A stretch of DNA of 64,000 nt from Sulfurimonas sp. CG01_land_8_20_14_3_00_36_23. Its GTDB lineage: Bacteria; Campylobacterota; Campylobacteria; Campylobacterales; Sulfurimonadaceae. Under the pieces are notes generated by a model. It saw only the letters and a list, made by a program, of their open reading frames with translations. It was not told the origin of the DNA and did not search any database. Position 1 is the first letter of the stretch. Every line of letters begins with the position of its first letter. A program made the position numbers and the translations under genes. The DNA lies in the NCBI GenBank assembly GCA_002781365.1, contig PETN01000016.1, positions 62,001 through 126,000 of the forward strand, read 5' to 3'. Shown piece by piece: positions 1-64,000 of the stretch.

Positions 1-384
1 AAAAAGAGCGCAAAGGTATTGGTTCAGAGTTTTAATGAAGAGTTTTTTAGTACATATATGGACAACTACGAAGCCTTTTTAGAAGAGGAAAAAACCTATA
101 GAGAAGATTTGTACCCGCCTTACAAAAAACTTTGCAGAGTTCTCTTTAGCGATAAAAATGGACTTAAAGCAAAAGAGCAGATGCTAAAAATGCAAGAGGC
201 TCTGAAAAGTTTTTCGCATGTGGAAATTGTTGGTTATGGAAAGTGCGGGATAGAGAGAGTTGCAAACAAATACAGATTTGAGATTTTACTTCGTAGTGAT
301 AAAAGTACAGACATCATCAAAGCAGTTTCCACATGCCGCGTCGATTTGGCTGAGGTTGATATGGACCCTATCGAGTTTGGGTAA
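1..384 (+). CDS. priA: PriA primosomal helicase, C-terminal end (partial)
   Basis: The reading frame is open from the first base and ends at the stop at 382-384, so this is the last ~127 residues of a longer protein cut by the window edge. The residues read KKSAKVLVQSFN near the start and later LYPPYKKLCRVLFSDKN, which match the end of the PriA helicase and C-terminal domains. PriA restarts collapsed replication forks by loading the replicative helicase. Two copies of the window-wide TTTCCACATGCCA-type repeat, in opposite orientation, lie inside this short piece (214-226 and 326-338). Its stop codon abuts the stop of the convergent Nudix gene with no spacer. Confidence 0.85.
   Translation, partial: KKSAKVLVQSFNEEFFSTYMDNYEAFLEEEKTYREDLYPPYKKLCRVLFSDKNGLKAKEQMLKMQEALKSFSHVEIVGYGKCGIERVANKYRFEILLRSDKSTDIIKAVSTCRVDLAEVDMDPIEFG
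214..226 (-). repeat. Dispersed 13-bp repeat, variant
   Basis: On the minus strand this reads TTTCCACATGCGA, 11 of 13 matches to the consensus TTTCCACATGCCA. It lies inside priA and is read there as S-H-V-E. Confidence 0.6.
326..338 (+). repeat. Dispersed 13-bp repeat, 12/13
   Basis: TTTCCACATGCCG, one mismatch at the last base. It lies inside priA, 100 bases from an opposite-facing copy. Confidence 0.8.
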
Positions 385-951
385 TTAAACAGCTCTTATG
401 TTGTCAAAAAACCAGTAAAACGCCATAATCAAGCCTGGTGTTTTATGCTGAGTCTCATCAAACATAAACTTTTTTGCCTCCGCAAAAGGGAGATAAATGA
501 CTTCTATATCCTCCTCTTCAAGACCACCACCATTATTTACTTGCATTGCATCGGAGACTTCTGCATAATAGAGGGTTTGAAGTGCGCCAGAAATACCAAC
601 ATTAGTGTAGTATGAGGTCACTCTTTGTATATTTTCTACAGGAACATCATAGCCGCACTCTTCTAAAATCTCCTCTTTTGCTATCTGCACATTTTTGGCA
701 TCTTTATCGACTAATCCCGCGCAGAGTTCATAGGTGTAGCCATTTACTTTGTTGGAGTTTAAAACAGTGATTCTTAGCTGCTTAACAAGAATAAAAGACT
801 CTTTTTGGACATGCCAAAGAAGGATGCTCACACTATCATGACTTAGAACCGCTTCCCATGTTTTTTTGATATTTTTGAGGGTGTAGTTAATCTGAATTGG
901 CTTCGCATATATTGGGTTTTCAAGTGCTTGAATTGAGTCTATTTTAACCAT
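385..951 (-). CDS. Nudix hydrolase, NUDT14-like nucleoside-diphosphate-sugar pyrophosphatase
   Basis: 188 residues. The central block YELCAGLVDKD, followed by EEILEECGY, is a Nudix box in the form found in NUDT14-type UDP/ADP-sugar pyrophosphatases. The flanking segments HDSVSILLW, VKQLR, and TNVGISGALQTLYYAEV with GGGLEEEDIEV also match that subfamily. The canonical Arg of the Nudix box is replaced here (EEILEE rather than REUxEE). Such enzymes hydrolyse nucleotide sugars to sugar phosphate and NMP. The gene starts inside the last 8 bases of the upstream M23 peptidase gene, so the two are probably translationally coupled. Substrate is inferred from family resemblance only. Confidence 0.8.
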   Translation of the reverse strand: MVKIDSIQALENPIYAKPIQINYTLKNIKKTWEAVLSHDSVSILLWHVQKESFILVKQLRITVLNSNKVNGYTYELCAGLVDKDAKNVQIAKEEILEECGYDVPVENIQRVTSYYTNVGISGALQTLYYAEVSDAMQVNNGGGLEEEDIEVIYLPFAEAKKFMFDETQHKTPGLIMAFYWFFDNIRAV

Positions 952-2173
952 CTTTTTTTACCTCATGAGTAGCTCTTTCATTGTAAAAATAACAAACTTT
1001 ATAGATACTTTGCTGTTTAAGAAATTGTGTCTGATTTTCTATATGCAAGGCTATACTTTGGTTGTAGTTGTCTCGAAGCATCATAAAGGCCTCTCGTTCT
1101 TTGCCTTTTAACTTTTTGGTTGTGACTTGAACGACTCGGAGTGGATTGATGGCTTGCATGTTTTTATATAAGCCAAAGTGCAAATGTGGTCCAGTTGAGA
1201 GACCGGTGCTTCCTACATAACCGATGGTTTGACCTTTTTTAACATATTTGCCCTTTTGTATGCCTCTGCGAAAAGATTTTTGATGTGCATAGAGAGTGAG
1301 ATACCCATCGGCGTGGCGTATCTTTATAAGATTGCCGTATCCATGAGATCTTCCTGCAAAAACTACAGTTCCGCTTCCCGCAGCCACTATAGGTGTTCCT
1401 CTTCTTGCAGCATAGTCAACCCCTGCATGGGCTCTATATTTTTTCAAAACTGGATGAAATCTACGTTTTGAAAAATAGGAAGATATCCTCGCATTTTTTA
1501 CGGGTTGTGCAAGTAAAAAACCTTCAACTTCATTACCGTTTTCATCATAATATCTATCATCATCGTTGAGGTAAATGTAGTGTTGTTTATGTTTCATCTC
1601 TATCATAGCAACTTTTAACGTAGGCATAGAAAAAGGGATGCCTAAGCGATATTTTTGATCATAAATAATTGCCAAAGTATCTCCCACTCTCAAATCTCGT
1701 TTAAAATTAAGGGAGTGTTTAAAGCTTGCAACAAAGATTTGTGCCAATTTGTTAGAGCCAGTTGCTCTGATGATGTCCAAGTAAGGTGAGTGCGATATTT
1801 TAATCGTTAGAGCTTCTGTTTTTGTGCTGCTGATGATAGGTATAGCTTCAAAAGCGTAGGAGTTGTTCTGCTTATAGATATGAATCTGAAGCTCATCATT
1901 CATAGGGATGAGAACCTGTTCTATAGCACCATTAGCATCTTTGAGTATTTGGTAGTTTATACCTGCTCGTATCTCTTCTGTCTGCTTTTGATCATCTTTA
2001 TCAAGGTTGTAGTAGAGCTCTCTTATGGGCAGTTTGTTTTTCTCTAAAAAAACGAGATAACTTTCGCCATCAACCCAGCGATTATCACTGACTTCGGAGC
2101 CTAAAAGAAAAGTAGAAAATAAAAAAAGTATGAAAAATCGTATCAATATCAAAGCCCTAAAATAAATAATCAA
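944..2173 (-). CDS. M23 (LytM) peptidoglycan peptidase, Csd3/Pgp3-like
   Basis: 409 residues with an N-terminal hydrophobic signal segment (about residues 5-24). The C-terminal LytM domain keeps the zinc motifs: HAGVDYAARRGTP (HxxxD) and HLHFGLY (HxH). The N-terminal part (KLPIRELYYNL, then GINYQILKDANG) matches the layout of the ~400-residue Csd3/Pgp3 peptidases of Helicobacter and Campylobacter, which trim peptidoglycan cross-links and stem peptides and set helical or curved cell shape. It probably acts in the periplasm. It is followed by the Nudix gene with an 8-base overlap and is divergent from the PgbA_N-domain gene. The exact cleavage specificity cannot be read from sequence. Confidence 0.85.
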   Translation of the reverse strand: MIIYFRALILIRFFILFLFSTFLLGSEVSDNRWVDGESYLVFLEKNKLPIRELYYNLDKDDQKQTEEIRAGINYQILKDANGAIEQVLIPMNDELQIHIYKQNNSYAFEAIPIISSTKTEALTIKISHSPYLDIIRATGSNKLAQIFVASFKHSLNFKRDLRVGDTLAIIYDQKYRLGIPFSMPTLKVAMIEMKHKQHYIYLNDDDRYYDENGNEVEGFLLAQPVKNARISSYFSKRRFHPVLKKYRAHAGVDYAARRGTPIVAAGSGTVVFAGRSHGYGNLIKIRHADGYLTLYAHQKSFRRGIQKGKYVKKGQTIGYVGSTGLSTGPHLHFGLYKNMQAINPLRVVQVTTKKLKGKEREAFMMLRDNYNQSIALHIENQTQFLKQQSIYKVCYFYNERATHEVKKDG

Positions 2174-2214
2174 AAAACTCTAACAAAATTTGGCTTAGTC
2201 TGAGGTTTGTTTGC

Positions 2215-2220
2215 TATAAT
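2215..2220 (+). promoter_or_regulatory. -10 element for the PgbA_N-domain gene
   Basis: The stretch TTGCTATAAT at 2211-2220 contains a perfect TATAAT. Transcription would start near 2227 and give a ~25-base leader before the ATG at 2252. The same 10-mer precedes alr at 16151-16160. No clear -35 box is visible, which is common for sigma-70 promoters in this phylum. Confidence 0.6.
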
Positions 2221-2251
2221 CGCTTTATAAAATAAAGAAAAGAGTAGATAT

Positions 2252-3046
2252 ATGAAATATATTTTGTTAATGTTTATGCTTATTTTGGAGCTTTGTGCCT
2301 CTGTTGTTCAATCCCCTATCGTAAGTGTAGAAGGTACTACCGCGACAATAAAAATAGAAAAAATAGATGTTGGTATGAGCGGTTTTGTAGTACATCATTT
2401 GCCTGAGGGACATACGAGCATTTTAAAAAATGTAGTTGTAAAAAGTTTTGATAGTGAAAGTAAAATGGCTACCTTAGAGATGAGTGACTATACTGGACTT
2501 TTTAACAATGCTTTACCAACAGGACGTTGGCATGTGGAAATTGGAGACACTGTTATCCTCGCTTTTGCTTATGACAGAGGATTGCTTATTGCTCCAAATG
2601 AAGAGATTTACCATAGAATCACAATCTCTGCGAAAACACTTCAGTGGATACACCCAGATATTTTTGCAACCATTCTCTCGTTCAACGGGCACAGAACACC
2701 GATGAAAAATGATTTTGAACAACTCAGTAACTCCGTCTCAGTAGGACTCCTCTTTTTCTATTTGGATAAAAAACTTTATATGGTGGATTCGAAAAGTTTT
2801 GCGATTTTAACGATTACAGATGCAGATTTAGCGCAAGAGTCCAAGCAACTCCCTTTTTACAGAAGAGTACCTGAGTTAGATGTTATATGGCTTGGAGAGG
2901 GAAGTTCTGAGATTGAAGATTATGAACCTTACTACTATGAACTGTTGTTCACTTACAACAGAGAAAACAAGCAACTGCTTGAAAACATAAAAGCCCAAGG
3001 CCCAAAGTATGAAGAGTTACTAAAGAAGTTAGAGAGTAAGGAGTAG
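2252..3046 (+). CDS. PgbA_N-domain (plasminogen-binding-type N-terminal domain) exported protein
   Basis: 264 residues with a signal peptide (MKYILLMFMLILELCAS). The body, including IEKIDVGMSGFVVHH, the later FDSESKMATLE and RITISAKTLQWIHPDIFA, matches the N-terminal domain of Helicobacter PgbA/PgbB-type proteins, which is conserved across Campylobacterota including free-living species. That distribution makes plasminogen binding an unlikely native role here; the true function is unknown. The next gene (glcD-like) starts 2 bases after the stop, so they probably share a transcript. A perfect copy of the dispersed repeat (2528-2540) encodes W-H-V-E in the middle of the domain. Confidence 0.75.
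   Translation: MKYILLMFMLILELCASVVQSPIVSVEGTTATIKIEKIDVGMSGFVVHHLPEGHTSILKNVVVKSFDSESKMATLEMSDYTGLFNNALPTGRWHVEIGDTVILAFAYDRGLLIAPNEEIYHRITISAKTLQWIHPDIFATILSFNGHRTPMKNDFEQLSNSVSVGLLFFYLDKKLYMVDSKSFAILTITDADLAQESKQLPFYRRVPELDVIWLGEGSSEIEDYEPYYYELLFTYNRENKQLLENIKAQGPKYEELLKKLESKE
2528..2540 (-). repeat. Dispersed 13-bp repeat, exact
   Basis: Exact TTTCCACATGCCA on the minus strand, inside the PgbA_N-domain gene. Confidence 0.9.
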
Positions 3047-3048
3047 AG

Positions 3049-4434
3049 ATGATTGATTTAAAGCATATTAAAGAGTTTGAATCTATCGTAGGTTCAGAGA
3101 ATATTTATAGTGACAAAGCACATTTGATTGCATATTCTTATGATGCAACGCGTGAACATTTTGAACCCGACGCAGTTATTTTTCCAAGAGACGAAGCAGA
3201 TATAAGTCAGATTTTAAAGTATTGTAACGAACATAGAATTATTATAGTTCCAAGAGGTGCAGGGAGCGGTTTTACAGGCGGTGCACTTCCAAGTTCTGGC
3301 GGAATTGTTCTTGCCATGGAAAAACATATGAACAAAATTTTAGAAATTGATATGAAAAACATGGTGGCAGTGGTGCAACCTGGTGTTATCAATATGGATT
3401 TACAACGTGCAGTAGAAGAGGTTGGTCTCTTTTATCCGCCAGACCCTGCGAGTCAAGAGTACTCGACTATTGGCGGAAATGTGAGTGAAAATGCTGGCGG
3501 TATGCGTGCTGCAAAGTATGGAATCACAAAAGATTATGTTATGGCTACACGCGCAGTTTTGCCAAATGGGGACATTATCAAAGCTGGAAAAAGAACGATT
3601 AAAGATGTGGCAGGGTACAACATAAGTGGTATTCTTATCGCTTCTGAGGGGACTTTGGCAGTTCTGAGTGAAATCACGCTCAAACTCATTCCAAAACCTA
3701 AAATGACAAAAACTGCTATGGGGATTTTTACCAGTGTGCATGAAGCGATGGAAGCGGTTTACAAGACAATGGCAAGCGGTATCACACCAGTCGCTATGGA
3801 GTTTTTAGACAACTTGACGATTCGTGCTGTGGAGCAGACTTTTCATAAAGGTCTCCCTGTAGATGCAGGTGCTCTGCTTGTAACAGATGTAGATGGAAAC
3901 TTAGAAGAGGACTTAAACTTTCAACTTGCGCAAATAGAGAAAGTTTTCCGTGAAAATGGGTGTACAGAGTTTAAGATTGCAAAAGATGATGCCGAGGCAA
4001 AAAATCTCTGGTTCGCTCGTCGTAATGCCTCTCCAAGTCTAAGTGTTTATGGAAGTAAAAAGCTCAACGAAGATGTTACAGTTCCTCGTTCTGCCTTGCC
4101 TGAACTGCTTGAGAGATTTGATGCGATTGCCAAAAAGTACAATGTAAATATTCCATGTTTTGGTCATACAGGCGATGGAAATGTACATACAAATGTCATG
4201 GTAGATGGCAAAGACCCAGAACAGGTTAAAATTGCTTATCAAGCTATAGAAGAAGTTTTTCAAGCAACGATAGACTTAGGTGGCACACTCTCAGGTGAAC
4301 ATGGCATAGGACTTGCAAAAGCACCTTATATGCACATGGCTTTTACAGAGGAAGAGATGAACCTCTTTAAGTCTATAAAAATGGCATTCGACCCTAATAA
4401 TATTTTAAATCCTGCGAAGATGGGACTTAATTAA
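3049..4434 (+). CDS. FAD-linked oxidase, GlcD/D-lactate dehydrogenase type
   Basis: 461 residues, the usual length for GlcD and D-2-hydroxyacid dehydrogenases. The FAD-binding type-4 (PCMH) domain is seen as VPRGAGSGFTGGALPS (about residues 67-82) and YSTIGGNVSENAGG (about 139-152). The C-terminal domain carries CFGHTGDGNVH and GTLSGEHGIGLAK, the His-rich substrate and metal motif, and ends with FDPNNILNPAKM. It oxidises a 2-hydroxyacid such as glycolate or D-lactate to the 2-oxoacid, passing electrons to a quinone or partner subunit. No glcE/glcF partner is adjacent, so a stand-alone D-lactate dehydrogenase role is equally possible. Confidence 0.85.
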   Translation: MIDLKHIKEFESIVGSENIYSDKAHLIAYSYDATREHFEPDAVIFPRDEADISQILKYCNEHRIIIVPRGAGSGFTGGALPSSGGIVLAMEKHMNKILEIDMKNMVAVVQPGVINMDLQRAVEEVGLFYPPDPASQEYSTIGGNVSENAGGMRAAKYGITKDYVMATRAVLPNGDIIKAGKRTIKDVAGYNISGILIASEGTLAVLSEITLKLIPKPKMTKTAMGIFTSVHEAMEAVYKTMASGITPVAMEFLDNLTIRAVEQTFHKGLPVDAGALLVTDVDGNLEEDLNFQLAQIEKVFRENGCTEFKIAKDDAEAKNLWFARRNASPSLSVYGSKKLNEDVTVPRSALPELLERFDAIAKKYNVNIPCFGHTGDGNVHTNVMVDGKDPEQVKIAYQAIEEVFQATIDLGGTLSGEHGIGLAKAPYMHMAFTEEEMNLFKSIKMAFDPNNILNPAKMGLN

Positions 4435-4447
4435 TCAATCTAAAAGT

Positions 4448-5293
4448 GTGACCAACATGCAAACAAAGATAGAAAAAATCCATCATCTTTACAGACATCT
4501 AAAGTTCTTTATCAAAACTTTTTTTGATAAAGAGTTAACCCTCTTTGCCGCGAGTCTTAGTTTTTATACTATCTTTACGATTATCCCGCTTCTTTTAATT
4601 ATGCTCACACTTTTAACCTCTTTGCCTAGTTTTGCTGAGCATTATGAGAGTATAAAAATCTTTATCTTCTCCAACCTAATGCCAGTCAATTCAGAGTCTA
4701 TTATGGGGCATATTGATGGCTTTTTAGCCAACTCTGCGAAGATGGGAGTGATAGGATTGGCTATGATTTTAGTCGCTTCGCTTCTCTTTTTTCAAAACTT
4801 TGAGTACATCGCAAATAAAATTTTCCATGCCAAAAAAAGAACACTATGGGAGTCTGTAACAACTTACTGGACGATGCTGACACTCACTCCCATCGCACTT
4901 GGAATTTCCTTTTACATCACAGGGTATGTAGCCAATCTCGTTGCATCCAATGAGTACACATCAGGCTTAAATATACTTCCATATATCCCTTATATCATTA
5001 TCTGGGGACTCTTTTTTCTCATCTTTCAAATAGCTGCAAATACTAAAATAAATCCTAAAGCCTCTTTGATAAGTTCATTTATAATCTCGATAATCTTTAG
5101 CATCTCAAAAAATGCCTTTATCTACTATGTCTTTTTTAACAAATCTTACACAACCATGTATGGCTCTTTTGCCATCGTTATGTTTCTCTTCTTATGGATT
5201 TATGTTTCTTGGATTATTTTTATTTATGGTCTGAAACTATGTTATTTGATAAACCGCATATATGAAAAGAGAGAGGCTGTAGAGAAGAAGTAA
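4448..5293 (+). CDS. YihY/BrkB-family inner-membrane protein
   Basis: 281 residues with about six hydrophobic segments. The opening FDKELTLFAASLSFYTIFTIIPLLLIML is the family signature (hydrophobic helix with AxSLSFYtl..ipPl), and the end MYGSFAIVMFLFLWIYVSWIIFIYGLKL matches the C-terminal helix pair. The family was once mis-annotated as ribonuclease BN; its transport or envelope role is not settled. The GTG at 4448 gives MTNMQ; the ATG at 4457 is an alternative start. The 3' end overlaps the convergent comEC gene by 57 bases. Confidence 0.8.
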   Translation: MTNMQTKIEKIHHLYRHLKFFIKTFFDKELTLFAASLSFYTIFTIIPLLLIMLTLLTSLPSFAEHYESIKIFIFSNLMPVNSESIMGHIDGFLANSAKMGVIGLAMILVASLLFFQNFEYIANKIFHAKKRTLWESVTTYWTMLTLTPIALGISFYITGYVANLVASNEYTSGLNILPYIPYIIIWGLFFLIFQIAANTKINPKASLISSFIISIIFSISKNAFIYYVFFNKSYTTMYGSFAIVMFLFLWIYVSWIIFIYGLKLCYLINRIYEKREAVEKK

Positions 5294-6514
5294 GTAGATA
5301 AAACTTTTTTTCCACATGCCAAGAAAAGAGAGCAAAATGTGCACAAAGAGCCATTTGATTTCAAATACTACACTCCTCTGAATCTCGCCTAAAGCTATAA
5401 AACTCTCTAAAATCCCATCCAATAAATCAGCAAAACCAATTAAGTGAAAAAAGAGGCTCAGCGGATAGAAGAGAGTAAAGAGGGTTGTCCATAAAATTGA
5501 GAGTGGGTGGTAGATGCTAAAACTTCCAAAGAGCGCCAGAGAAAAGGGAAGCATTAAGAGATAAAGCCAAAAGGGCAAAAGGATAAATTGCCAATATTTA
5601 TGCAGATGTTTGAAGTGAATCAAAAACAAAAAGATATAAAATACCCCACTCATAGAGAGCCAAAACCCAAGAGAAAAAAGAAGTCTTGGAAAAAAGCTTA
5701 AAAGTAATATGAGGGTTAAAGAGAGTGTCAGCATTGAGACAATTTTTATTCCTCTATCATACAAAATAAAGCCAATGAAAAGCATGGCAAAGGCACGAAG
5801 AAGTGAAGCGGGAGAGTCCAAAAAAAGCAGATAACAAAGCAGGAAAAAAGCTACAATACTAAATAAATCTGCCTTGGAGTTTCTGTAGGGAAAATAGCGC
5901 TGTTGCAAGAGTTTATAAGGATACTTAAGTAAAAAGAAAAGGAGGGCGCTGAGAACTCCTAAGTGAAAACCGCTGAGAGCTAAAAGGTGAGAAACTCCTA
6001 AAGCAGAGAAGACTCCTTGCAACTCATATCTAAGCGGAGTGGCAAGGTAAAGAGCCTGATAAATATTTGCTATATATTCGTTCTCATGGCTTTGTGAGAG
6101 GGAGGCGGAGAGCTTCTGTTTTAGGCTTTGCTCTTGATGAATCCTTATCTCTTTTGTATAGGCGAAAAAAGTTGTGAAGTAGTCGTAAAAGTTTATAGTA
6201 TCTGTCCAAATCTCTATTTCTACTTCTTGCTCTTTGGCATGTGGAAAGTTTTTGTTGAGCGTGGTATAAAAAGAGAAGCCTTGATCGCTTTTGAGCTTTA
6301 AAACCTGATATGTTTTACGTTTGCCGCTCTCTACCTCTTTTGTTTTTGTGTACTGTTTCAGAACTGTTGCAGTTACTAAAGCAGAGTCAAATTGTGTAAG
6401 TTTTTTGTAGTTTTGGTACTCAAGGAGAAGTGAGTAGGTGAGAATGATTCCACATGCCAAAAGGAAAAGAAAAAAGTCTCTCTTTGAGGTAAAGAGAGAG
6501 ACTCTTTCTAACAT
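5237..6514 (-). CDS. comEC: ComEC/Rec2-family DNA uptake channel (short form)
   Basis: 425 residues. A short N-terminal extracytoplasmic domain (about 30-125) after the first membrane helix resembles the OB-fold-like region of ComEC. It is followed by the family signature GVSHLLALSGFHLGVL (about residues 172-187) and the conserved DSPASLLRAFAML inside a run of hydrophobic helices. ComEC forms the inner-membrane channel through which single-stranded DNA enters during natural transformation. Unlike the long Bacillus protein, no C-terminal metallo-beta-lactamase domain is present. The gene starts 6 bases after dnaB and lacks a clear ribosome site, suggesting coupling. Three copies of the dispersed repeat lie in this gene (5309, 6235, 6447), the densest cluster in the window. 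Confidence 0.88.
   Translation of the reverse strand: MLERVSLFTSKRDFFLFLLACGIILTYSLLLEYQNYKKLTQFDSALVTATVLKQYTKTKEVESGKRKTYQVLKLKSDQGFSFYTTLNKNFPHAKEQEVEIEIWTDTINFYDYFTTFFAYTKEIRIHQEQSLKQKLSASLSQSHENEYIANIYQALYLATPLRYELQGVFSALGVSHLLALSGFHLGVLSALLFFLLKYPYKLLQQRYFPYRNSKADLFSIVAFFLLCYLLFLDSPASLLRAFAMLFIGFILYDRGIKIVSMLTLSLTLILLLSFFPRLLFSLGFWLSMSGVFYIFLFLIHFKHLHKYWQFILLPFWLYLLMLPFSLALFGSFSIYHPLSILWTTLFTLFYPLSLFFHLIGFADLLDGILESFIALGEIQRSVVFEIKWLFVHILLSFLGMWKKSFIYLLLLYSLSLFIYAVYQIT
5309..5321 (+). repeat. Dispersed 13-bp repeat, exact
   Basis: Exact TTTCCACATGCCA near the 3' end of comEC, read there as G-M-W-K. It lies 15 bases past the convergent yihY stop. Confidence 0.9.
6235..6247 (-). repeat. 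Dispersed 13-bp repeat, exact
   Basis: Exact copy in comEC, read in the gene's own frame as F-P-H-A-K. Confidence 0.9.
6447..6459 (+). repeat. Dispersed 13-bp repeat, 12/13
   Basis: ATTCCACATGCCA in the first membrane helix of comEC, read as A-C-G-I. Confidence 0.8.
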
Positions 6515-6520
6515 CTTGTT

Positions 6521-7981
6521 TTAGAGGGTCGGCATTGAAAAAGAGGAGTCCCCCACATCAACCTGAGCTGAGCGGGTATCGACATTCTCATAGACGGTTT
6601 CAACACCTCTAGCAAAAGAGGGTGCATCCACAAAGCGTGTAAGTTTTTTCTGGAAGATAAGCTTTACATGTCCAGTCGGACCATTTCTCTGCTTGCCTAT
6701 AATGATTTCCGCATCCTCTTCCTCTTTTTCTACATAGGTCGAAGTGAACTCTTTTCCGTCTGCTTTTGCCGCTTTTTCACGCTCTTTTTCTTCTTTGTAG
6801 AGGTAAACATCATCACGGTAAACAAAGAGAATAATATCGGCATCCTGCTCAATAGAACCAGATTCACGAATATCACTGAGCATCGGTCGTTTATCATTTC
6901 TGGCTTCAAGTCCACGGTTGAGCTGAGAGAGCGCAACAATTGGCATGTTAAGCTCACGCGCGAGCATCTTAAGCCCACGTGACATCTCTGAGACTTGTAA
7001 GTGTCTATCTTGTGTTCCTACACCGCTCATGATTTGCAGGTAGTCGATGACAGCTATCTCTATCTCTGGGTGCTGATTTTTGAGCTTTCTGAGTTTGGAG
7101 CGGAGCTGGTTGATGTTGATACTCCCTTGGTCATCCACAAAGAGTTTGGCACTGTTCATCTTATCGATGGCACCATTTAAACTACTCCACTGATCATCAT
7201 TCATATCGCCGACTCTTAACTTTTGAAGCGGGATAGAAGTTTGGATAGAAAGGAGTCGAAGCATCAACTGTTCAGCAGGCATCTCAAGAGAAAAAAAGGC
7301 GACCCCTTTGCCCTGTACGATGAGTGAATTTACTGTGTTGAGAATAAAAGAAGTTTTCCCCATCGCAGGTCGTGCGGCAATAATAACCAAATCCCCTTTA
7401 CCAAAACCTGTTGTCATTTTGTTGAGTTCGTGGTAGCCTGTATCGACTCCGACAAGCACGCTATTTCCACGCGCTTTCATCTCTTTGATGTACTCCATCG
7501 TGTCGTAGGTCATCTTTGGAGAGTCTTTAAAGTCGCTCGTTTGATTGTCTTGCGTGATTTCATAGAGTTTTTTCTCAACGATATCTACGACTTCAGTACT
7601 TGAGAGTTGCTCTTCGAGTGTCACTCTTTTTATCTCGGTAGTCAGTGAAATAAGGTGTCTTTTTAAGGATTTGTCTTTTATCTCATTGACATAAGCTTTC
7701 GTGTTTGAGATAGGGTTTGCTGAGAGAATCTCCAACATCACCTGCTCATCAAATTTTTTTATTTTGATAAGCTCTTTTTTGATGAACTCCTCATCTATCG
7801 GCTCATCTCTTTGCAGAAGTGTAATCATAGATTGAAAAATATCTTGATGGGCAGGAAGATAAAAATCATCTTTTTTAAGTGTTGTACTCAGCTCATCAAA
7901 CTGCCCAGGTTCAAAGACAATAGAACTTAGTATGGAGCGTTCAAACGCTAGGTTGTAGAGGTTGTCGTTGTTGCTTTGCAT
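6521..7981 (-). CDS. dnaB: Replicative DNA helicase DnaB
   Basis: 486 residues, normal DnaB length. The N-terminal domain begins NLAFERSILSSIVFEP. The RecA-like C-terminal domain carries Walker A AARPAMGKTSF, Walker B IAVIDYLQIMSG, and the DnaB motifs LSQLNRGLEARNDKRP and SDIRESGSIEQDAD. It unwinds DNA at the replication fork. The ATG overlaps the stop of the upstream HEPT gene by one base (TAATG), so its translation is probably coupled to a toxin-antitoxin pair, which is unusual for an essential helicase. comEC follows after 6 bases. Confidence 0.97.
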   Translation of the reverse strand: MQSNNDNLYNLAFERSILSSIVFEPGQFDELSTTLKKDDFYLPAHQDIFQSMITLLQRDEPIDEEFIKKELIKIKKFDEQVMLEILSANPISNTKAYVNEIKDKSLKRHLISLTTEIKRVTLEEQLSSTEVVDIVEKKLYEITQDNQTSDFKDSPKMTYDTMEYIKEMKARGNSVLVGVDTGYHELNKMTTGFGKGDLVIIAARPAMGKTSFILNTVNSLIVQGKGVAFFSLEMPAEQLMLRLLSIQTSIPLQKLRVGDMNDDQWSSLNGAIDKMNSAKLFVDDQGSININQLRSKLRKLKNQHPEIEIAVIDYLQIMSGVGTQDRHLQVSEMSRGLKMLARELNMPIVALSQLNRGLEARNDKRPMLSDIRESGSIEQDADIILFVYRDDVYLYKEEKEREKAAKADGKEFTSTYVEKEEEDAEIIIGKQRNGPTGHVKLIFQKKLTRFVDAPSFARGVETVYENVDTRSAQVDVGDSSFSMPTL

Positions 7982-8430
7982 TATTGAACCTTATTTCGCA
8001 AATTTTTTAAAAATTCTGTTAGTTTTTTATTGAAACTGTTTTCTTGTATCGCTAAGTTAATAGCTTCCATTATAGATATATTTTGAACTTTAATTAACTC
8101 CATCAATTCATCATTTAATGTTTCTAATCTCTCTTTTATAACCATGAATACTTCGTCTTCATCTATTCCAAAATATCCATGAGAAATCATATTTCTAAAA
8201 TCAACTATTTTTCTGTACTTATTGTTACTTAATATATCTGAGTTTATTAAAACTTTTGTTGCTTCGCCAATGATTTCTAACTCTCTTATACTCGCATCCC
8301 ACTCTAGTTCACTCCACTTAAAAGTTTCTGCATCCGTGAATTTGCTTGTATATCTATGTAACTTATTGATGGCTATAAAAATATCAACTATGTAAAGTGT
8401 TATCTCTCTTTTAGACATAGATAATCTCAT
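7981..8430 (-). CDS. hepT: HepT-like (DUF86) toxin of an MNT/HEPT pair
   Basis: 149 residues from the ATG at 8430; a TTG at 8436 and an ATG at 8418 in the same frame are alternatives. The HEPN signature R-x4-H-x-Y is present as RNMISHGY (Arg79, His84, Tyr86). The alpha-helical body with WDASIRELEIIGEAT is typical of DUF86/HepT. HepT toxins are RNases or are held inactive when the MntA partner adds AMP to the HEPN tyrosine. The 5' end overlaps mntA, and the stop overlaps the dnaB start by one base. Confidence 0.85.
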   Translation of the reverse strand: MRLSMSKREITLYIVDIFIAINKLHRYTSKFTDAETFKWSELEWDASIRELEIIGEATKVLINSDILSNNKYRKIVDFRNMISHGYFGIDEDEVFMVIKERLETLNDELMELIKVQNISIMEAINLAIQENSFNKKLTEFLKNLRNKVQ

Positions 8431-8695
8431 TCTCAATATGCTTTTTTATAAGCAGTCGTAAGTTTTTCTCTTTTCCTAAATCAACACTTTTTTTAAAGGC
8501 ATCTTCTAAAAAGTATTTTAAATCAAAAAAATTATCAAAAGAGGGTGGCATTTCAACTAAAATATCTATATCACTCTTCTCCGTCTCAGCACCAGTAGCA
8601 TAACTTCCAAAAAGACCAATTTTAGTGACATTGTACTTACTATTTAAAAGTTGTTTGTTTGTTTTTAAAAAGTTTAATATGTACTCTTTTGTCAC
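8411..8695 (-). CDS. mntA: MntA-like minimal nucleotidyltransferase antitoxin
   Basis: 94 residues with a GTG start and a strong ribosome site (AAGGAG, 7 bases upstream). The nucleotidyltransferase motif GSx10DxD is intact: Gly30-Ser31, then Asp42-x-Asp44 in GSYATGAETEKSDID. MntA neutralises HepT by transferring AMP from ATP to a HEPN tyrosine. The gene leads the probable operon mntA-hepT-dnaB-comEC and has its own -10 box. The size and tight overlap with hepT are standard for the MNT/HEPT family. Confidence 0.87.
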   Translation of the reverse strand: MTKEYILNFLKTNKQLLNSKYNVTKIGLFGSYATGAETEKSDIDILVEMPPSFDNFFDLKYFLEDAFKKSVDLGKEKNLRLLIKKHIENEIIYV

Positions 8696-8725
8696 TTTAT
8701 GCTCCTTCTTTTATTTTGAAATTTA

Positions 8726-8731
8726 ATTATA
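8726..8731 (-). promoter_or_regulatory. -10 element upstream of mntA
   Basis: The minus strand reads TATAAT here, placing the transcription start near 8719 and giving a ~24-base leader before the GTG at 8695. It is the only good promoter candidate I see ahead of mntA-hepT-dnaB-comEC. Confidence 0.55.
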
Positions 8732-8750
8732 ACTGATTTTATTTCAGAGT

Positions 8751-9812
8751 TTAATTGGTTTCATTTGCCATATTTTCTACTTCACTCACAAACCTATCCA
8801 CAAGTTCTTTCTCATCGAGATTTGCTACGACTTCGCCTTTGACCATTACAAGCCCTTTGCCTTTTCCGTAGGCAATTGCTACATCGGCATGTGCAGCTTC
8901 ACCGATCGCATTGACGACGCAACCCATGACCGAGACATTGAGCGGTGTTTTGATGTGGGCGGTTCTTCTCTCTATCTCAGCCACTGCTGAGACCAAGTCT
9001 GCTTCGATTCTTCCACATGTCGGACAAGAGATGATGTTGAGACCATCTGGCATCGCTCCGCTATCTTTTAAAATAGCGCGGGCTACGTTTATCTCCTCTT
9101 CGAGTTCACCTGTGATGGAGACGCGCATTGTATCGCCGATTCCATCGAGTAGAAGTGCGCCAAGACCTATGGAACTTTTGACTGTTGCATGAAAGAGTGT
9201 CCCCGCTTCTGTGACTCCAAGATGAAATGGATAGTTGTTTTTCGGGCGTAACATTCTGTAGGCAGCTACAGTTCTCCCGACATCGCTCGCTTTGAGTGAG
9301 ATTTTGATGTCACTAAAGCCTAAATCTTCAAGGTATTTGATGTTGTACTCGGCACTTGCTACCATCCCCTCAGCTGTTTGCCCATACTTGTTTAAAAACT
9401 CTTTTTCCAAACTTCCAGCATTGACACCGATACGGATAGGGATATTTCTCTGCTGACACGCTTTTACAACTTCGGCAACTTTCTCTTTTGAGCCGATATT
9501 GCCAGGGTTGATTCTTATACAATCCACCACTTCCGCGGCAATCAGTGCAAACTTATGGTTGAAGTGAATATCTGCAACAAGAGGAAGAGAAATCTGCTCT
9601 TTGATGGACTTTAATGCAAGTGCATCTTCCATGTTTGGAACTGCCACGCGAACGATGTCACACCCTGCAAAATGGAGGCGATTTATCTGCTCCACGGTGC
9701 TTGTTACATCGGCAGTTTGAGAGAATGTCATTGACTGCGTACTTATAGGCGCATCACCGCCAACTGCAACACTGCCGACAAAAATTTGTTTAGTAGGGAT
9801 TCGTTTAATCAT
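8751..9812 (-). CDS. ispG: 4-hydroxy-3-methylbut-2-enyl diphosphate synthase IspG
   Basis: 353 residues. The start [28 protein letters not shown] and the iron-sulfur Cys pattern in ISCPTCGR, with the later [15 protein letters not shown], are typical of IspG (GcpE). The 4Fe-4S enzyme converts MEcPP to HMBPP in the methylerythritol phosphate route to isoprenoids. The length fits the short bacterial form. It lies 54 bases downstream of apbE on the same strand. Confidence 0.96.
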
Positions 9813-9866
9813 GAAAAAGATTTTATCCGTTTTGATATAAAAAGGTGCTTTGGAGTTTGGATTTAT

Positions 9867-10712
9867 TTAGTGCTCAGCTGTTTCTTCTAAAATAGAGTGA
9901 GCGATTTTTATATGCGAAGGAGGAGTGAGTTTCGGGTTTACAAGGAGTGCTGTACTCCAGATACCTGCGTCCGTTGCTGTGGGTGCGACGATGCTGATTT
10001 GTGCGTAGTGGTTGGATGTTTTTGAGATGATGTGCGATTGTCTTTTTTGCTCTATCTCATAAAAGCGTTTGGAGTGACCTGAGGTACAGAGCGCATTGTC
10101 GTTGAGGGCGATTTCGCAGAGGTTTTCTGCTTCGTTTTTTGGGTTTTGAATACCGATGTTCCATGAAGAGGCGTTGTAATTTCCACATGCCACAATATCT
10201 CCGCCAAAATTGACAAGTGCTGAAGTTACACCTGCAGTTTTGAGCATAAGTAGAGACGCATCCACTGCATACTCTTTGACTAAACCACCTAAATCTATCT
10301 TTGTAAATGCATTTAAAAAGGTGAGGGTGTTGCCCTCTAAGTGAAGCTCTGAAGAGGAGGCAAAAGGGAGGAGTTTTTCTCTTAGTTGTTGATACTCTTC
10401 AAGCGTTGAAGCAAGTGAGGCTTCTTTTAAAGTTCCTGCTGTTGCGATGTCAAAGGCTCCCTCTGTTTTTTCACTATAAAAAAGAGCAATCTGAAGCAGA
10501 GTGGCTAACTCATCACTGAGGGTATGTTGGTTGCTTGTTCTGTTGTTGAGTGGGTAGAGTTCTGAGGAGTTTGTAAAAAAGCTGTACTGGCTCTCCAATC
10601 TTTTTGCATTGAGATAAATAATGTGAGCCACACTATCGGCGAGAGCTTTATCAGCAATGTCGATATGGAGTTCACACGGGGATGTAAAAGCGATAAAGTC
10701 GTAACGATGCAC
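9867..10712 (-). CDS. apbE: ApbE-like FAD:protein FMN transferase
   Basis: 281 residues. Family motifs seen are FDIATAGTL, TKIDLGGLVKEYAVD, LVNFGGDIVACG, SHIISK and a C-terminal TDAGIWSTALLV. ApbE attaches FMN to Thr or Ser of flavoproteins such as NqrC/RnfG using Mg2+. No signal peptide or lipobox is visible at the N-terminus, although many ApbE proteins are exported, so the site of action is uncertain. The start is a GTG 5 bases after the EF-hand gene stop. The repeat at 10180 encodes V-A-C-G-N in the NFGGDIVACG motif. Confidence 0.82.
   Translation of the reverse strand: MHRYDFIAFTSPCELHIDIADKALADSVAHIIYLNAKRLESQYSFFTNSSELYPLNNRTSNQHTLSDELATLLQIALFYSEKTEGAFDIATAGTLKEASLASTLEEYQQLREKLLPFASSSELHLEGNTLTFLNAFTKIDLGGLVKEYAVDASLLMLKTAGVTSALVNFGGDIVACGNYNASSWNIGIQNPKNEAENLCEIALNDNALCTSGHSKRFYEIEQKRQSHIISKTSNHYAQISIVAPTATDAGIWSTALLVNPKLTPPSHIKIAHSILEETAEH
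10180..10192 (+). repeat. Dispersed 13-bp repeat, exact
   Basis: Exact copy inside apbE, read as V-A-C-G-N in the gene's frame. Confidence 0.9.
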
Positions 10713-10717
10713 TTACT

Positions 10718-11233
10718 TTATGCTTTTAAATTAAGACCACTGTTGGTAGATGCACTTTGACCTGAGCCATAAGCTGAGAGGATGCTCTTCATCAAAACAG
10801 ATTGGAGGTTTTGTGTTTTAGATGTTTCATTTGTAGCTTGTGCTACTTGGTTTTTTACACTCTCTTCTACACGAGCAGACATTTTTTGCGCTTTTTTCTT
10901 TGTAGAGAGTTCCTCTAACATTTTCATCAGTTCATCGGCAGTGATTGCACCGTCGTTATTTGTATCCATAGTAGCGAAGGCATTGTCTGTATTGCTAGTG
11001 AGACTTTTACTTTGAGAGAGCATCTTCGCTGCAGCACTAAACTCTGCTTTATCGACAGAACCGTTTTGATTTGTATCGAGCATAGACATGACTTGCGTAT
11101 TGACTTGTTGCATCAATGCGCTGTAATCACTACTGCTAGGAGCCATTTTGCTAGCGCCACTTTGACTCTGTACTTTAGAGTTGTTTTGTAACTGTGCGAA
11201 GTAGCTAGAATTGGTCATACTATTGACGTTCAT
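10718..11233 (-). CDS. EF-hand calcium-binding protein
   Basis: 171 residues with two clear EF-hand loops: DTNQNGSVDKAEF (about residues 53-65) and DTNNDGAITADEL (about 89-101). Each has the Asp/Asn ligands and the terminal Glu at position 12. The flanks are rich in Ser, Asn and Gln, there is no signal peptide, and the C-terminus is low complexity. The ATG at 11233 has a good ribosome site (AGAGG). EF-hand proteins of this kind in proteobacteria have no assigned role; calcium buffering or sensing is inference. apbE begins 5 bases downstream. Confidence 0.8.
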   Translation of the reverse strand: MNVNSMTNSSYFAQLQNNSKVQSQSGASKMAPSSSDYSALMQQVNTQVMSMLDTNQNGSVDKAEFSAAAKMLSQSKSLTSNTDNAFATMDTNNDGAITADELMKMLEELSTKKKAQKMSARVEESVKNQVAQATNETSKTQNLQSVLMKSILSAYGSGQSASTNSGLNLKA

Positions 11234-11321
11234 GGGGACCTCTTGAATATAATTTGTCTAAAATAATAGGCTTCCTTTATAAGCAAATGTTATTCCATTT
11301 TTGGAGAAAAAAGAGGTGTAG

Positions 11322-11334
11322 TTTCCACATGCTA
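11322..11334 (+). repeat. Dispersed 13-bp repeat, 12/13, left arm of a pair
   Basis: TTTCCACATGCTA, one mismatch. It faces the exact copy at 11343-11355. Confidence 0.8.
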
Positions 11335-11342
11335 AAGAGTAT

Positions 11343-11355
11343 TGGCATGTGGAAA
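11343..11355 (-). repeat. Dispersed 13-bp repeat, exact, right arm of a pair
   Basis: Exact copy, intergenic, downstream of the TonB receptor gene. Confidence 0.9.
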
Positions 11356-11370
11356 ATGGTGGAGGGAAGA

Positions 11371-13329
11371 TTAGAACTTAACTGTAAAGTTTGTGTAGAT
11401 ATATCTTCCAGGTTCATTAAGAAGCATTGTGTCTGCTCCTGCTGAGATAAGTGTTAAATCTACATAAGTATTTGATTTTGCGTATGTTTCATCAAAAAGG
11501 TTGTTGACTCCTAAAGTGAAATGAACGTTTTTATGGAGGGCATGTTTGAGCTTAAAGTTTACAACACCCCAAGCACCTAAAGTCTGCTCACCATTATCTG
11601 TGTCAATGTCACTCCATTTATCTGATAGTTGTGATTCAACTGTTAAAAGTGAGTCATTTTGGTACTCATAATTGAAGGCTACGTTTCCTCTCAAAGGTGC
11701 CATATCTGCTAAATCTTTGTCTGTTTGTCCAACAAGAGCATTTGCTTTTTGACCTTTTTTGTAAGAGGCACTCATATCTATACTCATCTCATCTGTTGCA
11801 AAGTAAGAAGCTGTAAGTTCAGCCCCATAAACCGTAGCATCTACATTTTGAAAAGTTGAACCTTTTTGGAGGTAGATATAATCTTTTAGCATAGAGTAGA
11901 AAGTTTTTACTTTGAATTTCATAGAGTCATTTTGAAGTTCATACCCTAAATCTACCTCTTGGTTTGTAGTCTGTTTTAAATTTTGGTTTGCAGTAGTTGG
12001 CATATATAACTCTCTTGCATCAGGAACACGAGACGCTTGACCAAAACCTAAAAAGATTTTGTTCGACCCAGAGAGCTTGTATGATGTTAAGATGTTTGCA
12101 TTGAGACCATTGTAGCTATTTGTTTTCATGCTTGCATCGGTTGGCGTAATATCTGTAGAATCATATCTCGCACCGAGTTCGATTTTAAAATCTCCAAGCT
12201 CTTTTTTCACTTTTGCAAAGAGCGCTTGGTTTTGCGTGAGTGTGTCCGTTAAACTTACAGAGTGCATGCCTTCCGCCCCTGACATCGTTGTAGTCATAAA
12301 TTTCTCACCAACCCAAGTTCTCTTACTTCCATCAAGTCCAACTAAGATGTCAAAAGTTCCAACTTCAAAACTATTTTTGAGTTTTAATCCTTGCATCGTT
12401 GTTTGAAGTTGATTTGTCATATACATCATCGTACCACTATTTCTTAGTCGTGTATCCATAGGATGATCCACATCTGAGTAGTAGTACTTTAGGTTTAAAT
12501 CTTTGTAGATGTCTGAGAGATTTTTAACATCATACGCAACACTGTAGATGTTCGAGTAGTCATACGCCGCATCCATTTTAGAGCTTGGATATAAAACATC
12601 ATCACTTCTATTTTGTGTAGCACTGAGTTGTAACTCTTGGTCCTCTGCAACATCTACAAAGATTTTTGCCATGACACTGTTTTTCTTGTAGGCCTGCATA
12701 TCTTCATATTTTGTTTGGTAAGTTGCTGTGCCTGCAGATGGGTTGTTCGCTACTTGTTGTGCTAAAGTATCTCCGTTTCCATCTTTGTATTGGTCGCTAC
12801 TTTCAGTAGAGGCACTTACTAAAACTCTTATAAGATCATTTCCACCACTTACAGTCGCGCCGACTTTTGTGTAGTTCCACATGCCATAACCTAGGTTGAA
12901 CTCACCATGTAAATCTTTAGTCGGTTTCTTTGTAGTGATTTTTACACCACCACTCATCACTCCAAAAGTCTCAACATCATAAGGACCTTCCGTTACTTCA
13001 ACAGACTCGATTTGGTTTGCTAAAATATGAGAGACAGGAGGATCCATTCTGTTTGGACACGCTCCACAAACTTTTGTGCCATCGACTTCTATAGAAATAT
13101 TGTCTCGTTTTTGACCACGGATGTAGATATCATTTGCGATACCGCTACGACGATTCATATCAATACTTGGAACTTTTTCACTGAGTGCTTGTGCCAAATC
13201 TGCTGAAACTTGAGCGTTTTGACTCACTTCAGTGATGAGAGTAGCTTCTACATTGATTGGAGCGAGTTCATGCTCCGCTGCAAAGAGAGATGCAATAGTT
13301 ATGAAAGAGAGAGGAATTATTTTATTCAT
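11371..13329 (-). CDS. TonB-dependent outer-membrane copper receptor, OprC/NosA-like
   Basis: 652 residues: signal peptide (1-18), a plug domain with VPSIDMNRRSGIANDIYIRG and VEVTEGPYDVETFG, then a beta-barrel ending in aromatic F-T-V-K-F. Residues Cys91-Pro-Asn-Arg-Met95 form the CxxxM, and His289-Pro-Met291 the HxM, that together bind copper in the OprC/NosA group. This assignment comes from the motifs and is inference, but both halves are present in the right order. NosA-type receptors supply copper for nitrous oxide reductase and cytochrome oxidases. A repeat variant (12874-12886) encodes G-M-W-N. Confidence 0.85.
   Translation of the reverse strand: MNKIIPLSFITIASLFAAEHELAPINVEATLITEVSQNAQVSADLAQALSEKVPSIDMNRRSGIANDIYIRGQKRDNISIEVDGTKVCGACPNRMDPPVSHILANQIESVEVTEGPYDVETFGVMSGGVKITTKKPTKDLHGEFNLGYGMWNYTKVGATVSGGNDLIRVLVSASTESSDQYKDGNGDTLAQQVANNPSAGTATYQTKYEDMQAYKKNSVMAKIFVDVAEDQELQLSATQNRSDDVLYPSSKMDAAYDYSNIYSVAYDVKNLSDIYKDLNLKYYYSDVDHPMDTRLRNSGTMMYMTNQLQTTMQGLKLKNSFEVGTFDILVGLDGSKRTWVGEKFMTTTMSGAEGMHSVSLTDTLTQNQALFAKVKKELGDFKIELGARYDSTDITPTDASMKTNSYNGLNANILTSYKLSGSNKIFLGFGQASRVPDARELYMPTTANQNLKQTTNQEVDLGYELQNDSMKFKVKTFYSMLKDYIYLQKGSTFQNVDATVYGAELTASYFATDEMSIDMSASYKKGQKANALVGQTDKDLADMAPLRGNVAFNYEYQNDSLLTVESQLSDKWSDIDTDNGEQTLGAWGVVNFKLKHALHKNVHFTLGVNNLFDETYAKSNTYVDLTLISAGADTMLLNEPGRYIYTNFTVKF
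12874..12886 (+). repeat. Dispersed 13-bp repeat, 12/13
   Basis: GTTCCACATGCCA inside the TonB receptor gene. Confidence 0.8.
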
Positions 13330-13410
13330 GCGACATACCTTGATTTGTAAAATTGATGAATAATATAAAAAGAGTGTTACAAAAGTGTTAATAATTCCAT
13401 AAATCTTCGC

Positions 13411-13416
13411 TAGAAT
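13411..13416 (+). promoter_or_regulatory. -10 element of a leaderless small gene
   Basis: TAGAAT ends 6 bases before the ATG at 13423, which would place the transcription start at or next to the start codon. Confidence 0.4.
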
Positions 13417-13422
13417 TGCACT

Positions 13423-13521
13423 ATGCGTAACATAGATAAAATAAAAAAAATGATTTTAATAGCCGTAGGTTTTGGTCTTTCGACTTATCTGATAATGAGC
13501 GGAATGGCTATTTTGAAATAG
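13423..13521 (+). CDS. Small 32-residue membrane peptide
   Basis: ATG to TAG gives 32 residues: a basic N-terminus (MRNIDKIKK) followed by a hydrophobic helix (MILIAVGFGLSTYLIMSGMAIL). There is no ribosome site, but a TAGAAT box lies 6 bases upstream, the same spacing as in front of alr and the phosphoribosyltransferase gene, so the mRNA may be leaderless. Its stop codon falls in a hairpin (13506-13523) that also holds the stop of the convergent Wzz-like gene. No family was recognised. It is real only if expressed or conserved. Confidence 0.45.
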   Translation: MRNIDKIKKMILIAVGFGLSTYLIMSGMAILK

Positions 13522-13523
13522 CC
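13506..13523. terminator. Short bidirectional hairpin
   Basis: GGCTATTT and AAATAGCC are perfect inverted repeats separated by 2 bases. The stop codons of the small gene (plus strand) and the Wzz-like gene (minus strand) both fall within it. Confidence 0.45.
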
Positions 13524-14638
13524 TCTCTTCTGAAGTTTTTAACAAACTCCATAAAAAACACTAAAAATATAGAAAGAATGAATCCAGTCACAAAAGATAC
13601 AACGATAATCAATTTTTTCTTTGGCTTTGCAGGATAATCATGCAGAATATATTCACCAACTAATTCACTGTTTTTTATGTTTGATTTTGACATACTAAAC
13701 TCAAGACTTTCAATATGTTTAAGTATGCTAATCTTTTGCTCAGGAAGTTCAACATCAACTTTGTATTGCAGTTTTCTTATTGTTTCGTTTTTAATCTTAT
13801 TGATATTTCTTTGTAAATTTGGAATTTTTTCTTGTAAAAGTATTTGCTTTTCAACCTTTAAATTTTCTAACTGGTTTTGAGAATTTAAGATCAAATTTTG
13901 ATAATTGAGTGTTTGTACTGAAGATATCATAGATGCTGTTTTGTCAGCTAGTTTTAAACTATTTTCATTTAATTTATTGATTTCTTTCGTGTATTCAATC
14001 AGTTTTTTAGAGTGATAAGAAATTTTTGACTCTATGGATGAGAGTTCTGTTTTTTGCAAAAAAATAATTTTATCTTCATCTTTTTTAATACCATCTTTTT
14101 CTAATAATTTAATCTGCTCTTGTAGATTTTTAATATCAAATGTATCTATTTTGATAATCTCTTTCTTGAGTTTCTCTATCTGATGGTTTTTTTCTAAAAT
14201 ATACTGGTCGATTTTATCTAGGTACAAATTTTTTGTATAGGCAGTTACATCCATGTTTTTTCTCAGAGCACTATCGTTGGAAGTTCCCTCTGTAACTACC
14301 TCAATAAAGTTTTTTACACTCTTGACTTGTGCAATACTTTTAACATTCGCGTCAGTAATCTCATCAGAACTCGATTTGTCATTTACATTAAAAATTACAG
14401 ATAATATTTTTGAGATATTTGCTGGATCATCTATAAGACTTTCTCCAATATGTCCAATCTGAATTGTTGATTTTACTTCAAAGATTGGTGTTTTTGTGTA
14501 AGCATGTAGAGCCCCAGCAATCGTGATAGCTGATGTTATCAGTACGATAGTCATTTTATTTTTTATAAGGGTTAAAAAAAGTTCTCTTAAATCTATCTCA
14601 TCTTCTTGTATCACGAGTGTGTTTTGATTCATCTGCAA
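13508..14638 (-). CDS. Wzz-like polysaccharide chain-length determinant
   Basis: 376 residues. An N-terminal membrane helix (about 31-48, TIVLITSAITIAGALHAY) and a C-terminal one (about 343-363, IIVVSFVTGFILSIFLVFF) flank a long coiled-coil periplasmic part. The Pro-rich YPAKPKKK before the second helix is the Wzz signature. Such proteins set the chain length of O-antigen or capsule. It stands alone here, with no glycosyltransferases nearby. A few internal segments (residues ~150-300) are almost pure charged coiled coil. Confidence 0.8.
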   Translation of the reverse strand: MQMNQNTLVIQEDEIDLRELFLTLIKNKMTIVLITSAITIAGALHAYTKTPIFEVKSTIQIGHIGESLIDDPANISKILSVIFNVNDKSSSDEITDANVKSIAQVKSVKNFIEVVTEGTSNDSALRKNMDVTAYTKNLYLDKIDQYILEKNHQIEKLKKEIIKIDTFDIKNLQEQIKLLEKDGIKKDEDKIIFLQKTELSSIESKISYHSKKLIEYTKEINKLNENSLKLADKTASMISSVQTLNYQNLILNSQNQLENLKVEKQILLQEKIPNLQRNINKIKNETIRKLQYKVDVELPEQKISILKHIESLEFSMSKSNIKNSELVGEYILHDYPAKPKKKLIIVVSFVTGFILSIFLVFFMEFVKNFRREAISK

Positions 14639-14745
14639 TAATATCTCCCAATTTATTTACTAATGGTAAAATAATACACATATAGTCCTTTTCTAATTCT
14701 TACAATATGAGTAAATTATACTTATAGTGTAAAAAAGGTTTAGCA

Positions 14746-15132
14746 TTGGAAGTCTTTGAAAAAATAAACTATCTATTAAAAGAGCAAAAAATATCTAAAA
14801 AAGAGTTTGCAGAAAAATTTTTAGCTTTAAAGCCAAGATTGAGAACCACTGGAGAAGCTCCAAGTAAATCAAGTATTTATGGATATTTAAGTGGAAGAAG
14901 AGAGATTAAGGTTGAACTAATCCCATTTATTGCAGAAGCTTTAAATATTCAAGAACAGGAATTATTTCATTTTGAATTGGAATATGCGACGGATTATAAT
15001 CTTCAATATTCCAATGAAGTAAGAGAGCTTCTATCTCTTCTTCAGTATGCACCAAAAAACATAGTCCTACTTTTTAAAGAGAAGCTTCTGAAATATAAGG
15101 AAGAATATCTTAAAACTAAGAAAGAGTTTTAA
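14746..15132 (+). CDS. XRE-like helix-turn-helix DNA-binding protein
   Basis: 128 residues from a TTG preceded by AAAAGG. Residues ~1-72 form an XRE/Cro-type HTH (INYLLKEQKISKKEFAEKFL, then SIYGYLSGRREIKVELIPFIAEALNI). The rest is a Lys/Glu-rich helical tail that may mediate oligomerisation. It is divergent from the Wzz-like gene, and the 107-base gap holds AT-rich sequence with a near-palindrome around 14715-14732, so autoregulation or control of the Wzz gene is possible. The target is unknown. Confidence 0.75.
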   Translation: MEVFEKINYLLKEQKISKKEFAEKFLALKPRLRTTGEAPSKSSIYGYLSGRREIKVELIPFIAEALNIQEQELFHFELEYATDYNLQYSNEVRELLSLLQYAPKNIVLLFKEKLLKYKEEYLKTKKEF

Positions 15133-15151
15133 AAAGGAAGAGTGCCTATCC

Positions 15152-16150
15152 TTACACTTTAATCTCAACACCCTTCGCAAAGTTCATCGTAACGCAGTGA
15201 AGCGAACCGTGTTGTTTGATGAGTGTGAGACAATCTATGCCGACTATCTCTCTCTCTGGAAAAGTTTCTCTAAAAATGGCTAAGGCTTCTGCGTCCTCTT
15301 TTACCCCATACGTTGGAACTAAAACAGCACCGTTTAGCAGGAGAAAATTTGCGTAGGTTGCAGGGAGTCTCTCCTCTTCATAGTAAACTGCCTCACTCAT
15401 TGGAAGGGCGATGAGTTTAAAGCCATGACTTTTAGAGAGTCCTTCTAGCTCCTCTTGCATCAGTTTTAGCTCTTTATAGTGCTCATCCTCTCTATTTCCA
15501 CATGCCACATACATGATAGTTTTTTCATCTATAAACCGTGCCAAAGTATCGACATGCGAATCTGTGTCATCTCCCGCTAAATAGCCATGGTGCAGATATA
15601 AAATCTCTTTTGCGTGAAGTTTCTCTTTTATCTTTTGTGTTATCTCTTCTTCTGAGAGGGTATTGTTTCGGTTTTTGTTTTGTACACACTCAAAAGTGGT
15701 TAAAACAATTCCCGCACCATTGCTCTCAACTGCCCCACCTTCGAGGATAAAGTCGATTGTTTCCACTTCTGCGGAGTAGTTTTTTGAGATGGCTTGGCTC
15801 ATTTTGTTATCTTTGCTCGCTTCAAACTTGCCGCCCCAACCTGTAAAAGTAAAGTCTAGAAGTTTGCGTGACGCGTTCTCTTGTATGGATAAAACCGAAC
15901 AATCTCTCGCCCAACAATCATCTGTCTCATACTCCACAAAGTAGAGATTTTCATTTGGTTCAAAGTGCTTTTTTACATTTTCTAGAGAGGCACAAACAAC
16001 TAAACACTTCTCATACTTAATAATCGCCTTGATAATCTGGATGAAATTTTCCTCTGCTTCTTGCAAATACTCGACCCAATCACTTTTGGCATGTGGAAAT
16101 AGTATTTGTATAAAACTTTGCTCTTCAAACTCCGCAATAAACCTACTCAT
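15152..16150 (-). CDS. aguA: Agmatine deiminase-family protein
   Basis: 332 residues. The peptidylarginine/agmatine deiminase fold is shown by TDDCWARDCS, LDFTFTGWGGKF, ILEGGAVESNG, GDDTDSHVDTLARF (catalytic His and Asp) and GSLHCVTMNF with the catalytic Cys near residue 319. The enzyme converts agmatine to N-carbamoylputrescine in putrescine synthesis, which feeds polyamines. Its start lies only 16 bases from the divergent alr start, so its promoter must sit inside the alr coding region. Two exact repeats (15495, 16087) encode V-A-C-G-N and F-P-H-A-K. Confidence 0.88.
   Translation of the reverse strand: MSRFIAEFEEQSFIQILFPHAKSDWVEYLQEAEENFIQIIKAIIKYEKCLVVCASLENVKKHFEPNENLYFVEYETDDCWARDCSVLSIQENASRKLLDFTFTGWGGKFEASKDNKMSQAISKNYSAEVETIDFILEGGAVESNGAGIVLTTFECVQNKNRNNTLSEEEITQKIKEKLHAKEILYLHHGYLAGDDTDSHVDTLARFIDEKTIMYVACGNREDEHYKELKLMQEELEGLSKSHGFKLIALPMSEAVYYEEERLPATYANFLLLNGAVLVPTYGVKEDAEALAIFRETFPEREIVGIDCLTLIKQHGSLHCVTMNFAKGVEIKV
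15495..15507 (+). repeat. Dispersed 13-bp repeat, exact
   Basis: Exact copy inside the agmatine deiminase gene, read as V-A-C-G-N. Confidence 0.9.
16087..16099 (-). repeat. Dispersed 13-bp repeat, exact
   Basis: Exact copy near the 5' end of the agmatine deiminase gene, read as F-P-H-A-K. Confidence 0.9.
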
Positions 16151-16154
16151 TTGC

Positions 16155-16160
16155 TATAAT
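16155..16160 (+). promoter_or_regulatory. -10 element of alr, leaderless layout
   Basis: TATAAT ends 6 bases before the alr ATG, so the predicted transcription start coincides with the start codon. The preceding bases TTGC match those before the -10 box at 2215. Confidence 0.6.
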
Positions 16161-16166
16161 TCCTTT

Positions 16167-17192
16167 ATGGCTAAAATAACTCTCAATAAAAATAATTTTT
16201 TTAATAATCTTGATATTATCGCAGAACATACCAAAACAAAAGATAAAATAGCTCTTGTTTTAAAGGACAATGCGTATGGGCATGGTTTGGTTGAGGTTGC
16301 GACGATGGCGCGTGAATATGGCATAAAAAGGGGAGTTGTTAAATCCCAAAAAGAGGCGGAGCAAATTGAGCATCTTTTGGAGTATATCTTGGTCTTAGCA
16401 GAGATACCTGAGAAAAAGAGCGAGACAATCCGATATACAATCAACGACCTCTCCTCTATAAAGAAATTTCCACATGCCACAAAAGTGGAGCTAAAAGTAG
16501 ATAGCGGAATGCACAGAAACGGTGTGGCACCAAGCGAACTTAAAGAGGCTTTTTCTATGATAAAAGAGCAGGGCTTGATTTTAGAAGCGCTCTTTACACA
16601 TCATAGAAGTGCGGATGAGCTAAGCGGTGCGTGGTTTTGGCAAAATGATACTTTTCAAAAAGCGAAAGAGGAAGCGAAGGCTCTGGCACAAGAGTTTGGT
16701 TTTGGTGCGCTTAGGTTTCACTCAGCAAACTCCGCTTCACTCTTTCGGCATGTGGAATTTTCTGAAGATATGGCAAGAGTCGGAATCGCCGCTTATGGAT
16801 GTATGGAACTCTCCAGTGCTTTTACTCCTGTGAAGGAGAAAAAGTTTAAACCTGTACTCTCACTCTACGCAAAAAAACTCTCCTCAAGAACCGTTAAAAA
16901 AGGGGAGCGTGTTGGCTATGGCGGAACTTTTGAGGCGAGAGAAGATTGTGTTGTAAGTAACTATGATTTTGGTTACGGAGCAGGATTTTTGCGTATAAGT
17001 TCCAACAACTACACAACGCCACACGATAAAGAGTTAGCGGGGCGAATCTCTATGGATAACAGCTCTTTTGTTTGCCAAGAGGAGGAGATTTTGATTTTTG
17101 AAGATGCTTCTGTGATGGCAAAAGCCGCACAAACAATTAGTTATGAAGTCTTGACCTCATTAAAAGCAGATATAAAAAGAGAGATTTTCTAA
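16167..17192 (+). CDS. alr: Alanine racemase
   Basis: 341 residues from the ATG at 16167, which gives the expected N-terminus MAKITLNKNNFFNNLDII. The frame is open further upstream, but that part lies antisense to the agmatine deiminase gene. The PLP lysine lies in LVLKDNAYGHGL. Later family motifs are KVDSGMHRNGV, RFHSANSAS, RVGIAAYG and GERVGYGGTF, and GRISMDNSSF. The enzyme makes D-alanine for peptidoglycan. Slightly shorter than the ~360-residue norm. No ribosome site is present; the -10 box ends 6 bases upstream. Two repeats lie inside (16467 exact, 16746 variant). Confidence 0.93.
   Translation: MAKITLNKNNFFNNLDIIAEHTKTKDKIALVLKDNAYGHGLVEVATMAREYGIKRGVVKSQKEAEQIEHLLEYILVLAEIPEKKSETIRYTINDLSSIKKFPHATKVELKVDSGMHRNGVAPSELKEAFSMIKEQGLILEALFTHHRSADELSGAWFWQNDTFQKAKEEAKALAQEFGFGALRFHSANSASLFRHVEFSEDMARVGIAAYGCMELSSAFTPVKEKKFKPVLSLYAKKLSSRTVKKGERVGYGGTFEAREDCVVSNYDFGYGAGFLRISSNNYTTPHDKELAGRISMDNSSFVCQEEEILIFEDASVMAKAAQTISYEVLTSLKADIKREIF
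16467..16479 (+). repeat. Dispersed 13-bp repeat, exact
   Basis: Exact copy inside alr, read as F-P-H-A-T. Confidence 0.9.
16746..16758 (-). repeat. Dispersed 13-bp repeat, 11/13
   Basis: Minus strand reads ATTCCACATGCCG, inside alr. Confidence 0.7.
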
Positions 17193-17201
17193 GAGCATTT
17201 T

Positions 17202-17714
17202 TTACTCAGGTAAAATTCTTCTGCTCTGCCAATAGGTACTTTGCCAATAGGGATTGCTCAGTTGTGAGACGATGACTCCATGCTTTTGTGAGGTATGGAT
17301 AAATTTCCCTTCCTCAATGATGATGCCAATATGTCTCTTATTGTAGCCAGTTTTGAAAAAAACTAAATCCCCCTCTTTTGTGGAATTTTTGCTGATTTTA
17401 TGACCTCTGAGAACTTGCTCTCTTGTTGTTCTTGGTATCTCTATGCCAAAAGCATCTTTATAGATAGTATGGATAAGTCCAGAACAATCAACCCCATCTT
17501 GCGTCATTCCCCCGAGCCTAAAAGGTGTCTTGTACCATTTTTTATACTCTTTATAGAGGGAGGTCGTTATCCAGTTCTTACTCTTTGGTTTGTAGGGAGG
17601 TTGGGTGACTTGGTGCTCTGTTTTTACTCTATCCGTGTTATAAGTGAGACTTTTTTTCGAGGAGCATCCTGTAAGCAGGGTGATAGAGATGAGCAAAAGA
17701 GCAGCTTTAAACAT
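17202..17714 (-). CDS. NlpC/P60 cell-wall hydrolase lipoprotein
   Basis: 170 residues with a lipoprotein signal peptide (lipobox LTGC, Cys16). The NlpC/P60 domain has catalytic Cys in GVDCSGLI, His in KRHIGIII and a polar third residue in FIHTSQ. It is likely a gamma-D-glutamyl-diaminopimelate endopeptidase anchored in the outer membrane. It is convergent with alr (9-base gap) and follows a small conserved gene by 1 base, so a peptidoglycan-turnover role beside D-alanine synthesis fits the context. Confidence 0.87.
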   Translation of the reverse strand: MFKAALLLISITLLTGCSSKKSLTYNTDRVKTEHQVTQPPYKPKSKNWITTSLYKEYKKWYKTPFRLGGMTQDGVDCSGLIHTIYKDAFGIEIPRTTREQVLRGHKISKNSTKEGDLVFFKTGYNKRHIGIIIEEGKFIHTSQKHGVIVSQLSNPYWQSTYWQSRRILPE

Positions 17715-17715
17715 G

Positions 17716-18108
17716 TTATGAATTTATCTTCACAATTGCATTTGAGAAAATAACTCCATCCACACCTAAGATTGCCAAGGCTTCTATCTCCTCTTCATCT
17801 TCGATTTTTACGAGTATCTTTGCATCAAAAAGGTAGTTGTTTGCAAGCTCCTGCGCGATTTTTGCAAAGGATTGAGAGACGATAATATATTTTGCATTGA
17901 GTGCTGAAGCGTAGATGATTTGCGTAATCTCTTCGACTTCAAGGGCTAAGGTAACATCATTTTTATTTGCATGGTTGATAATATCTAAGTTCTCTTCACT
18001 AAATTTTATAAAGAGCGTTGAAGAGGGTGGAGTGTTCTCTATTGCGTCGATGTCACTTACATGATAGAAGTGTTCACTTGGAAGAAATCTGTGTCCAAAA
18101 ATAAGCAT
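17716..18108 (-). CDS. Conserved hypothetical protein
   Basis: 130 residues from the ATG at 18108 (MLIFGHRFLPSEHFYHVSDIDAI), which overlaps the stop of the PP0621-like gene by one base (TAATG). The chain alternates short strands and helices (TLFIKFSEENLDIINHANKN, ALEVEEITQIIYASAL, YIIVSQSFAKIAQELA, LVKIEDEEEIEALAILG, VDGVIFS), a Rossmann- or TIM-barrel-like alpha/beta pattern. I recognise no family. An upstream in-frame extension is antisense to nothing but overlaps the neighbour and is unlikely. Confidence 0.75.
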   Translation of the reverse strand: MLIFGHRFLPSEHFYHVSDIDAIENTPPSSTLFIKFSEENLDIINHANKNDVTLALEVEEITQIIYASALNAKYIIVSQSFAKIAQELANNYLFDAKILVKIEDEEEIEALAILGVDGVIFSNAIVKINS

Positions 18109-18326
18109 TATCCTCTCCTCACACACTCTTTCGAGCAGTAATATTTTGCGTTGCTTAAGAGTGCTTCGTCTACTTCGCAGTAGATTCCACATGCCGAACA
18201 TGCAACCATTTCATTGCTCGTCTCTTGCGTTTTGTCTTTTTTAGGAGAAGCAGGTTTTGTGCCTCTCTCTCTGATAAAGAAAAAGTAAACACCTACAATG
18301 AGCGCTAGAATAACTAAATATTGCAT
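18108..18326 (-). CDS. PP0621-like small membrane-anchored zinc-ribbon protein
   Basis: 72 residues: one N-terminal membrane helix (MQYLVILALIVGVYFFFI), a basic linker, and a Cys cluster (CSACGIYC, later YYCSKEC) consistent with a treble-clef zinc site of the PP0621 family. It starts immediately after the rsmG stop and overlaps the next gene by one base. The function of the family is unknown. A repeat variant (18184) encodes A-C-G-I, which is part of the zinc motif itself. Confidence 0.75.
   Translation of the reverse strand: MQYLVILALIVGVYFFFIRERGTKPASPKKDKTQETSNEMVACSACGIYCEVDEALLSNAKYYCSKECVRRG
18184..18196 (+). repeat. Dispersed 13-bp repeat, 11/13
   Basis: ATTCCACATGCCG in the PP0621-like gene. 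Confidence 0.7.
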
Positions 18327-18905
18327 TTACTCTTCTCCTAAAAGGAGGTAGTGTCTCTTTTTAGTTTGTACTATTTTGTGAGGCATACTCTCATCTACTT
18401 CATCAAAAACACGTTCTCCCTTGTAAAAAAGGAGTTTAGAGTTCTCATCACGGAAATTTTCACTTAGTTGTAAAAGCATTTTTGTATCTGTAACCGCTCT
18501 GGATGTGATGAGTTCAAAAATCTGTGTTGGCATCTCTTCAACTCTTTTTTTTACAACAGTAACATTCTCAAGCCCTAAGTCCGCTTTTATAAACTGTAAA
18601 AAACTAGCTCTTTTTGCAAGAGGTTCAGCAAGAGTCACTTGCGTATCAGGAAGAGCAAAAGCTAAGATCATGCCTGGAAAACCAGCTCCTGTACCAATAT
18701 CTAAAATGCTTTTTACTTTTGGGAGGAAGCTTACAGGGAAAACAGAGTCGTAGATGAACTCATTTAAAGTTTTTTCATCTTTGGCACCTGTGAGGTTATG
18801 GATTTTATTCCATTTAAAAAGATGCTCTTTATATTTTTGAATATTGTAAAAAAAGTTCTCTGGTAGTAAAATTTTATCTTCTAGTAATGCACTTTTTAAA
18901 TCCAC
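18327..18905 (-). CDS. rsmG: 16S rRNA (guanine-N7) methyltransferase RsmG
   Basis: 192 residues from a GTG preceded by AAGGAT. The Rossmann SAM site is [21 protein letters not shown], preceded by [10 protein letters not shown], both RsmG (GidB) hallmarks; ITSRAVT and LFYKGER follow. It methylates G527 of 16S rRNA. It probably forms an operon with the two small genes downstream, whose start codons abut or overlap. Confidence 0.95.
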
Positions 18906-18950
18906 AAAATTATCCTTTTTAAAAGGATATTTTATCTAAATTTACCATTT

Positions 18951-19514
18951 TTATGAAAACATCTTCCTAAAAGAGGTGAAAAGGAGTTGGCGAAAACCCT
19001 CCTGGGCAACTATACCCTCGATAAAGGCATCATAGCTTGTATCTCTATTTTCAAAATAAGCACGAAGGAATTTCTCACTCATCTCCACACCACCTTCCTC
19101 TTCAAGCTCTAAAAGTTTATTGTAGATGGGAATCATTGTGTCAATCGCTTTTTGTGGAGCTGCTTTTCTAAAGGCAGTGTGAGAGATGATGTTATGTGAA
19201 ACGGGGTCAACCTTTGGTTCAAACTCCGTAATAACCCAGTAATAGCTTCCATCTTTTGAAAGATTTTTAACTACAGCTAGAATATTGTTCCCTGTTTTGA
19301 TTCTTTCCCACATCATTTTAAAAATAACACGAGGCATATCTGGGTGCCGCACTATGTTGTGAGGTTTGCCTATAAATTCCTCTTGTGTATATCCTGATAT
19401 CTCAGTAAAATAATCATTTCCATACTCTATGATTCCCTTGGTATCAGTTTTGGAGACTATATATCTTTTCTTACTTAACTTTATTTCATGGTTTGTAGGT
19501 GTAGGTTGTGTCAT
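18951..19514 (-). CDS. PAS-domain redox/energy sensor, CetB/Aer-like
   Basis: 187 residues from the ATG at 19514, which has AAAGGAT upstream; an earlier in-frame start at 19556 is less likely. A single PAS domain (about residues 15-125) contains TDTKGIIEYGNDYFTEISGY and IGKPHNIVRHPDMPRVIF, the FAD-type PAS signature shared with Aer and Campylobacter CetB. There is no transmembrane or signalling domain, so it presumably hands its signal to a partner such as a CetA-type receptor, which is not in this window. It is divergent from a CZB-domain gene. Confidence 0.82.
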   Translation of the reverse strand: MTQPTPTNHEIKLSKKRYIVSKTDTKGIIEYGNDYFTEISGYTQEEFIGKPHNIVRHPDMPRVIFKMMWERIKTGNNILAVVKNLSKDGSYYWVITEFEPKVDPVSHNIISHTAFRKAAPQKAIDTMIPIYNKLLELEEEGGVEMSEKFLRAYFENRDTSYDAFIEGIVAQEGFRQLLFTSFRKMFS

Positions 19515-19611
19515 AAACAAAATCCTTTTAGATACATCAGAAAATATTATATTCAAGTTTTATTAAATATATGTAATAATGCATAAAACTTTTATAAATA
19601 TAAGGTTGGAC

Positions 19612-20055
19612 ATGAATAAAGAGCAGACTATAGAATCGATAGATAATGCAAGAAAAGCACATATTGCACAGATGGAAAAAATTGAAGCGCTATTGCGTGG
19701 AAAAAAGGTTGAGAATCCTACATCTCCAGAAAAGACAAAATGTCAATTTGGTAAGTGGTTGTATGATGAAGATAATCATGTTAAAGATATTCTTGGATCA
19801 CAATTTTATTCAAATATTGAGATTTTGCATGCAAGGTGGCATGAAGAGTACTCTAGAATTTTTAATATATTTTTTAAAGAGGAGAAGAAGAGTTTTCTCT
19901 CAAAACTTTTAGCTTCCTCTAAAATAGATGAGATGGAGATGGATAAGGCAAGGCTTTATCACTCTGAACTCAAAGTGACAACAGAGGAACTTTTAAAAGC
20001 ACTCGGTTCCTCTTATAGAAGAGCTTCCGCATTGAGTGAGTCTAAATTTCGTTAA
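19612..20055 (+). CDS. CZB-domain protein (chemoreceptor zinc-binding)
   Basis: 147 residues from the ATG at 19612, with AAGG 8 bases upstream. The CZB zinc ligands are visible: His in AHIAQMEKI, Cys in KCQFGKWLYDE (CxFGxW core), His in LHARWHEEY and His in RLYHSEL. CZB domains usually sit at the end of chemoreceptors or diguanylate cyclases and sense zinc or hypochlorite. A stand-alone form like this must act through a partner. It is divergent from the CetB-like sensor, suggesting both belong to one taxis circuit. Confidence 0.82.
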   Translation: MNKEQTIESIDNARKAHIAQMEKIEALLRGKKVENPTSPEKTKCQFGKWLYDEDNHVKDILGSQFYSNIEILHARWHEEYSRIFNIFFKEEKKSFLSKLLASSKIDEMEMDKARLYHSELKVTTEELLKALGSSYRRASALSESKFR

Positions 20056-20068
20056 ACCTCTCTTTATC

Positions 20069-21322
20069 TCATTGTCCAAAAATAGGTAATTTTTCGTGAA
20101 GTTGTACTACATCGCCCATGACGATGAGTGCAGGTCTCTGCGCATTTTGACACAAATCTTCTAACGCATGAAGTTTTCCAACAACTACACTCTGTTTTTT
20201 TCTTGATGCATTTGAGATGATAGCAACATCTTTATTTAAATCCACACCACTTTTTGCAGCCGCCTCTTTTATCTCTTTTGCACGAGAGACACCCATTAAA
20301 ATAACAACGGTATGATTTTCATATTTTAGAAGAGGAATCCACTCTAGATTTACAAGGTTTCCAGCTAAGTGCGCGGAGACTATGGAGAGGTTTGTTGCAT
20401 ACCCTCTGGCTGTCGGAGCGATGCCACTTAGAAGTGGTGCTGCAAGTGCGGAGGAGATACCAGGAATGACTTCTACTCGGATACCCTCTTGTGCTAAGGA
20501 GATTGCCTCTTCGGCACCTCTACCAAAGATATAAGGGTCACCACTTTTTAATCTGGCGATTGTGAGCCCTTGGTTAGCATATTCGATAAGCAGGGCATTA
20601 ATCTCCTCTTGTTTCATAGAGTGAAATCCCTTCTCTTTACCAACAAATACCTGCTCTGTGGAGGGAGGGATAGTGTCGATAATCTCTTGTGAGATGAGGT
20701 GGTCTATAAAAACGACATCTACATTTTGAATAATCCTATAGGCTTTAAGGGTTAAAAGCTCTACATCTCCTGTTCCACACCCAACAAGGTAAACTTTTGA
20801 GAGAAGTTTTTTTGTCTGGATTCTTGTTAAATCCGCATCAATCAAGCCCTCTTTGCGCTCTTGCTCTTTTTGATTGGTTAATTTTTCTATCTCTTTTGGA
20901 AGCATCTCTTTTATCTTATCTCGAATAACTTGCGTTATCGTTGGCGAAGCACCACCCGAACTTACGGCAATTTTCAGATTTCCATACTCTAAAAGCGAAG
21001 CAAAATAGAAGTCACAAATTTCAGGTTTATCAACTACATTAAGAAGTATATTTTTGGTTTTTTTAAAGGCAAGAAGCATATCTGAAACCTCTTTGACCCC
21101 TGTAGCGTCGATAATGATTTCAAAATCTTGTATGTCAGAGATATGAAACTCTTTTTTAGAAATCAGGTTTGTATACTCTTTCATCTTCTCATCTATCTCT
21201 TTGGAAATAACTTGAAACTCGATGTTGTTTCGCGCTAAAACAGATGCCTTTTGAAGTGCAACCGCTCCTGCACCAAGAAGTAAAATTTTTTTATTGTTTA
21301 AAATGATGGGTAAAGTTTTCAT
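20069..21322 (-). CDS. cysG: Siroheme synthase CysG (fusion)
   Basis: 417 residues. The N-terminal half (1-~150) is a precorrin-2 dehydrogenase/ferrochelatase with NAD motif ILLLGAGAVALQKA and VSSGGASPTITQVIRDKI. The C-terminal half is uroporphyrinogen-III C-methyltransferase: VYLVGCGTGDVELLTLKA, RLKSGDPYIFGRGAEE and VIPGISSALAAP. It makes the siroheme needed by the sulfite reductase in the same cluster. It is the last gene of the run beginning with cysK, 8 bases after the Rrf2 gene. Confidence 0.95.
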   Translation of the reverse strand: MKTLPIILNNKKILLLGAGAVALQKASVLARNNIEFQVISKEIDEKMKEYTNLISKKEFHISDIQDFEIIIDATGVKEVSDMLLAFKKTKNILLNVVDKPEICDFYFASLLEYGNLKIAVSSGGASPTITQVIRDKIKEMLPKEIEKLTNQKEQERKEGLIDADLTRIQTKKLLSKVYLVGCGTGDVELLTLKAYRIIQNVDVVFIDHLISQEIIDTIPPSTEQVFVGKEKGFHSMKQEEINALLIEYANQGLTIARLKSGDPYIFGRGAEEAISLAQEGIRVEVIPGISSALAAPLLSGIAPTARGYATNLSIVSAHLAGNLVNLEWIPLLKYENHTVVILMGVSRAKEIKEAAAKSGVDLNKDVAIISNASRKKQSVVVGKLHALEDLCQNAQRPALIVMGDVVQLHEKLPIFGQ

Positions 21323-21330
21323 AAAAAGTG

Positions 21331-21735
21331 TTAAATCTCATAAAAATAGGGCTGTGAAGAGCGGTAGAGTTCAGAGAGTTTCATCTCAAACATAGCGCAC
21401 ATTTTGTTCTCTATATCTGACCAGAAATACTCTAAAATTGTACTTGCTCCTACATTGCCATCTATTTTATAAAAAGCACCCTCTACAGCCTCTATAATCT
21501 CTAATACGCTTATCTGGTCTGCACTTCTTGCCAACTTATACCCACCCTGCGCGCCACGAATACTTACGAGAAGATTACTTTTTCTTAAACTCGAGAGAAG
21601 TTGTTCAAGATAGCCATGGGAGATATGGGTCATAGCGGCTATCTCTTTGACTTGCATAGGTTTGTTGTTGGTTGTGCGTGAGATTGCATACATTGCGGCA
21701 ACACCGTAAATTGCTTTAGAGGAGAGAAAAGCCAA
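21331..21735 (-). CDS. Rrf2-family transcriptional regulator (CymR-like)
   Basis: 134 residues from a TTG that directly follows the upstream stop; AAAGGAG lies 5 bases before it. The winged HTH is typical of Rrf2 (VKEIAAMTHISHGYLEQLLSSLRKSNLLVSIRGAQGGYKLA). The three-Cys iron-sulfur ligand set of IscR/NsrR is absent (only one Cys, in KMCAMFE), which points to a CymR-type regulator of cysteine metabolism. That fits its place inside the sulfate assimilation cluster. A candidate operator is the inverted repeat at 28920-28959. Confidence 0.85.
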   Translation of the reverse strand: MAFLSSKAIYGVAAMYAISRTTNNKPMQVKEIAAMTHISHGYLEQLLSSLRKSNLLVSIRGAQGGYKLARSADQISVLEIIEAVEGAFYKIDGNVGASTILEYFWSDIENKMCAMFEMKLSELYRSSQPYFYEI

Positions 21736-23058
21736 TTAGTCTCCTTTTGTTGTTATAAGTGAGCGTTTTATGGCACTAATCAAAGCATCTATGTCCTCTA
21801 TAGTTTGAGAGTAGTGCAGGCTGATTCTAAGCCAACCTGGACGATTATCTAAAAGCTCACTCATACTTTCACTATCTTCAAGCTCTAGCAAATCATGCCC
21901 GTAAGGACCTGCACACGAGCAGCCAGCGCGGGTTTGAAAACCCTCTTCATTGGAGAGATTTGCACAGAGTGTATAGGGATTTATATCTTTTATGTTAAAA
22001 GAGACGATTCCTATATTTTCTGCTTTATTGCAACCGTAGCATTTGATTCCCTCGATAGAACGAAGCTCTTTGGTGAGATGTTTATAAAGCTCTTTTTTTC
22101 TTGCATCTATCCAATCGAGTCCTATTTCATTGCGAAGCTGATACGCTAAAGCCGCACGAATCAACTGCAAGATTCCTGGCGTGCCTGCATCTTCTCTATC
22201 TTCTAGCTTCTCAACAAATACATGGCTTTTTCTACTTACATAACTAACAGTTCCGCCACCTGCAAAAGTAGGTGCTGTATTGCTGTCGGATAGGTTTTTT
22301 CTTATCGCGAGCAGACCGCATGAACTTGGTCCTCCAAGTAACTTGTGCGGTGAAAAAACCATAGCATCATAGAGTTGGCAAGGAATATTTTTATAAGGAG
22401 AAGAAGCCGCTGCATCAAAACAGACAATCGCTCCATACTCTCTTAAAAGTTTTGAAATCTCCTCATAGGGTGTAATCGTTCCCGTGACATTTGAAGCGAT
22501 ACAAAAAGAGCCTATGATTTCTCTGCCACTGTTCTTTTGCAAAACATCTTTTAACTCTTCTAAATCTACAAGCCCTTTTTCATTGAGACCTATACGAATC
22601 GTTTCACATAAAGCTTCTCTATAGCTTATCTCATTGGAGTGATGCTCATAAGGACCAACGATAACTAAAGGAAACTTTGTCTTGTCAAAATTACCATATC
22701 TTGCTTTGGTTGCAGGAGGAATATATAAGCCGAGTATCTCTTGGAGTTTTTTGAGTGCAGCTGTTGCTCCACATCCGCTTGGCAGAAGAGCAAAATTCTC
22801 ATCAATCTCTAAAAGTTCTTTAAGATGTTCACGTGCATGACGGTAATAGTTATCTGTTTTTGCCGCCATAAAAGCCTCTTTTGAGTGCGTATTCGCATAG
22901 GTTTCGAGAATATCTCGAATCCTATCTTCTATGGGTTGATATGCCAACCCTGAGGCAGTATAGTCAAAATAATTTTTTTTATGTATGCCAATTGTGTTTT
23001 TGATAATCTGAGAAAATTTATCAGTACTATCTAAAAGAGGTCTAAAAGGCTGGCTCAT
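21736..23058 (-). CDS. Class V aminotransferase, cysteine desulfurase-like
   Basis: 440 residues from the ATG at 23058 (MSQPFRPLL), which has GGAG 11 bases upstream; it overlaps the sulfite reductase gene by 17 bases. The PLP lysine is in FSPHKLLGGPSSCGLLA. The C-terminal RAGCSCAGPYGH holds Cys residues in the SufS/CsdA active-site position. It could release sulfur from cysteine or act as a cysteine lyase. Its placement between a sulfite reductase and an Rrf2 regulator suggests a role in sulfur flow, but the substrate is not certain. Confidence 0.8.
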   Translation of the reverse strand: MSQPFRPLLDSTDKFSQIIKNTIGIHKKNYFDYTASGLAYQPIEDRIRDILETYANTHSKEAFMAAKTDNYYRHAREHLKELLEIDENFALLPSGCGATAALKKLQEILGLYIPPATKARYGNFDKTKFPLVIVGPYEHHSNEISYREALCETIRIGLNEKGLVDLEELKDVLQKNSGREIIGSFCIASNVTGTITPYEEISKLLREYGAIVCFDAAASSPYKNIPCQLYDAMVFSPHKLLGGPSSCGLLAIRKNLSDSNTAPTFAGGGTVSYVSRKSHVFVEKLEDREDAGTPGILQLIRAALAYQLRNEIGLDWIDARKKELYKHLTKELRSIEGIKCYGCNKAENIGIVSFNIKDINPYTLCANLSNEEGFQTRAGCSCAGPYGHDLLELEDSESMSELLDNRPGWLRISLHYSQTIEDIDALISAIKRSLITTKGD

Positions 23059-24610
23059 TTGAGTATTTCTCCAGTATAAAATTTCCAAAATTACTATTTA
23101 AACTCTGTTCATATTCTTCTATTAATGATTCTATTAACAAAGGGACTTCACTTGATGTTACTTTAACATCTGTTTTAATGCTAAATCGGCTCTCTTCTCC
23201 CTCTAAGTTTCCACCTACAACAAGATGAAATCCATTGACACGCTCTTCACCGCTTTTTACCATCGCGCCTATAAATCCTAAATCCACAATGTGTGGGTGC
23301 GCGCAGGAGTTTGGACATCCATTGATACTGATACTTACAGGTTCACTAAAGTCAGGAAATCTTTTTTTGAGATAATCAACCACTTCGATAGAGAAGTTTT
23401 TTGTCTCACTGATAGCAAATTTACAAAAGTTCAATCCTGTACAAGCAAGTGTTCTCGCCTCAAAAACAGAGGGTTCTACACTTAAATCTATAGAGTCTTG
23501 AATCTTTTTGGCAAAACTTTGTGTAAGCTCTTGTGCTACACCCTGAACAACAATGTTCTGTGTTGTCGTAAGCGTTATACCTTCGGCATTATAATCTTTT
23601 AACTCTTGTGCAAGTTTAAATATTTTATTCCCGATTCTCCCCGCTGGGATTGCATACCCAATCGCGTTGTATCCCTGCTTCGAGCTCTCTATAATTCCAA
23701 AGTGACTTCTTCTTGGGTAGGGTGTAAACTTCATCCCATCAAAGGCTTCAAACTTTACGCCCGATAATTTCTCAAGTTCTGCAAGAAACTTCTCCTCACC
23801 CCAAGCTTCAACTAAATGTCCAAGACGTGCTTTAGAGCGGTTGTCTCTTCTTCCATTATCTCTATAGAGTATTGCAACTGCTTTGGAAACCTCTACAACA
23901 TCTTTACGTTGAATGAAGCCGATATGGGAAGCTATGCGGCGGTTACTTGCTTGACCACCGCCAACACTTACACTAAAAACAAGCTCATTCTTTGCGCGTT
24001 TGACTGCTGTAAATGTTAAGTCTTGAACCTCATGTGAGATACAGTGTTTGTTACATCCGCTGACACCCACTTTAAACTTACGTGGCAGGTTGCTAAATTC
24101 ACGATTGGCTCTATACAAATCATTTAACGCATCTACTAAATCACGCACATCATCAATCTGCTCTTTGTCGATTCCATTGACTGGGCAGGAGACAATATTT
24201 CTAGGACAATCCCCAGAAGCTCCAGTCACACTCAGTCCAACACGCTCTAAACGTTGGAATATCTCTGGAAGATTTTCTATCTCAATCCAATGAAACTGAA
24301 CATCTTGTCGTGTTGTTAAATCAGCGGTGTCACGTGCGAACTCTTTTGATATTTTTGCCACTTCAAGCAACTGCTCAGAACTTAGATACCCTTGCTCTAC
24401 TTTGATTCGAAGCATAAAATATGTCTTCTCATCATCGCCTTGAAGATTTTTGTTTTGTGTATATAAGCCATACCACTTAAATCTGTCAAGGTCTTCAGGA
24501 TGAATCTCTTCTCCTGTTTGCGCATAACGGATGATGTCATCTAAGACATCAAATCCATCTTTTTCTACTTTAATTCTCTCTACACGCTCAGCTTTTGTTT
24601 CTGATGCCAT
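23042..24610 (-). CDS. Assimilatory siroheme sulfite (or nitrite) reductase
   Basis: 522 residues, two ferredoxin-type half-domains. The N-terminal half has FARDTADLTTRQDVQFHW and GASGDCPRN. The siroheme/4Fe-4S ligands are ACTGLNFCKFA and INGCPNSCAHP (Cx5C...Cx3C). Proteins of this group reduce sulfite to sulfide or nitrite to ammonia with ferredoxin; siroheme motifs alone do not separate the two. The location directly after cysN-cysD-cysH argues for sulfite. Confidence 0.87.
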   Translation of the reverse strand: MASETKAERVERIKVEKDGFDVLDDIIRYAQTGEEIHPEDLDRFKWYGLYTQNKNLQGDDEKTYFMLRIKVEQGYLSSEQLLEVAKISKEFARDTADLTTRQDVQFHWIEIENLPEIFQRLERVGLSVTGASGDCPRNIVSCPVNGIDKEQIDDVRDLVDALNDLYRANREFSNLPRKFKVGVSGCNKHCISHEVQDLTFTAVKRAKNELVFSVSVGGGQASNRRIASHIGFIQRKDVVEVSKAVAILYRDNGRRDNRSKARLGHLVEAWGEEKFLAELEKLSGVKFEAFDGMKFTPYPRRSHFGIIESSKQGYNAIGYAIPAGRIGNKIFKLAQELKDYNAEGITLTTTQNIVVQGVAQELTQSFAKKIQDSIDLSVEPSVFEARTLACTGLNFCKFAISETKNFSIEVVDYLKKRFPDFSEPVSISINGCPNSCAHPHIVDLGFIGAMVKSGEERVNGFHLVVGGNLEGEESRFSIKTDVKVTSSEVPLLIESLIEEYEQSLNSNFGNFILEKYSNEPAF

Positions 24611-24619
24611 GATGTTTCC

Positions 24620-26023
24620 TTATTCTATTATTGCGGCATTCCAGTGTGGATAATGACGTCTTATGAGGGCGTTGAGTTCAATCTCAAACGGCAGTGCTTC
24701 ACTTCTTAGTATCTCTTTTTCTAAACTCTCAGTAATCATTCCTGCTGCGACTGTGTTGTTAGATATTTTGTCAATTAAGATAAAACCACCCATATCTCTG
24801 TTCTCTTCATAGGTGTCAAATGCTAAAATGTCATTGAGCTGAAGCGTTACAGAGGCAATATCATTTAACTCTAAAACATCCACATTACTCTGCTCTTGTG
24901 TATTGACATCTACACGGTAATTAATAGACTCTACGACGGCTGTAGTTGTAGAAGAGCCTCTTTTGAGGAGGTAGCTTTTTCCTGCATGAAATTTCTCTTC
25001 ATCCATCCAAACAAGGTTTGCACTTATCTTGTTAGACTCTGCAATAGAAGCACCCGCTTTTACGATTACATTTCCTCTGCTGATGTCAATCTCTTCGTTA
25101 AGTGTAAGTGTAATCGCACTCCCTGTAGAAGCGGACTCCAAGTTGCCATCATAGGTTACTATCTCTTTTATAGTGGCATGTTTACCTGATGGTAAAACTT
25201 TGATGCTATCGCCTACTGAGATTGTTCCTGAGGCTATCGTTCCTGCAAAACCTCTAAAATCAAGGTTTGGTCTGTTGATGTACTGCACAACCATTCTAAA
25301 AGGTGCATCTGCAGGAGGCGTTGCAAGAGGTACAGTCTCTAAGATGTTTATGAGAGTTCCACCCTTATACCAAGGTGTTTTTTCACTTGGATTGACAACA
25401 TTGTCTCCATCAAGTGCAGACATTGGAATAGAATAAACAGCTTCGATTCCCAACTCTTTTGCAAATTGGCGATACTCCTCATCTATCTTCTCAAAAACTT
25501 CTTGATTAAAATCTAAAAGGTCCATTTTGTTGATGGCTACAACCACATTGCGAATCCCAAGTAAACGAACAATATAAGAGTGACGACGTGTTTGCGTTAC
25601 TATGCCATAGCGTGCATCAATGAGGATGATTGCTAAATCCGCAGTAGAAGCGCCTGTCGCCATATTTCGAGTATATTGCTCATGACCTGGAGTATCTGCA
25701 ATGATAAATTTTCTTTTATCAGTGGAGAAGTAACGGTATGCAACATCAATCGTAATCCCTTGCTCTCTCTCACTTTGAAGTCCATCGACAAGCAGTGCCA
25801 AATCAATTTTATCTCCAGTAGTCCCAACTCTTTTACTATCTGCTTTAATCGCTTCAAGCTGGTCTTCAAAAATAGTTTTTGAATCATGCAACAATCTTCC
25901 AATCAAGGTACTTTTTCCATCATCTACGCTTCCGCATGTGATAAATCTAGATAACTCTTTATGCTCTTGCTGATGTAAATAACTCTCTATATCTGACTCT
26001 ATTAACTCTAATTGCTGTGCCAT
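24620..26023 (-). CDS. cysN: Sulfate adenylyltransferase GTPase subunit CysN
   Basis: 467 residues. The EF-Tu-like GTPase motifs are CGSVDDGKSTLIGRLL (P-loop), DTPGHEQYTRNM (G3) and NKMDL (G4). The length matches CysN without a fused CysC kinase. With CysD it makes APS from sulfate and ATP, driven by GTP hydrolysis. The gene starts at the last base of cysD. No APS kinase gene is present nearby, in line with the APS-type reductase. Confidence 0.96.
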   Translation of the reverse strand: MAQQLELIESDIESYLHQQEHKELSRFITCGSVDDGKSTLIGRLLHDSKTIFEDQLEAIKADSKRVGTTGDKIDLALLVDGLQSEREQGITIDVAYRYFSTDKRKFIIADTPGHEQYTRNMATGASTADLAIILIDARYGIVTQTRRHSYIVRLLGIRNVVVAINKMDLLDFNQEVFEKIDEEYRQFAKELGIEAVYSIPMSALDGDNVVNPSEKTPWYKGGTLINILETVPLATPPADAPFRMVVQYINRPNLDFRGFAGTIASGTISVGDSIKVLPSGKHATIKEIVTYDGNLESASTGSAITLTLNEEIDISRGNVIVKAGASIAESNKISANLVWMDEEKFHAGKSYLLKRGSSTTTAVVESINYRVDVNTQEQSNVDVLELNDIASVTLQLNDILAFDTYEENRDMGGFILIDKISNNTVAAGMITESLEKEILRSEALPFEIELNALIRRHYPHWNAAIIE

Positions 26024-26931
26024 TAAAAATATCCTTCAATTTTTTTCTTTTCCATGGAGCCTGCTTGATCTGCATCGATCAAACGCCCTTGTCTCTCACT
26101 TGTTTTTGTAAGCAACATCTCCTGAATAATCTCAGGAAGTGTCGATGCTTGACTCTCTACTGCACCAGTTAATGGATAACAGCCTAAGGTTCTAAAACGA
26201 ATATTTTCCATAACAGGAACTTCGCCCTCTTCAAGAGGAAGTCTCTCATCATCCACCATGATTTTTATACCATCACGAACAACCACTGGTCTTGGAGCAG
26301 AAAAATAGAGAGGAACAATAGGAATCCCCTCAAGATAGATATATTGCCAAACATCTAACTCCGTCCAATTTGATAAAGGGAAAACACGGATACTCTCACC
26401 TTTTTTTATTCTGCCGTTATAGATACTCCAGATTTCAGGACGCTGTTTTTTTGGATCCCATCTATGGTTTTTATCACGAAAAGAGTAGATTCTCTCTTTT
26501 GCACGACTCTTCTCCTCATCTCTTCTCGCTCCACCAAAAACAGCATCAAATTTATGATGGTTGAGTGCCTGTTTTAAACCCTCTGTTTTCATAACATCTG
26601 TATAAACAGAACTTCCATGTGTAAATGGAGTAACTTTGTTGTTATCGCCCTCAGGATTCGTATGCGTTAAAAGTGTTAATCCCAACTCTTTTACACGCGC
26701 ATCTCTAAACTCAATCATCTCTTTAAACTTCCAAGTAGTATCCACATGCAGAAGTGGAAAGGGAAGTTTTGCAGGATAAAAAGCTTTCAAAGCTAAATGA
26801 AGCATTACAGAGGAGTCTTTACCCACAGAGTAAAGCATTGCTGGGTTTTCAAACTCAGCAATTACTTCTCTCATGATATGAATCGATTCTGCTTCTAATT
26901 TTTTTAAATGTGTCACTCTTTCTTTTGTCAT
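26023..26931 (-). CDS. cysD: Sulfate adenylyltransferase subunit CysD
   Basis: 302 residues, standard CysD length. The PP-loop is [14 protein letters not shown], with later [15 protein letters not shown] and [16 protein letters not shown]. It catalyses ATP-dependent activation of sulfate to APS together with CysN. It starts 23 bases after cysH. Confidence 0.97.
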
Positions 26932-26954
26932 TTTATTTGCCTTACTTTATAGTG

Positions 26955-27662
26955 TTAGTTATTTTTTAAGTGCAGTCCACACTCTTTATGTTCTGGACTC
27001 TCCCACCACCATCTTCCAGAGCGAATATCTTCGCCTGCCGCGATGGCACGGGTACATGGAGCACATCCAATACTTGGAAAGCCCTGTTCGTGTAACTCAT
27101 TGTATGGAACTTTATGTTTTTTAAGATAGTCCCAAACTTCCTCTTCACTCCATTCGATGAGTGGATTTATTTTGATGAGATTGTTTCCTTCATCAAATTC
27201 AACCAACTTCATACTCTCTCTTGTTTGAGATTGACTACGACGCAGTCCTGTTATCCAAACATCAAGCGTGCTTAAAGCTCTTTTGAGTGGAGCAATTTTA
27301 CGAATATGACAACACTCTTTTCTATTCTCTATGCTCTCTTTAAATCCATTGATGCCCTGTGTTTGGTAAAGTGTCTCAACATCTTTGGCATGTGGAAATA
27401 GAACATCTATCTTAATGTTGTATTTTCTATTTGTTAAATCCATCACTTTATAAGTTTGCTCATAAAGTCTACCCGTATCAAGAGTAAATATTTTTGCCTT
27501 TGCATCTTGTTTGAGTAGCAAGTCTGTAAGAACCTGATCCTCTGCACCAAGACTCGATGCCAATGCTATCTTCTCGCCATAGGTAGATAAAAAATATTTT
27601 AGTACCTCTTCTATAGGGGCATTTTCAAATTTTTTGTTCAATAAATCAATATTTTCTTTCAT
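26955..27662 (-). CDS. cysH: APS reductase (assimilatory, iron-sulfur type)
   Basis: 235 residues. PP-loop-like ASSLGAEDQVL, then KECCHIRKIAPL and, near the end, GCAPCTRA. The CC...CxxC set binds a 4Fe-4S cluster and marks APS (not PAPS) reductases; the redox-active Cys is in the C-terminal HKECGLH. It reduces APS to sulfite and AMP. Lack of a CysC kinase in the cluster agrees. An exact copy of the repeat at 27386 encodes F-P-H-A-K. Confidence 0.93.
   Translation of the reverse strand: MKENIDLLNKKFENAPIEEVLKYFLSTYGEKIALASSLGAEDQVLTDLLLKQDAKAKIFTLDTGRLYEQTYKVMDLTNRKYNIKIDVLFPHAKDVETLYQTQGINGFKESIENRKECCHIRKIAPLKRALSTLDVWITGLRRSQSQTRESMKLVEFDEGNNLIKINPLIEWSEEEVWDYLKKHKVPYNELHEQGFPSIGCAPCTRAIAAGEDIRSGRWWWESPEHKECGLHLKNN
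27386..27398 (-). repeat. Dispersed 13-bp repeat, exact
   Basis: Exact copy inside cysH; the only core-bearing copy in the whole sulfate cluster. Confidence 0.9.
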
Positions 27663-27670
27663 CTTCTCTC

Positions 27671-27901
27671 CTATATTGAATAATCGTTTTGTGTTGGTTT
27701 GTATCGACCAAAATTACTCGCATTCCAAGCTCTTTCATGAAAGTAATACAAAATCATTTTTGTCACCACCTCAATAGAACCTATAGAGACAGCCATAATA
27801 AGATTGCCTGTTATGAAATAGGAAATAATCATAGTGTCTAGAGTTCCTACCGCTCTCCATGAGATGGTTTTTATAATACTTCGATAGTGTTTCTCTCGCA
27901 T
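27671..27901 (-). CDS. DUF2061 membrane protein
   Basis: 76 residues. KTISWRAVGTLDTMIISYFITGN matches DUF2061, with one or two membrane helices and a C-terminal YYFHERAWN segment also typical of the family. DUF2061 genes are often found in cys operons; a role in sulfate handling is inference from context. It sits between cysK and cysH with gaps of 14 and 8 bases. Confidence 0.88.
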   Translation of the reverse strand: MREKHYRSIIKTISWRAVGTLDTMIISYFITGNLIMAVSIGSIEVVTKMILYYFHERAWNASNFGRYKPTQNDYSI

Positions 27902-27915
27902 TTACTACTCTCTTA

Positions 27916-28845
27916 TTAATTCTCAGAAGGGTATTCGTACAGTTCTGTACTTAAATATCTCTCTCCTGTGTCACATAGTATTGTTACTATTGTTTTGCCT
28001 CTGTTCTCAGGACGTGCAGCGATTTTATAAGCTGCTGCGACGTTTGAACCTGCTGAAATCCCAACTAAAAGTCCCTCTTTTTTCGCAATCTCTCTTGCTG
28101 TTTGGAACGCTTCATCATTTGAAATCTGGATGATTTCATCATAAACTTCAGTATTTAAAACTTTAGGAATAAATCCCGCACCTATACCTTGGATTTTATG
28201 CGGTCCTGGTGCTCCACCTGAGAGAACGGGTGAGGCTTCTGGTTCTACTGCAATGATTTGAATATCTTTGTTGTACTGTTTGAGCACTTCACCAACGCCT
28301 GTAATCGTTCCACCTGTTCCGATAGCCGCTACAAAAATATCCACCTTACCATCTGTATCTCTCCAAATCTCTTGTGCCGTTGTTTGACGGTGAACTTCAG
28401 GATTGTCACTGTTTTCAAACTGCTGAAGAAGAACTGCATTGGGTGTTGTTTGAGAAAGTTCAACTGCCTTAGCAACTGCTCCAGCCATCCCTTTTGCAGG
28501 TTCTGTGAGAACGATCTCTGCACCTAAGGCTACTAAGAGGCGTCTTCTTTCAATACTCATAGAGCTTGGCATCGTTAATACTAATTTTAATCCAAGGTTT
28601 GCAGCAATCGATGCTAATGCAATTCCTGTGTTTCCACTTGTCGGTTCAATAAGCACGCTGTTTTCATTGATTTCACCACGCCCTAAAGCTTGTAAAATCA
28701 TGTTGCTGCCGATTCTGTCTTTAACTGAACCTGATGGATTCATGAACTCGCATTTACCTAAAAGTGTTGTTTCATTCGTTTCTTGCTTTAGTTTGATTAA
28801 AGGTGTATTACCAATTAACTCTGTGATATTTGACGCTACTTTCAT
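27916..28845 (-). CDS. cysK: Cysteine synthase A
   Basis: 309 residues. The PLP lysine lies in NPSGSVKDRIGSNMI. EPTSGNTGIALA, IGTGGTITGVGEVL and GISAGSNVAA are the O-acetylserine sulfhydrylase motifs. It condenses sulfide with O-acetylserine to give cysteine. It is the first gene of the sulfate assimilation run; the inverted repeat 75-115 bases upstream may control the whole cluster. Confidence 0.96.
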   Translation of the reverse strand: MKVASNITELIGNTPLIKLKQETNETTLLGKCEFMNPSGSVKDRIGSNMILQALGRGEINENSVLIEPTSGNTGIALASIAANLGLKLVLTMPSSMSIERRRLLVALGAEIVLTEPAKGMAGAVAKAVELSQTTPNAVLLQQFENSDNPEVHRQTTAQEIWRDTDGKVDIFVAAIGTGGTITGVGEVLKQYNKDIQIIAVEPEASPVLSGGAPGPHKIQGIGAGFIPKVLNTEVYDEIIQISNDEAFQTAREIAKKEGLLVGISAGSNVAAAYKIAARPENRGKTIVTILCDTGERYLSTELYEYPSEN

Positions 28846-28919
28846 CTTTTTTTCTCCTAACTGTAATATTTAAATTACATGATTGATTAAACTTTGATGA
28901 GATAATATCAGAAAATAAG

Positions 28920-28959
28920 TTTATTCCATAGTATCCATACTGTTTTACTATGGAATAAA
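28920..28959. promoter_or_regulatory. 14-bp perfect inverted repeat upstream of cysK
   Basis: TTTATTCCATAGTA at 28920-28933 and its exact complement at 28946-28959 are separated by 12 bases. It lies between the GGDEF-EAL stop and the cysK start, on the upstream side of the sulfate cluster. An operator for the cluster's Rrf2 regulator is the favoured reading. A terminator is less likely: the stem is AT-rich, and no uninterrupted T run follows on the minus strand. Confidence 0.55.
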
Positions 28960-29009
28960 GCTAAAAAAGAGTTTGGCAAAAGGCTCTTGGCAAACTATTT
29001 AGGCTGATT

Positions 29010-31124
29010 TTAGTGGGAGCTGTTTTTTAGAAGGAGCGTGATTTCATCCGCTGGGATTGGTTTTGAGTAGAGATATCCTTGTATAAAGTAACAACCATTT
29101 CTTATAAGGAACTCTTTTTGAGACTTCTCTTCTACACCCTCAGCTATGATTTTGAGGTTTAAACTTGTTCCAAGAGCAATAATCGCCTTGGTTATCGCCA
29201 TGTCATCCTCATCATGTGGAATATCCATAATAAAAGATCTATCTATTTTAAGTTTTTTAATCGGGAGTTTTTTGAGATAGGAGAGCGAAGAGTAGCCTGT
29301 TCCAAAATCATCTATGGCAATATTGATTCCAAGCTTGTCAAGCGCATTGAGTTTTTGAATGGACTCTTCAGGATTACTCATAATGTGGCTCTCTAAAACT
29401 TCTAATTCCAGCCAATGCGTCTGAAAATCAAGTTTTTGCATCGTATCGAGTAAGTCAGAGACAAAATCTTTTGAATTTAGTTGTGCCATGGTGAGGTTGA
29501 GGGAGAGTTTTCCAGGTTCAAGAGAGTCTCTGTACCATTGAGCAAATCTTCGCATAGCCTCATGCATAACAATTTTATCTATCTCTAAAATGAGACCACT
29601 TTCATGGGCGATGGAGAGGAATTTGCCTGGCGGAATAATTCCTAAATCTGGATGTCTCCATCGAACAAGCGCTTCCATTCCTATGATTTTATCTGTGAGT
29701 ACATTATATTGGGGTTGAAAATAGACAAGAAACTGATTCTCTTTTATAGCTTGTAAAAGAGAGTTCTCCATGATGACTTTTTCAAAAGCGAGTTGCGTCA
29801 TCTCAGAGGAGTAGAATCGAAAGTTATTTCTTCCCTCATCTTTTGCTTTATACATGGCAGCATCTGCGAACTTTGTTAAGTCATTTGCATCCGCTGAATC
29901 TTCAGGGTATAAGCTTATCCCAATACTAGCTGTCATATAGAGTGTATGTGCATCAATTTTTATGGGCTCTTTGATAGCATCTATAATTTTGTTTGTAATC
30001 GCAGAGATGTATTGAATCTTTTTGATATTGTTTAAAATGATTGCAAATTCATCCCCACCTAATCTTGCAACTGTATCCTCTGAATCTGTAAGTGCATTTA
30101 ATCTGCAAGCCACTTCAATAATGACTCTATCCCCTAGTGTATGTCCAAGTGAATCATTGATTTTTTTAAACTGATCTAAATCTATAAAGAGTAGAGCAAA
30201 ATGATGATTGCTATGTTGAGCGTGAATGATGGATTGGGATAACCTGTCTTGAAAAAGGTTTCGATTTGGAAGTGAGGTAAGTGAATCATAATTCTCTTTG
30301 AAGCTTATCTGCTCACTCTGTTTTAGAATCTGCTCTTCGGCTTGTACAATCTCTGTAATATCTGTAGAAAAAATAACAAGGGCTTTTGTATGATAATAGG
30401 ATAATTCATGAATATAGGATTGTACATGGTAGGTTGTGCCATCTTTTCTAAGGCGAAGGGCTCTATTAGAAATAGTTTTTTGAGTTTCTGCATAGACTTT
30501 TTTTAAGAGTTCAACTTTTTCTAAAGACAAATCAACATTGATATCAAATATTGTGAGCCCTAAGAGCTCTTCAAATGTATATCCTATAGTCTTGCATGCA
30601 CTTTGGTTTGCATATAAAATATTTAATGTTTCATACTCTAAGACATAGATTTCATTTGCTGAGTACTCTACAAGTTCAGAAAGCGCAGCAGAGTTTTTTT
30701 CTAGAGTTACTTTGTGTGTAACATCTTGCGTCGTCCCGATAAGTTTGAAAGGCTTCTTCTCTTCATCATAAATAACCTGACCATGAAGCAACAAATTGAT
30801 TGTTTCTCCAGACTCTTTTGTGAGTCTACACTCAAAGGATTCAACTTCTCCACTCTGCATAATCTTTGCTAAGGTTTGTTGCGCTCTTGGTAAATCTTCA
30901 GGGACTAAGTGCGATAAAAAAAGTTCTAAGGTTGGTTCAACTTCACCTACTTTGTAACCATAGTTCAGATAACTTTGATCTGACCAAATTGATTTTTTAG
31001 TCACTAAATCTATTTCCCAACTGCCTAGCTTTGTGATATTTTCTAGGAGCATAAAGCTATTTTCTTTAGCTTGTAGCTTCTTTAAAGCTGTAGCTAAATC
31101 ATCTTTTAAGATGTCTATTGGCAT
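29010..31124 (-). CDS. PAS-PAS-GGDEF-EAL cyclic-di-GMP protein
   Basis: 704 residues from the ATG at 31124 (MPIDILKDDL), with AAGGA upstream; a longer in-frame reading to 31184 is less likely. Two PAS domains (about 20-130 and 140-260) precede a GGDEF domain with intact RLGGDEFAII and an EAL domain with GMEALVRWRHP, a catalytic Glu in LEVLESH, and IDDFGTGYSS and IAEGVEE. Both enzymatic halves look active, so it may make and break c-di-GMP. There is no membrane segment. Its start codon is the ATG inside an exact copy of the dispersed repeat. Confidence 0.9.
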   Translation of the reverse strand: MPIDILKDDLATALKKLQAKENSFMLLENITKLGSWEIDLVTKKSIWSDQSYLNYGYKVGEVEPTLELFLSHLVPEDLPRAQQTLAKIMQSGEVESFECRLTKESGETINLLLHGQVIYDEEKKPFKLIGTTQDVTHKVTLEKNSAALSELVEYSANEIYVLEYETLNILYANQSACKTIGYTFEELLGLTIFDINVDLSLEKVELLKKVYAETQKTISNRALRLRKDGTTYHVQSYIHELSYYHTKALVIFSTDITEIVQAEEQILKQSEQISFKENYDSLTSLPNRNLFQDRLSQSIIHAQHSNHHFALLFIDLDQFKKINDSLGHTLGDRVIIEVACRLNALTDSEDTVARLGGDEFAIILNNIKKIQYISAITNKIIDAIKEPIKIDAHTLYMTASIGISLYPEDSADANDLTKFADAAMYKAKDEGRNNFRFYSSEMTQLAFEKVIMENSLLQAIKENQFLVYFQPQYNVLTDKIIGMEALVRWRHPDLGIIPPGKFLSIAHESGLILEIDKIVMHEAMRRFAQWYRDSLEPGKLSLNLTMAQLNSKDFVSDLLDTMQKLDFQTHWLELEVLESHIMSNPEESIQKLNALDKLGINIAIDDFGTGYSSLSYLKKLPIKKLKIDRSFIMDIPHDEDDMAITKAIIALGTSLNLKIIAEGVEEKSQKEFLIRNGCYFIQGYLYSKPIPADEITLLLKNSSH

Positions 31125-31131
31125 GTGGAAA
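31119..31131 (-). repeat. Dispersed 13-bp repeat, exact, spanning a start codon
   Basis: Exact copy whose internal ATG is the predicted start of the GGDEF-EAL gene. Confidence 0.9.
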
Positions 31132-31331
31132 TTCCTTTTTGAAACGATTAAGTGAGTCATTGAAATTATATTGAGGCTTATCATAGTTATAAATTACTAA
31201 GATAGAAATTAAAGTATAGATTTACACAAGATTGAAATTTTTTTGAAACTATGCTTTAAGAGTTGTTACTTTATTAAGTGTACAATAACCCAAAAGATGG
31301 ACAAAAATAGATAGGAAACAGAGGAGAAAAG

Positions 31332-32663
31332 ATGAAACTATATGCCCCGTGGGAAAAAGCTTTCAATAAAATTTCAACACCATTTGAGCATTTTATACAT
31401 GCCCAAACGACTACAGGTATGGTTTTAATGTTTATGACGGTGGTAGCTTTACTTCTCGCAAACACACCACTTACTGAAGCATATTCACATTTTTTTCATA
31501 CGAAAGTAGATGTAACAGTTGGCTCTTGGCAACTCTCCCACACTATCCACCACTGGATAAATGATGGTTTGATGGCTATATTTTTCTTCATCATTGGGCT
31601 AGAGATTAAAAGAGAGATTTTAGCAGGAGAGCTATCAAATATTAAAGTTGCTATTCTCCCTATTTTAGCGGCTATCGGTGGTATGGTTTTTCCCGCACTC
31701 ATATATCTTTCCATTAACTCAGGTGAAGTTGGAGCTTCTGGATGGGGCATCCCGATGGCTACAGATATTGCATTCGCAATTAGTGCATTGGTGCTTTTAG
31801 GAAAAAGAATACCCTCCGCACTCGTAACATTTTTAGTCGCTCTTGCTATTGTGGATGACCTTGGTGCTGTTTTAGTGATTGCAATATTTTATACAGAAGA
31901 GATAATCTTTCTACCACTTGCTTTAGCTGGAGTCTCTTTTTTGATTCTAGTTTTATTTAACCGTTTTGGGATACATATGATTTTGCCCTATTTTATAGTA
32001 GGCTTATTTATGTGGTTTTTCATGTTAGAATCAGGAGTACATGCAACAATAGCAGGTGTAATTGCTGCCATGGCAATACCATCAAAACCAAAGCAGACCC
32101 CTTTAGACTTCACTCAGCATGCAAAAAATTTACTCGATGAATATGATAACTATCCAGTCGCTACAGATCACATGATGCATGAGAAACAAAAAGCAATTTT
32201 AATCAATTTACAAGATAGAATAGATGCGACTGGCACACCTGCTGCAAGGTTGGAACATGCCCTTCACCTTCCTGTTGCTCTTCTTATTATTCCTCTTTTT
32301 GCACTTGCAAATGCAGGAATTAGTATAGATTTTAGCTCTATAGGGGCGACGATTATGGAACCTGTTTCCCTTGGTATTATCGCTGGTCTCATTCTAGGAA
32401 AAGTGATGGGAATTTTTGGTGTTTCTTGGGTAGCAATAAAATTAAAAATTGCGAAACTTCCACAAGGAAGCAGTATGAGTCAAATTTTTGGTGTAGCATT
32501 TCTTGGAGGGATTGGTTTTACCATGTCTATTTTCGTAGCAGACTTGGCATTTTTAGGAAATGATGCACTGATATTTCAAGCTAAAGTAGGGATCTTAACC
32601 GCCTCACTCTTTGCAGGTTTGTTTGGCTATCTATGGTTAAGGTTAGTGTCAAAAAGAGCTTAA
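31332..32663 (+). CDS. nhaA: Na+/H+ antiporter NhaA
   Basis: 443 residues, about 12 membrane helices, with GAGGAG-type ribosome site. NhaA motifs: GLEIKREIL, IPMATDIAFAIS and IVDDLGAVLVIAIFYT with the paired ion-binding Asp residues, and GGIGFTMSIFVADLAF near the end. It exports Na+ in exchange for H+ and controls cytoplasmic pH. A loop of ~60 residues between the two halves (SKPKQTPLDF onwards) is longer than in E. coli. The 3' end overlaps ribA by 4 bases. Confidence 0.96.
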   Translation: MKLYAPWEKAFNKISTPFEHFIHAQTTTGMVLMFMTVVALLLANTPLTEAYSHFFHTKVDVTVGSWQLSHTIHHWINDGLMAIFFFIIGLEIKREILAGELSNIKVAILPILAAIGGMVFPALIYLSINSGEVGASGWGIPMATDIAFAISALVLLGKRIPSALVTFLVALAIVDDLGAVLVIAIFYTEEIIFLPLALAGVSFLILVLFNRFGIHMILPYFIVGLFMWFFMLESGVHATIAGVIAAMAIPSKPKQTPLDFTQHAKNLLDEYDNYPVATDHMMHEKQKAILINLQDRIDATGTPAARLEHALHLPVALLIIPLFALANAGISIDFSSIGATIMEPVSLGIIAGLILGKVMGIFGVSWVAIKLKIAKLPQGSSMSQIFGVAFLGGIGFTMSIFVADLAFLGNDALIFQAKVGILTASLFAGLFGYLWLRLVSKRA

Positions 32664-33223
32664 AGGAGATGCCCCATCTCCTCTTTTTTAGTGTTTAAAT
32701 AATCTTCGTTATAACTATTTGACTTCATAATAATTGGGAGTCGCTCTACAATTTCTATATCATTGATAGAGTTGATTTTATCTGGGTTATTTGTTAAAAG
32801 TTTGATACGATGAATGTCAAAGTGATGTAAGATTTGAGTTACAATCTCATACGTTCTCTCATCTGCACGAAAACCAAGCTGATGGTTTGCTTCTATGGTG
32901 TTGTAGCCTCTGTCTTGAAGTGCGTAGGCATTTATCTTGTTAAAAAGACCTATGTTACGTCCCTCTTGTCTAAGATAAATAACCATGCCTTTCATTTTAG
33001 AAGCTAATGTCAAAGCATACTCAAGTTGGTCTCCGCAATCACATTTAAGACTTCCAAGTGCATCGCCTGTTAAACACTCTGAATGCACGCGAACCATAGG
33101 AACTTCATCCAAGTTGTCTGTATAGATAGCAAGATGTTCTTTATTTCCCTCTTTGAAAGCTTTTACTTTGAAGTTACCAAATCTAGAAGGTAGGTTTGCT
33201 ACTTCGGAAATTTTTATATTCAT
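32660..33223 (-). CDS. ribA: GTP cyclohydrolase II
   Basis: 187 residues. The zinc Cys motif is HSECLTGDALGSLKCDCGDQL, and RQEGRNIGLFNKINAYALQD holds the catalytic region. It performs the first step of riboflavin synthesis from GTP. It is the single-domain form, not fused to RibB. It is convergent with nhaA and divergent from hemB (66-base gap). ribH lies about 14 kb away. Confidence 0.95.
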   Translation of the reverse strand: MNIKISEVANLPSRFGNFKVKAFKEGNKEHLAIYTDNLDEVPMVRVHSECLTGDALGSLKCDCGDQLEYALTLASKMKGMVIYLRQEGRNIGLFNKINAYALQDRGYNTIEANHQLGFRADERTYEIVTQILHHFDIHRIKLLTNNPDKINSINDIEIVERLPIIMKSNSYNEDYLNTKKEEMGHLL

Positions 33224-33288
33224 TAATTTAATCTTTATAACGGTAAAATATTTTTGAAAAATTATTATAGCAAAAAAAAAGGTTTATC

Positions 33289-34260
33289 ATGTTCCAAAGA
33301 TTTCGTAGAACTCGTTTAAATAGCCATCTTCGTTCGTTAGTTAGAGAGACCCATGTTCGCGTGGATGACTTTATCTATCCACTCTTTATTCGTCCAGGAA
33401 AAGGGATTAAAAATGAGGTCTCCTCTATGCCAGGTGTATTTCAGATGAGTATTGATGAGGTTTTAAAAGAGTGTGTAGAGTTAAAAGAGCTTGGGATTTA
33501 CTCCATCATCCTTTTTGGAATTCCAGATGTCAAAGACTCTATCGGTTCGGACTCTTTATGTGAGCATGGAATTATTGCTTCTTCTATTCGTGCTATTAAA
33601 GAGGCACACCCTGAGATGTTTATCGTAACGGATTTGTGCTTTTGTGAATATACAGACCACGGACATTGTGGGATTATCGATATGGAACATGAGACAGTAA
33701 ATAATGATGCTACGCTAGAAATATCTGCAAAACAAGCCATCATTCATGCGCAGGCAGGTGCGGATATGATTGCACCTTCAGGTATGATGGATGGAATTAT
33801 TCAAACATTAAGAGAAGCTCTTGATGGGGCAGGGTATGAAAACCTTCCTATTATGAGCTACTCGACAAAGTTTGCTTCAGGTTACTATGGACCATTCCGT
33901 GATGTTGCAGAGTCAACACCTAGTTTTGGAAACCGTGCATCGTATCAAATGGATCCTGCAAATCGCCGTGAAGCACTTAATGAGTCGATTTCAGATGAGA
34001 TGCAAGGCGCTGATATTTTAATGGTAAAACCAGCTTTGGCATATTTAGATATTGTTCGAGAGATAAAAGATAATACTTCCCTTCCAATGGCAGTTTACAA
34101 TGTAAGTGGAGAGTATGCAATGCTAAAATTAGCGCAGAAACATAACCTTATAGATTATGATAGAGTTTTAATGGAGACAATGGTTAGTTTTAAACGTGCA
34201 GGGGCTGATATTATCATCTCCTACCATGCCAAAGAGGTTGCGAAGCTCTTAAAAAACTAG
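33289..34260 (+). CDS. hemB: Porphobilinogen synthase
   Basis: 323 residues, normal HemB length. [16 protein letters not shown] carries the metal-site Cys residues, [23 protein letters not shown] (Schiff-base Lys) and [11 protein letters not shown] the active site. It joins two 5-aminolevulinate molecules for tetrapyrrole synthesis, feeding both heme and the siroheme used by the sulfite reductase. argF follows 54 bases downstream. Confidence 0.97.
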
Positions 34261-34314
34261 TTTTAAGAAAAGTATATTAGAATATGAAACTAAGTAAAAA
34301 TATAGGAAGAACAA

Positions 34315-35235
34315 TTGAGACATTTTTTAACGCTTAAAGATTTTACAAAAGAAGAGATTCTTGAGATTGTAAATCTTGGCATAGAGATTAAAAAAGATTT
34401 AAGAGCTGGTATTTACAAAGAAGAGCTGAAACATCAGACTTTAGCGATGATATTTGAAAAAAGTTCTACAAGGACGAGAGTCAGTTTTGAAACGGGGATG
34501 TTTCAGCTTGGCGGACACGCTCTGTTTCTATCGAACCGTGATATTCACCTTGGTCGTGGGGAACCTATAAAAGATACGGCAAGAGTAATATCGAGTATGT
34601 GCGATATGGTGATGATAAGAACTTTTGAACACTCTATGATAGAGGAGTTTGCATCTTACTCAAAGGTACCAGTTATCAATGGTTTAACAGACTCTTATCA
34701 TCCCGTTCAACTTTTAGCTGATTACATGACGATGCTTGAGTATGGCATTAGTGAAAATGCAACAGTGGCATACGTCGGTGATGGAAACAATATGACACAC
34801 TCTTGGATGATGCTAGCTGCAAAGATTGGCTTTGAGCTTAGAATTGCGACTCCAAAAGGGTATGAGGTCGATGGTGACATTTTAGCCGAGGCTCTTAAAA
34901 TTGCTAAAGGTAGTGGGGCAAAAATCAGTGTGATGAATGACCCAAAAGAGGCGGTGCAAGGCGCAACCATTGTCACAACAGATACATGGGCTTCTATGGG
35001 ACAAGAAGATGAAAAATATACGCGTATCAAAGATTTCCAAGGTTTTATGGTGGATGATTTGATGATGTGTTTAGCTGCAAAAAATGCTAAGTTCTTGCAC
35101 TGTCTTCCTGCATATAGAGAACAAGAGGTGAGTGAGTCCGTACTAGAAGGACATGCAGATATAGTGTTTGATGAAGCACAGAACAGACTTCATGCCCAAA
35201 AAGGTTTGATGGTCTGGCTTAACAGACATAGGTAG
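34315..35235 (+). CDS. argF: Ornithine carbamoyltransferase
   Basis: 306 residues from a TTG preceded by TAGGAAGA. The carbamoyl-phosphate motif is [10 protein letters not shown], with FLHCLPAYR and [11 protein letters not shown] also present. It makes citrulline from ornithine in arginine synthesis. The next gene, a multiheme cytochrome, begins within about 9 bases, an unusual pairing. Confidence 0.96.
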
Positions 35236-35243
35236 TGGTATTT

Positions 35244-36434
35244 ATGAAAATAGTTTTTACACTTTTATTTGTTTTAGTGAATCTTTTTGGGGCGAAGGTA
35301 GTCGAAGTTGAAGAGAAATATCAAACTTCCGACAAGTGTAAAGCGTGTCATATGCATATCGTCAAAGAGTGGGAAGAGTCTTGGCACTCCAAGTCACATT
35401 ACAAAAATGATGAATACTTCAGAGCAACGACTGACTATGTAAGCAGAAAAACAAGAAGAAGCCTTAGTAGTATTAAGGTTGAGTGTGCGACATGTCATAA
35501 CCCTAGAATATCGGTTACATCTACGGGAATCGATTATGAGATTATGGCTGCAATGAAGTTAGATAAAGGCTCAAAAGTAAATAAAGCCTTAGCAAGTTCA
35601 GCTATTGGTGAGGGTATTAACTGTGTTGTTTGCCACAATGTAGATAAAATTCATGCAGATAGAGATGCGACTGTGAGAGGAATAAACCGTGTTTCTTGGA
35701 CAGATTCAGGTGTTATGAGCGGTCCTTTTAATGATGCTAAATCTCCTTACCATCAAACAAAATATCGTGATTTTATGGATAATAACTCCGAGCAACTCTG
35801 TTTTGTCTGCCATGCAAATGACAGATCAGAGAGTGGGCATGTTTTTATCGATATGCAAAGTGAATATAAAAAGAGTGATAAAAGCTGTGTAGATTGTCAT
35901 ATGGGGCCAAAAAGAGAATCTTTTGCTGCAAGCTTGCCGATTGACAATGGAAAAGTAAAAAAGAGAGATGTGCGAACACATGGTTTTGTGGGTGCGCATA
36001 CAAGCAGCATGTGGAAAGGTGTTTTAAATCTTAGTTTAAAGCAAAGCGGCTCGGATATTGATATAACGATTGCCAATCCTCAACCACATAATATTCCAAG
36101 TGGATTTGGCTCAAGAGAGTTGATTGTAGAACTTATTTACATGAAAGAGACAAAAAATATAGCTACAAAAAACATCTCTTTAACAAGACACTTCCTAAGT
36201 AAAAGAGAGAAACCTACTGTGCCTCATTTAGCTGTGAAATCTTCTAAAGATATGAGTATCCCAGCACAGGGTGAAAAAACAATCAAGGTGCCGAATGAGA
36301 AGGGCGCAACAAGCGTTGAGGTTAAACTTTATTATAGATTAGTCAATGACGAAGTTCGCTCAATTCTTAAGCTTAAAGATGCAATCTGGACAAATAAAAG
36401 TTTTATAACATCCCAGAAGTTAAAGTTAAAATAG
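35244..36434 (+). CDS. Five-heme periplasmic c-type cytochrome
   Basis: 396 residues from the ATG at 35244; a GTG at 35235 overlapping the argF stop is the alternative. After the signal peptide (MKIVFTLLFVLVNLFGA) five CxxCH heme sites follow at about residues 32, 81, 127, 186 and 215 (CKACH, CATCH, CVVCH, CFVCH, CVDCH), all in the first 220 residues. The last ~175 residues have none and look beta-rich. The layout recalls cytochrome c554-like proteins. It is probably an electron carrier or small oxidoreductase in the periplasm; the partner is unknown. A repeat variant lies at 36005. Confidence 0.85.
   Translation: MKIVFTLLFVLVNLFGAKVVEVEEKYQTSDKCKACHMHIVKEWEESWHSKSHYKNDEYFRATTDYVSRKTRRSLSSIKVECATCHNPRISVTSTGIDYEIMAAMKLDKGSKVNKALASSAIGEGINCVVCHNVDKIHADRDATVRGINRVSWTDSGVMSGPFNDAKSPYHQTKYRDFMDNNSEQLCFVCHANDRSESGHVFIDMQSEYKKSDKSCVDCHMGPKRESFAASLPIDNGKVKKRDVRTHGFVGAHTSSMWKGVLNLSLKQSGSDIDITIANPQPHNIPSGFGSRELIVELIYMKETKNIATKNISLTRHFLSKREKPTVPHLAVKSSKDMSIPAQGEKTIKVPNEKGATSVEVKLYYRLVNDEVRSILKLKDAIWTNKSFITSQKLKLK
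36005..36017 (-). repeat. Dispersed 13-bp repeat, 11/13
   Basis: Minus strand reads TTTCCACATGCTG, inside the cytochrome gene, read as M-W-K. Confidence 0.7.
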
Positions 36435-36451
36435 AGCAAGCAGCTCTATTT
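36429..36451. terminator. Bidirectional hairpin between the cytochrome gene and trpS
   Basis: AAATAGAGC and GCTCTATTT form a perfect 9-bp stem with a 5-base loop, beginning at the cytochrome stop codon and ending 8 bases before the trpS stop. Confidence 0.75.
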
Positions 36452-36459
36452 GTCACTCT

Positions 36460-37425
36460 TTAGTACTTTATCCCCGTTACATCTCTTATCTTTTGTATCA
36501 TAGGCAAAGCAACTTCTCTCGCTCTGTTTGCTCCTTGAGAGAGTATTTCTCTCACTTCATCTTGATTTGCTTGGAGGTAGGCTCGTCTCTCTCTATGCTC
36601 TTTAAAAAATTCCCAGATAACATCTGCAAGATAGAGTTTAAAATGTCCGTGACCCTCTCCACCTTTTTTGTATCTCTCTTGAAGTTCTAAGAGCGCATTT
36701 TCATCTAAAAAGAGTTTTGCCATATTGTAAACATTACACCCTAAAAACTCTTTTGGATCTTCAAGTGCTACATTCTCAGTTACAATCTTTTTGATAGTTT
36801 TGAGTTGCTCTTTTTCTTCGCCAAAAATATTAACGGTATTGCCATAACTTTTTGACATCTTTTGTCCATCTATCCCAGGAACTGTGGCAACATGCTCTTC
36901 AATTTTAAACTCTGGAATTTTTAGAATATCTCCATATTGATTGTTAAATTTTATAGCAATATCACGGGCTATTTCCACATGCTGAATTTGATCTTTTCCA
37001 ACGGGGACAATATCTGGAGAAAAGAGCAAAATATCAGCTGCCATAAGAACAGGATAGGAGAAGAGAGAGTGCGTTGTAGATGCACCACGTGCAGTTTTGT
37101 CTTTATAACTATGGGCACGTTCTAACAATCCAGTTGGTGTGAAGGAGGACAAAGCCCAGTAGAGTTCTAAAACCTCTTTTACATCGGATTGAACCCAGAA
37201 TGTTGTCTTAGTTGGGTCTATTCCAAGTGCCAAGAAATCGGTAGCAGCTTGCATTGTAAGTTGGGCTAATCTCTTCCCATCACTTACGCTCGTCATAGCG
37301 TGATAGTTCGCAATAAAAATGAATGTTTCACTTCTATTTTGCGCTTCAACCATCTGTTTAATGGAGCCAAAATAGTTCCCTATATGTAAATCCCCAGAAG
37401 ATTGAATACCTGTTAAAACTCTCAT
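36460..37425 (-). CDS. trpS: Tryptophanyl-tRNA synthetase
   Basis: 321 residues from the ATG at 37425, with AGGACA upstream; the frame stays open to 37476 but this extension is not conserved-looking. The class I signature is LTGIQSSGDLHIGNYFG, and GQKMSKSYGN is the KMSKS loop. It charges tRNA-Trp. The repeat variant at 36972 encodes H-V-E in IQHVEIARD, the conserved substrate-contact segment. Confidence 0.97.
   Translation of the reverse strand: MRVLTGIQSSGDLHIGNYFGSIKQMVEAQNRSETFIFIANYHAMTSVSDGKRLAQLTMQAATDFLALGIDPTKTTFWVQSDVKEVLELYWALSSFTPTGLLERAHSYKDKTARGASTTHSLFSYPVLMAADILLFSPDIVPVGKDQIQHVEIARDIAIKFNNQYGDILKIPEFKIEEHVATVPGIDGQKMSKSYGNTVNIFGEEKEQLKTIKKIVTENVALEDPKEFLGCNVYNMAKLFLDENALLELQERYKKGGEGHGHFKLYLADVIWEFFKEHRERRAYLQANQDEVREILSQGANRAREVALPMIQKIRDVTGIKY
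36972..36984 (+). repeat. Dispersed 13-bp repeat, 11/13
   Basis: TTTCCACATGCTG inside trpS. Confidence 0.7.
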
Positions 37426-37555
37426 AAATAATGTCCTAATTCTTTTTCTTGACATTATAGCAAATGCAGGAGCCATAAATTACCTTTTCAGCTTTGTTCT
37501 GTTATTATTCAACTATATAAAGAGTGCTTAAACACACTTATCTAAAGGATTCATT

Positions 37556-37885
37556 ATGAATGTACAAATTCACGCAAAAGATGTAACACTAAACGACAAT
37601 TTGAGAACGCATATTGAGAGTGCCGTTGATGGATTTAAAAAATATCAACTTGATATTACAACAGTGAATGTAAACGTAGCTGCAGAGAAAAAAGGGGCAT
37701 CTGTAGAGTTTGATATTCATATTGCGCATGCACAGCCAGTAGTTATCAATCAAAGTGATGACTCTTTAGATGCTGCTATAGATTTAGCAATAGAGAGAGC
37801 TTCAAAAGCACTTCGTCGTTTACATGATAAAGTGATTGCAAAAGATGCAACTTCTATTAAAGATTTAGAACCACTAGAAATCTAA
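37556..37885 (+). CDS. hpf: Ribosome hibernation promoting factor, short form
   Basis: 109 residues with AAAGGAT before the ATG. The beta-alpha-beta S30AE/HPF fold is seen in MNVQIHAKDVTLNDNLRTHIESAV and SLDAAIDLAIERASKALRRLHDKV. Short HPF acts with RMF in gamma-proteobacteria; a second, long HPF exists at 51927-52460. The two could compete for the same 30S site or act under different conditions. Confidence 0.88.
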   Translation: MNVQIHAKDVTLNDNLRTHIESAVDGFKKYQLDITTVNVNVAAEKKGASVEFDIHIAHAQPVVINQSDDSLDAAIDLAIERASKALRRLHDKVIAKDATSIKDLEPLEI

Positions 37886-37944
37886 CCCTCTATGCTCTTT
37901 TTTGGGCATAGATACCTCTTCATTCATACTTACAGGAAATCTAC

Positions 37945-38550
37945 TTGAGAATTTTACTTTTACTTTTTATGCTTTTAAATTTAAGTGCGCAGGATGATTA
38001 CTCATTTCGAGTTGCTTATGGAAAAGTGACTAGCAGTGATTTTGGTGAGATACTCTCAGGCAATATCAAAGCACATGAGAAAGATTTACGCGTGCTTGCA
38101 TTGGATGCTGGGTATCTCTTAGAGGAGTCGCTTTTTGCGTTACCAGTTGATTTTTATCTCAAAGCTGGTGTTGCATCTTTTGATGAAAATGGCTTCAAAG
38201 ATGATGTCTATGAAACAACACTCTACTTTAAAGCCTACTGGAATTTTGACTTCTTGCAAAATAGAGTGCGAGTTGGGTTTGGTGAGGGAGTCTCCTACAC
38301 GGACAAACTGCTTTTAACAGAGTATTTAGAAGCACAGTCACAAACCCCAGTCGATAATAACTCTAAAATTCTTAATTATATAGATCTTAGTTTAGATTTT
38401 GATATGGGGAAACTTTTTGGGTATAAACAATTAGAGGGAACCAATCTAGGCTTTGCAATCAAACATCGTTCAGGTATTTATGGATTGATTAATAGTGTGA
38501 GGCGAGGTGGTTCAAATTATAACACTCTCTATATTGAGAGTAAATTTTAA
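37945..38550 (+). CDS. Outer-membrane beta-barrel protein, possibly PagL-like
   Basis: 201 residues from a TTG with AGGAAA upstream. A signal peptide (MRILLLLFMLLNLSAQ) precedes alternating amphipathic strands and a C-terminal aromatic end (LYIESKF). LGFAIKHRSGIYG near residue 172-184 resembles the His-x-Ser active site of PagL-type lipid A deacylases. This is a weak hint; a structural porin-like role is equally possible. It lies 11 bases ahead of hemJ. Confidence 0.6.
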   Translation: MRILLLLFMLLNLSAQDDYSFRVAYGKVTSSDFGEILSGNIKAHEKDLRVLALDAGYLLEESLFALPVDFYLKAGVASFDENGFKDDVYETTLYFKAYWNFDFLQNRVRVGFGEGVSYTDKLLLTEYLEAQSQTPVDNNSKILNYIDLSLDFDMGKLFGYKQLEGTNLGFAIKHRSGIYGLINSVRRGGSNYNTLYIESKF

Positions 38551-38561
38551 AAGGATGCAAC

Positions 38562-38984
38562 ATGTATGATTTTGTTGTTTGGTTTCATATTTTATCTTTC
38601 GTCTCTTGGTTTGCGGTTCTCTTTTACTTGCCAAGACTTTTCGTCTATCATGCAGAAAATGCTGAGAATGAAGGTTTTGTAAAAGTTATAAAAATCATGG
38701 AGTTTAAAATCTTCAAGTATATTGGTGTCCCTGCAATGTGGGCAACAGTTTTAAGTGGCTCGTACTTGGCTTATGAACTTGGGTTGAGTGGCAATGGCTG
38801 GTTACATGCAAAAATATTGTTTGTCTTGATATTGATAGCTTACTTTGTCTCACTTGGAGTACTTAGAAAGAGACTTTTAGAGGGGAGCTGTACGAAGAGT
38901 GGGAAATTCTTTCGTTACTATAACGAAGTACCAACATTGATACTGATGGTCATTGTTGCAATGGTTATTTTTAAACCATTCTAA
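38562..38984 (+). CDS. hemJ: Protoporphyrinogen IX oxidase HemJ
   Basis: 140 residues with four membrane helices. The opening MYDFVVWFHILSFVSWFAVLFYLPRLFVYH, with His9, matches the HemJ (UPF0093) family, and WLHAKILFVLILIAY keeps the conserved His/Lys pair. It oxidises protoporphyrinogen IX with electrons passing to the quinone pool. It ends at the repeat-pair hairpin shared with der. Confidence 0.9.
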   Translation: MYDFVVWFHILSFVSWFAVLFYLPRLFVYHAENAENEGFVKVIKIMEFKIFKYIGVPAMWATVLSGSYLAYELGLSGNGWLHAKILFVLILIAYFVSLGVLRKRLLEGSCTKSGKFFRYYNEVPTLILMVIVAMVIFKPF

Positions 38985-38994
38985 ATCATACTTT

Positions 38995-39007
38995 TAGCAT
39001 GTGGAAA
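38995..39007 (-). repeat. Dispersed 13-bp repeat, 12/13, left arm of a pair
   Basis: Minus strand reads TTTCCACATGCTA, intergenic between convergent hemJ and der. Confidence 0.8.
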
Positions 39008-39023
39008 TAAACTTTCCACATGC
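38997..39023. terminator. Bidirectional hairpin built from two opposed repeats
   Basis: GCATGTGGAAA (38997-39007) and TTTCCACATGC (39013-39023) form a perfect 11-bp stem with a 5-base loop, exactly between the stops of hemJ (+) and der (-). Confidence 0.8.
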
Positions 39024-39025
39024 CA
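39013..39025 (+). repeat. Dispersed 13-bp repeat, exact, right arm of a pair
   Basis: Exact copy, intergenic; right arm of the hairpin. Confidence 0.9.
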
Positions 39026-39033
39026 AACAACTA

Positions 39034-40521
39034 CTACTTATCGCCTCTCGTTTTAGCCTTGAAAAGAACAGGTGTTCCCGTAAAATTAAAAGCTTCTCTT
39101 AGTTTATTTGTAAGATATCTTCTGTATGTAAAGTGTAGCCCTTTAGGTTTATTCATAACGATGGCAATCTTTGGTGGTCTTGTTTCGTATTGCGTTGTAT
39201 AGTAGATACGTATAACCTGACCATGCATACTTGGAAGCTGATGACGTCTTAGTGCTTTTTCCATTACTGCATTGAGCTGAGAGGTTGTGATGCGTTGCGA
39301 GTAGTTTTCATTAATCTCTAAAATCATGTCATGAAGTTTGTTCACTCTTTGATGTGACTTTGCTGAGAGTGTTATGATAGGTGCGTAGGCTAAAAACTTA
39401 AATCTGTCGCGAACCTCTAAAATAATCTTATCATGATCCTCTCTATTTGAGATATCCCACTTGTTTAAAACAATAATACAAGCCAATCTATTGCTATCTA
39501 CAAGACCAGCGATTTTTTCATCTAAGTCTAAAAAAGGCTCACTTGCATCTAAAACAATAAGTGCCATATTAGAGTTTGCCAACATCTCTGTTGTTCGCAT
39601 TAAAGCAAATTTTTCTATACCAATAATCTTACCACGACGACGCAGACCCGCTGTATCTACAAAGGTTAGCTGTTTACCTTTGTACTCAATTGTCTCATCA
39701 ATAGGATCAATCGTAGTTCCAGCAACACTACTTACAACGGAGCGTTCTTCCCCAAGCAGAGCATTTAAAAGAGAGCTCTTTCCAACATTCGTACGACCAA
39801 TAATCGCAATTTTAATGTGGTTCACATCATTTTCGTCAAACTCTTTAATCATATCATTTTGAGCAAAAATGGACTCCTCTTCTACTTCTTCTTCATCCGT
39901 GTAAAAGTAACCGTCATCCTCATCTTCATCATGTGCATATTGTGAGAAGAACTCTTCATCATCGAGCTCTGGTTCTAGCACAGAAATTGCTTCATCTTCC
40001 TCTTCTTCAAGCTCTTCTTCTTTAACAATATCAGAGTCTGGGACTTTTGAAGCTATCCACTCAAGAAGTTCGACTGTGTTCCTGTTGTGTGCTACGGAGA
40101 TACCAAATATGGCATCTGTACCAAACTCATAGAATTCCCAAAGTTTCTCTTTCATCTTGTCATTATCGATTTTGTTGACTACAAGTGCTATGTCTTTACC
40201 CATATTTTGAAGTTCATAAAAGAGTTTTTTGTCTTCATCCTCAGGTAAACCTTTTCCATCCACCATGAAGAGAATAATATCTGCCTTATATGCAGTTTTA
40301 AGGGACATCTCTTTAATCTTGTCAAAGAGCTCACACCCTTGGTCAAGTCCACCAGTATCTAGGAGTTCTACTTGTTTATTGATAATAATAGTATTACGTC
40401 TTTTTATATCTCTTGTTGTTCCTGCAAAGTCTGATGTAATCGCATCTCTCTTTTTTACTAAACGGTTGAAAAGAGAGCTTTTTCCAACATTTGGACGACC
40501 AATAATGGCGATTTTTTTCAT
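39034..40521 (-). CDS. der: GTPase Der (EngA)
   Basis: 495 residues with two tandem G domains: GRPNVGKSSLFNRL at residues 8-21 and GRTNVGKSSLLNALLG in the second, plus a C-terminal KH-like domain ending with FTGTPVLFKAKTRGDK. The linker between the two is long and very acidic (EEELEEEEDEAISVLEPELDD and following), longer than the usual Der linker. It acts in 50S ribosome assembly. AAGGT precedes the ATG. Confidence 0.97.
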   Translation of the reverse strand: MKKIAIIGRPNVGKSSLFNRLVKKRDAITSDFAGTTRDIKRRNTIIINKQVELLDTGGLDQGCELFDKIKEMSLKTAYKADIILFMVDGKGLPEDEDKKLFYELQNMGKDIALVVNKIDNDKMKEKLWEFYEFGTDAIFGISVAHNRNTVELLEWIASKVPDSDIVKEEELEEEEDEAISVLEPELDDEEFFSQYAHDEDEDDGYFYTDEEEVEEESIFAQNDMIKEFDENDVNHIKIAIIGRTNVGKSSLLNALLGEERSVVSSVAGTTIDPIDETIEYKGKQLTFVDTAGLRRRGKIIGIEKFALMRTTEMLANSNMALIVLDASEPFLDLDEKIAGLVDSNRLACIIVLNKWDISNREDHDKIILEVRDRFKFLAYAPIITLSAKSHQRVNKLHDMILEINENYSQRITTSQLNAVMEKALRRHQLPSMHGQVIRIYYTTQYETRPPKIAIVMNKPKGLHFTYRRYLTNKLREAFNFTGTPVLFKAKTRGDK

Positions 40522-40630
40522 TGCTTTACCTTGTGATTTTAAGTAGATGTAGTTTTCAGTAATTAAATAAGAAAATTATATTTTATGTGGAATTATATCG
40601 AAATTAAAAGTGATTGTAAGAGTGTTTAAA

Positions 40631-40654
40631 AAATTCTCTCGTAAGAGAGAATTT
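40631..40654 (-). terminator. Rho-independent terminator after the Lpp20 cluster
   Basis: AAATTCTCTC and GAGAGAATTT form a perfect 10-bp stem with a GTAA loop; on the minus strand a run of six T follows. It overlaps the stop of the last lipoprotein gene. Confidence 0.85.
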
Positions 40655-41060
40655 AGTCTATTACCATCCAGACAAATATATCGCCAGTAAGAGGATTTTT
40701 CCAAGCTTGCTCTATATGGGCAGTGAGTGTTGAGGACGCATCATAACTACTTTGTTGATCAAGGTGAGTGCTTGACCTCTCATTTTCTACAATTTCTTTT
40801 TTATTCATGCTCAGTTGAACTTTTACACCTCGTTGAAGTGTAAGTTCATCAAGAGCACGTGTAATCGCAAGTTTTCTTTGTGTAGATGTCTTTTGATCGT
40901 ATGTTCTGCCGGCAACGCCAACAGCACCACTCTTTCCATCTTGGTTTGGATTCATAATCCAAGAGGGTTCTGCACTCTTATTTGTTGTTGGTGCAGGTTG
41001 AGAATTACAACCCATAAGCAACAGTGAAAAAAGGAGTAGAGAAACAAAGAGAGCTTTCAT
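40653..41060 (-). CDS. Lpp20-cluster lipoprotein (third gene)
   Basis: 135 residues with lipobox LLMGC (Cys18). The segment GVAGRTYDQKTSTQRKLAITRALDEL resembles the LPP20-type fold. Its position matches the gene after lpp20 in the HP1454-HP1457 region of H. pylori (established order; homology here is inference). The ATG overlaps the upstream stop by one base. Role unknown; outer-membrane or flagellar-sheath lipoproteins in relatives. Confidence 0.7.
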   Translation of the reverse strand: MKALFVSLLLFSLLLMGCNSQPAPTTNKSAEPSWIMNPNQDGKSGAVGVAGRTYDQKTSTQRKLAITRALDELTLQRGVKVQLSMNKKEIVENERSSTHLDQQSSYDASSTLTAHIEQAWKNPLTGDIFVWMVID

Positions 41061-41641
41061 TATTCTGTAGGGAACTCTTTATCAAGACTTTCTAAAGCAT
41101 TTTTAGATTGAAATTGTTGCCATAGCGCGTTATCATTTTTGAAACTAGTTTTAACAGCAGCTTTGACTTCACCGTTTACAGTAGCTTCAGGAACTGTAAC
41201 GAGCATATACAATGCACCAGAAGGAGCATTCCAAGCGTCAACACCTTTTGAACCTTCTAAATCTACTTTAGCAATTTGTTTCGATACAGCAGTTGTTACT
41301 TGATCTACTGTCTCTTGGTCAGCAGTACCAGTTGTACGTGTAAAAGTTTCTACTTTATCTTTTACTTGAGATTTGATTTGTTGTGCTAAGTCTGAACGAC
41401 CATTTGCTAAAGCAACTCTTCTCATATGCCCCATTCCAGCAGCACTTTTTGGCGCTATCCCAACACCTGCATAAGCACCTTCAACCATAGGAATACAAGT
41501 CCATGATGGAGCTAAAACATTCTCTTGTTTACAGCGAAAATCTGGTTCTTCTTTCTTTGGCTCTGGTGCAGCGCCACCACACCCCGTAATTGTTACAGCT
41601 ACTAAACTTGCTAGTAGTGCTGATGATAGAGTTTTAATCAT
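41060..41641 (-). CDS. Lpp20-family outer-membrane lipoprotein
   Basis: 193 residues with lipobox TITGC (Cys21) and a strong ribosome site AAAGGAG. The LPP20 domain is seen in SWTCIPMVEGAYAGVGIAPKS, LANGRSDLAQQIKSQVKDK and DAWNAPSGALYMLVTVPE. In Helicobacter, Lpp20 is a surface and flagellar-sheath lipoprotein. In a non-sheathed relative its role is not known. Confidence 0.82.
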   Translation of the reverse strand: MIKTLSSALLASLVAVTITGCGGAAPEPKKEEPDFRCKQENVLAPSWTCIPMVEGAYAGVGIAPKSAAGMGHMRRVALANGRSDLAQQIKSQVKDKVETFTRTTGTADQETVDQVTTAVSKQIAKVDLEGSKGVDAWNAPSGALYMLVTVPEATVNGEVKAAVKTSFKNDNALWQQFQSKNALESLDKEFPTE

Positions 41642-41708
41642 TGAATCTCCTTTTTTTGTAGTTTTAAAAATTATACTATCGTAATCTTAAATCATATTTA
41701 CTAAGGCT

Positions 41709-42689
41709 CTATTTTAGACCTAAAAATTCGAAAAAACCAAGTTTGTTAATGGATGAAATTGCTTGTATTTCTGCCTGTCTTTTTCCGTCTTTATAACTTT
41801 TTCTTGATTTTCCTACAAAGGTGTGTTGTCTAAAAAAGATAGGCTTTTTGTTAACGTTGTATGTGGTATATCTGACTAAACTGCTAGATTGGTTAAAAGA
41901 GTAGTCTTGCGAATCTGTAGTAACAGATGTAATAAGTACTTTTAAAGAGTCTTTGCTTAAAGGTCGAGTAGAAACTTTGAAACCTTCTGCTTCTATCGCA
42001 GCTTTTATCCCTTGTGCAAATTGTACAGAGTTTGCATCGCTGAGTACATTAAAACTAATATTGAGTTTGAACGCGTTAAATTGGGCGCGAAGATTTTTTA
42101 GAAAGATATAGTCATCATGCGCATTGAATGTTGAAACTGCATACTCTTTAAAAGCGGTAAATGAGGCTAAGGTAGGGTATTGTGACATCAATGGTTTTAA
42201 GGCAAAGTATTTTTTTATTGCTATATCTTCACTGATTGTCTCGTACATCTGCTTTATAGTTGTAAATGTGTCGGCTTCCATTCTAGCAACTTGGTTAAAG
42301 AGCTCAAGTCTTGGGATACTTACAAGAATCAGTGTCTCTCCTTTATACTCTTTAGACTTTACTTGAGTCGCACTTCCCATAGAGAGTTTCATGCAGATTT
42401 CTTCATTATGGCTCAAGACTTCAGCACGTGTATTCTCATCTAGTTTACCTAAAATAGGGTGCTCTTTTTTAAACATAGAGTTCAAGTCAGAGAGTATCTC
42501 AGTTCTTAGTGAATTGATTGCAATTTTTTTTGCTTTGTCAACGTCTGCTGAGGATGCAACCGCATAAAAATTATTATAATCTTTTGGTTTTGAAGTATAC
42601 CAACTTGGTTGTGTCTCTGGTTTAGGAGCCGGTGCGGAACAGCCTGCAAAGATTGCAATTATAAATGCAATGAGTATGTTTTTATACAT
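41709..42689 (-). CDS. LPP20-like lipoprotein, long form
   Basis: 326 residues, lipobox FAGCS (Cys16). QPSWYTSKPKDYNNFYAVASSADVDKAKKIAINSLRTEI is an LPP20 repeat; the second half (from about residue 200) has DANSVQFAQGIKAAIEAEGFKVSTRPLS and may be an extra beta-rich domain. It is the first gene of the three-lipoprotein cluster, corresponding in place and length to H. pylori HP1454 (303 residues). Confidence 0.75.
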   Translation of the reverse strand: MYKNILIAFIIAIFAGCSAPAPKPETQPSWYTSKPKDYNNFYAVASSADVDKAKKIAINSLRTEILSDLNSMFKKEHPILGKLDENTRAEVLSHNEEICMKLSMGSATQVKSKEYKGETLILVSIPRLELFNQVARMEADTFTTIKQMYETISEDIAIKKYFALKPLMSQYPTLASFTAFKEYAVSTFNAHDDYIFLKNLRAQFNAFKLNISFNVLSDANSVQFAQGIKAAIEAEGFKVSTRPLSKDSLKVLITSVTTDSQDYSFNQSSSLVRYTTYNVNKKPIFFRQHTFVGKSRKSYKDGKRQAEIQAISSINKLGFFEFLGLK

Positions 42690-42753
42690 AAATATCCTTT
42701 TTTTTTAAAAAGGAAATTTTATCTTAATAGTGGTAAATCTTCTCTTATAATAG

Positions 42754-42759
42754 TATAAT
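42754..42759 (+). promoter_or_regulatory. -10 element with leaderless layout
   Basis: TATAAT ends 6 bases before the ATG at 42766; no ribosome site fits in between. Confidence 0.55.
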
Positions 42760-42765
42760 ACCCAC

Positions 42766-43212
42766 ATGAAATATTACTCCTATGATGACTTTAAAAATGA
42801 TACAAACCAGCTCATAAAACAGGTACAAGCTTTTGAGCCTGACCTTATAATCGGTATTGCAAGAGGTGGACTTACCTTGGCGCACGCTTTAGCTGAGGGC
42901 TTAAATATCAGAGATGTGCAAACTATCAGAACAGAACTCTATGATGAAACATCAAAAAGAGAGAAACTTAAAATTTTTGGGGAGTGTACTTTAGGGAATG
43001 CTAAGAGAGTTTTAATTGTAGATGACATTGCAGACAGCGGTGAAACACTTGAAGCTGTGATGCAATATTTGGCATGTGGATTTGAAAATGTAGAGTTTAA
43101 ATCCTCTACGCTATTTTACAAAAAAACCTCTATTTATGAGCCTCATTTTTGGATCAATGAGGCAGATGATTGGATAGACTTTTTTTGGGAAAGGGATTTT
43201 AAGCTAAACTAA
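42766..43212 (+). CDS. Phosphoribosyltransferase (Gpt/XGPRT-like)
   Basis: 148 residues. The PRPP motif is KRVLIVDDIADSGETL (about residues 81-96) and IIGIARGGLTLAHALAE carries the N-terminal PPi loop. It probably salvages xanthine, guanine or hypoxanthine; the base specificity is not clear. Predicted to be translated from a leaderless mRNA. A repeat with two mismatches (43070) encodes L-A-C-G. It is convergent with the TerB-DnaJ gene. Confidence 0.88.
   Translation: MKYYSYDDFKNDTNQLIKQVQAFEPDLIIGIARGGLTLAHALAEGLNIRDVQTIRTELYDETSKREKLKIFGECTLGNAKRVLIVDDIADSGETLEAVMQYLACGFENVEFKSSTLFYKKTSIYEPHFWINEADDWIDFFWERDFKLN
43070..43082 (-). repeat. Dispersed 13-bp repeat, 11/13
   Basis: Minus strand reads AATCCACATGCCA. 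Confidence 0.65.
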
Positions 43213-43220
43213 AAGAGTGC

Positions 43221-43973
43221 CTATTTATGATGGTTTTTAATCATCTCGTAGGCTTGGTTTATCTCTTGTGTCTTCTCTGTAGCTTTTTGCATATAAGCCT
43301 CATCTTTGCCTTGTGATTTTATAATATCAGGATGGTATTCACGTACAAGTTTTCTGTAGGCTTTTTTAATAACACTCATATCATCGTTTTTACTTACGCC
43401 TAGAAGTTTGTAGGCATCCTCTATGTTTGCTTTAGGATGTATGTTCTTTATCATCTTTTCAAACTGGTCAAAGATAGCATGGTAATGGTCTGGATTGAAC
43501 TCAAAAGCCTCAGCAATTGTCTGAAGAAGCTCCTCTTCACTCTCGCTCACTTCTCCATCAATAAATGCCAACTGAATTAAAAAGCCCATAAACTGTTGCT
43601 GTTTGGATACATCTCGTTTTATAGCTTGCCCTAAAGCGTGTGCAACCCTCTCAACATTCTTAAAATTATCTTTCTCTTCGTTAAAAATCTCTTTTAAGAT
43701 AGCTCTTGTTTTCTCAGGTTGTGGGAAAACAGCTGAGATGTCATCAAACATAATGCCTACAAGTTCCGCTTCAAGTGCATCTACTTTGCCATCAGCCTTT
43801 GCAACTTTTGCAACAAGTGCAACAAAAAGTCCAAGTTCGCTCTGTTGAAGTGACTCTTTAGAGACAGAAAAGTTTTTAAATGCTTCTTTTGAATAGTCTG
43901 TATATTTGGAGTAACTTTTAAAAATGTAGTAAAAAACTGCACCTAAAATCGCAAAAAGTATGATATTTCCCAT
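43221..43973 (-). CDS. TerB-DnaJ (DjlA-like) co-chaperone
   Basis: 250 residues from the ATG at 43973 (MGNIILFAILGAVFYYI), with AAGGAT upstream; the frame is open to 44033. An N-terminal membrane helix is followed by a TerB domain (KVAKADGKVDALEAELV, LAFIDGEVSESEEELL, both acidic metal-site motifs) and a C-terminal J domain with YKLLGVSKNDDM and VREYHPDI (HPD intact). Like DjlA, it probably recruits DnaK to the inner membrane. Its start is near the divergent eamA start. Confidence 0.9.
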   Translation of the reverse strand: MGNIILFAILGAVFYYIFKSYSKYTDYSKEAFKNFSVSKESLQQSELGLFVALVAKVAKADGKVDALEAELVGIMFDDISAVFPQPEKTRAILKEIFNEEKDNFKNVERVAHALGQAIKRDVSKQQQFMGFLIQLAFIDGEVSESEEELLQTIAEAFEFNPDHYHAIFDQFEKMIKNIHPKANIEDAYKLLGVSKNDDMSVIKKAYRKLVREYHPDIIKSQGKDEAYMQKATEKTQEINQAYEMIKNHHK

Positions 43974-44022
43974 TTGTATCCTTCGTAATTTTTTTGCATT
44001 ATACAACATAAGTGTGAATGGG

Positions 44023-44028
44023 TATAAT
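44023..44028 (+). promoter_or_regulatory. -10 element with leaderless layout
   Basis: TATAAT ends 7 bases before the ATG at 44036. Confidence 0.5.
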
Positions 44029-44035
44029 GCCATTT

Positions 44036-44923
44036 ATGAAAATGATAAAAGAGCTAAATTCTGGCGTAAAGTATATGTTGTTAGCATCTCTTATGTTTGC
44101 CTTTATGGGAGCTTTTGCCAAGCTTGCAAGTGAACATATGAGTTCGTTAGAAGTTGTCTTTTTTAGAAATATTGCAGGTGTGATTCTTGTCAGTATGACA
44201 CTCTATAAAAAACCAATGCGTAGCATCGGTGGTAAGCCTTGGCTCCTCTTCTTTCGAGGTTTTATGGGATTTACTGCACTTCTGGCTTTTTTTTATAACA
44301 TAGCAAACATTCCACTTGGCGATGCAATTACATTCTCAAAAACCTCTCCTATATTTACAGCAATATTCGCTTGGATTTTTTTAAATGAGAAGTTATCTCT
44401 TAAGGCTTGGCTAGCGATTGGCATTGGATTTGTTGGAATACTACTCATAACAGAGCCAAGCGGAGTAGGATTTACAAAGTATGATTTGCTGGGAATATTT
44501 AGTGGTATAGGTGCAGCCTTAGCATACACTTCCATAAGAGAGCTGAAAAAAATCTATGATACTCGGGCAATAGTCCTCTCCTTTATGGGAGTAGGAACCG
44601 CAGGACCTATTGTGTTGTTTTTCATATCGTCTTATTTCCACATGCCAGAGTTAGATTTTATCTTAGGTGAATTTGTGATGCCACAAGGTGTAGTTTGGTT
44701 CTATCTCTTAGGTATGGGAATATTTGCAACTATATCTCAACTACTAATGACCAAAGCATACGGTGAGACAAAAGCTGGCATTGTAGGTGCTGTGAGCTAC
44801 TCGAATATAATTTTTGCAATCATGGTAGGCTCTATCATGGGAGATGCATTACCAAGTTTTATGATGGCATGTGGAATCGCCCTTATCATTTTATCAGGAC
44901 TCATGGTCGCACGTGCTAAGTAG
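44036..44923 (+). CDS. EamA/DMT-family transporter
   Basis: 295 residues from the ATG at 44036; an ATG at 44018 upstream lies before and within the TATAAT box and is therefore less likely. Ten hydrophobic segments form two EamA repeats: MLASLMFAFMGAFAKLA with FFRNIAG, and the second with LGIFSGIGAALAYTSIREL. FLNEKLSLKAWLAIGIGFVGILLI is the characteristic loop. It exports or imports small metabolites; the substrate is unknown. Two repeats lie within (44635 exact, 44865 variant). Confidence 0.88.
   Translation: MKMIKELNSGVKYMLLASLMFAFMGAFAKLASEHMSSLEVVFFRNIAGVILVSMTLYKKPMRSIGGKPWLLFFRGFMGFTALLAFFYNIANIPLGDAITFSKTSPIFTAIFAWIFLNEKLSLKAWLAIGIGFVGILLITEPSGVGFTKYDLLGIFSGIGAALAYTSIRELKKIYDTRAIVLSFMGVGTAGPIVLFFISSYFHMPELDFILGEFVMPQGVVWFYLLGMGIFATISQLLMTKAYGETKAGIVGAVSYSNIIFAIMVGSIMGDALPSFMMACGIALIILSGLMVARAK
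44635..44647 (+). repeat. Dispersed 13-bp repeat, exact
   Basis: Exact copy inside the EamA gene, read as Y-F-H-M-P. Confidence 0.9.
44865..44877 (-). repeat. Dispersed 13-bp repeat, 12/13
   Basis: Minus strand reads ATTCCACATGCCA; read as M-A-C-G-I in the EamA gene. Confidence 0.8.
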
Positions 44924-45001
44924 CTTTTAGTTGTACACTTCGTCTGAAGTGAAATAGTATTATTAATTAGATTTTTTATTTTTCAGTTATAAATTAAGTA
45001 G

Positions 45002-45007
45002 TATAAT
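45002..45007 (+). promoter_or_regulatory. -10 element for the flagellin gene; palindrome in the leader
   Basis: TATAAT at 45002-45007. A perfect 12-base palindrome, GAGAAATTTCTC, lies at 45018-45029 between it and the ribosome site GGAAGGA. It could be an operator or a short mRNA hairpin. Confidence 0.5.
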
Positions 45008-45044
45008 GAGCAAATGAGAGAAATTTCTCGGGAAGGATTTTATT

Positions 45045-45824
45045 ATGAGTTTTCAAATTAACACAAATGTTCCATCACTTAACAATGGAGTGAATTTAAA
45101 TCAAAACACTCTACATTTAAACAGAAGTGTGGGTGCTCTGAGCTCAGGCTCAAATTTAAGCCAAGCCTCTTTCGACGCTGCGGGGCTAGCGATAGCAAAT
45201 AAGTTAATGTCTCAGGTTCTAAGCTTAGGTCAGGAGATTATGAACGCTAACGATAGTATTGGGATGATACAAGTTGCTGATGGTGGGATGCAAGCGATTA
45301 GTGACAATACAGATAGAATAAGAGTCCTCACGCTTCAAGCCTCCAATGGGACAATGAATGCTGATAGTCGTGCAACTATTCAAAAAGAGATAGATGCTCT
45401 AGTCGAATCTTCAGATGATATTGCAAACAGTACAAGTTACAATGGAATTGCTCTTTTAGATGGCTCCAACACAACTACAACGAGTGGAGCGGATGCTAGA
45501 AGTTCAGCTCTATTTGCATCTCCTATTGATGTCACAACAGAGGCGGGAAGGAGTGCGGCGCTTGATACTTTGGATACAGCGAACACCAATATAAATGATA
45601 TCCGTGCAACTTTAGGGGCATCTCAAAACCAACTAGAATCGCGTATACAAAATATCTCTCTTACACAAGTGAATGTGGCAGCAGCAGAGAGCCAAATGAG
45701 AGATGTTGATTTTGCAGCAGAGAGTGCGAACTTTTCTAAAAATAATATTCTCTCACAAATAGGTTCATTTGTGCAAAGTCAAGCCAATGCTTCCGCTTCA
45801 AATACAATGAGATTATTTCAATAG
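45045..45824 (+). CDS. Flagellin (short form)
   Basis: 259 residues. The N-terminal D0/D1 (MSFQINTNVPSLNN, GALSSGSNLSQASFDAAGLAIANKL, NDSIGMIQVADGGMQAISDNTDRIRVL) and C-terminal D1/D0 (IRATLGASQNQLESRIQNI, ESQMRDVDFAAESANFSKNNIL and an end in RLFQ) are intact. The central D2/D3 region is only ~50 residues, so this is a minimal flagellin. It is orphaned from other flagellar genes here; fliW, a flagellin-level control factor, lies 13 kb away. Secreted by the flagellar export apparatus and forms the filament. Confidence 0.9.
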   Translation: MSFQINTNVPSLNNGVNLNQNTLHLNRSVGALSSGSNLSQASFDAAGLAIANKLMSQVLSLGQEIMNANDSIGMIQVADGGMQAISDNTDRIRVLTLQASNGTMNADSRATIQKEIDALVESSDDIANSTSYNGIALLDGSNTTTTSGADARSSALFASPIDVTTEAGRSAALDTLDTANTNINDIRATLGASQNQLESRIQNISLTQVNVAAAESQMRDVDFAAESANFSKNNILSQIGSFVQSQANASASNTMRLFQ

Positions 45825-45895
45825 TAATCTCCTTGTGTGAACTTACCCAAAGTAACTATCCCCTACCAAGTAACTTTAGTTTAAAACCATTATGA

Positions 45896-45901
45896 TATAA
45901 T
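45896..45901 (+). promoter_or_regulatory. Extended -10 element for kdsA
   Basis: TGATATAAT gives an extended -10 box with a transcription start near 45908 and a ~30-base leader before the kdsA ATG at 45939. Confidence 0.5.
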
Positions 45902-45938
45902 CATTTCCTATTTTTAAACGGTATTGAAAAGGTAAATT

Positions 45939-46730
45939 ATGACATTATTGGCTGGACCTTGTGTTATTGAGAGTGAAGAAAACATCTTTAAAATAGCTAA
46001 GGCTTTAGAGGTTTATCAAAATGATAACTCTATAGATTTTTATTTTAAATCTAGTTTTGACAAAGCAAATCGGACGTCATTGGATAGTTTTCGCGGACTT
46101 GGTATAGATGAGGGACTTCGGATTTTAGAAAAAGTAAAAAATGATTTTGGCTATAAAATTGTAACAGATGTGCATGAGTCACATCAAGTTGCAGCCGTAG
46201 CAGAAGTTGTAGATATGCTTCAGATTCCTGCCTTTTTATGTCGTCAAACCGACCTGCTTGTGGCATGTGGAAATACAACCAAAGAGGTCAATATCAAAAA
46301 GGGGCAGTTTATCAATCCCCCTGATATGAGATACTCTGTGGCAAAAGTTCTTAAAACCCGTGGTTGTGATGAGGTGAGCTACGAAAACTCTCAAAAGCAT
46401 GGTGTCTTTTTGTGCGAAAGAGGAAGCTCTTTTGGGTATGGAAATATAGTTGTAGATATGCGCTCTTTGGTCATCATGAGAGAGTTTGCCCCAGTTATCT
46501 TTGATGCAACGCACTCTGTTCAAATGCCAGGCGCTTTAGGTGGAAAAACGGGTGGTGATAGCTCAATGGTTCCTTATCTCTCAAGTGCAGCTGCTGCTGT
46601 TGGAGTGGATGGTTTCTTTTTTGAGACGCATTTTGACCCAAGCATAGCACTGAGTGACGGACCAAATATGATAAAACTCGACGAATTACAAAAGTTAATA
46701 ACAAAAATTAAAAAGATTAGGGAGATATAA
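45939..46730 (+). CDS. kdsA: KDO-8-phosphate synthase
   Basis: 263 residues. [42 protein letters not shown] and [10 protein letters not shown] are KdsA motifs. The Cys in [17 protein letters not shown] is in the position of other KdsA enzymes. It makes KDO-8-P for lipopolysaccharide core. It leads the run kdsA-ribH-nusB-mqnC-M16. The repeat at 46261 encodes V-A-C-G-N in a conserved segment. Confidence 0.96.
46261..46273 (-). repeat. Dispersed 13-bp repeat, exact
   Basis: Exact copy inside kdsA, read as V-A-C-G-N. Confidence 0.9.
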
Positions 46731-46733
46731 AAG

Positions 46734-47198
46734 ATGAATTTGATTGAAGGCAAATTAAAAGTAACAAATGGCAAAAAAATTGCAATCGTTAGTACAAGAT
46801 GGAACCATTTTATTGTAGATAGATTGGTTGAGGGTGCTAAAGATGCATTTGCTCGCCATGGTGGAGTTGAAGAGGATTTAACACATGTTTTAGTTCCAGG
46901 GGCATTTGAACTTCCGATGATTATTGACAAACTTTTAGCTTCTGGAAAATATGATGCTGTTTGTGCTTTAGGTGCTGTAATCCGTGGAGCAACTCCTCAT
47001 TTTGATTATGTTTCTGCTGAGGCAACAAAAGGTATTGCTATGATGAGTTTAAAGTATCAAAAACCTGTCTCTTTTGGTCTTTTAACTACAGACAATATTG
47101 AACAATCTATAGAGCGTGCTGGTACAAAAGCTGGAAACAAAGGGTTTGAAGCGATGACAGTTGTTATTGAGATGCTAGACCTTTATGAGGAGCTGTAA
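46734..47198 (+). CDS. ribH: 6,7-dimethyl-8-ribityllumazine synthase
   Basis: 154 residues. [50 protein letters not shown] and [17 protein letters not shown] are the RibH signatures, with the catalytic His in HFDYV. It makes the direct precursor of riboflavin. Its stop overlaps the nusB start by one base, the ribH-nusB order common in bacteria. Confidence 0.97.
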
Positions 47199-47602
47199 TG
47201 GCGACAAGACATCATGCAAGAATGGCTGTTGTAAGCCTTCTATACGCATTTGATTTAGGAAATGGAAATATTGCAGAGCATACGGATGAGATTTTAGAAG
47301 AGAAAAAGATTCGTAACAAGCAAAAAGATTTTGCACTGGCTCTTTTTGCAGGCGTTATGGAAAACCTTGAAGCGTGTGACAAAGCAATTGTAGAACACTT
47401 AAAAGAGTGGGATTTTGAGAGACTTGGAGCGATTGAGAGAGCGACACTTCGTCTTGCTGCTTATGAGATACTCTTTGGTGCACTTGACTCTGCTGTGGTT
47501 ATCAATGAAGCGGTAGAAATCACAAAAGCTTTTGGAACAGAACAATCTCCAAAATTTATCAATGGTGTTCTTGACGCTATCTCAAAAGATAAGCAAGCTT
47601 AA
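47198..47602 (+). CDS. nusB: Transcription antitermination factor NusB
   Basis: 134 residues, normal NusB length. RHHARMAVVSLLYAFDLG, FDRxx-type helices (WDFERLGAIERATLRLAAYEILF) and VVINEAVEITKAFGTEQSPKFINGVLDAI are typical. It binds boxA RNA with NusE to promote rRNA transcription. It overlaps ribH by one base. Confidence 0.96.
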   Translation: MATRHHARMAVVSLLYAFDLGNGNIAEHTDEILEEKKIRNKQKDFALALFAGVMENLEACDKAIVEHLKEWDFERLGAIERATLRLAAYEILFGALDSAVVINEAVEITKAFGTEQSPKFINGVLDAISKDKQA

Positions 47603-47642
47603 GAGAAATTGCTCTAAATCAGAGAGGATAGAAATAATTAAC

Positions 47643-48692
47643 ATGGAAAGATTAACAAAAGAACAGGCACTTGATTTAATTAAAAATGCTGATTTAAAAG
47701 AGCTTGGACGACTAGCAAGTGCTAGAAAAAAAGAGCTGCATCCCAAAGGGATAACAACCTTTGTTGTTGATAGAAATATTAATTATACAAATATCTGTTG
47801 GGTGGATTGTAAGTTTTGTGCCTTTTATAGACATGAGAAAGATGCTGAGGCGTATGTCCTTACCTTTGATGAAATTGATGCGAAGATAGATGAACTTTTG
47901 GAGATTGGCGGAACACAAATCCTTTTCCAAGGGGGTGTTCACCCTAAACTTAAAATCGATTGGTATGAGAATTTAGTAGAACATATCCATACAAAATATC
48001 CGAGTATCACTATCCATGGTTTCTCCTCCATAGAGATTGATTTTATAGCCAAAGTCTCTCGCATTACAGTCGAAGAAGTTCTCATACGTCTTAAAGCAAA
48101 AGGTTTGGCTTCTATCCCTGGTGCAGGTGCTGAGATACTCTCCGATAAAGTGCGTGACATCATCGCTCCTAAAAAAATCGATAGTGAAGTTTGGGTAGAT
48201 ATTCATAGAAAAGCGCATAAACTAGATATAAAATCCACGGCAACCATGATGTACGGAACAGTGGAGAGCGATGAAGACATTATAGAGCACTTCGATATGA
48301 TACGCAATCTTCAAGATGAGACAGGTGGTTTTCGTGCATTTATCATGTGGAGTTTTCAAGGCAAAAATACAGAGCTTCTAAGATTAATCCCTGAGATGGA
48401 AAAACCATCTTCCAACCGTTACTTAAGACTCTTAGCAGTTGCAAGACTCTATCTTGATAATGTGCCAAATATTCAAAGTTCATGGGTAACGCAAGGTCCT
48501 TACATCGGTCAAATGGCACTTCGTTTTGGTGCAAATGATTTAGGCTCAACCATGATGGAAGAGAATGTTGTAAGCAGTGCGGGTGCTGCTTACTCCATGG
48601 CAAAAGAGGAGATGGTACAGTTAATTCGTGATATTGGCGAGATACCAGCAGTCAGAAATACGGCTTATGAAACTCTAGAGAAGTTTGCATAA
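47643..48692 (+). CDS. mqnC: Dehypoxanthine futalosine cyclase MqnC
   Basis: 349 residues from the ATG at 47643; the frame is open back into nusB, but MERLTKEQALDLI is the expected N-terminus. The radical-SAM cluster is in CWVDCKFCAFYRHEKDAEAYVLT (Cx3Cx2C), with ILFQGGVHPKLKIDWYENL characteristic of MqnC. It carries out the cyclisation step of the futalosine route to menaquinone, the main quinone of this phylum. The next gene starts at its last base. Confidence 0.95.
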   Translation: MERLTKEQALDLIKNADLKELGRLASARKKELHPKGITTFVVDRNINYTNICWVDCKFCAFYRHEKDAEAYVLTFDEIDAKIDELLEIGGTQILFQGGVHPKLKIDWYENLVEHIHTKYPSITIHGFSSIEIDFIAKVSRITVEEVLIRLKAKGLASIPGAGAEILSDKVRDIIAPKKIDSEVWVDIHRKAHKLDIKSTATMMYGTVESDEDIIEHFDMIRNLQDETGGFRAFIMWSFQGKNTELLRLIPEMEKPSSNRYLRLLAVARLYLDNVPNIQSSWVTQGPYIGQMALRFGANDLGSTMMEENVVSSAGAAYSMAKEEMVQLIRDIGEIPAVRNTAYETLEKFA

Positions 48693-49975
48693 TGAAATCA
48701 ATAGTAATACTTTTACTACTTTTAGGACAGATGATAATGGCGGCAACTATAGAACATATTGAGATAAATGGTTTGAAAATACCAGTGATTTTTGAGAGTG
48801 ATAAAAGACTTCCACTCGTAACGATGCAGTTTGTTTTTACAAATAGCGGAACAATTACCGACACGAAAAAAGCAGGTTTGGCAAAACTCAGTGCAAAACT
48901 TATGGGTGAAGGGACGAAAGCACTTGGAAGCTCTGCTTTTGCAGATGCTTTAGAAGCTAAAGCGATTCACATCTCTTCCTCAGCAGGAACGGAAACTTTT
49001 GTGATTGAGCTTGGCTGTTTAAAAGAGGAGTTTGAGATAGGCGTACACTATCTCGATACTCTTTTAAAAGATCCAAACTTCACAGAGGAAGCTTTAAATA
49101 GTATAAAAACTACAACCATTGGTAATTTAAGTTCAAAAGTGAATGACTTTGATTATGTCGCATCTAATGAACTTAAATCGCTTCTTTTTAAAGGGAGTGT
49201 TTTGGCGACTCCATCCTCGGGAACGCTAGAGAGTGTTGAAACTATAGAACTCTCAGATGTAGAAGCGTTTGTAAACACAAACCTTGTAAGTTCAAAACTC
49301 ATCGTTCTTCTTGGCGGAGATATTGATTTAGAAGAGGCGAAAGCGAAAATAAAAAGCGTAATAGAAGCGATGCCAAAAGGTGCGTTGAGCGAAGTGCAAA
49401 ACTATAAAGTCGTTGAAAAATCTCAAGAAAGTATTCTAAAAAAAGAGACGCAACAAGCCTATATCTATTTTGGTTCCCCATACAATTTGGCGGTTGACTC
49501 AGAAGATAATTTCAAAGCGAGAGTTGCTACTTTTATCCTTGGCGCAGGTGGTTTTGGTTCTAGACTTATGGAAGAGATTCGTGTGAAAAGAGGCTTGGCG
49601 TACTCAGCCTATGCAAGTATCAATATTGCAAAGTCGAGTAGCTCATTTACAGGTTATTTGCAAACGAAGCTAGAATCACTTGAAGAGGCTCAAAAAACAG
49701 TCAATGAAGTCATCGCTGAGTTTGTAGAAAAAGGTGTCACAAAAGAGGAGCTTGCGCAAACTAAAAAGTTTTTACTTGGAAGCGAACCTTTAAGAGTTGA
49801 GACTATGAGCCAAAGACTCAACCGTACTTTTATGGAGTACTATAAAGGGCAAGAACTTGGACACTCTCTCAAAGAGCTAGAGAAGATAGAGGCTCTAAAA
49901 CTCAAAGATTTAAATGCCTTTATAAAATCTCATAAAGAGATAACTGACCTTTCATACGCAATAGTTACAAAATAA
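48692..49975 (+). CDS. M16-family peptidase-like protein lacking the zinc motif
   Basis: 427 residues with a signal peptide (MKSIVILLLLLGQMIMAA). Both M16 halves are recognised: FTNSGTITDTKKAGLAKLSAKLMGEGT and GGFGSRLMEEIRVKRGLAYSAYAS. The HxxEH zinc-binding motif expected in the N-terminal half is absent (GLAKLSAKLMGEGT), so the protein is probably non-catalytic. M16B partners often come as active and inactive pairs; no active partner is adjacent. Exported to the periplasm. It follows mqnC with a TAATG overlap. Confidence 0.85.
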   Translation: MKSIVILLLLLGQMIMAATIEHIEINGLKIPVIFESDKRLPLVTMQFVFTNSGTITDTKKAGLAKLSAKLMGEGTKALGSSAFADALEAKAIHISSSAGTETFVIELGCLKEEFEIGVHYLDTLLKDPNFTEEALNSIKTTTIGNLSSKVNDFDYVASNELKSLLFKGSVLATPSSGTLESVETIELSDVEAFVNTNLVSSKLIVLLGGDIDLEEAKAKIKSVIEAMPKGALSEVQNYKVVEKSQESILKKETQQAYIYFGSPYNLAVDSEDNFKARVATFILGAGGFGSRLMEEIRVKRGLAYSAYASINIAKSSSSFTGYLQTKLESLEEAQKTVNEVIAEFVEKGVTKEELAQTKKFLLGSEPLRVETMSQRLNRTFMEYYKGQELGHSLKELEKIEALKLKDLNAFIKSHKEITDLSYAIVTK

Positions 49976-50045
49976 TTATTGCAAAATGAAATATTTTAAG
50001 ATGAGATTTTAAAAAAGCGATACTCTTTTGTATCAAGGAGTTAAA

Positions 50046-51884
50046 ATGAATCTCACAAAAGAGCAAGCAGATAAATTTAAAAAACTCTCCATAAATAGTT
50101 GGAGTGAACTCGCTCTGATGATTCCACACGCTTATGAAGATTTCCGTCTTCATGATAAACTTCAAATCCACACGTCACAACTTATAGATGCAACGGTAGA
50201 ATCACTCTATCGTTCTGCGAACTCCATACAGATAACTTTTTATGCACATAACTTTGGACATACGCTCACTGGTGTTCTCTTTCGTCCAAAGCCCTATATG
50301 CTTCATCAGTTTCAAGTAGGTGAGCGAAACTACTTCTATGGGATGGTAGAGTGCAAAGCAGGGCAGTGTAGTATCACTATGCCAAGAAAAGTTACAACGG
50401 TAGGAGAGATTACGCCAAAGTACAAAACAGCCTTAAGAACAGATGTGATGCAGCGTTTTGTGCAAAATAATTTAACGCGTGAAAATCTCAAAGCAGAAGC
50501 TCTTGATGAGGAGATGATAGAGGAGATTTTAAAGCTTCATTTTCCTACAGATGCAATGCTCAAATCAAAAGAGCTAAGTCCAAAAACAGTTTATGCCTTA
50601 AAATATGTAGAGCTCTTTTCACACATGAAACTCCTTGCAGGTACGAGACGCTATTTCAAAGCTTTAGCAAGCCTGCCCTCCTTGGTTGAGGGTGGAAATG
50701 GTAACTATACAGAGTGGGCAGCAACTTTACCATTTAAGCTCACCAATGAGCAGATAGATACTATAGAAGAGATAAAAAAAGATTTAACTAAGGATGTCGC
50801 AGCTAAACGAATGGTTGTTGGTGATGTTGGAAGCGGAAAGACGATGGTTATCTTAGCTTCTGCCGTGATGATGTTTCCTCACCGCTCGATTCTTATGGCA
50901 CCAACAACCATACTGGCAAATCAGCTTTTTGAAGAGGCTCTGAAATTTATTCCACCCTCAACCAAGGAGGGCAGGCATATCAAAATAGCTTTGGTTACTA
51001 ACAAAACTAAAAAGATAGATTTGAGTGAGTTTGATTTTATTATAGGAACACATGCACTTCTTTATAGAGAGCTTCCACATGCTGAACTGGTTATGGTGGA
51101 TGAGCAACACCGCTTTGGAACACAACAGAGAAACCTTTTGGAAAAACTTGTAAGTAGTGGCAAAGAGAAGCCTCACTACTTACAGTTTTCTGCCACGCCG
51201 ATTCCAAGAACACAGGCGATGATAGAGACAGCGCACATTGATGTGAGTATGATAACCTCCACTCCATTTAAAAAAGATATAACAAGCAGAGTGATTCACA
51301 AGAGTGATTTTAAAGATTTACTCCAACATATAAAAAGTGAAGTAGATAAAAACAATCAGGTACTACTTGTCTATCCTTTAGTAGAACAGAGTGAGGTTTT
51401 AGAGTATCAAAGCATCACAGAAGCACGCTCCTATTGGGAAAAGAGTTTTGAAAATGTCTATGTTACGCATGGAAAAGATAAAGAGAAAGAGGAAGTTTTA
51501 CTGCAGTTTAGAGAAAAGGGAAGCATTTTAATTGCTACAACAGTTGTTGAAGTGGGTATCTCTCTTCCAAGGTTAAGCACAGTTGTGATTGTCGGTGCGG
51601 AACGCTTAGGACTCTCAACACTCCATCAGTTACGTGGACGTGTAAGTAGAACAGGCTTAAAAGGGTACTGCTTTTTATACACAAACCAGAATAGCTCCGA
51701 TAGGTTGGAGCAGTTTGTAGAGACAATCAGCGGTTTTGATATTGCAAATCTGGATTTAAAGTTTAGAAAAAGTGGAGATTTACTCAAAGGCTCCAATCAA
51801 AGTGGAAATCAGTTTAAGTGGGTTGATATTGGGGAAGATGAAGAGATTGTTCAAAAGGTGAAAAAAGATTTAAAGATTATTTAG
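50046..51884 (+). CDS. recG: ATP-dependent DNA helicase RecG
   Basis: 612 residues from the ATG at 50046, with AAGGAG just upstream; a TTG at 50028 lies before this ribosome site. The wedge/OB region is followed by helicase motifs: VVGDVGSGKTMVILA (Walker A), MVDEQHRFG (DEQH box) and ATTVVEVGISLPRLSTVVIVGAERLGLSTLHQLRGRVSRTG. It remodels stalled forks and recombination intermediates. It is shorter than the ~690-residue enterobacterial form. A repeat variant (51072) overlaps the codons before the DEQH box (E-L-P-H-A), and an inverted pair follows the stop. Confidence 0.94.
   Translation: MNLTKEQADKFKKLSINSWSELALMIPHAYEDFRLHDKLQIHTSQLIDATVESLYRSANSIQITFYAHNFGHTLTGVLFRPKPYMLHQFQVGERNYFYGMVECKAGQCSITMPRKVTTVGEITPKYKTALRTDVMQRFVQNNLTRENLKAEALDEEMIEEILKLHFPTDAMLKSKELSPKTVYALKYVELFSHMKLLAGTRRYFKALASLPSLVEGGNGNYTEWAATLPFKLTNEQIDTIEEIKKDLTKDVAAKRMVVGDVGSGKTMVILASAVMMFPHRSILMAPTTILANQLFEEALKFIPPSTKEGRHIKIALVTNKTKKIDLSEFDFIIGTHALLYRELPHAELVMVDEQHRFGTQQRNLLEKLVSSGKEKPHYLQFSATPIPRTQAMIETAHIDVSMITSTPFKKDITSRVIHKSDFKDLLQHIKSEVDKNNQVLLVYPLVEQSEVLEYQSITEARSYWEKSFENVYVTHGKDKEKEEVLLQFREKGSILIATTVVEVGISLPRLSTVVIVGAERLGLSTLHQLRGRVSRTGLKGYCFLYTNQNSSDRLEQFVETISGFDIANLDLKFRKSGDLLKGSNQSGNQFKWVDIGEDEEIVQKVKKDLKII
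51072..51084 (+). repeat. Dispersed 13-bp repeat, 10/13
   Basis: CTTCCACATGCTG inside recG; the core CCACATGC is kept. Confidence 0.6.
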
Positions 51885-51897
51885 TTTCCACATGCCA
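51885..51897 (+). repeat. Dispersed 13-bp repeat, exact, left arm of a pair
   Basis: Exact copy starting at the base after the recG stop codon. Confidence 0.92.
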
Positions 51898-51907
51898 AGA
51901 ACTTTTT

Positions 51908-51920
51908 TGGCATGTGGAAA
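51908..51920 (-). repeat. Dispersed 13-bp repeat, exact, right arm of a pair
   Basis: Exact copy ending 6 bases before the convergent HPF stop. Confidence 0.92.
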
Positions 51921-51926
51921 TAACTA

Positions 51927-52460
51927 TTAATAGAGTCCGAATTTCCCGTCGTTTCTTTTATAAAGAACACGTGTTTTACCCTCATTGTCAATAAAGATTT
52001 CAAAAAGTTTCCCATTCTCTTTAATCGCTTCTAACACATCTTCAACTTCACGTGGTTTGTAAAGCTCAAGTTCCACTGGTACAATTTTATCTTCAAGTGC
52101 TTCACCCGCTTCTTTAACATCAGCAGTTTCACTTTTTGCTTCATTTAAACCAATTTTACTGTGGTCAATATCTTTATCATGCATACGACGCATAGCTTTT
52201 TGTGCTCTTGAAATAGCTAAATCAATAGCTGCATATAAGTCATCGTCATTTTGTTTGATAATGATAGAGTTTTTGTGCGCGAGATTGATTACAAATTCTA
52301 CAACTGAGTGGTCTTTGCCTTTTTTAGTTTGTGCTGATGCTACTACACTCACAGAGATGATGTCCATATTGTATTTACTTAAAGTTTCAATCGATGTAGT
52401 CATATGAGCTTTGATAGCGTCAGTTAGTTCTAAATGTCTTCCCGTAAGAGAAATATTCAT
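51927..52460 (-). CDS. hpf: Ribosome hibernation promoting factor, long form
   Basis: 177 residues: an N-terminal S30AE domain (MNISLTGRHLELTDAIKAHM, then DDLYAAIDLAISRAQKAMRRMHDK) and a C-terminal dimerisation domain (KPREVEDVLEAIKENGKLFEIFIDNEGKTRVLYKRNDGKFGLY). Long HPF alone can make 100S ribosome dimers. AAAGGAT precedes the ATG. A short paralog lies at 37556-37885. The C-terminal domain is of the usual form. Confidence 0.93.
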   Translation of the reverse strand: MNISLTGRHLELTDAIKAHMTTSIETLSKYNMDIISVSVVASAQTKKGKDHSVVEFVINLAHKNSIIIKQNDDDLYAAIDLAISRAQKAMRRMHDKDIDHSKIGLNEAKSETADVKEAGEALEDKIVPVELELYKPREVEDVLEAIKENGKLFEIFIDNEGKTRVLYKRNDGKFGLY

Positions 52461-52514
52461 TTATAATCCTTTATTGTTTAGTTTATGGATTATATCATTA
52501 AAAAATTTATTTCA

Positions 52515-52955
52515 TTATAATTTTTGGATGCTTCTTCTAAAGTAACGGATAGGTTCCGTACCTGCAGTTGAAGTGACTGTAATATCCATAAGCACTGAAC
52601 CGTTTTGTTCTGGAGTTGCAATGTTGAAGTAGTTTGTACATGTTCCTACGGTACCAGTATAAATATATAACATAGTGACATTTACATCATAAAGATTGTT
52701 GTCAAAAGAGGTAATGATATTATCTATGCATCCATTTTGTGCTATATCTAATAGAGCCAGTTCAGCAGCACTTTTTGCATAGAGAGCAGCTTGTTCATGA
52801 AGATAGATATCTGTTGTTTTTTTACCTGTAGTTACTGTTAAAGCCAAGGAGAGCGCCATTATCGTGGAGATGACTAAAAGTATGGTGATAGCCATAATCA
52901 TAGCTATCCCCCTTCGTTGAGAAGGTAAGTTTAAAAAATAGTTTTTTCTTTGCAT
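52515..52955 (-). CDS. Minor pilin/MshP-like prepilin protein
   Basis: 146 residues. QRRGIAMIMAITILLVISTIMALSLALTVT is a type IV pilin-like N-terminal helix after a basic leader, with Gly before the hydrophobic run, but without the Glu at position 5; that is typical of PilX/MshP/GspK-like subunits. The rest is a small globular domain with two Cys (GCIDNI, GTCTNYF). It overlaps the upstream minor pilin gene by 25 bases. Last gene of the mshQ-like operon. Confidence 0.72.
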   Translation of the reverse strand: MQRKNYFLNLPSQRRGIAMIMAITILLVISTIMALSLALTVTTGKKTTDIYLHEQAALYAKSAAELALLDIAQNGCIDNIITSFDNNLYDVNVTMLYIYTGTVGTCTNYFNIATPEQNGSVLMDITVTSTAGTEPIRYFRRSIQKL

Positions 52956-53839
52956 AAAGAGTACTCCTCATTTTGAAGTAAGCTGCTTTTCGTACATACT
53001 TGTATCTTTACAACTGAGCCAACTGCCTTAAATCTGAAAGTACTTACATTTTGCATAAGTAAAGCACTTGAAGCATTTGCATCTGTATAACTTTCACCTT
53101 CCCATGGCTGGTAATCATAGTAGAGTCTTAAGTCACCACTCTTTGTTGCGGCATTATAGTTAGTAAGTGCTACAGCATAGGCACTCCAAGCTAGTTGATA
53201 ATATTCAAACACATCTACTCCAGCGAAACTATTTGTTGTTCCATCCGTTGCATTTCTTGGAATAAGTTCATTTATGGCAGCCCCACTTTTAATGGGATGC
53301 ATAACATTACTCTGGTCTGTAAATGCTACTCCATTCCAACCGTATTTAGTAATATCACTGTTAGAACCTACAAAATAGATAGCTGAATTATTGATACCAG
53401 TTCCACTACCGTGTGACAAAATCCCTATGAGATCATTGATGGCTGTCGTGTTTGTTTCTGGGGAATCCAGTAGAATGGCTGAAGAGGTTGATATGTCAAT
53501 TATACCGCTCCAGTTTGGTCGTTTATTGCCACGAAAACCTTCAATATCGGTTCCAATCCACTCTAATACAGTTGCATTTGTATCGAGAGTAGAACTTGAT
53601 AATGCTTCAAATTTGACACCTGGTTGTCTAGCAATGATGGAATCTTTGATACGGTACTGCAACCTTGAAGCGATGGACTCAACAGCCATTTCACTCTCTG
53701 CTTGGAGGCTGTTGTTTATATTGGAGTAGATGAAACTTTTGTACGCTTGGGCTAAAAACTCAACTCCAAATTTTCCTATAATTCCCATAACAACAATCAC
53801 AAAAACAAGTTCAAGCATAGTAAAACCAAAGCGACGCAT
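52931..53839 (-). CDS. Minor pilin, MshO/PilW-like
   Basis: 302 residues. RRFGFTMLELVFVIVVMGIIGKFG is a complete prepilin leader and helix with cleavage after Gly and Glu at position 5. The long C-terminal domain (about 270 residues) is rich in Asn and Thr, with a Cys pair near the end (VQVCTKSS, YSLCKEK). Length and order suggest the MshO/PilW class. Its start overlaps the upstream stop (TAATG). It would be a tip or initiation subunit of a type IV pilus or pseudopilus. Confidence 0.78.
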   Translation of the reverse strand: MRRFGFTMLELVFVIVVMGIIGKFGVEFLAQAYKSFIYSNINNSLQAESEMAVESIASRLQYRIKDSIIARQPGVKFEALSSSTLDTNATVLEWIGTDIEGFRGNKRPNWSGIIDISTSSAILLDSPETNTTAINDLIGILSHGSGTGINNSAIYFVGSNSDITKYGWNGVAFTDQSNVMHPIKSGAAINELIPRNATDGTTNSFAGVDVFEYYQLAWSAYAVALTNYNAATKSGDLRLYYDYQPWEGESYTDANASSALLMQNVSTFRFKAVGSVVKIQVCTKSSLLQNEEYSLCKEKTIF

Positions 53840-54450
53840 TAGAAAGTCCTTCTATAGTAGTCAATTTCACCAATATTGGCACTTTTTGCTTTGAGTATTG
53901 TCACGACTTTTCCAGCTGTATTTGTTACAGTTACATTGATGTCCTTCACATTTGCATCTGCGGCAGAGACAGATACAGAGAGCGTACTATTATAGTCATC
54001 TTTGTAGCCACTTGCAGTTGGAGTTGGATTAAGAAAAATACTCTGAGAGCCATGTGCCGCATCATTTAAGTCACTCACAGCACCTCCTTGAAGATTAAAG
54101 GCTATAGTTTCATTGTTGTCTAAACATCTTCTATGATAGGGCTGATTAATATGTCCTAGTCTTAAGTTCGTTGTGCTGTTGCAATCATTTCCTATATTTA
54201 TAACTCTAGAGAGATGACTCACATTGATATCTTGCATAGAGTTTTCATCCCAGTAACCCGAAGTTGCTCCCATAAGTTCAGCAGATGCAGCAAAAATAGC
54301 CTCTTGTACAATGTTGTTCTCCATCCCTCTTTGTGTAACAACTGCCATCATTGGAAGTGACATAACAGAGATAGCTATGATAACAATCGCAAAAATAAGT
54401 TCTATCATCGTAAAAGCAAATCTTTTACGATGATTCGTCATTGCTACCAC
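53839..54450 (-). CDS. Minor pilin, MshD/PilV/GspI-like
   Basis: 203 residues from a GTG at 54450 placed 6 bases after GGAG; an ATG at 54441 is possible. KRFAFTMIELIFAIVIIAISVMSLPMMAV is the prepilin helix with Glu at position 5; the cleavage residue before F is Ala rather than Gly, which is tolerated. Two Cys (GNDCNS, HRRCLDN) may form a disulfide. It overlaps the end of the large MshQ-like gene by 7 bases. Confidence 0.75.
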   Translation of the reverse strand: MVAMTNHRKRFAFTMIELIFAIVIIAISVMSLPMMAVVTQRGMENNIVQEAIFAASAELMGATSGYWDENSMQDINVSHLSRVINIGNDCNSTTNLRLGHINQPYHRRCLDNNETIAFNLQGGAVSDLNDAAHGSQSIFLNPTPTASGYKDDYNSTLSVSVSAADANVKDINVTVTNTAGKVVTILKAKSANIGEIDYYRRTF

Positions 54451-57400
54451 ATACTTCTCCTGTTTGTTTTTGGACTAGCAGGGTCAGCCGTAGTTGTGTT
54501 TGTCTCATGCGTGCCACTCCAGCCTGTTGTGGCGATATCAAATTCAACAGGGAATTGGTTCGTGTTGGCTCCTGCATTATCTTGATTGTAAAGGAGCCAA
54601 GGAGAGGCATTGTGTATCATCGTAGTTCTGTACGGATAGCCTTGCGTTGCATCATAGGTCATAAGCGTTGAGTTATCGGGATGAATACCAGTAGAAGAGC
54701 CTGCCACAGTCACTTTCCCTATTGCATCTTTTTCAACTACTGTTCCCGCATTTCCTTGAGTAGCTGTATGGTTCTCGTTTATAAACCATCTTATGTCGTC
54801 TGAATTCGTTGCGTTCGTACCGTTTGGCAATAAACTCTTCGTACATGCTACTGCAACATTATCCGTACCAAAACAGAATGCTTCATAGTAGATATTTGCT
54901 GTTCCAGTAGGTTGGTCAAATCGCTGTCTTGCAGCATGCGCACGTCCATAGATAAAAGTCGCATTTGCATCTGCGACACTTACCCCAGAGATAACTTTTG
55001 TGTTTCCAGATGTAGATGTATAGCTAGTACTTGCATTTAAGTCAACATTCGCTCCGAGCACTCTAAATGGATTTTTAGCATTATTGATAGTGCGTGGATA
55101 ATTGAACATGATTTTCTTTGTATTGTTTGCTTCATTCAATGGGATGGTAAGCGCACCGTTTAGAAAGTTGAGATTCACTGTTTCATTTATATCATCTTTA
55201 TTTGGAACTAAGGTAGCTACAGTTGGTACGGTTAAGTTGATATTAACAGGATTTTCCCAAGAAGCCTGCTTAAAGTTTTGTGTAGTACCATTTAAACTGT
55301 TTTGCGCAGTCAGAGTTAAACTGAGGTGTGCAGAAACATTTAAATCATTGGAAAGATAGGTAAAGTTACCTCCATTGCTGTTGTTAAGTGTTACAGCACT
55401 TAGCGCAAAGTGGTCTGGAATAAAGGTCGCATTGATATCACCGCATACATAAGCTCCAGTGGGTGAACAATCTTCAGCAGTGTCGCTATTGTAAGTATCT
55501 ACTTCTGCCCACTTTTTATCGATGATTTTGATATTGACTTTACCTACATCTGTAAAAGAGAGCGTTGCATTTGCTGTATAACCATCAATGATAGTAAATG
55601 GAGAGAGAGGATGAAAACTTAACACACCATTTAATGATGCAGTTCCATCGGTTAAATCAGGTTTGTATATAGTTTTATTTAGATCAAGTACGTTATTGGC
55701 AGTAATTATATTGTAGTCACTACTTAATGTGTTCGTGGCATAGTTTATAGCGCTTAAGGTAAGGTTATACTCTTTTGCCGAAGTGAGAAGTTCTGTATCT
55801 TCTCCAGCAGGGAATGCCAATACAAATTTATCTGGTCTAATTGAAAAGCTATCCCTAGAACAAAGATAAGTTGGAATTCCATTTGAAGGAGTAAGGTGCA
55901 TTTTAAAGGATGCATCTTTGATAGCTTTAGAGTACGTTACAGAAATATTTGCAGAAGATTGGTTTGCAAAATGAACAGTTTGCATATTGGATAGCGGTAC
56001 CGCTGATGCACACATAGACTCCCTGCATGTATCATCTGAACATAGCGAGTAGTTTGGAGTTTTTATGATGGATATATTGATATCATCTGTAATATTGAGA
56101 AGTGAAGTTAAATCAGTGTCAAGGGCTAAAACTTTTACACTAAATGGCTTGTTGACCACTTGAGTCCAAAGGGCATTTAATGGATCTGCATTATTTAGAG
56201 GATCAGTAGAACCTGCAAAATTACTATTAACCACATTAAAGTTACCTGCAGGAGCATATGCAGAAAAAGAGTTACTGAAATCTGTACATTTACGAATAGG
56301 GATTCCAACAAAATCAATATTAAGTAGGCTATTGCGATAGCTAACAAGATAGACATTTTCGCTGACACTTACTTCATTGATTTTAGCTTGATATTTAAAC
56401 TTTGTCACATCACCTAAAGCAATATCACCTCCAATGAGGTTATTGGCTCCTGCTCCTACTAAGTATTGTGTAGTATTTGAATCCACATTAAACTCTGCAG
56501 TGTCATCTCCAATGGTATCTGTTCTGTTTGTAGTAGGATAGGTTATGCCAGGAATTGGTGCAATATTCATACTCTCTGGGACATATTCAAGTCCATCTCC
56601 TGGAGCAAATATTTGTTGAATAGATACTTTCTTCGCTACTTCAAAGTTTCTATTGGTGATAGAAACTTCATAATCTACAGTATCTCCAACATTTGGGGTG
56701 TTCGTTGCACTCACATTTAAGTCGTTAAATGTAAGTGCTTCATCATAACAGACATCGGGTTGATAAAGTTCAGTCGAGAAGGCAAAAACACCTGGAAAAA
56801 ATTGATCTCCAGAACCAGTTAGTTTTATAGTTGTAGTTGTTTGTCGATTCCCTATGATAGAGAGTGCACCTGTTCCAACAGTTCCAACATTAAATGTCCG
56901 TATATCCACACCAATAGTATTTGAACAGCTAGGATTTCTATTTGTGACATTCACTCCAGCTATATCTTCTGCTGATTTAAATACATTGCTTCCAAGAGAT
57001 TGATCTACTCCGTTGTTGTCAGTCATAGTTACACTGTCATTTAAAGAGATATCACCTTCTCCTGCAAAAATTAAAAACTTTGAGTCAACTGCGCCACTTG
57101 TAGGTGTTAAAAATCCACTTAAGACAGATGTTTTTGTAGTATTGTGTATACCTAAATAGCCATCGTAAGAAGAGATGTTTCTAAGTGCTGAGGCATTGTC
57201 TTTGTAGACGATTACTAAAGACCATGCACCAAAACCATTACTTGTTTTTGGTGCATATACATCAGCTACCCAAAGAGGTTTGTTGTATCCAGTAGCATCA
57301 AGGATAGTAGAGTTTACATCATCTACACTTGTTTTAATGATATCTGTTACATCCGCCACACCTTGGTAGTCTGAGCCTAACCAATTAAATTTAGAGTTTA

Positions 57401-58562
57401 TACTGTTTAGAACTTGATAGTTAGTCTGTCCGTAAGCTTTGACTTTAACAGTTCGACCATTTTTGACATCGCCATTACTATTATTTGTTCTACCTTGCCA
57501 ATAAAGAAGTGCATATTGTATGTCCGCGCCTGAAACACCTTGAGGAAGAACTAAATCAGCTGATGTAGAATTAAATGTATTTGTGTCACTATCTAAATCA
57601 GCGTAGACAACATTTAAGTTATTATTGTTTGTAGAAGCTGGAGCACATACTCCACCACTATCTAATTTTACAGAGTTACCGATGATTTGCATGTCACCAA
57701 CTATATTGTTTTGTCGGTAAAGGGTAAAGACTCTGTCATTATTTCTTGTATAGTCGCTATTATCATCATCATCAGTAATCGTGAAAGTTGTTTGTGCAGT
57801 TGAAATTGTGGAGCCAACTGGATTTGATAAATTTATGTAAAAGATTTCATCATTCTCTATTGTTGTGTCCCCATTGACAAGAACAGTTATGGTTTTTGAA
57901 GTCTCGCCAGGGAGGAATGTTAAGGTCCCAGATGTAGCATTATAATCACCATCCAAAACTGTCGCTGTTCCATCACTTGTTGAATAATCTACTGTTACAG
58001 TAGAGAGAGAGACAGGGTATGAGTTGACTGTAGTAGTAAACGTTTTTTGCCCACTATTACCTTCTGTATCTGGTGTTGGAGTAGTAAGACTTAACCCAGA
58101 AGTAGCTGCAAAGCTAAAATCTATTTGGTATTTAACATCATTATCATCATCATCATCATCATCATCGACAACATATATATAAACACTTTCTCCTGCCAAT
58201 AATGTTATTTGAGAAAGTGTATGTGTTTTTGATTTTGTCTGTCCATAATATTCATTTCCATTTTCAGATGAGCCAACTTGAAATCTGTAGTCTCCATTAT
58301 TTGTAGTGAAGGAACTCATATCTAAAGTGCCTTTCACACCTGCAGTAAAGTAAAAATAATCTTTTTCTCTATTTGGAGAAGTACCACTGATGCAGGTAGT
58401 AATACTTGATGATTTGTTATGGAGTGCAGGAATAATAGTTCCTGGAGCAGAATCAGCAGCATCATTGGTTGTTGAATCAATTAAAGAACATGCAGCGGAT
58501 AAACTAGTGTTTAAAAAGAGTAAAAATAATAGCAAAGAAATTTTTATAGTAAAAGTTTTCAT
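54444..58562 (-). CDS. Large exported adhesin-like protein, MshQ/DUF6701-related, with Calx-beta domain
   Basis: 1372 residues with a signal peptide (to about residue 23, LSAAC). Domains in order: a pre-peptidase-like N-terminal part with a run of 8 Asp (~140-147); a Calx-beta domain (TPDTEGNSGQKTFTTTV to TTFTITDDDDNSD, ~163-270); a middle region with NDRVFTLYRQN; a DUF11-like segment (NATNTPNVGDTVDYEVSITNR); and a C-terminal region with FIPDHFALSA as in MshQ-type DUF6701 proteins. It leads the operon of three prepilins, the same company MshQ keeps in Vibrio. It is probably a pilus-associated surface protein; its ligand is unknown. Confidence 0.75.
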   Translation of the reverse strand: MKTFTIKISLLLFLLFLNTSLSAACSLIDSTTNDAADSAPGTIIPALHNKSSSITTCISGTSPNREKDYFYFTAGVKGTLDMSSFTTNNGDYRFQVGSSENGNEYYGQTKSKTHTLSQITLLAGESVYIYVVDDDDDDDDNDVKYQIDFSFAATSGLSLTTPTPDTEGNSGQKTFTTTVNSYPVSLSTVTVDYSTSDGTATVLDGDYNATSGTLTFLPGETSKTITVLVNGDTTIENDEIFYINLSNPVGSTISTAQTTFTITDDDDNSDYTRNNDRVFTLYRQNNIVGDMQIIGNSVKLDSGGVCAPASTNNNNLNVVYADLDSDTNTFNSTSADLVLPQGVSGADIQYALLYWQGRTNNSNGDVKNGRTVKVKAYGQTNYQVLNSINSKFNWLGSDYQGVADVTDIIKTSVDDVNSTILDATGYNKPLWVADVYAPKTSNGFGAWSLVIVYKDNASALRNISSYDGYLGIHNTTKTSVLSGFLTPTSGAVDSKFLIFAGEGDISLNDSVTMTDNNGVDQSLGSNVFKSAEDIAGVNVTNRNPSCSNTIGVDIRTFNVGTVGTGALSIIGNRQTTTTIKLTGSGDQFFPGVFAFSTELYQPDVCYDEALTFNDLNVSATNTPNVGDTVDYEVSITNRNFEVAKKVSIQQIFAPGDGLEYVPESMNIAPIPGITYPTTNRTDTIGDDTAEFNVDSNTTQYLVGAGANNLIGGDIALGDVTKFKYQAKINEVSVSENVYLVSYRNSLLNIDFVGIPIRKCTDFSNSFSAYAPAGNFNVVNSNFAGSTDPLNNADPLNALWTQVVNKPFSVKVLALDTDLTSLLNITDDINISIIKTPNYSLCSDDTCRESMCASAVPLSNMQTVHFANQSSANISVTYSKAIKDASFKMHLTPSNGIPTYLCSRDSFSIRPDKFVLAFPAGEDTELLTSAKEYNLTLSAINYATNTLSSDYNIITANNVLDLNKTIYKPDLTDGTASLNGVLSFHPLSPFTIIDGYTANATLSFTDVGKVNIKIIDKKWAEVDTYNSDTAEDCSPTGAYVCGDINATFIPDHFALSAVTLNNSNGGNFTYLSNDLNVSAHLSLTLTAQNSLNGTTQNFKQASWENPVNINLTVPTVATLVPNKDDINETVNLNFLNGALTIPLNEANNTKKIMFNYPRTINNAKNPFRVLGANVDLNASTSYTSTSGNTKVISGVSVADANATFIYGRAHAARQRFDQPTGTANIYYEAFCFGTDNVAVACTKSLLPNGTNATNSDDIRWFINENHTATQGNAGTVVEKDAIGKVTVAGSSTGIHPDNSTLMTYDATQGYPYRTTMIHNASPWLLYNQDNAGANTNQFPVEFDIATTGWSGTHETNTTTADPASPKTNRRSMW
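58143..58166. repeat. ATC trinucleotide microsatellite (8 units)
   Basis: Eight ATC units encode a run of Asp in the MshQ-like protein. Copy-number change would lengthen or shorten the acidic tract without frameshift. Confidence 0.85.
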
Positions 58563-58722
58563 AGAATCTCCTTATGTAGTAGTGAAGAACAGGGCTCAAC
58601 GACAAGTTATAATAATTTAGGAGTTCATTATATCACTGAATAAGCTTTACATATACTTAAAAACATGTTGTTTATTGAAATACAACGACACTTTATAATG
58701 TTATTTTGAAGTTGTACGTCTC

Positions 58723-58735
58723 TTTCCACATGCCA
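58723..58735 (+). repeat. Dispersed 13-bp repeat, exact
   Basis: Exact single copy, intergenic, 12 bases after the fliW stop; no opposed partner. It is followed on the plus strand by a run of A. Confidence 0.9.
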
Positions 58736-58747
58736 AAAAAAAGTTCA

Positions 58748-59128
58748 CTATTTGGTTAAAAAAGTAGAAATTTTTTCTGCTATGCCAAGATTAGTAGATT
58801 CTGGTAATATGATTTGAGCAGCTTTTTTGTTGTCTGTGTTAAAGACAAGGGGTCCTATAAAGTTCACTATAGAGTCTTCAATAGGGGTTTGAACAAGTAG
58901 AATATTGAGGATGAGTAGATTAGAGTCTTTATCTATCTCGAGTAATTCTTGAATGTTTTTTGGAACTTCAAAATCATACTCTCTCAAAACAAAAGGGTTA
59001 ATAAGTGTAAAAGAGATGTGCTCATCTTCTACAGCTTGCATTTTCATAAATATATCGTCAATTTTTTGTAGTTCAACCTGCTTTATGTTGTCAAAACCTA
59101 AAAGAGGTACGCTTATATCAAATTTCAT
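58748..59128 (-). CDS. fliW: Flagellar assembly factor FliW
   Basis: 126 residues. LLGFDNIKQVELQKIDDIFMKMQ, FTLINPFVLREYDFEVP, LLILNILLV and NFIGPLVFNTDNKKAAQIILP are FliW hallmarks. FliW binds flagellin and, when free, blocks CsrA and relieves flagellin mRNA repression. The flagellin gene at 45045 is a plausible target, though no csrA is present in the window. It stands alone on the minus strand. Confidence 0.93.
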   Translation of the reverse strand: MKFDISVPLLGFDNIKQVELQKIDDIFMKMQAVEDEHISFTLINPFVLREYDFEVPKNIQELLEIDKDSNLLILNILLVQTPIEDSIVNFIGPLVFNTDNKKAAQIILPESTNLGIAEKISTFLTK

Positions 59129-59252
59129 TAAAAACCTTTTGTTTATATTGTGTCGATTATAACACCTTTAAGCATAAAATGTACCTACTTTAAAGTGGGA
59201 TATAACTCTTTTTGATAGAATAACAGATTAAATAAAATAGGGAAAATAATAT

Positions 59253-59999
59253 ATGAAGATTAAAATGAATTTTGCGTTTCTAATACTAAGTGTGCTACTG
59301 TTTTTTAGTGGATGTACAAAAGATTTGGAAGAGTATAATAAGCCTGCAATTTATTGGTATTCTAAAATTATAGTAAATATTTCTAACGGCAATATAGATA
59401 AAGCGGATGGATACTATAGTTCACTTCAGGGAGAGCATATTGGTTCTCCACTTTTGCCAGAGGCAACAATGATACTTGCTATCGCACATATGTATTATCA
59501 AGAGTATCTTTTGAGTGAACACTTTTTAAATGAGTATATAACAAGATATGCAAACCCAAACGAAAAAGAGTTCGCAGAGTTTTTAAAAATAAAAGCTAAA
59601 TATATGGCTTTGCCAAATCCAAGACGCGACCAAGCTTTAATACATGAAGCCATAGATGAGGGCAATAAGTTTAAAAACAGTTATCCAAACTCGATGTATT
59701 ATAGTGTTGTAGATACGATGGTAACAAATCTCATGATGGCGCAAGCATCACTTAATGAGACAATAATTGACTTGTACACGAGACTAGATAAACCAAAAAG
59801 TGCAGAGTATTATAAAAACCTAAAGCCTCAAGCATGGATACACTGGGATGAGATTGATAGAGCAAAATCGAGTTGGTATAGAGAGTGGTTTGAAGGAGAT
59901 GGCACACAGAGTTGGTACGGCTTTCTTGTGCCAGATACAAGAAGTGTTGTTTCAAGAAACTCAATTAGTGAAGATAGTAATACGAGTGACACAAAATAA
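59253..59999 (+). CDS. bamD: BamD-like outer-membrane assembly lipoprotein
   Basis: 248 residues with lipobox FSGC (Cys21). TPR-like repeats follow in the BamD pattern (PAIYWYSKIIVNISNGNIDKAD, PLLPEATMILAIAHMYYQEYLLSEHFLNEYITRYAN). BamD is the essential lipoprotein partner of BamA in inserting outer-membrane beta-barrels. lon follows by 31 bases, an arrangement I would expect in related genomes. Confidence 0.87.
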   Translation: MKIKMNFAFLILSVLLFFSGCTKDLEEYNKPAIYWYSKIIVNISNGNIDKADGYYSSLQGEHIGSPLLPEATMILAIAHMYYQEYLLSEHFLNEYITRYANPNEKEFAEFLKIKAKYMALPNPRRDQALIHEAIDEGNKFKNSYPNSMYYSVVDTMVTNLMMAQASLNETIIDLYTRLDKPKSAEYYKNLKPQAWIHWDEIDRAKSSWYREWFEGDGTQSWYGFLVPDTRSVVSRNSISEDSNTSDTK

Positions 60000-60030
60000 T
60001 TTTTACAAATTTAAAAAAGGATAATAATTT

Positions 60031-62448
60031 ATGAAACTTAGTAATTATGGTGAATTTCCAGCTGACTTACCTGTTATAGCAGAAGATGAACTTTTTTTAT
60101 ACCCATTTATGATTTCACCACTTTTTTTAAGTGATGAAAATAATATAAAGGCAGCTACGAAAGCTATAGATGAAAACTCTTTAGTTATTGTTTGTTCAAC
60201 GAAGCCTTCGCATGAAGGTGAGAGAACATATGAAGCTCTTTATGACTCAGGTGTGATTGGCTCCATCATGAGAAAAGTCTCGCTTCCAGATGGAAGGGTT
60301 AAAGTTCTTTTCCAAGGACTTGCTCGTGCAAAAGTTTTACATAAAGTAGATGAACTTCCTTTGGTCTCGCATGTGGATATCATAAGCTCAACAACGGTTA
60401 ATTCTCTTAAAATCGATGCTATTTTAGAGATACTTAGAGAAAAAGTGAGAACACTCTCAAGTGTAAGTAACTATTTTCCACCCGATTTATTGAGAACGAT
60501 AGAAGAAAATCATGATAACAATAGGATTATAGATTTAATTTGCAGTAGTATTAAACTAAAAAAAGAGCAGGCATATAAACTTTTTGTTGAAGTAGATACA
60601 GAGAAGAGATTTTTAGACTTGATTGATTATCTTATAGATGAGATAGAAGCAAATAAACTACAAAAAGAGATTCGTTCTAAAGTGCATACGCATATTGAAA
60701 AAGTAAATAAAGAGTATTTTTTAAAAGAGCAACTCAAACAGATTCAAAAAGAGCTCGGAACAGATACATCAAGAGAAGAAGAGCTTGAAGAGTATCGTAA
60801 AAAATTAGAAGCTAAAAAAGGAAAGATGGCCGAAGATGCCTATAAAGAGATCCATAAGCAGATAGAGAGATTTTCTAAAATGCACCCAGACTCTTCCGAT
60901 GCGTCCATGACACAAACCTACCTTGACTGGGTTTTAGAGGTTCCATTTGGGGAGGAGGCTAAGAAATCTCTTAAGATATCAGATGTTGAAACCCAACTTG
61001 ATTTAGACCACTTTTCACTTGAAAAGCCAAAAAAAAGAATCGTCGAATATTTTGCTGTTAAAGAACTTTTAGAGCTGCGTGGAATGAGCCGTACTGGCTC
61101 TACAGGAGCAATTCTATGTTTCTCAGGACCTCCAGGTGTTGGTAAAACCTCACTGGCTAACTCAATTGCAACAGCATTGAAGCGTCCACTTGTTCGAATC
61201 GCTCTTGGTGGACTTGAAGATGTGAATGAGCTTAGAGGTCATCGTAGAACTTATGTCGGCGCTATGCCAGGACGTATTACACAGGGTCTGATTGATGCTA
61301 AAAAAATGAATCCAATTATAGTTTTAGATGAAATAGATAAAGTATCACGCTCCCAAAGAGGTGACCCAACAGCTGCACTCTTAGAGATTTTAGACCCAGA
61401 ACAAAACAAAGAGTTTAGAGATTATTATCTTAACTTTAATATAGATTTGAGTAATGTAATCTTTATAGCAACAGCAAATGATGTCGGTCAAATTCCAGCA
61501 CCTCTTCGAGATAGAATGGAATTTATTACTGTAAGTTCCTATACTCCTCAGGAGAAGTTTGAAATAGCAAAAAGATATTTAATCCCACAAGAACTTAAAA
61601 AACATGGATTGAAAAACTCGGAAGTAAGCATATCAAAGCCAGCACTAGTAGAACTTATACATAGTTATACTCGTGAAGCAGGGGTAAGAAATTTACGTCG
61701 TAGAATTGCGGACATGTCAAGAAAAGCCGCTAAAGACATTTTAGAGCATTCAGATGGTCGTAAAATCTCAGTAAGTCTAAAAAATCTAAAAGATTACTTT
61801 GAGAAGAGTGTCTTTGAGATAGAAAAAACAGACAAGGTACCCGTTGTAGGTGTTGTTAATGGCTTAGCATGGACAGCAGTTGGTGGTGATGTGTTAAAGA
61901 TAGAGAGTATCCGTATTAAAGGAAAGGGTGAGTTACAACTCACAGGAAGCCTTGGCGATGTTATGAAAGAGTCTGCTAGAATAGCTATGAGTGTTGTTAA
62001 AACTCTGATTGACAGTAAAAAATTGAAAATTTCTGAAGATAATTTACCTAGAACATTTAAAGAGATAGAAGAGAATACAAAGCTAGATGCAAGTGAAGTG
62101 TATCGACGTTATGATTTGCATATACATGTTCCAGATGGTGCTACGCCTAAAGATGGTCCCAGTGCTGGTATAGCGATGGTGAGTGTTATCTCTTCTATTT
62201 TAAGTTCAAAAAAAATTCGTTCAGAAATTGCGATGACTGGAGAAGTCTCTTTAAGTGGAGACGTATTGCCTATTGGGGGACTCAAAGAGAAGCTTATAGC
62301 AGCACACAAGGCAGGTATGAGCAAAGTTCTTATTCCTGCAAAAAACTATGAAAGAGATTTAGAGGATATTCCAAAAGAAGTTAGAGATTCAATGGAGATT
62401 GTTGGCGTTACACGCGTAGAAGAAGTTCTCAAACAGATTTTAATTTAA
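60031..62448 (+). CDS. lon: ATP-dependent protease Lon
   Basis: 805 residues, normal Lon length. N-terminal LON domain (LPVIAEDELFLYPFMISPLF), coiled coil around residues 205-260, AAA+ Walker A FSGPPGVGKTSLANSIA (about 363-379), Walker B IIVLDEIDK and the proteolytic domain with Ser in KDGPSAGIAMVS (about 706-717) and Lys in LPIGGLKEKLIAAHKAG. It degrades damaged and regulatory proteins, including many antitoxins. AAAGGAT precedes the ATG by about 8 bases. Confidence 0.97.
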   Translation: MKLSNYGEFPADLPVIAEDELFLYPFMISPLFLSDENNIKAATKAIDENSLVIVCSTKPSHEGERTYEALYDSGVIGSIMRKVSLPDGRVKVLFQGLARAKVLHKVDELPLVSHVDIISSTTVNSLKIDAILEILREKVRTLSSVSNYFPPDLLRTIEENHDNNRIIDLICSSIKLKKEQAYKLFVEVDTEKRFLDLIDYLIDEIEANKLQKEIRSKVHTHIEKVNKEYFLKEQLKQIQKELGTDTSREEELEEYRKKLEAKKGKMAEDAYKEIHKQIERFSKMHPDSSDASMTQTYLDWVLEVPFGEEAKKSLKISDVETQLDLDHFSLEKPKKRIVEYFAVKELLELRGMSRTGSTGAILCFSGPPGVGKTSLANSIATALKRPLVRIALGGLEDVNELRGHRRTYVGAMPGRITQGLIDAKKMNPIIVLDEIDKVSRSQRGDPTAALLEILDPEQNKEFRDYYLNFNIDLSNVIFIATANDVGQIPAPLRDRMEFITVSSYTPQEKFEIAKRYLIPQELKKHGLKNSEVSISKPALVELIHSYTREAGVRNLRRRIADMSRKAAKDILEHSDGRKISVSLKNLKDYFEKSVFEIEKTDKVPVVGVVNGLAWTAVGGDVLKIESIRIKGKGELQLTGSLGDVMKESARIAMSVVKTLIDSKKLKISEDNLPRTFKEIEENTKLDASEVYRRYDLHIHVPDGATPKDGPSAGIAMVSVISSILSSKKIRSEIAMTGEVSLSGDVLPIGGLKEKLIAAHKAGMSKVLIPAKNYERDLEDIPKEVRDSMEIVGVTRVEEVLKQILI

Positions 62449-62478
62449 TCTCTGTTTGAAAATCAATTTACTTTTTAT

Positions 62479-62856
62479 CTAAATAATTACAGTCGCAATT
62501 TTTTTCATTAAATCATCATTTCTGATTGGTTTCATGAGAAATCCATTTGCGCCAAACTCTAAGGCATCATTTTTCTTTGTCTCATCTGTTGTTAAAACAA
62601 TGATTGGTAGCTGACGAAGATTATCGTCTGCACGGACCACTTTGAGCATTTCAATCCCACCCATAATAGGCATAATAATATCTAAAAGAATTAAGTCAAT
62701 ATCATTTCTGCTTTTTAAAATGCCTATAGCATCGGAACCATTTTTCGCTTCAATTATCTCCGCTACTGCTCCACTTTTGGTAAGCATAGACTTGAGAAGT
62801 TTTAAGTTTATTAAATCATCATCTACTGCTAAAACGATTAAATCTTTTCTTTGCAT
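62479..62856 (-). CDS. Stand-alone response-regulator receiver (CheY-like)
   Basis: 125 residues, a single receiver domain. The phospho-acceptor Asp lies in DLILLDIIMP, with VDDD in the N-terminal acidic cluster, Thr in IIVLTTDE and Lys in LMKPIRND. No output domain. It lies 10 bases after the hybrid-kinase gene on the same strand, so it is probably its phosphorelay partner. Confidence 0.9.
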   Translation of the reverse strand: MQRKDLIVLAVDDDLINLKLLKSMLTKSGAVAEIIEAKNGSDAIGILKSRNDIDLILLDIIMPIMGGIEMLKVVRADDNLRQLPIIVLTTDETKKNDALEFGANGFLMKPIRNDDLMKKIATVII

Positions 62857-62866
62857 TGGGTTCTTC

Positions 62867-64000
62867 CTAAATAAATTTTTCGAATATAAGTCGTAGTAAA
62901 TCTTTATTGATTACATTTCTAATAATCTCATGCACATACAAAGCGTCATCTTGACTTTCTGCTGTTTTTTGATCACTTATAAGTACCAGATAGGAGGTTA
63001 GTCCACTCTTTTTGTTCTCTTCTTTAATAATTGAAGAGAGAACAGGTATATCCAACCCTGCTAACTCTTTATCAAATAAGACAAGTTTATAGGAATGTTC
63101 TTTAGTTAATGATTCCAACTCTTTGATGTCACCAGCTACTTCGTAAGTATACCCCAAGGCAAGAAGAAGTTGAATATAAAGCTTAGATTCAAAAGAACTT
63201 TTTTTGGCTATCAGTATATCTGCTTTAAAGGTACTTTTCTTCTCCTCTGCTGCTTGTATAAAAATTTCTTCAGGTTCTTTCTCTGGTAAAGTTACTGGAA
63301 CATCTGCCTCAATCTCCTCTGAAACCTTGATGGGGGAAGTGGCATCAACAACTGAAATTTTTTCATCTTCTGGAGCCTTTGCCTCCTCTTCTTCAACAAT
63401 AAAATCAGCTAGAAAATGGTTGAGTAAAGAGAGAATTTCTGAGCGAACAAGAGGTTTTGTTGTATATTCATCAAGTCCTGCCTCTAAAAATCTTTCTCTG
63501 TCTCCTTTTAACGCATTTGCTGTCAGTGCTATGATAGGTACATGAGGCTGACTAAAATCCTCTTCATAGTCTAAGATTTCTCTTGTTGCTTCAACCCCAT
63601 CTAATATTGGCATTTGAATATCCATAAAGATAAGATCAAAGTTTCCATCTTTTCTTTTTTGAAAAGCATCAAGACCATTATTGGCGAGTGTAACAGTTAG
63701 TCCTAAATCTTCTAGAGTACGCTTGATGAGTTTTTGATTAATGACATTATCTTCAGCAATAAGAATATTGGCATTAAATTTTGATGCAATACCATGCATT
63801 TTCTTACGATTAGTCTTTTTTGCTTTCTTAGCATTGAAATTTTCAATATTGTAATTTTCAAGAGCTTGTTTGACTTTTGAAATATTTAGAGGCTCATAGA
63901 TGGTTTTAAATATATTTATATTTAAAGACTCTATTTTTTTCATATAGTAAGACTTCGTTAGAAGAATTAGAGCTTGTGGTAGTTTTTCTAACTTTAGTAG
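62867..64000 (-). CDS. Hybrid sensor kinase, C-terminal part with two receiver domains (partial)
   Basis: The frame stays open past an internal ATG at 63943 to the window end, reading LPQALILLTKSYYMKKIE and then EPLNISKVKQAL, which is the end of a degenerate receiver-like domain. So the gene runs beyond 64000 and the ATG at 63943 is probably not the start. An intact receiver follows (ILIAEDNVINQKLI, FDLIFMDIQMPILDG with Asp, ALTANAL, TTKPL), then an acidic linker and a second, degenerate receiver-like domain (ILIAKKSSFESKL, LVLFDKELAGLD). Kinase domains would lie upstream, outside the window. Confidence 0.8.
   Translation of the reverse strand, partial: LLKLEKLPQALILLTKSYYMKKIESLNINIFKTIYEPLNISKVKQALENYNIENFNAKKAKKTNRKKMHGIASKFNANILIAEDNVINQKLIKRTLEDLGLTVTLANNGLDAFQKRKDGNFDLIFMDIQMPILDGVEATREILDYEEDFSQPHVPIIALTANALKGDRERFLEAGLDEYTTKPLVRSEILSLLNHFLADFIVEEEEAKAPEDEKISVVDATSPIKVSEEIEADVPVTLPEKEPEEIFIQAAEEKKSTFKADILIAKKSSFESKLYIQLLLALGYTYEVAGDIKELESLTKEHSYKLVLFDKELAGLDIPVLSSIIKEENKKSGLTSYLVLISDQKTAESQDDALYVHEIIRNVINKDLLRLIFEKFI

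Follow-up and report, generated by a model that had tools for sequence, protein, structure and literature searches.

To our knowledge, sequence tags for DNA uptake were previously known from two unrelated families only. Campylobacter jejuni recognises self-DNA by RAATTY methylation rather than by an abundant sequence tag, and takes up DNA through a Cts machinery of the T2SS/T4P type, while the REP/BIME elements of enterobacteria, which are extragenic and longer, form inverted hairpins in 3' regions and are thought to protect mRNA ends. A terminator survey of 2026 reports uptake-type motifs in Neisseriaceae and Pasteurellaceae (PMC13020248). In the Neisseriaceae, the DUS GCCGTCTGAA is present in hundreds of copies on both strands and in several dialects, with inverted pairs in excess at gene ends, especially where genes meet tail to tail (PMC1852404, PMC3630211). 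Neisseria pairs in +- order, in which a plus-strand copy precedes a minus-strand copy, far exceed those in -+ order (Kingsford 2007, PMC1852404), because the +- order places A and T tails around the stem (PMC1852404). In H. influenzae, 65% of the uptake sequences lie in ORFs, compared with 35% in N. gonorrhoeae, and about 10% form inverted repeats (PMC1939737). For Sulfurimonas or the Campylobacterota, we found no published uptake sequence in the open-licence literature.

The motif described here, TTTCCACATGCCAA, is a short DNA word of which a Sulfurimonas-type bacterium has about 1000 copies. The window, i.e. the whole stretch of 64,000 nucleotides under analysis (C1:62001-126000 of genome G000), is part of a 2.43-Mb genome in 102 contigs, in which the 11-bp core, counted with the pattern CCACATGCCAA, occurs 633 times and its reversed control 2 times. 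The extended consensus reads ATTTCCACATGCCAAA, and its core is almost free of mutation: the exact 14-mer is present 297 times, and mutants with one core change at position 3 or later have only 0-3 copies each. Within the window, 40 matches with at most three mismatches compare with 8.0 expected, a number that none of 100 shuffles reached. Strand and context statistics, like those on pairs given below, cover 1.85 Mb of the 2.43-Mb genome; they comprise 801 CCACATGCY sites, divided 406/395 between the strands, of which 487 (61%) are single copies within coding sequences, with a preferred reading frame, while motif density is raised in every intergenic class.

In several respects this recalls the known tags. 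Like the Neisseriaceae DUS, the motif occurs in hundreds of copies on both strands and in dialects, with an excess of inverted pairs at gene ends and an enrichment in tail-to-tail gaps; unlike the DUS, to which its sequence is unrelated, it has -+ pairs that are as common as +- pairs or commoner, it lacks a T-tail, and its role in uptake is a prediction from sequence. With the Pasteurellaceae USS AAGTGCGGT it shares the balance of locations, with about 65% of the copies intra-ORF and about 10% inverted there, and 61% and about 20% here, but it is unrelated in sequence, has no long AT-rich 3' extension and comes from the phylum Campylobacterota. Inverted hairpins in 3' regions are also found with REP/BIME, and copies that are short, dispersed, partly palindromic and close to gene ends might belong to a mobile repeat of this kind or to a small MITE; at the end of contig C13 (positions 5-98), the motif even forms a one-orientation tandem array with a period of 17 bp. 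However, the similarity between copies stops at the 16-bp motif edges, with no longer shared flanks, and most copies are single and intragenic, whereas REPs are extragenic and longer, making a mobile repeat highly improbable as the source of the copies.

The motif is abundant only in part of Sulfurimonas. At least 30 copies were found in 18 of the 135 genomes of the genus, although there are fewer independent carriers than handles, since some genus handles and named handles denote one genome, as seen from identical pair counts; in a phylum sample of 397 genomes, the motif appeared in no other genus. Dialects are represented by TCACATGCC in L077 and CCACATGCCG in L031. The carriers do not form one clade: their distribution on the RecG tree needs 5 changes, compared with a mean of 10.9 after shuffling, so that gains and losses or transfer have to be assumed.

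ComEC, the inner-membrane DNA channel of natural transformation, is encoded in the window (Table 1) and in 123 of the 135 Sulfurimonas genus genomes. A T2SS/T4P-like operon with secretin and GspE-F-G-type genes is located at C44:38074-48094, and two pilin genes lie directly before priA, just as the pilin-like competence gene cj0683 does in C. jejuni, a member of the same phylum (PMC10046745). The second priA-linked pilin is basic (pI 9.4) and contains two cysteines, and by its position it is a candidate receptor for the motif; this candidacy is one by analogy only, since non-carriers have pilin homologues as well. Nor does the priA-linked pilin mark the carriers, being present in 114 of 135 genomes, and none of the pilin genes tested is confined to carriers. 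The two pilin genes, priA and comEC share a stretch of about 9 kb (G000 C1:59402-68514, partly window 1-6514), and several more genomes of the genus have pilin and comEC matches at a distance of about 7-8 kb, which points to a possible conserved competence neighbourhood. Elsewhere in the window, directly upstream of hpf on the minus strand (52515-58562), a 203-aa pilin-like protein is encoded together with a 1372-aa Calx-beta/DUF6701 protein, perhaps as an MSHA-type pilus or adhesin set.

Abundance, strand symmetry, copies within coding sequences, a strict core, dialects and a competence machinery are thus found together, as in an uptake sequence, and by its distribution, its dialects and the accompanying competence genes the motif is very probably of the uptake type; that uptake itself is sequence-specific, we infer from the same data.

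At three sites in the window, two copies of the motif face each other at short distance. The first-pass annotation had described all three as perfect inverted pairs at gene ends. Between the convergent recG and hpf genes (51885-51920) we confirm two exact inverted 14-mers, which, together with the 8-nt loop that separates them, take up 36 of the 42 bp from one stop codon to the other. The pairs between hemJ and der (38994-39026) and at 11322-11355 are equally real, but only the recG/hpf pair is perfect, as the other two have one mismatch each, with one arm reading CATGCTAA and matching at 13 of 14 positions. The pair at 11322 does follow the TonB receptor gene, as had been claimed, 15 nt after this minus-strand gene and between codirectional genes. 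RNA folding yields -16 to -25 kcal/mol for the three sites (z-scores relative to shuffled sequences, -5 to -8), and Pfam/NCBIfam models back the identities of RecG, HPF, Der, HemJ and the TonB receptor.

Table 1. Motif copies, hairpin arms and associated genes, with positions in the window.
Feature	Position	Strand	Basis of gene assignment
Single motif copy, exact	2527..2540	-	
comEC, three motif copies	5237..6514	-	Competence domain
Single motif copy, exact, inside comEC	5309..5322	+	
Single motif copy, exact, inside comEC	6234..6247	-	
Arm of hairpin after TonB receptor gene, TTTCCACATGCTAA, +- order	11322..11335	+	
Other arm of hairpin after TonB receptor gene, exact	11342..11355	-	
TonB-dependent receptor	11371..13329	-	family model
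Single motif copy, exact	16086..16099	-	
Single motif copy, exact	27385..27398	-	
Single motif copy, exact	31118..31131	-	
hemJ	38562..38984	+	below NCBIfam cut-off by little; passes Pfam UPF0093
hemJ/der hairpin arm, TTTCCACATGCTAA, -+ order	38994..39007	-	
hemJ/der hairpin other arm, exact	39013..39026	+	
der	39034..40521	-	family model
recG, ends against hairpin	50028..51884	+	family models
recG/hpf hairpin 5' arm, exact 14-mer	51885..51898	+	
recG/hpf hairpin 3' arm, exact 14-mer	51907..51920	-	
hpf, ends against recG/hpf hairpin from opposite side	51927..52460	-	family models
Single motif copy, exact	58723..58736	+	

Such pairs are a genome-wide feature. Within the 1.85 Mb, 82 inverted pairs with copies no more than 40 bp apart compare with about 7 (3.6 per orientation) expected from single-copy density, an excess of about 11-fold that is concentrated just after stop codons and upholds the earlier claim, which pairs at no more than this expectation would have contradicted; neighbouring pairs in the same orientation number 29. 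Inverted pairs contain 164 of the 801 copies, or about 20%. Their excess is limited to spacings of up to 25 bp (75 versus 22) and is gone beyond 40 bp (121 versus 121), which is what a limit on hairpin loops would give. For spacers of 0-25 nt, we counted 28 +- and 53 -+ pairs in the whole genome, and none for the reversed control patterns. Both kinds recur in other carriers, where the two orders are about even, compared with 0-1 pairs in three non-carriers. Sorted by context, with genes called by a simple script so that each count may be off by a few, the pairs fall into convergent gaps in 31 cases (31 of the 141 gaps of this kind), codirectional gaps in 36, divergent gaps in 6 and coding sequences in 6, corresponding to 2.2, 0.43, 0.17 and 0.004 pairs per kb, respectively. 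Most are situated 5-30 nt past a stop codon. Compared with intergenic single copies, pairs show a preference for convergent gaps (Fisher p = 0.0006). Between codirectional genes, the upstream stop is no more than 30 nt away for 29 of the 36 pairs, compared with 34 of the 80 single copies.

Copies that are well conserved and number in the hundreds would also suit a site bound by an intracellular protein, for example in nucleoid organisation or chromosome segregation, with no part in uptake, and the recurrence of zero-spacer palindromes such as GGCATGTGGAAATTTCCACATGCC is in line with this. A dimer site with fixed half-sites, however, should not come in two opposite arrangements with anything between 1 and about 25 nt separating the arms, as seen here; moreover, about 80% of the copies are found outside inverted pairs, 61% of all sites being single copies in coding sequences with no strand bias, and the patchy species distribution and the dialects fit uptake specificity better. 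We therefore consider a purely intracellular binding site very unlikely. The first-pass annotation had taken the pairing itself as deciding for uptake over protein binding; pairing alone does not decide between these roles, and it is the single intragenic copies, the strand symmetry and the dialects that do.

As for the pairs, combining arms at random gives matches as good as those observed, and on the transcribed strand G-U is not preferred over A-C, so that selection on RNA pairing is invisible beyond the arrangement itself; nor does pairing reach past the motif edge. It is conceivable, then, that motifs merely pile up harmlessly and that inverted neighbours are tolerated at gene ends and purged elsewhere, as the missing covariation and the raised density in all intergenic classes would allow. 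Yet same-orientation neighbours should be equally neutral, and in convergent and codirectional gaps taken together we find 67 inverted but 9 same-orientation pairs, with the excess only at hairpin distance; neutrality of the pairs thus appears improbable, if worth keeping in mind.

The stems are strong and follow shortly after the stop codon, as does the hairpin of an intrinsic terminator. Were the pairs canonical terminators of the Neisseria kind, made from uptake motifs, with a GC-rich stem and a U-tract releasing the polymerase, their sites just past stops and in convergent gaps would be readily accounted for. Downstream of the stem, however, T is no more frequent than in the background, and no U-tract follows the pairs: at least five T in 8 nt occur at 15% of the pair-bearing ends, the values for the remaining convergent ends and for a divergent control being 12% and 0%. 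Terminator-like site calling yielded none at the pair. With ATTT at the start of the motif and AAA at its end, neither order gives a T-tail, nor do the motif ends supply an A-tail, and it is the -+ order that is commoner. Hence, we regard canonical terminators as unlikely. The suggestion that an uptake motif doubles here as a terminator is accordingly borne out for the hairpins at gene ends, but not for a U-tract and pair order of the Neisseria/Haemophilus type: the hairpins are placed like 3'-end elements without the defining part of an intrinsic terminator.

The best reading of the pairs is that of uptake motifs reused as mRNA 3'-end hairpins other than canonical intrinsic terminators, and for the system as a whole we lean towards an uptake sequence of a Sulfurimonas lineage, TTTCCACATGCCAA or, extended, ATTTCCACATGCCAAA, whose pairs are kept in this capacity. 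A competence machinery that prefers motif-bearing DNA would let the self tag spread through the genome. Where two copies came to lie head to head or tail to tail past a stop codon, the transcript would fold into a hairpin of about 11-17 bp, and such pairs would be kept because at the mRNA 3' end the hairpin is of use or is at any rate tolerated. There, it would shield the end from 3'-5' exonucleases and/or contribute, for instance together with Rho, to halting RNA polymerase independently of a U-tract; such a role at the 3' end, whether U-independent or Rho-assisted termination or exonuclease protection, we infer from the placement of the pairs.

The recG/hpf gap of relatives suggests that a hairpin is often useful at this place. 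It holds hairpins of the local dialect in L031, L073 and L077, variant-motif hairpins in L003 and L005, a decayed hairpin in L008, unrelated hairpins in L018 and L028, and none in L036 and L080. The apparent compensation in L003 and L005 is weakly suggestive, as GYACATGCC variants are common in these genomes (130 copies in G135, 107 in G137).

Tentatively, we propose that part of Sulfurimonas may have evolved its own uptake sequence with species dialects, as a third independent origin and the first of the sequence type in Campylobacterota, and that the pairs may serve as U-tract-free 3'-end hairpins genome-wide. If so, a tag was born within one genus, whose dialects and near relatives without the tag would make its origin and loss directly accessible to study. 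It would also establish a contrast within the phylum, whose reference member C. jejuni relies on methylation where an abundant sequence motif is found here, and the paired copies would be a natural system in which to ask whether mRNA ends can be defined by nothing more than a hairpin, in the absence of a U-tract.

We also considered motif deserts as imported islands, but chance can account for the length of every one of them. The longest corresponds to a contig of 17 kb (G000 C61:1-17253) with type I restriction-like genes and a GC content of 0.31, the second-longest is the ATP synthase region, and the third-longest (C8:1738-18119) contains a sugar/surface-polysaccharide-like cluster with a GC content of 0.29; the low GC and gene content of the C61 and C8 deserts are as expected for imported DNA. 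Other repeats were seen in relatives. In L036, L080 and L024, Sulfurimonas genomes free of the motif, a repeat unrelated to it, CTGCGTTTA/AAACGCAGC, reaches 8 occurrences in 7.8 kb and is possibly a second uptake-type motif. L048 and L059 contain the palindrome TTACATGTAA 5-11 times in 7.8 kb, L049 has TTAGCATCA 9 times in 7.8 kb, and L082 has about 16 members of a 9-mer family around AATAGGGAAT in 7.8 kb, probably as a tandem array.
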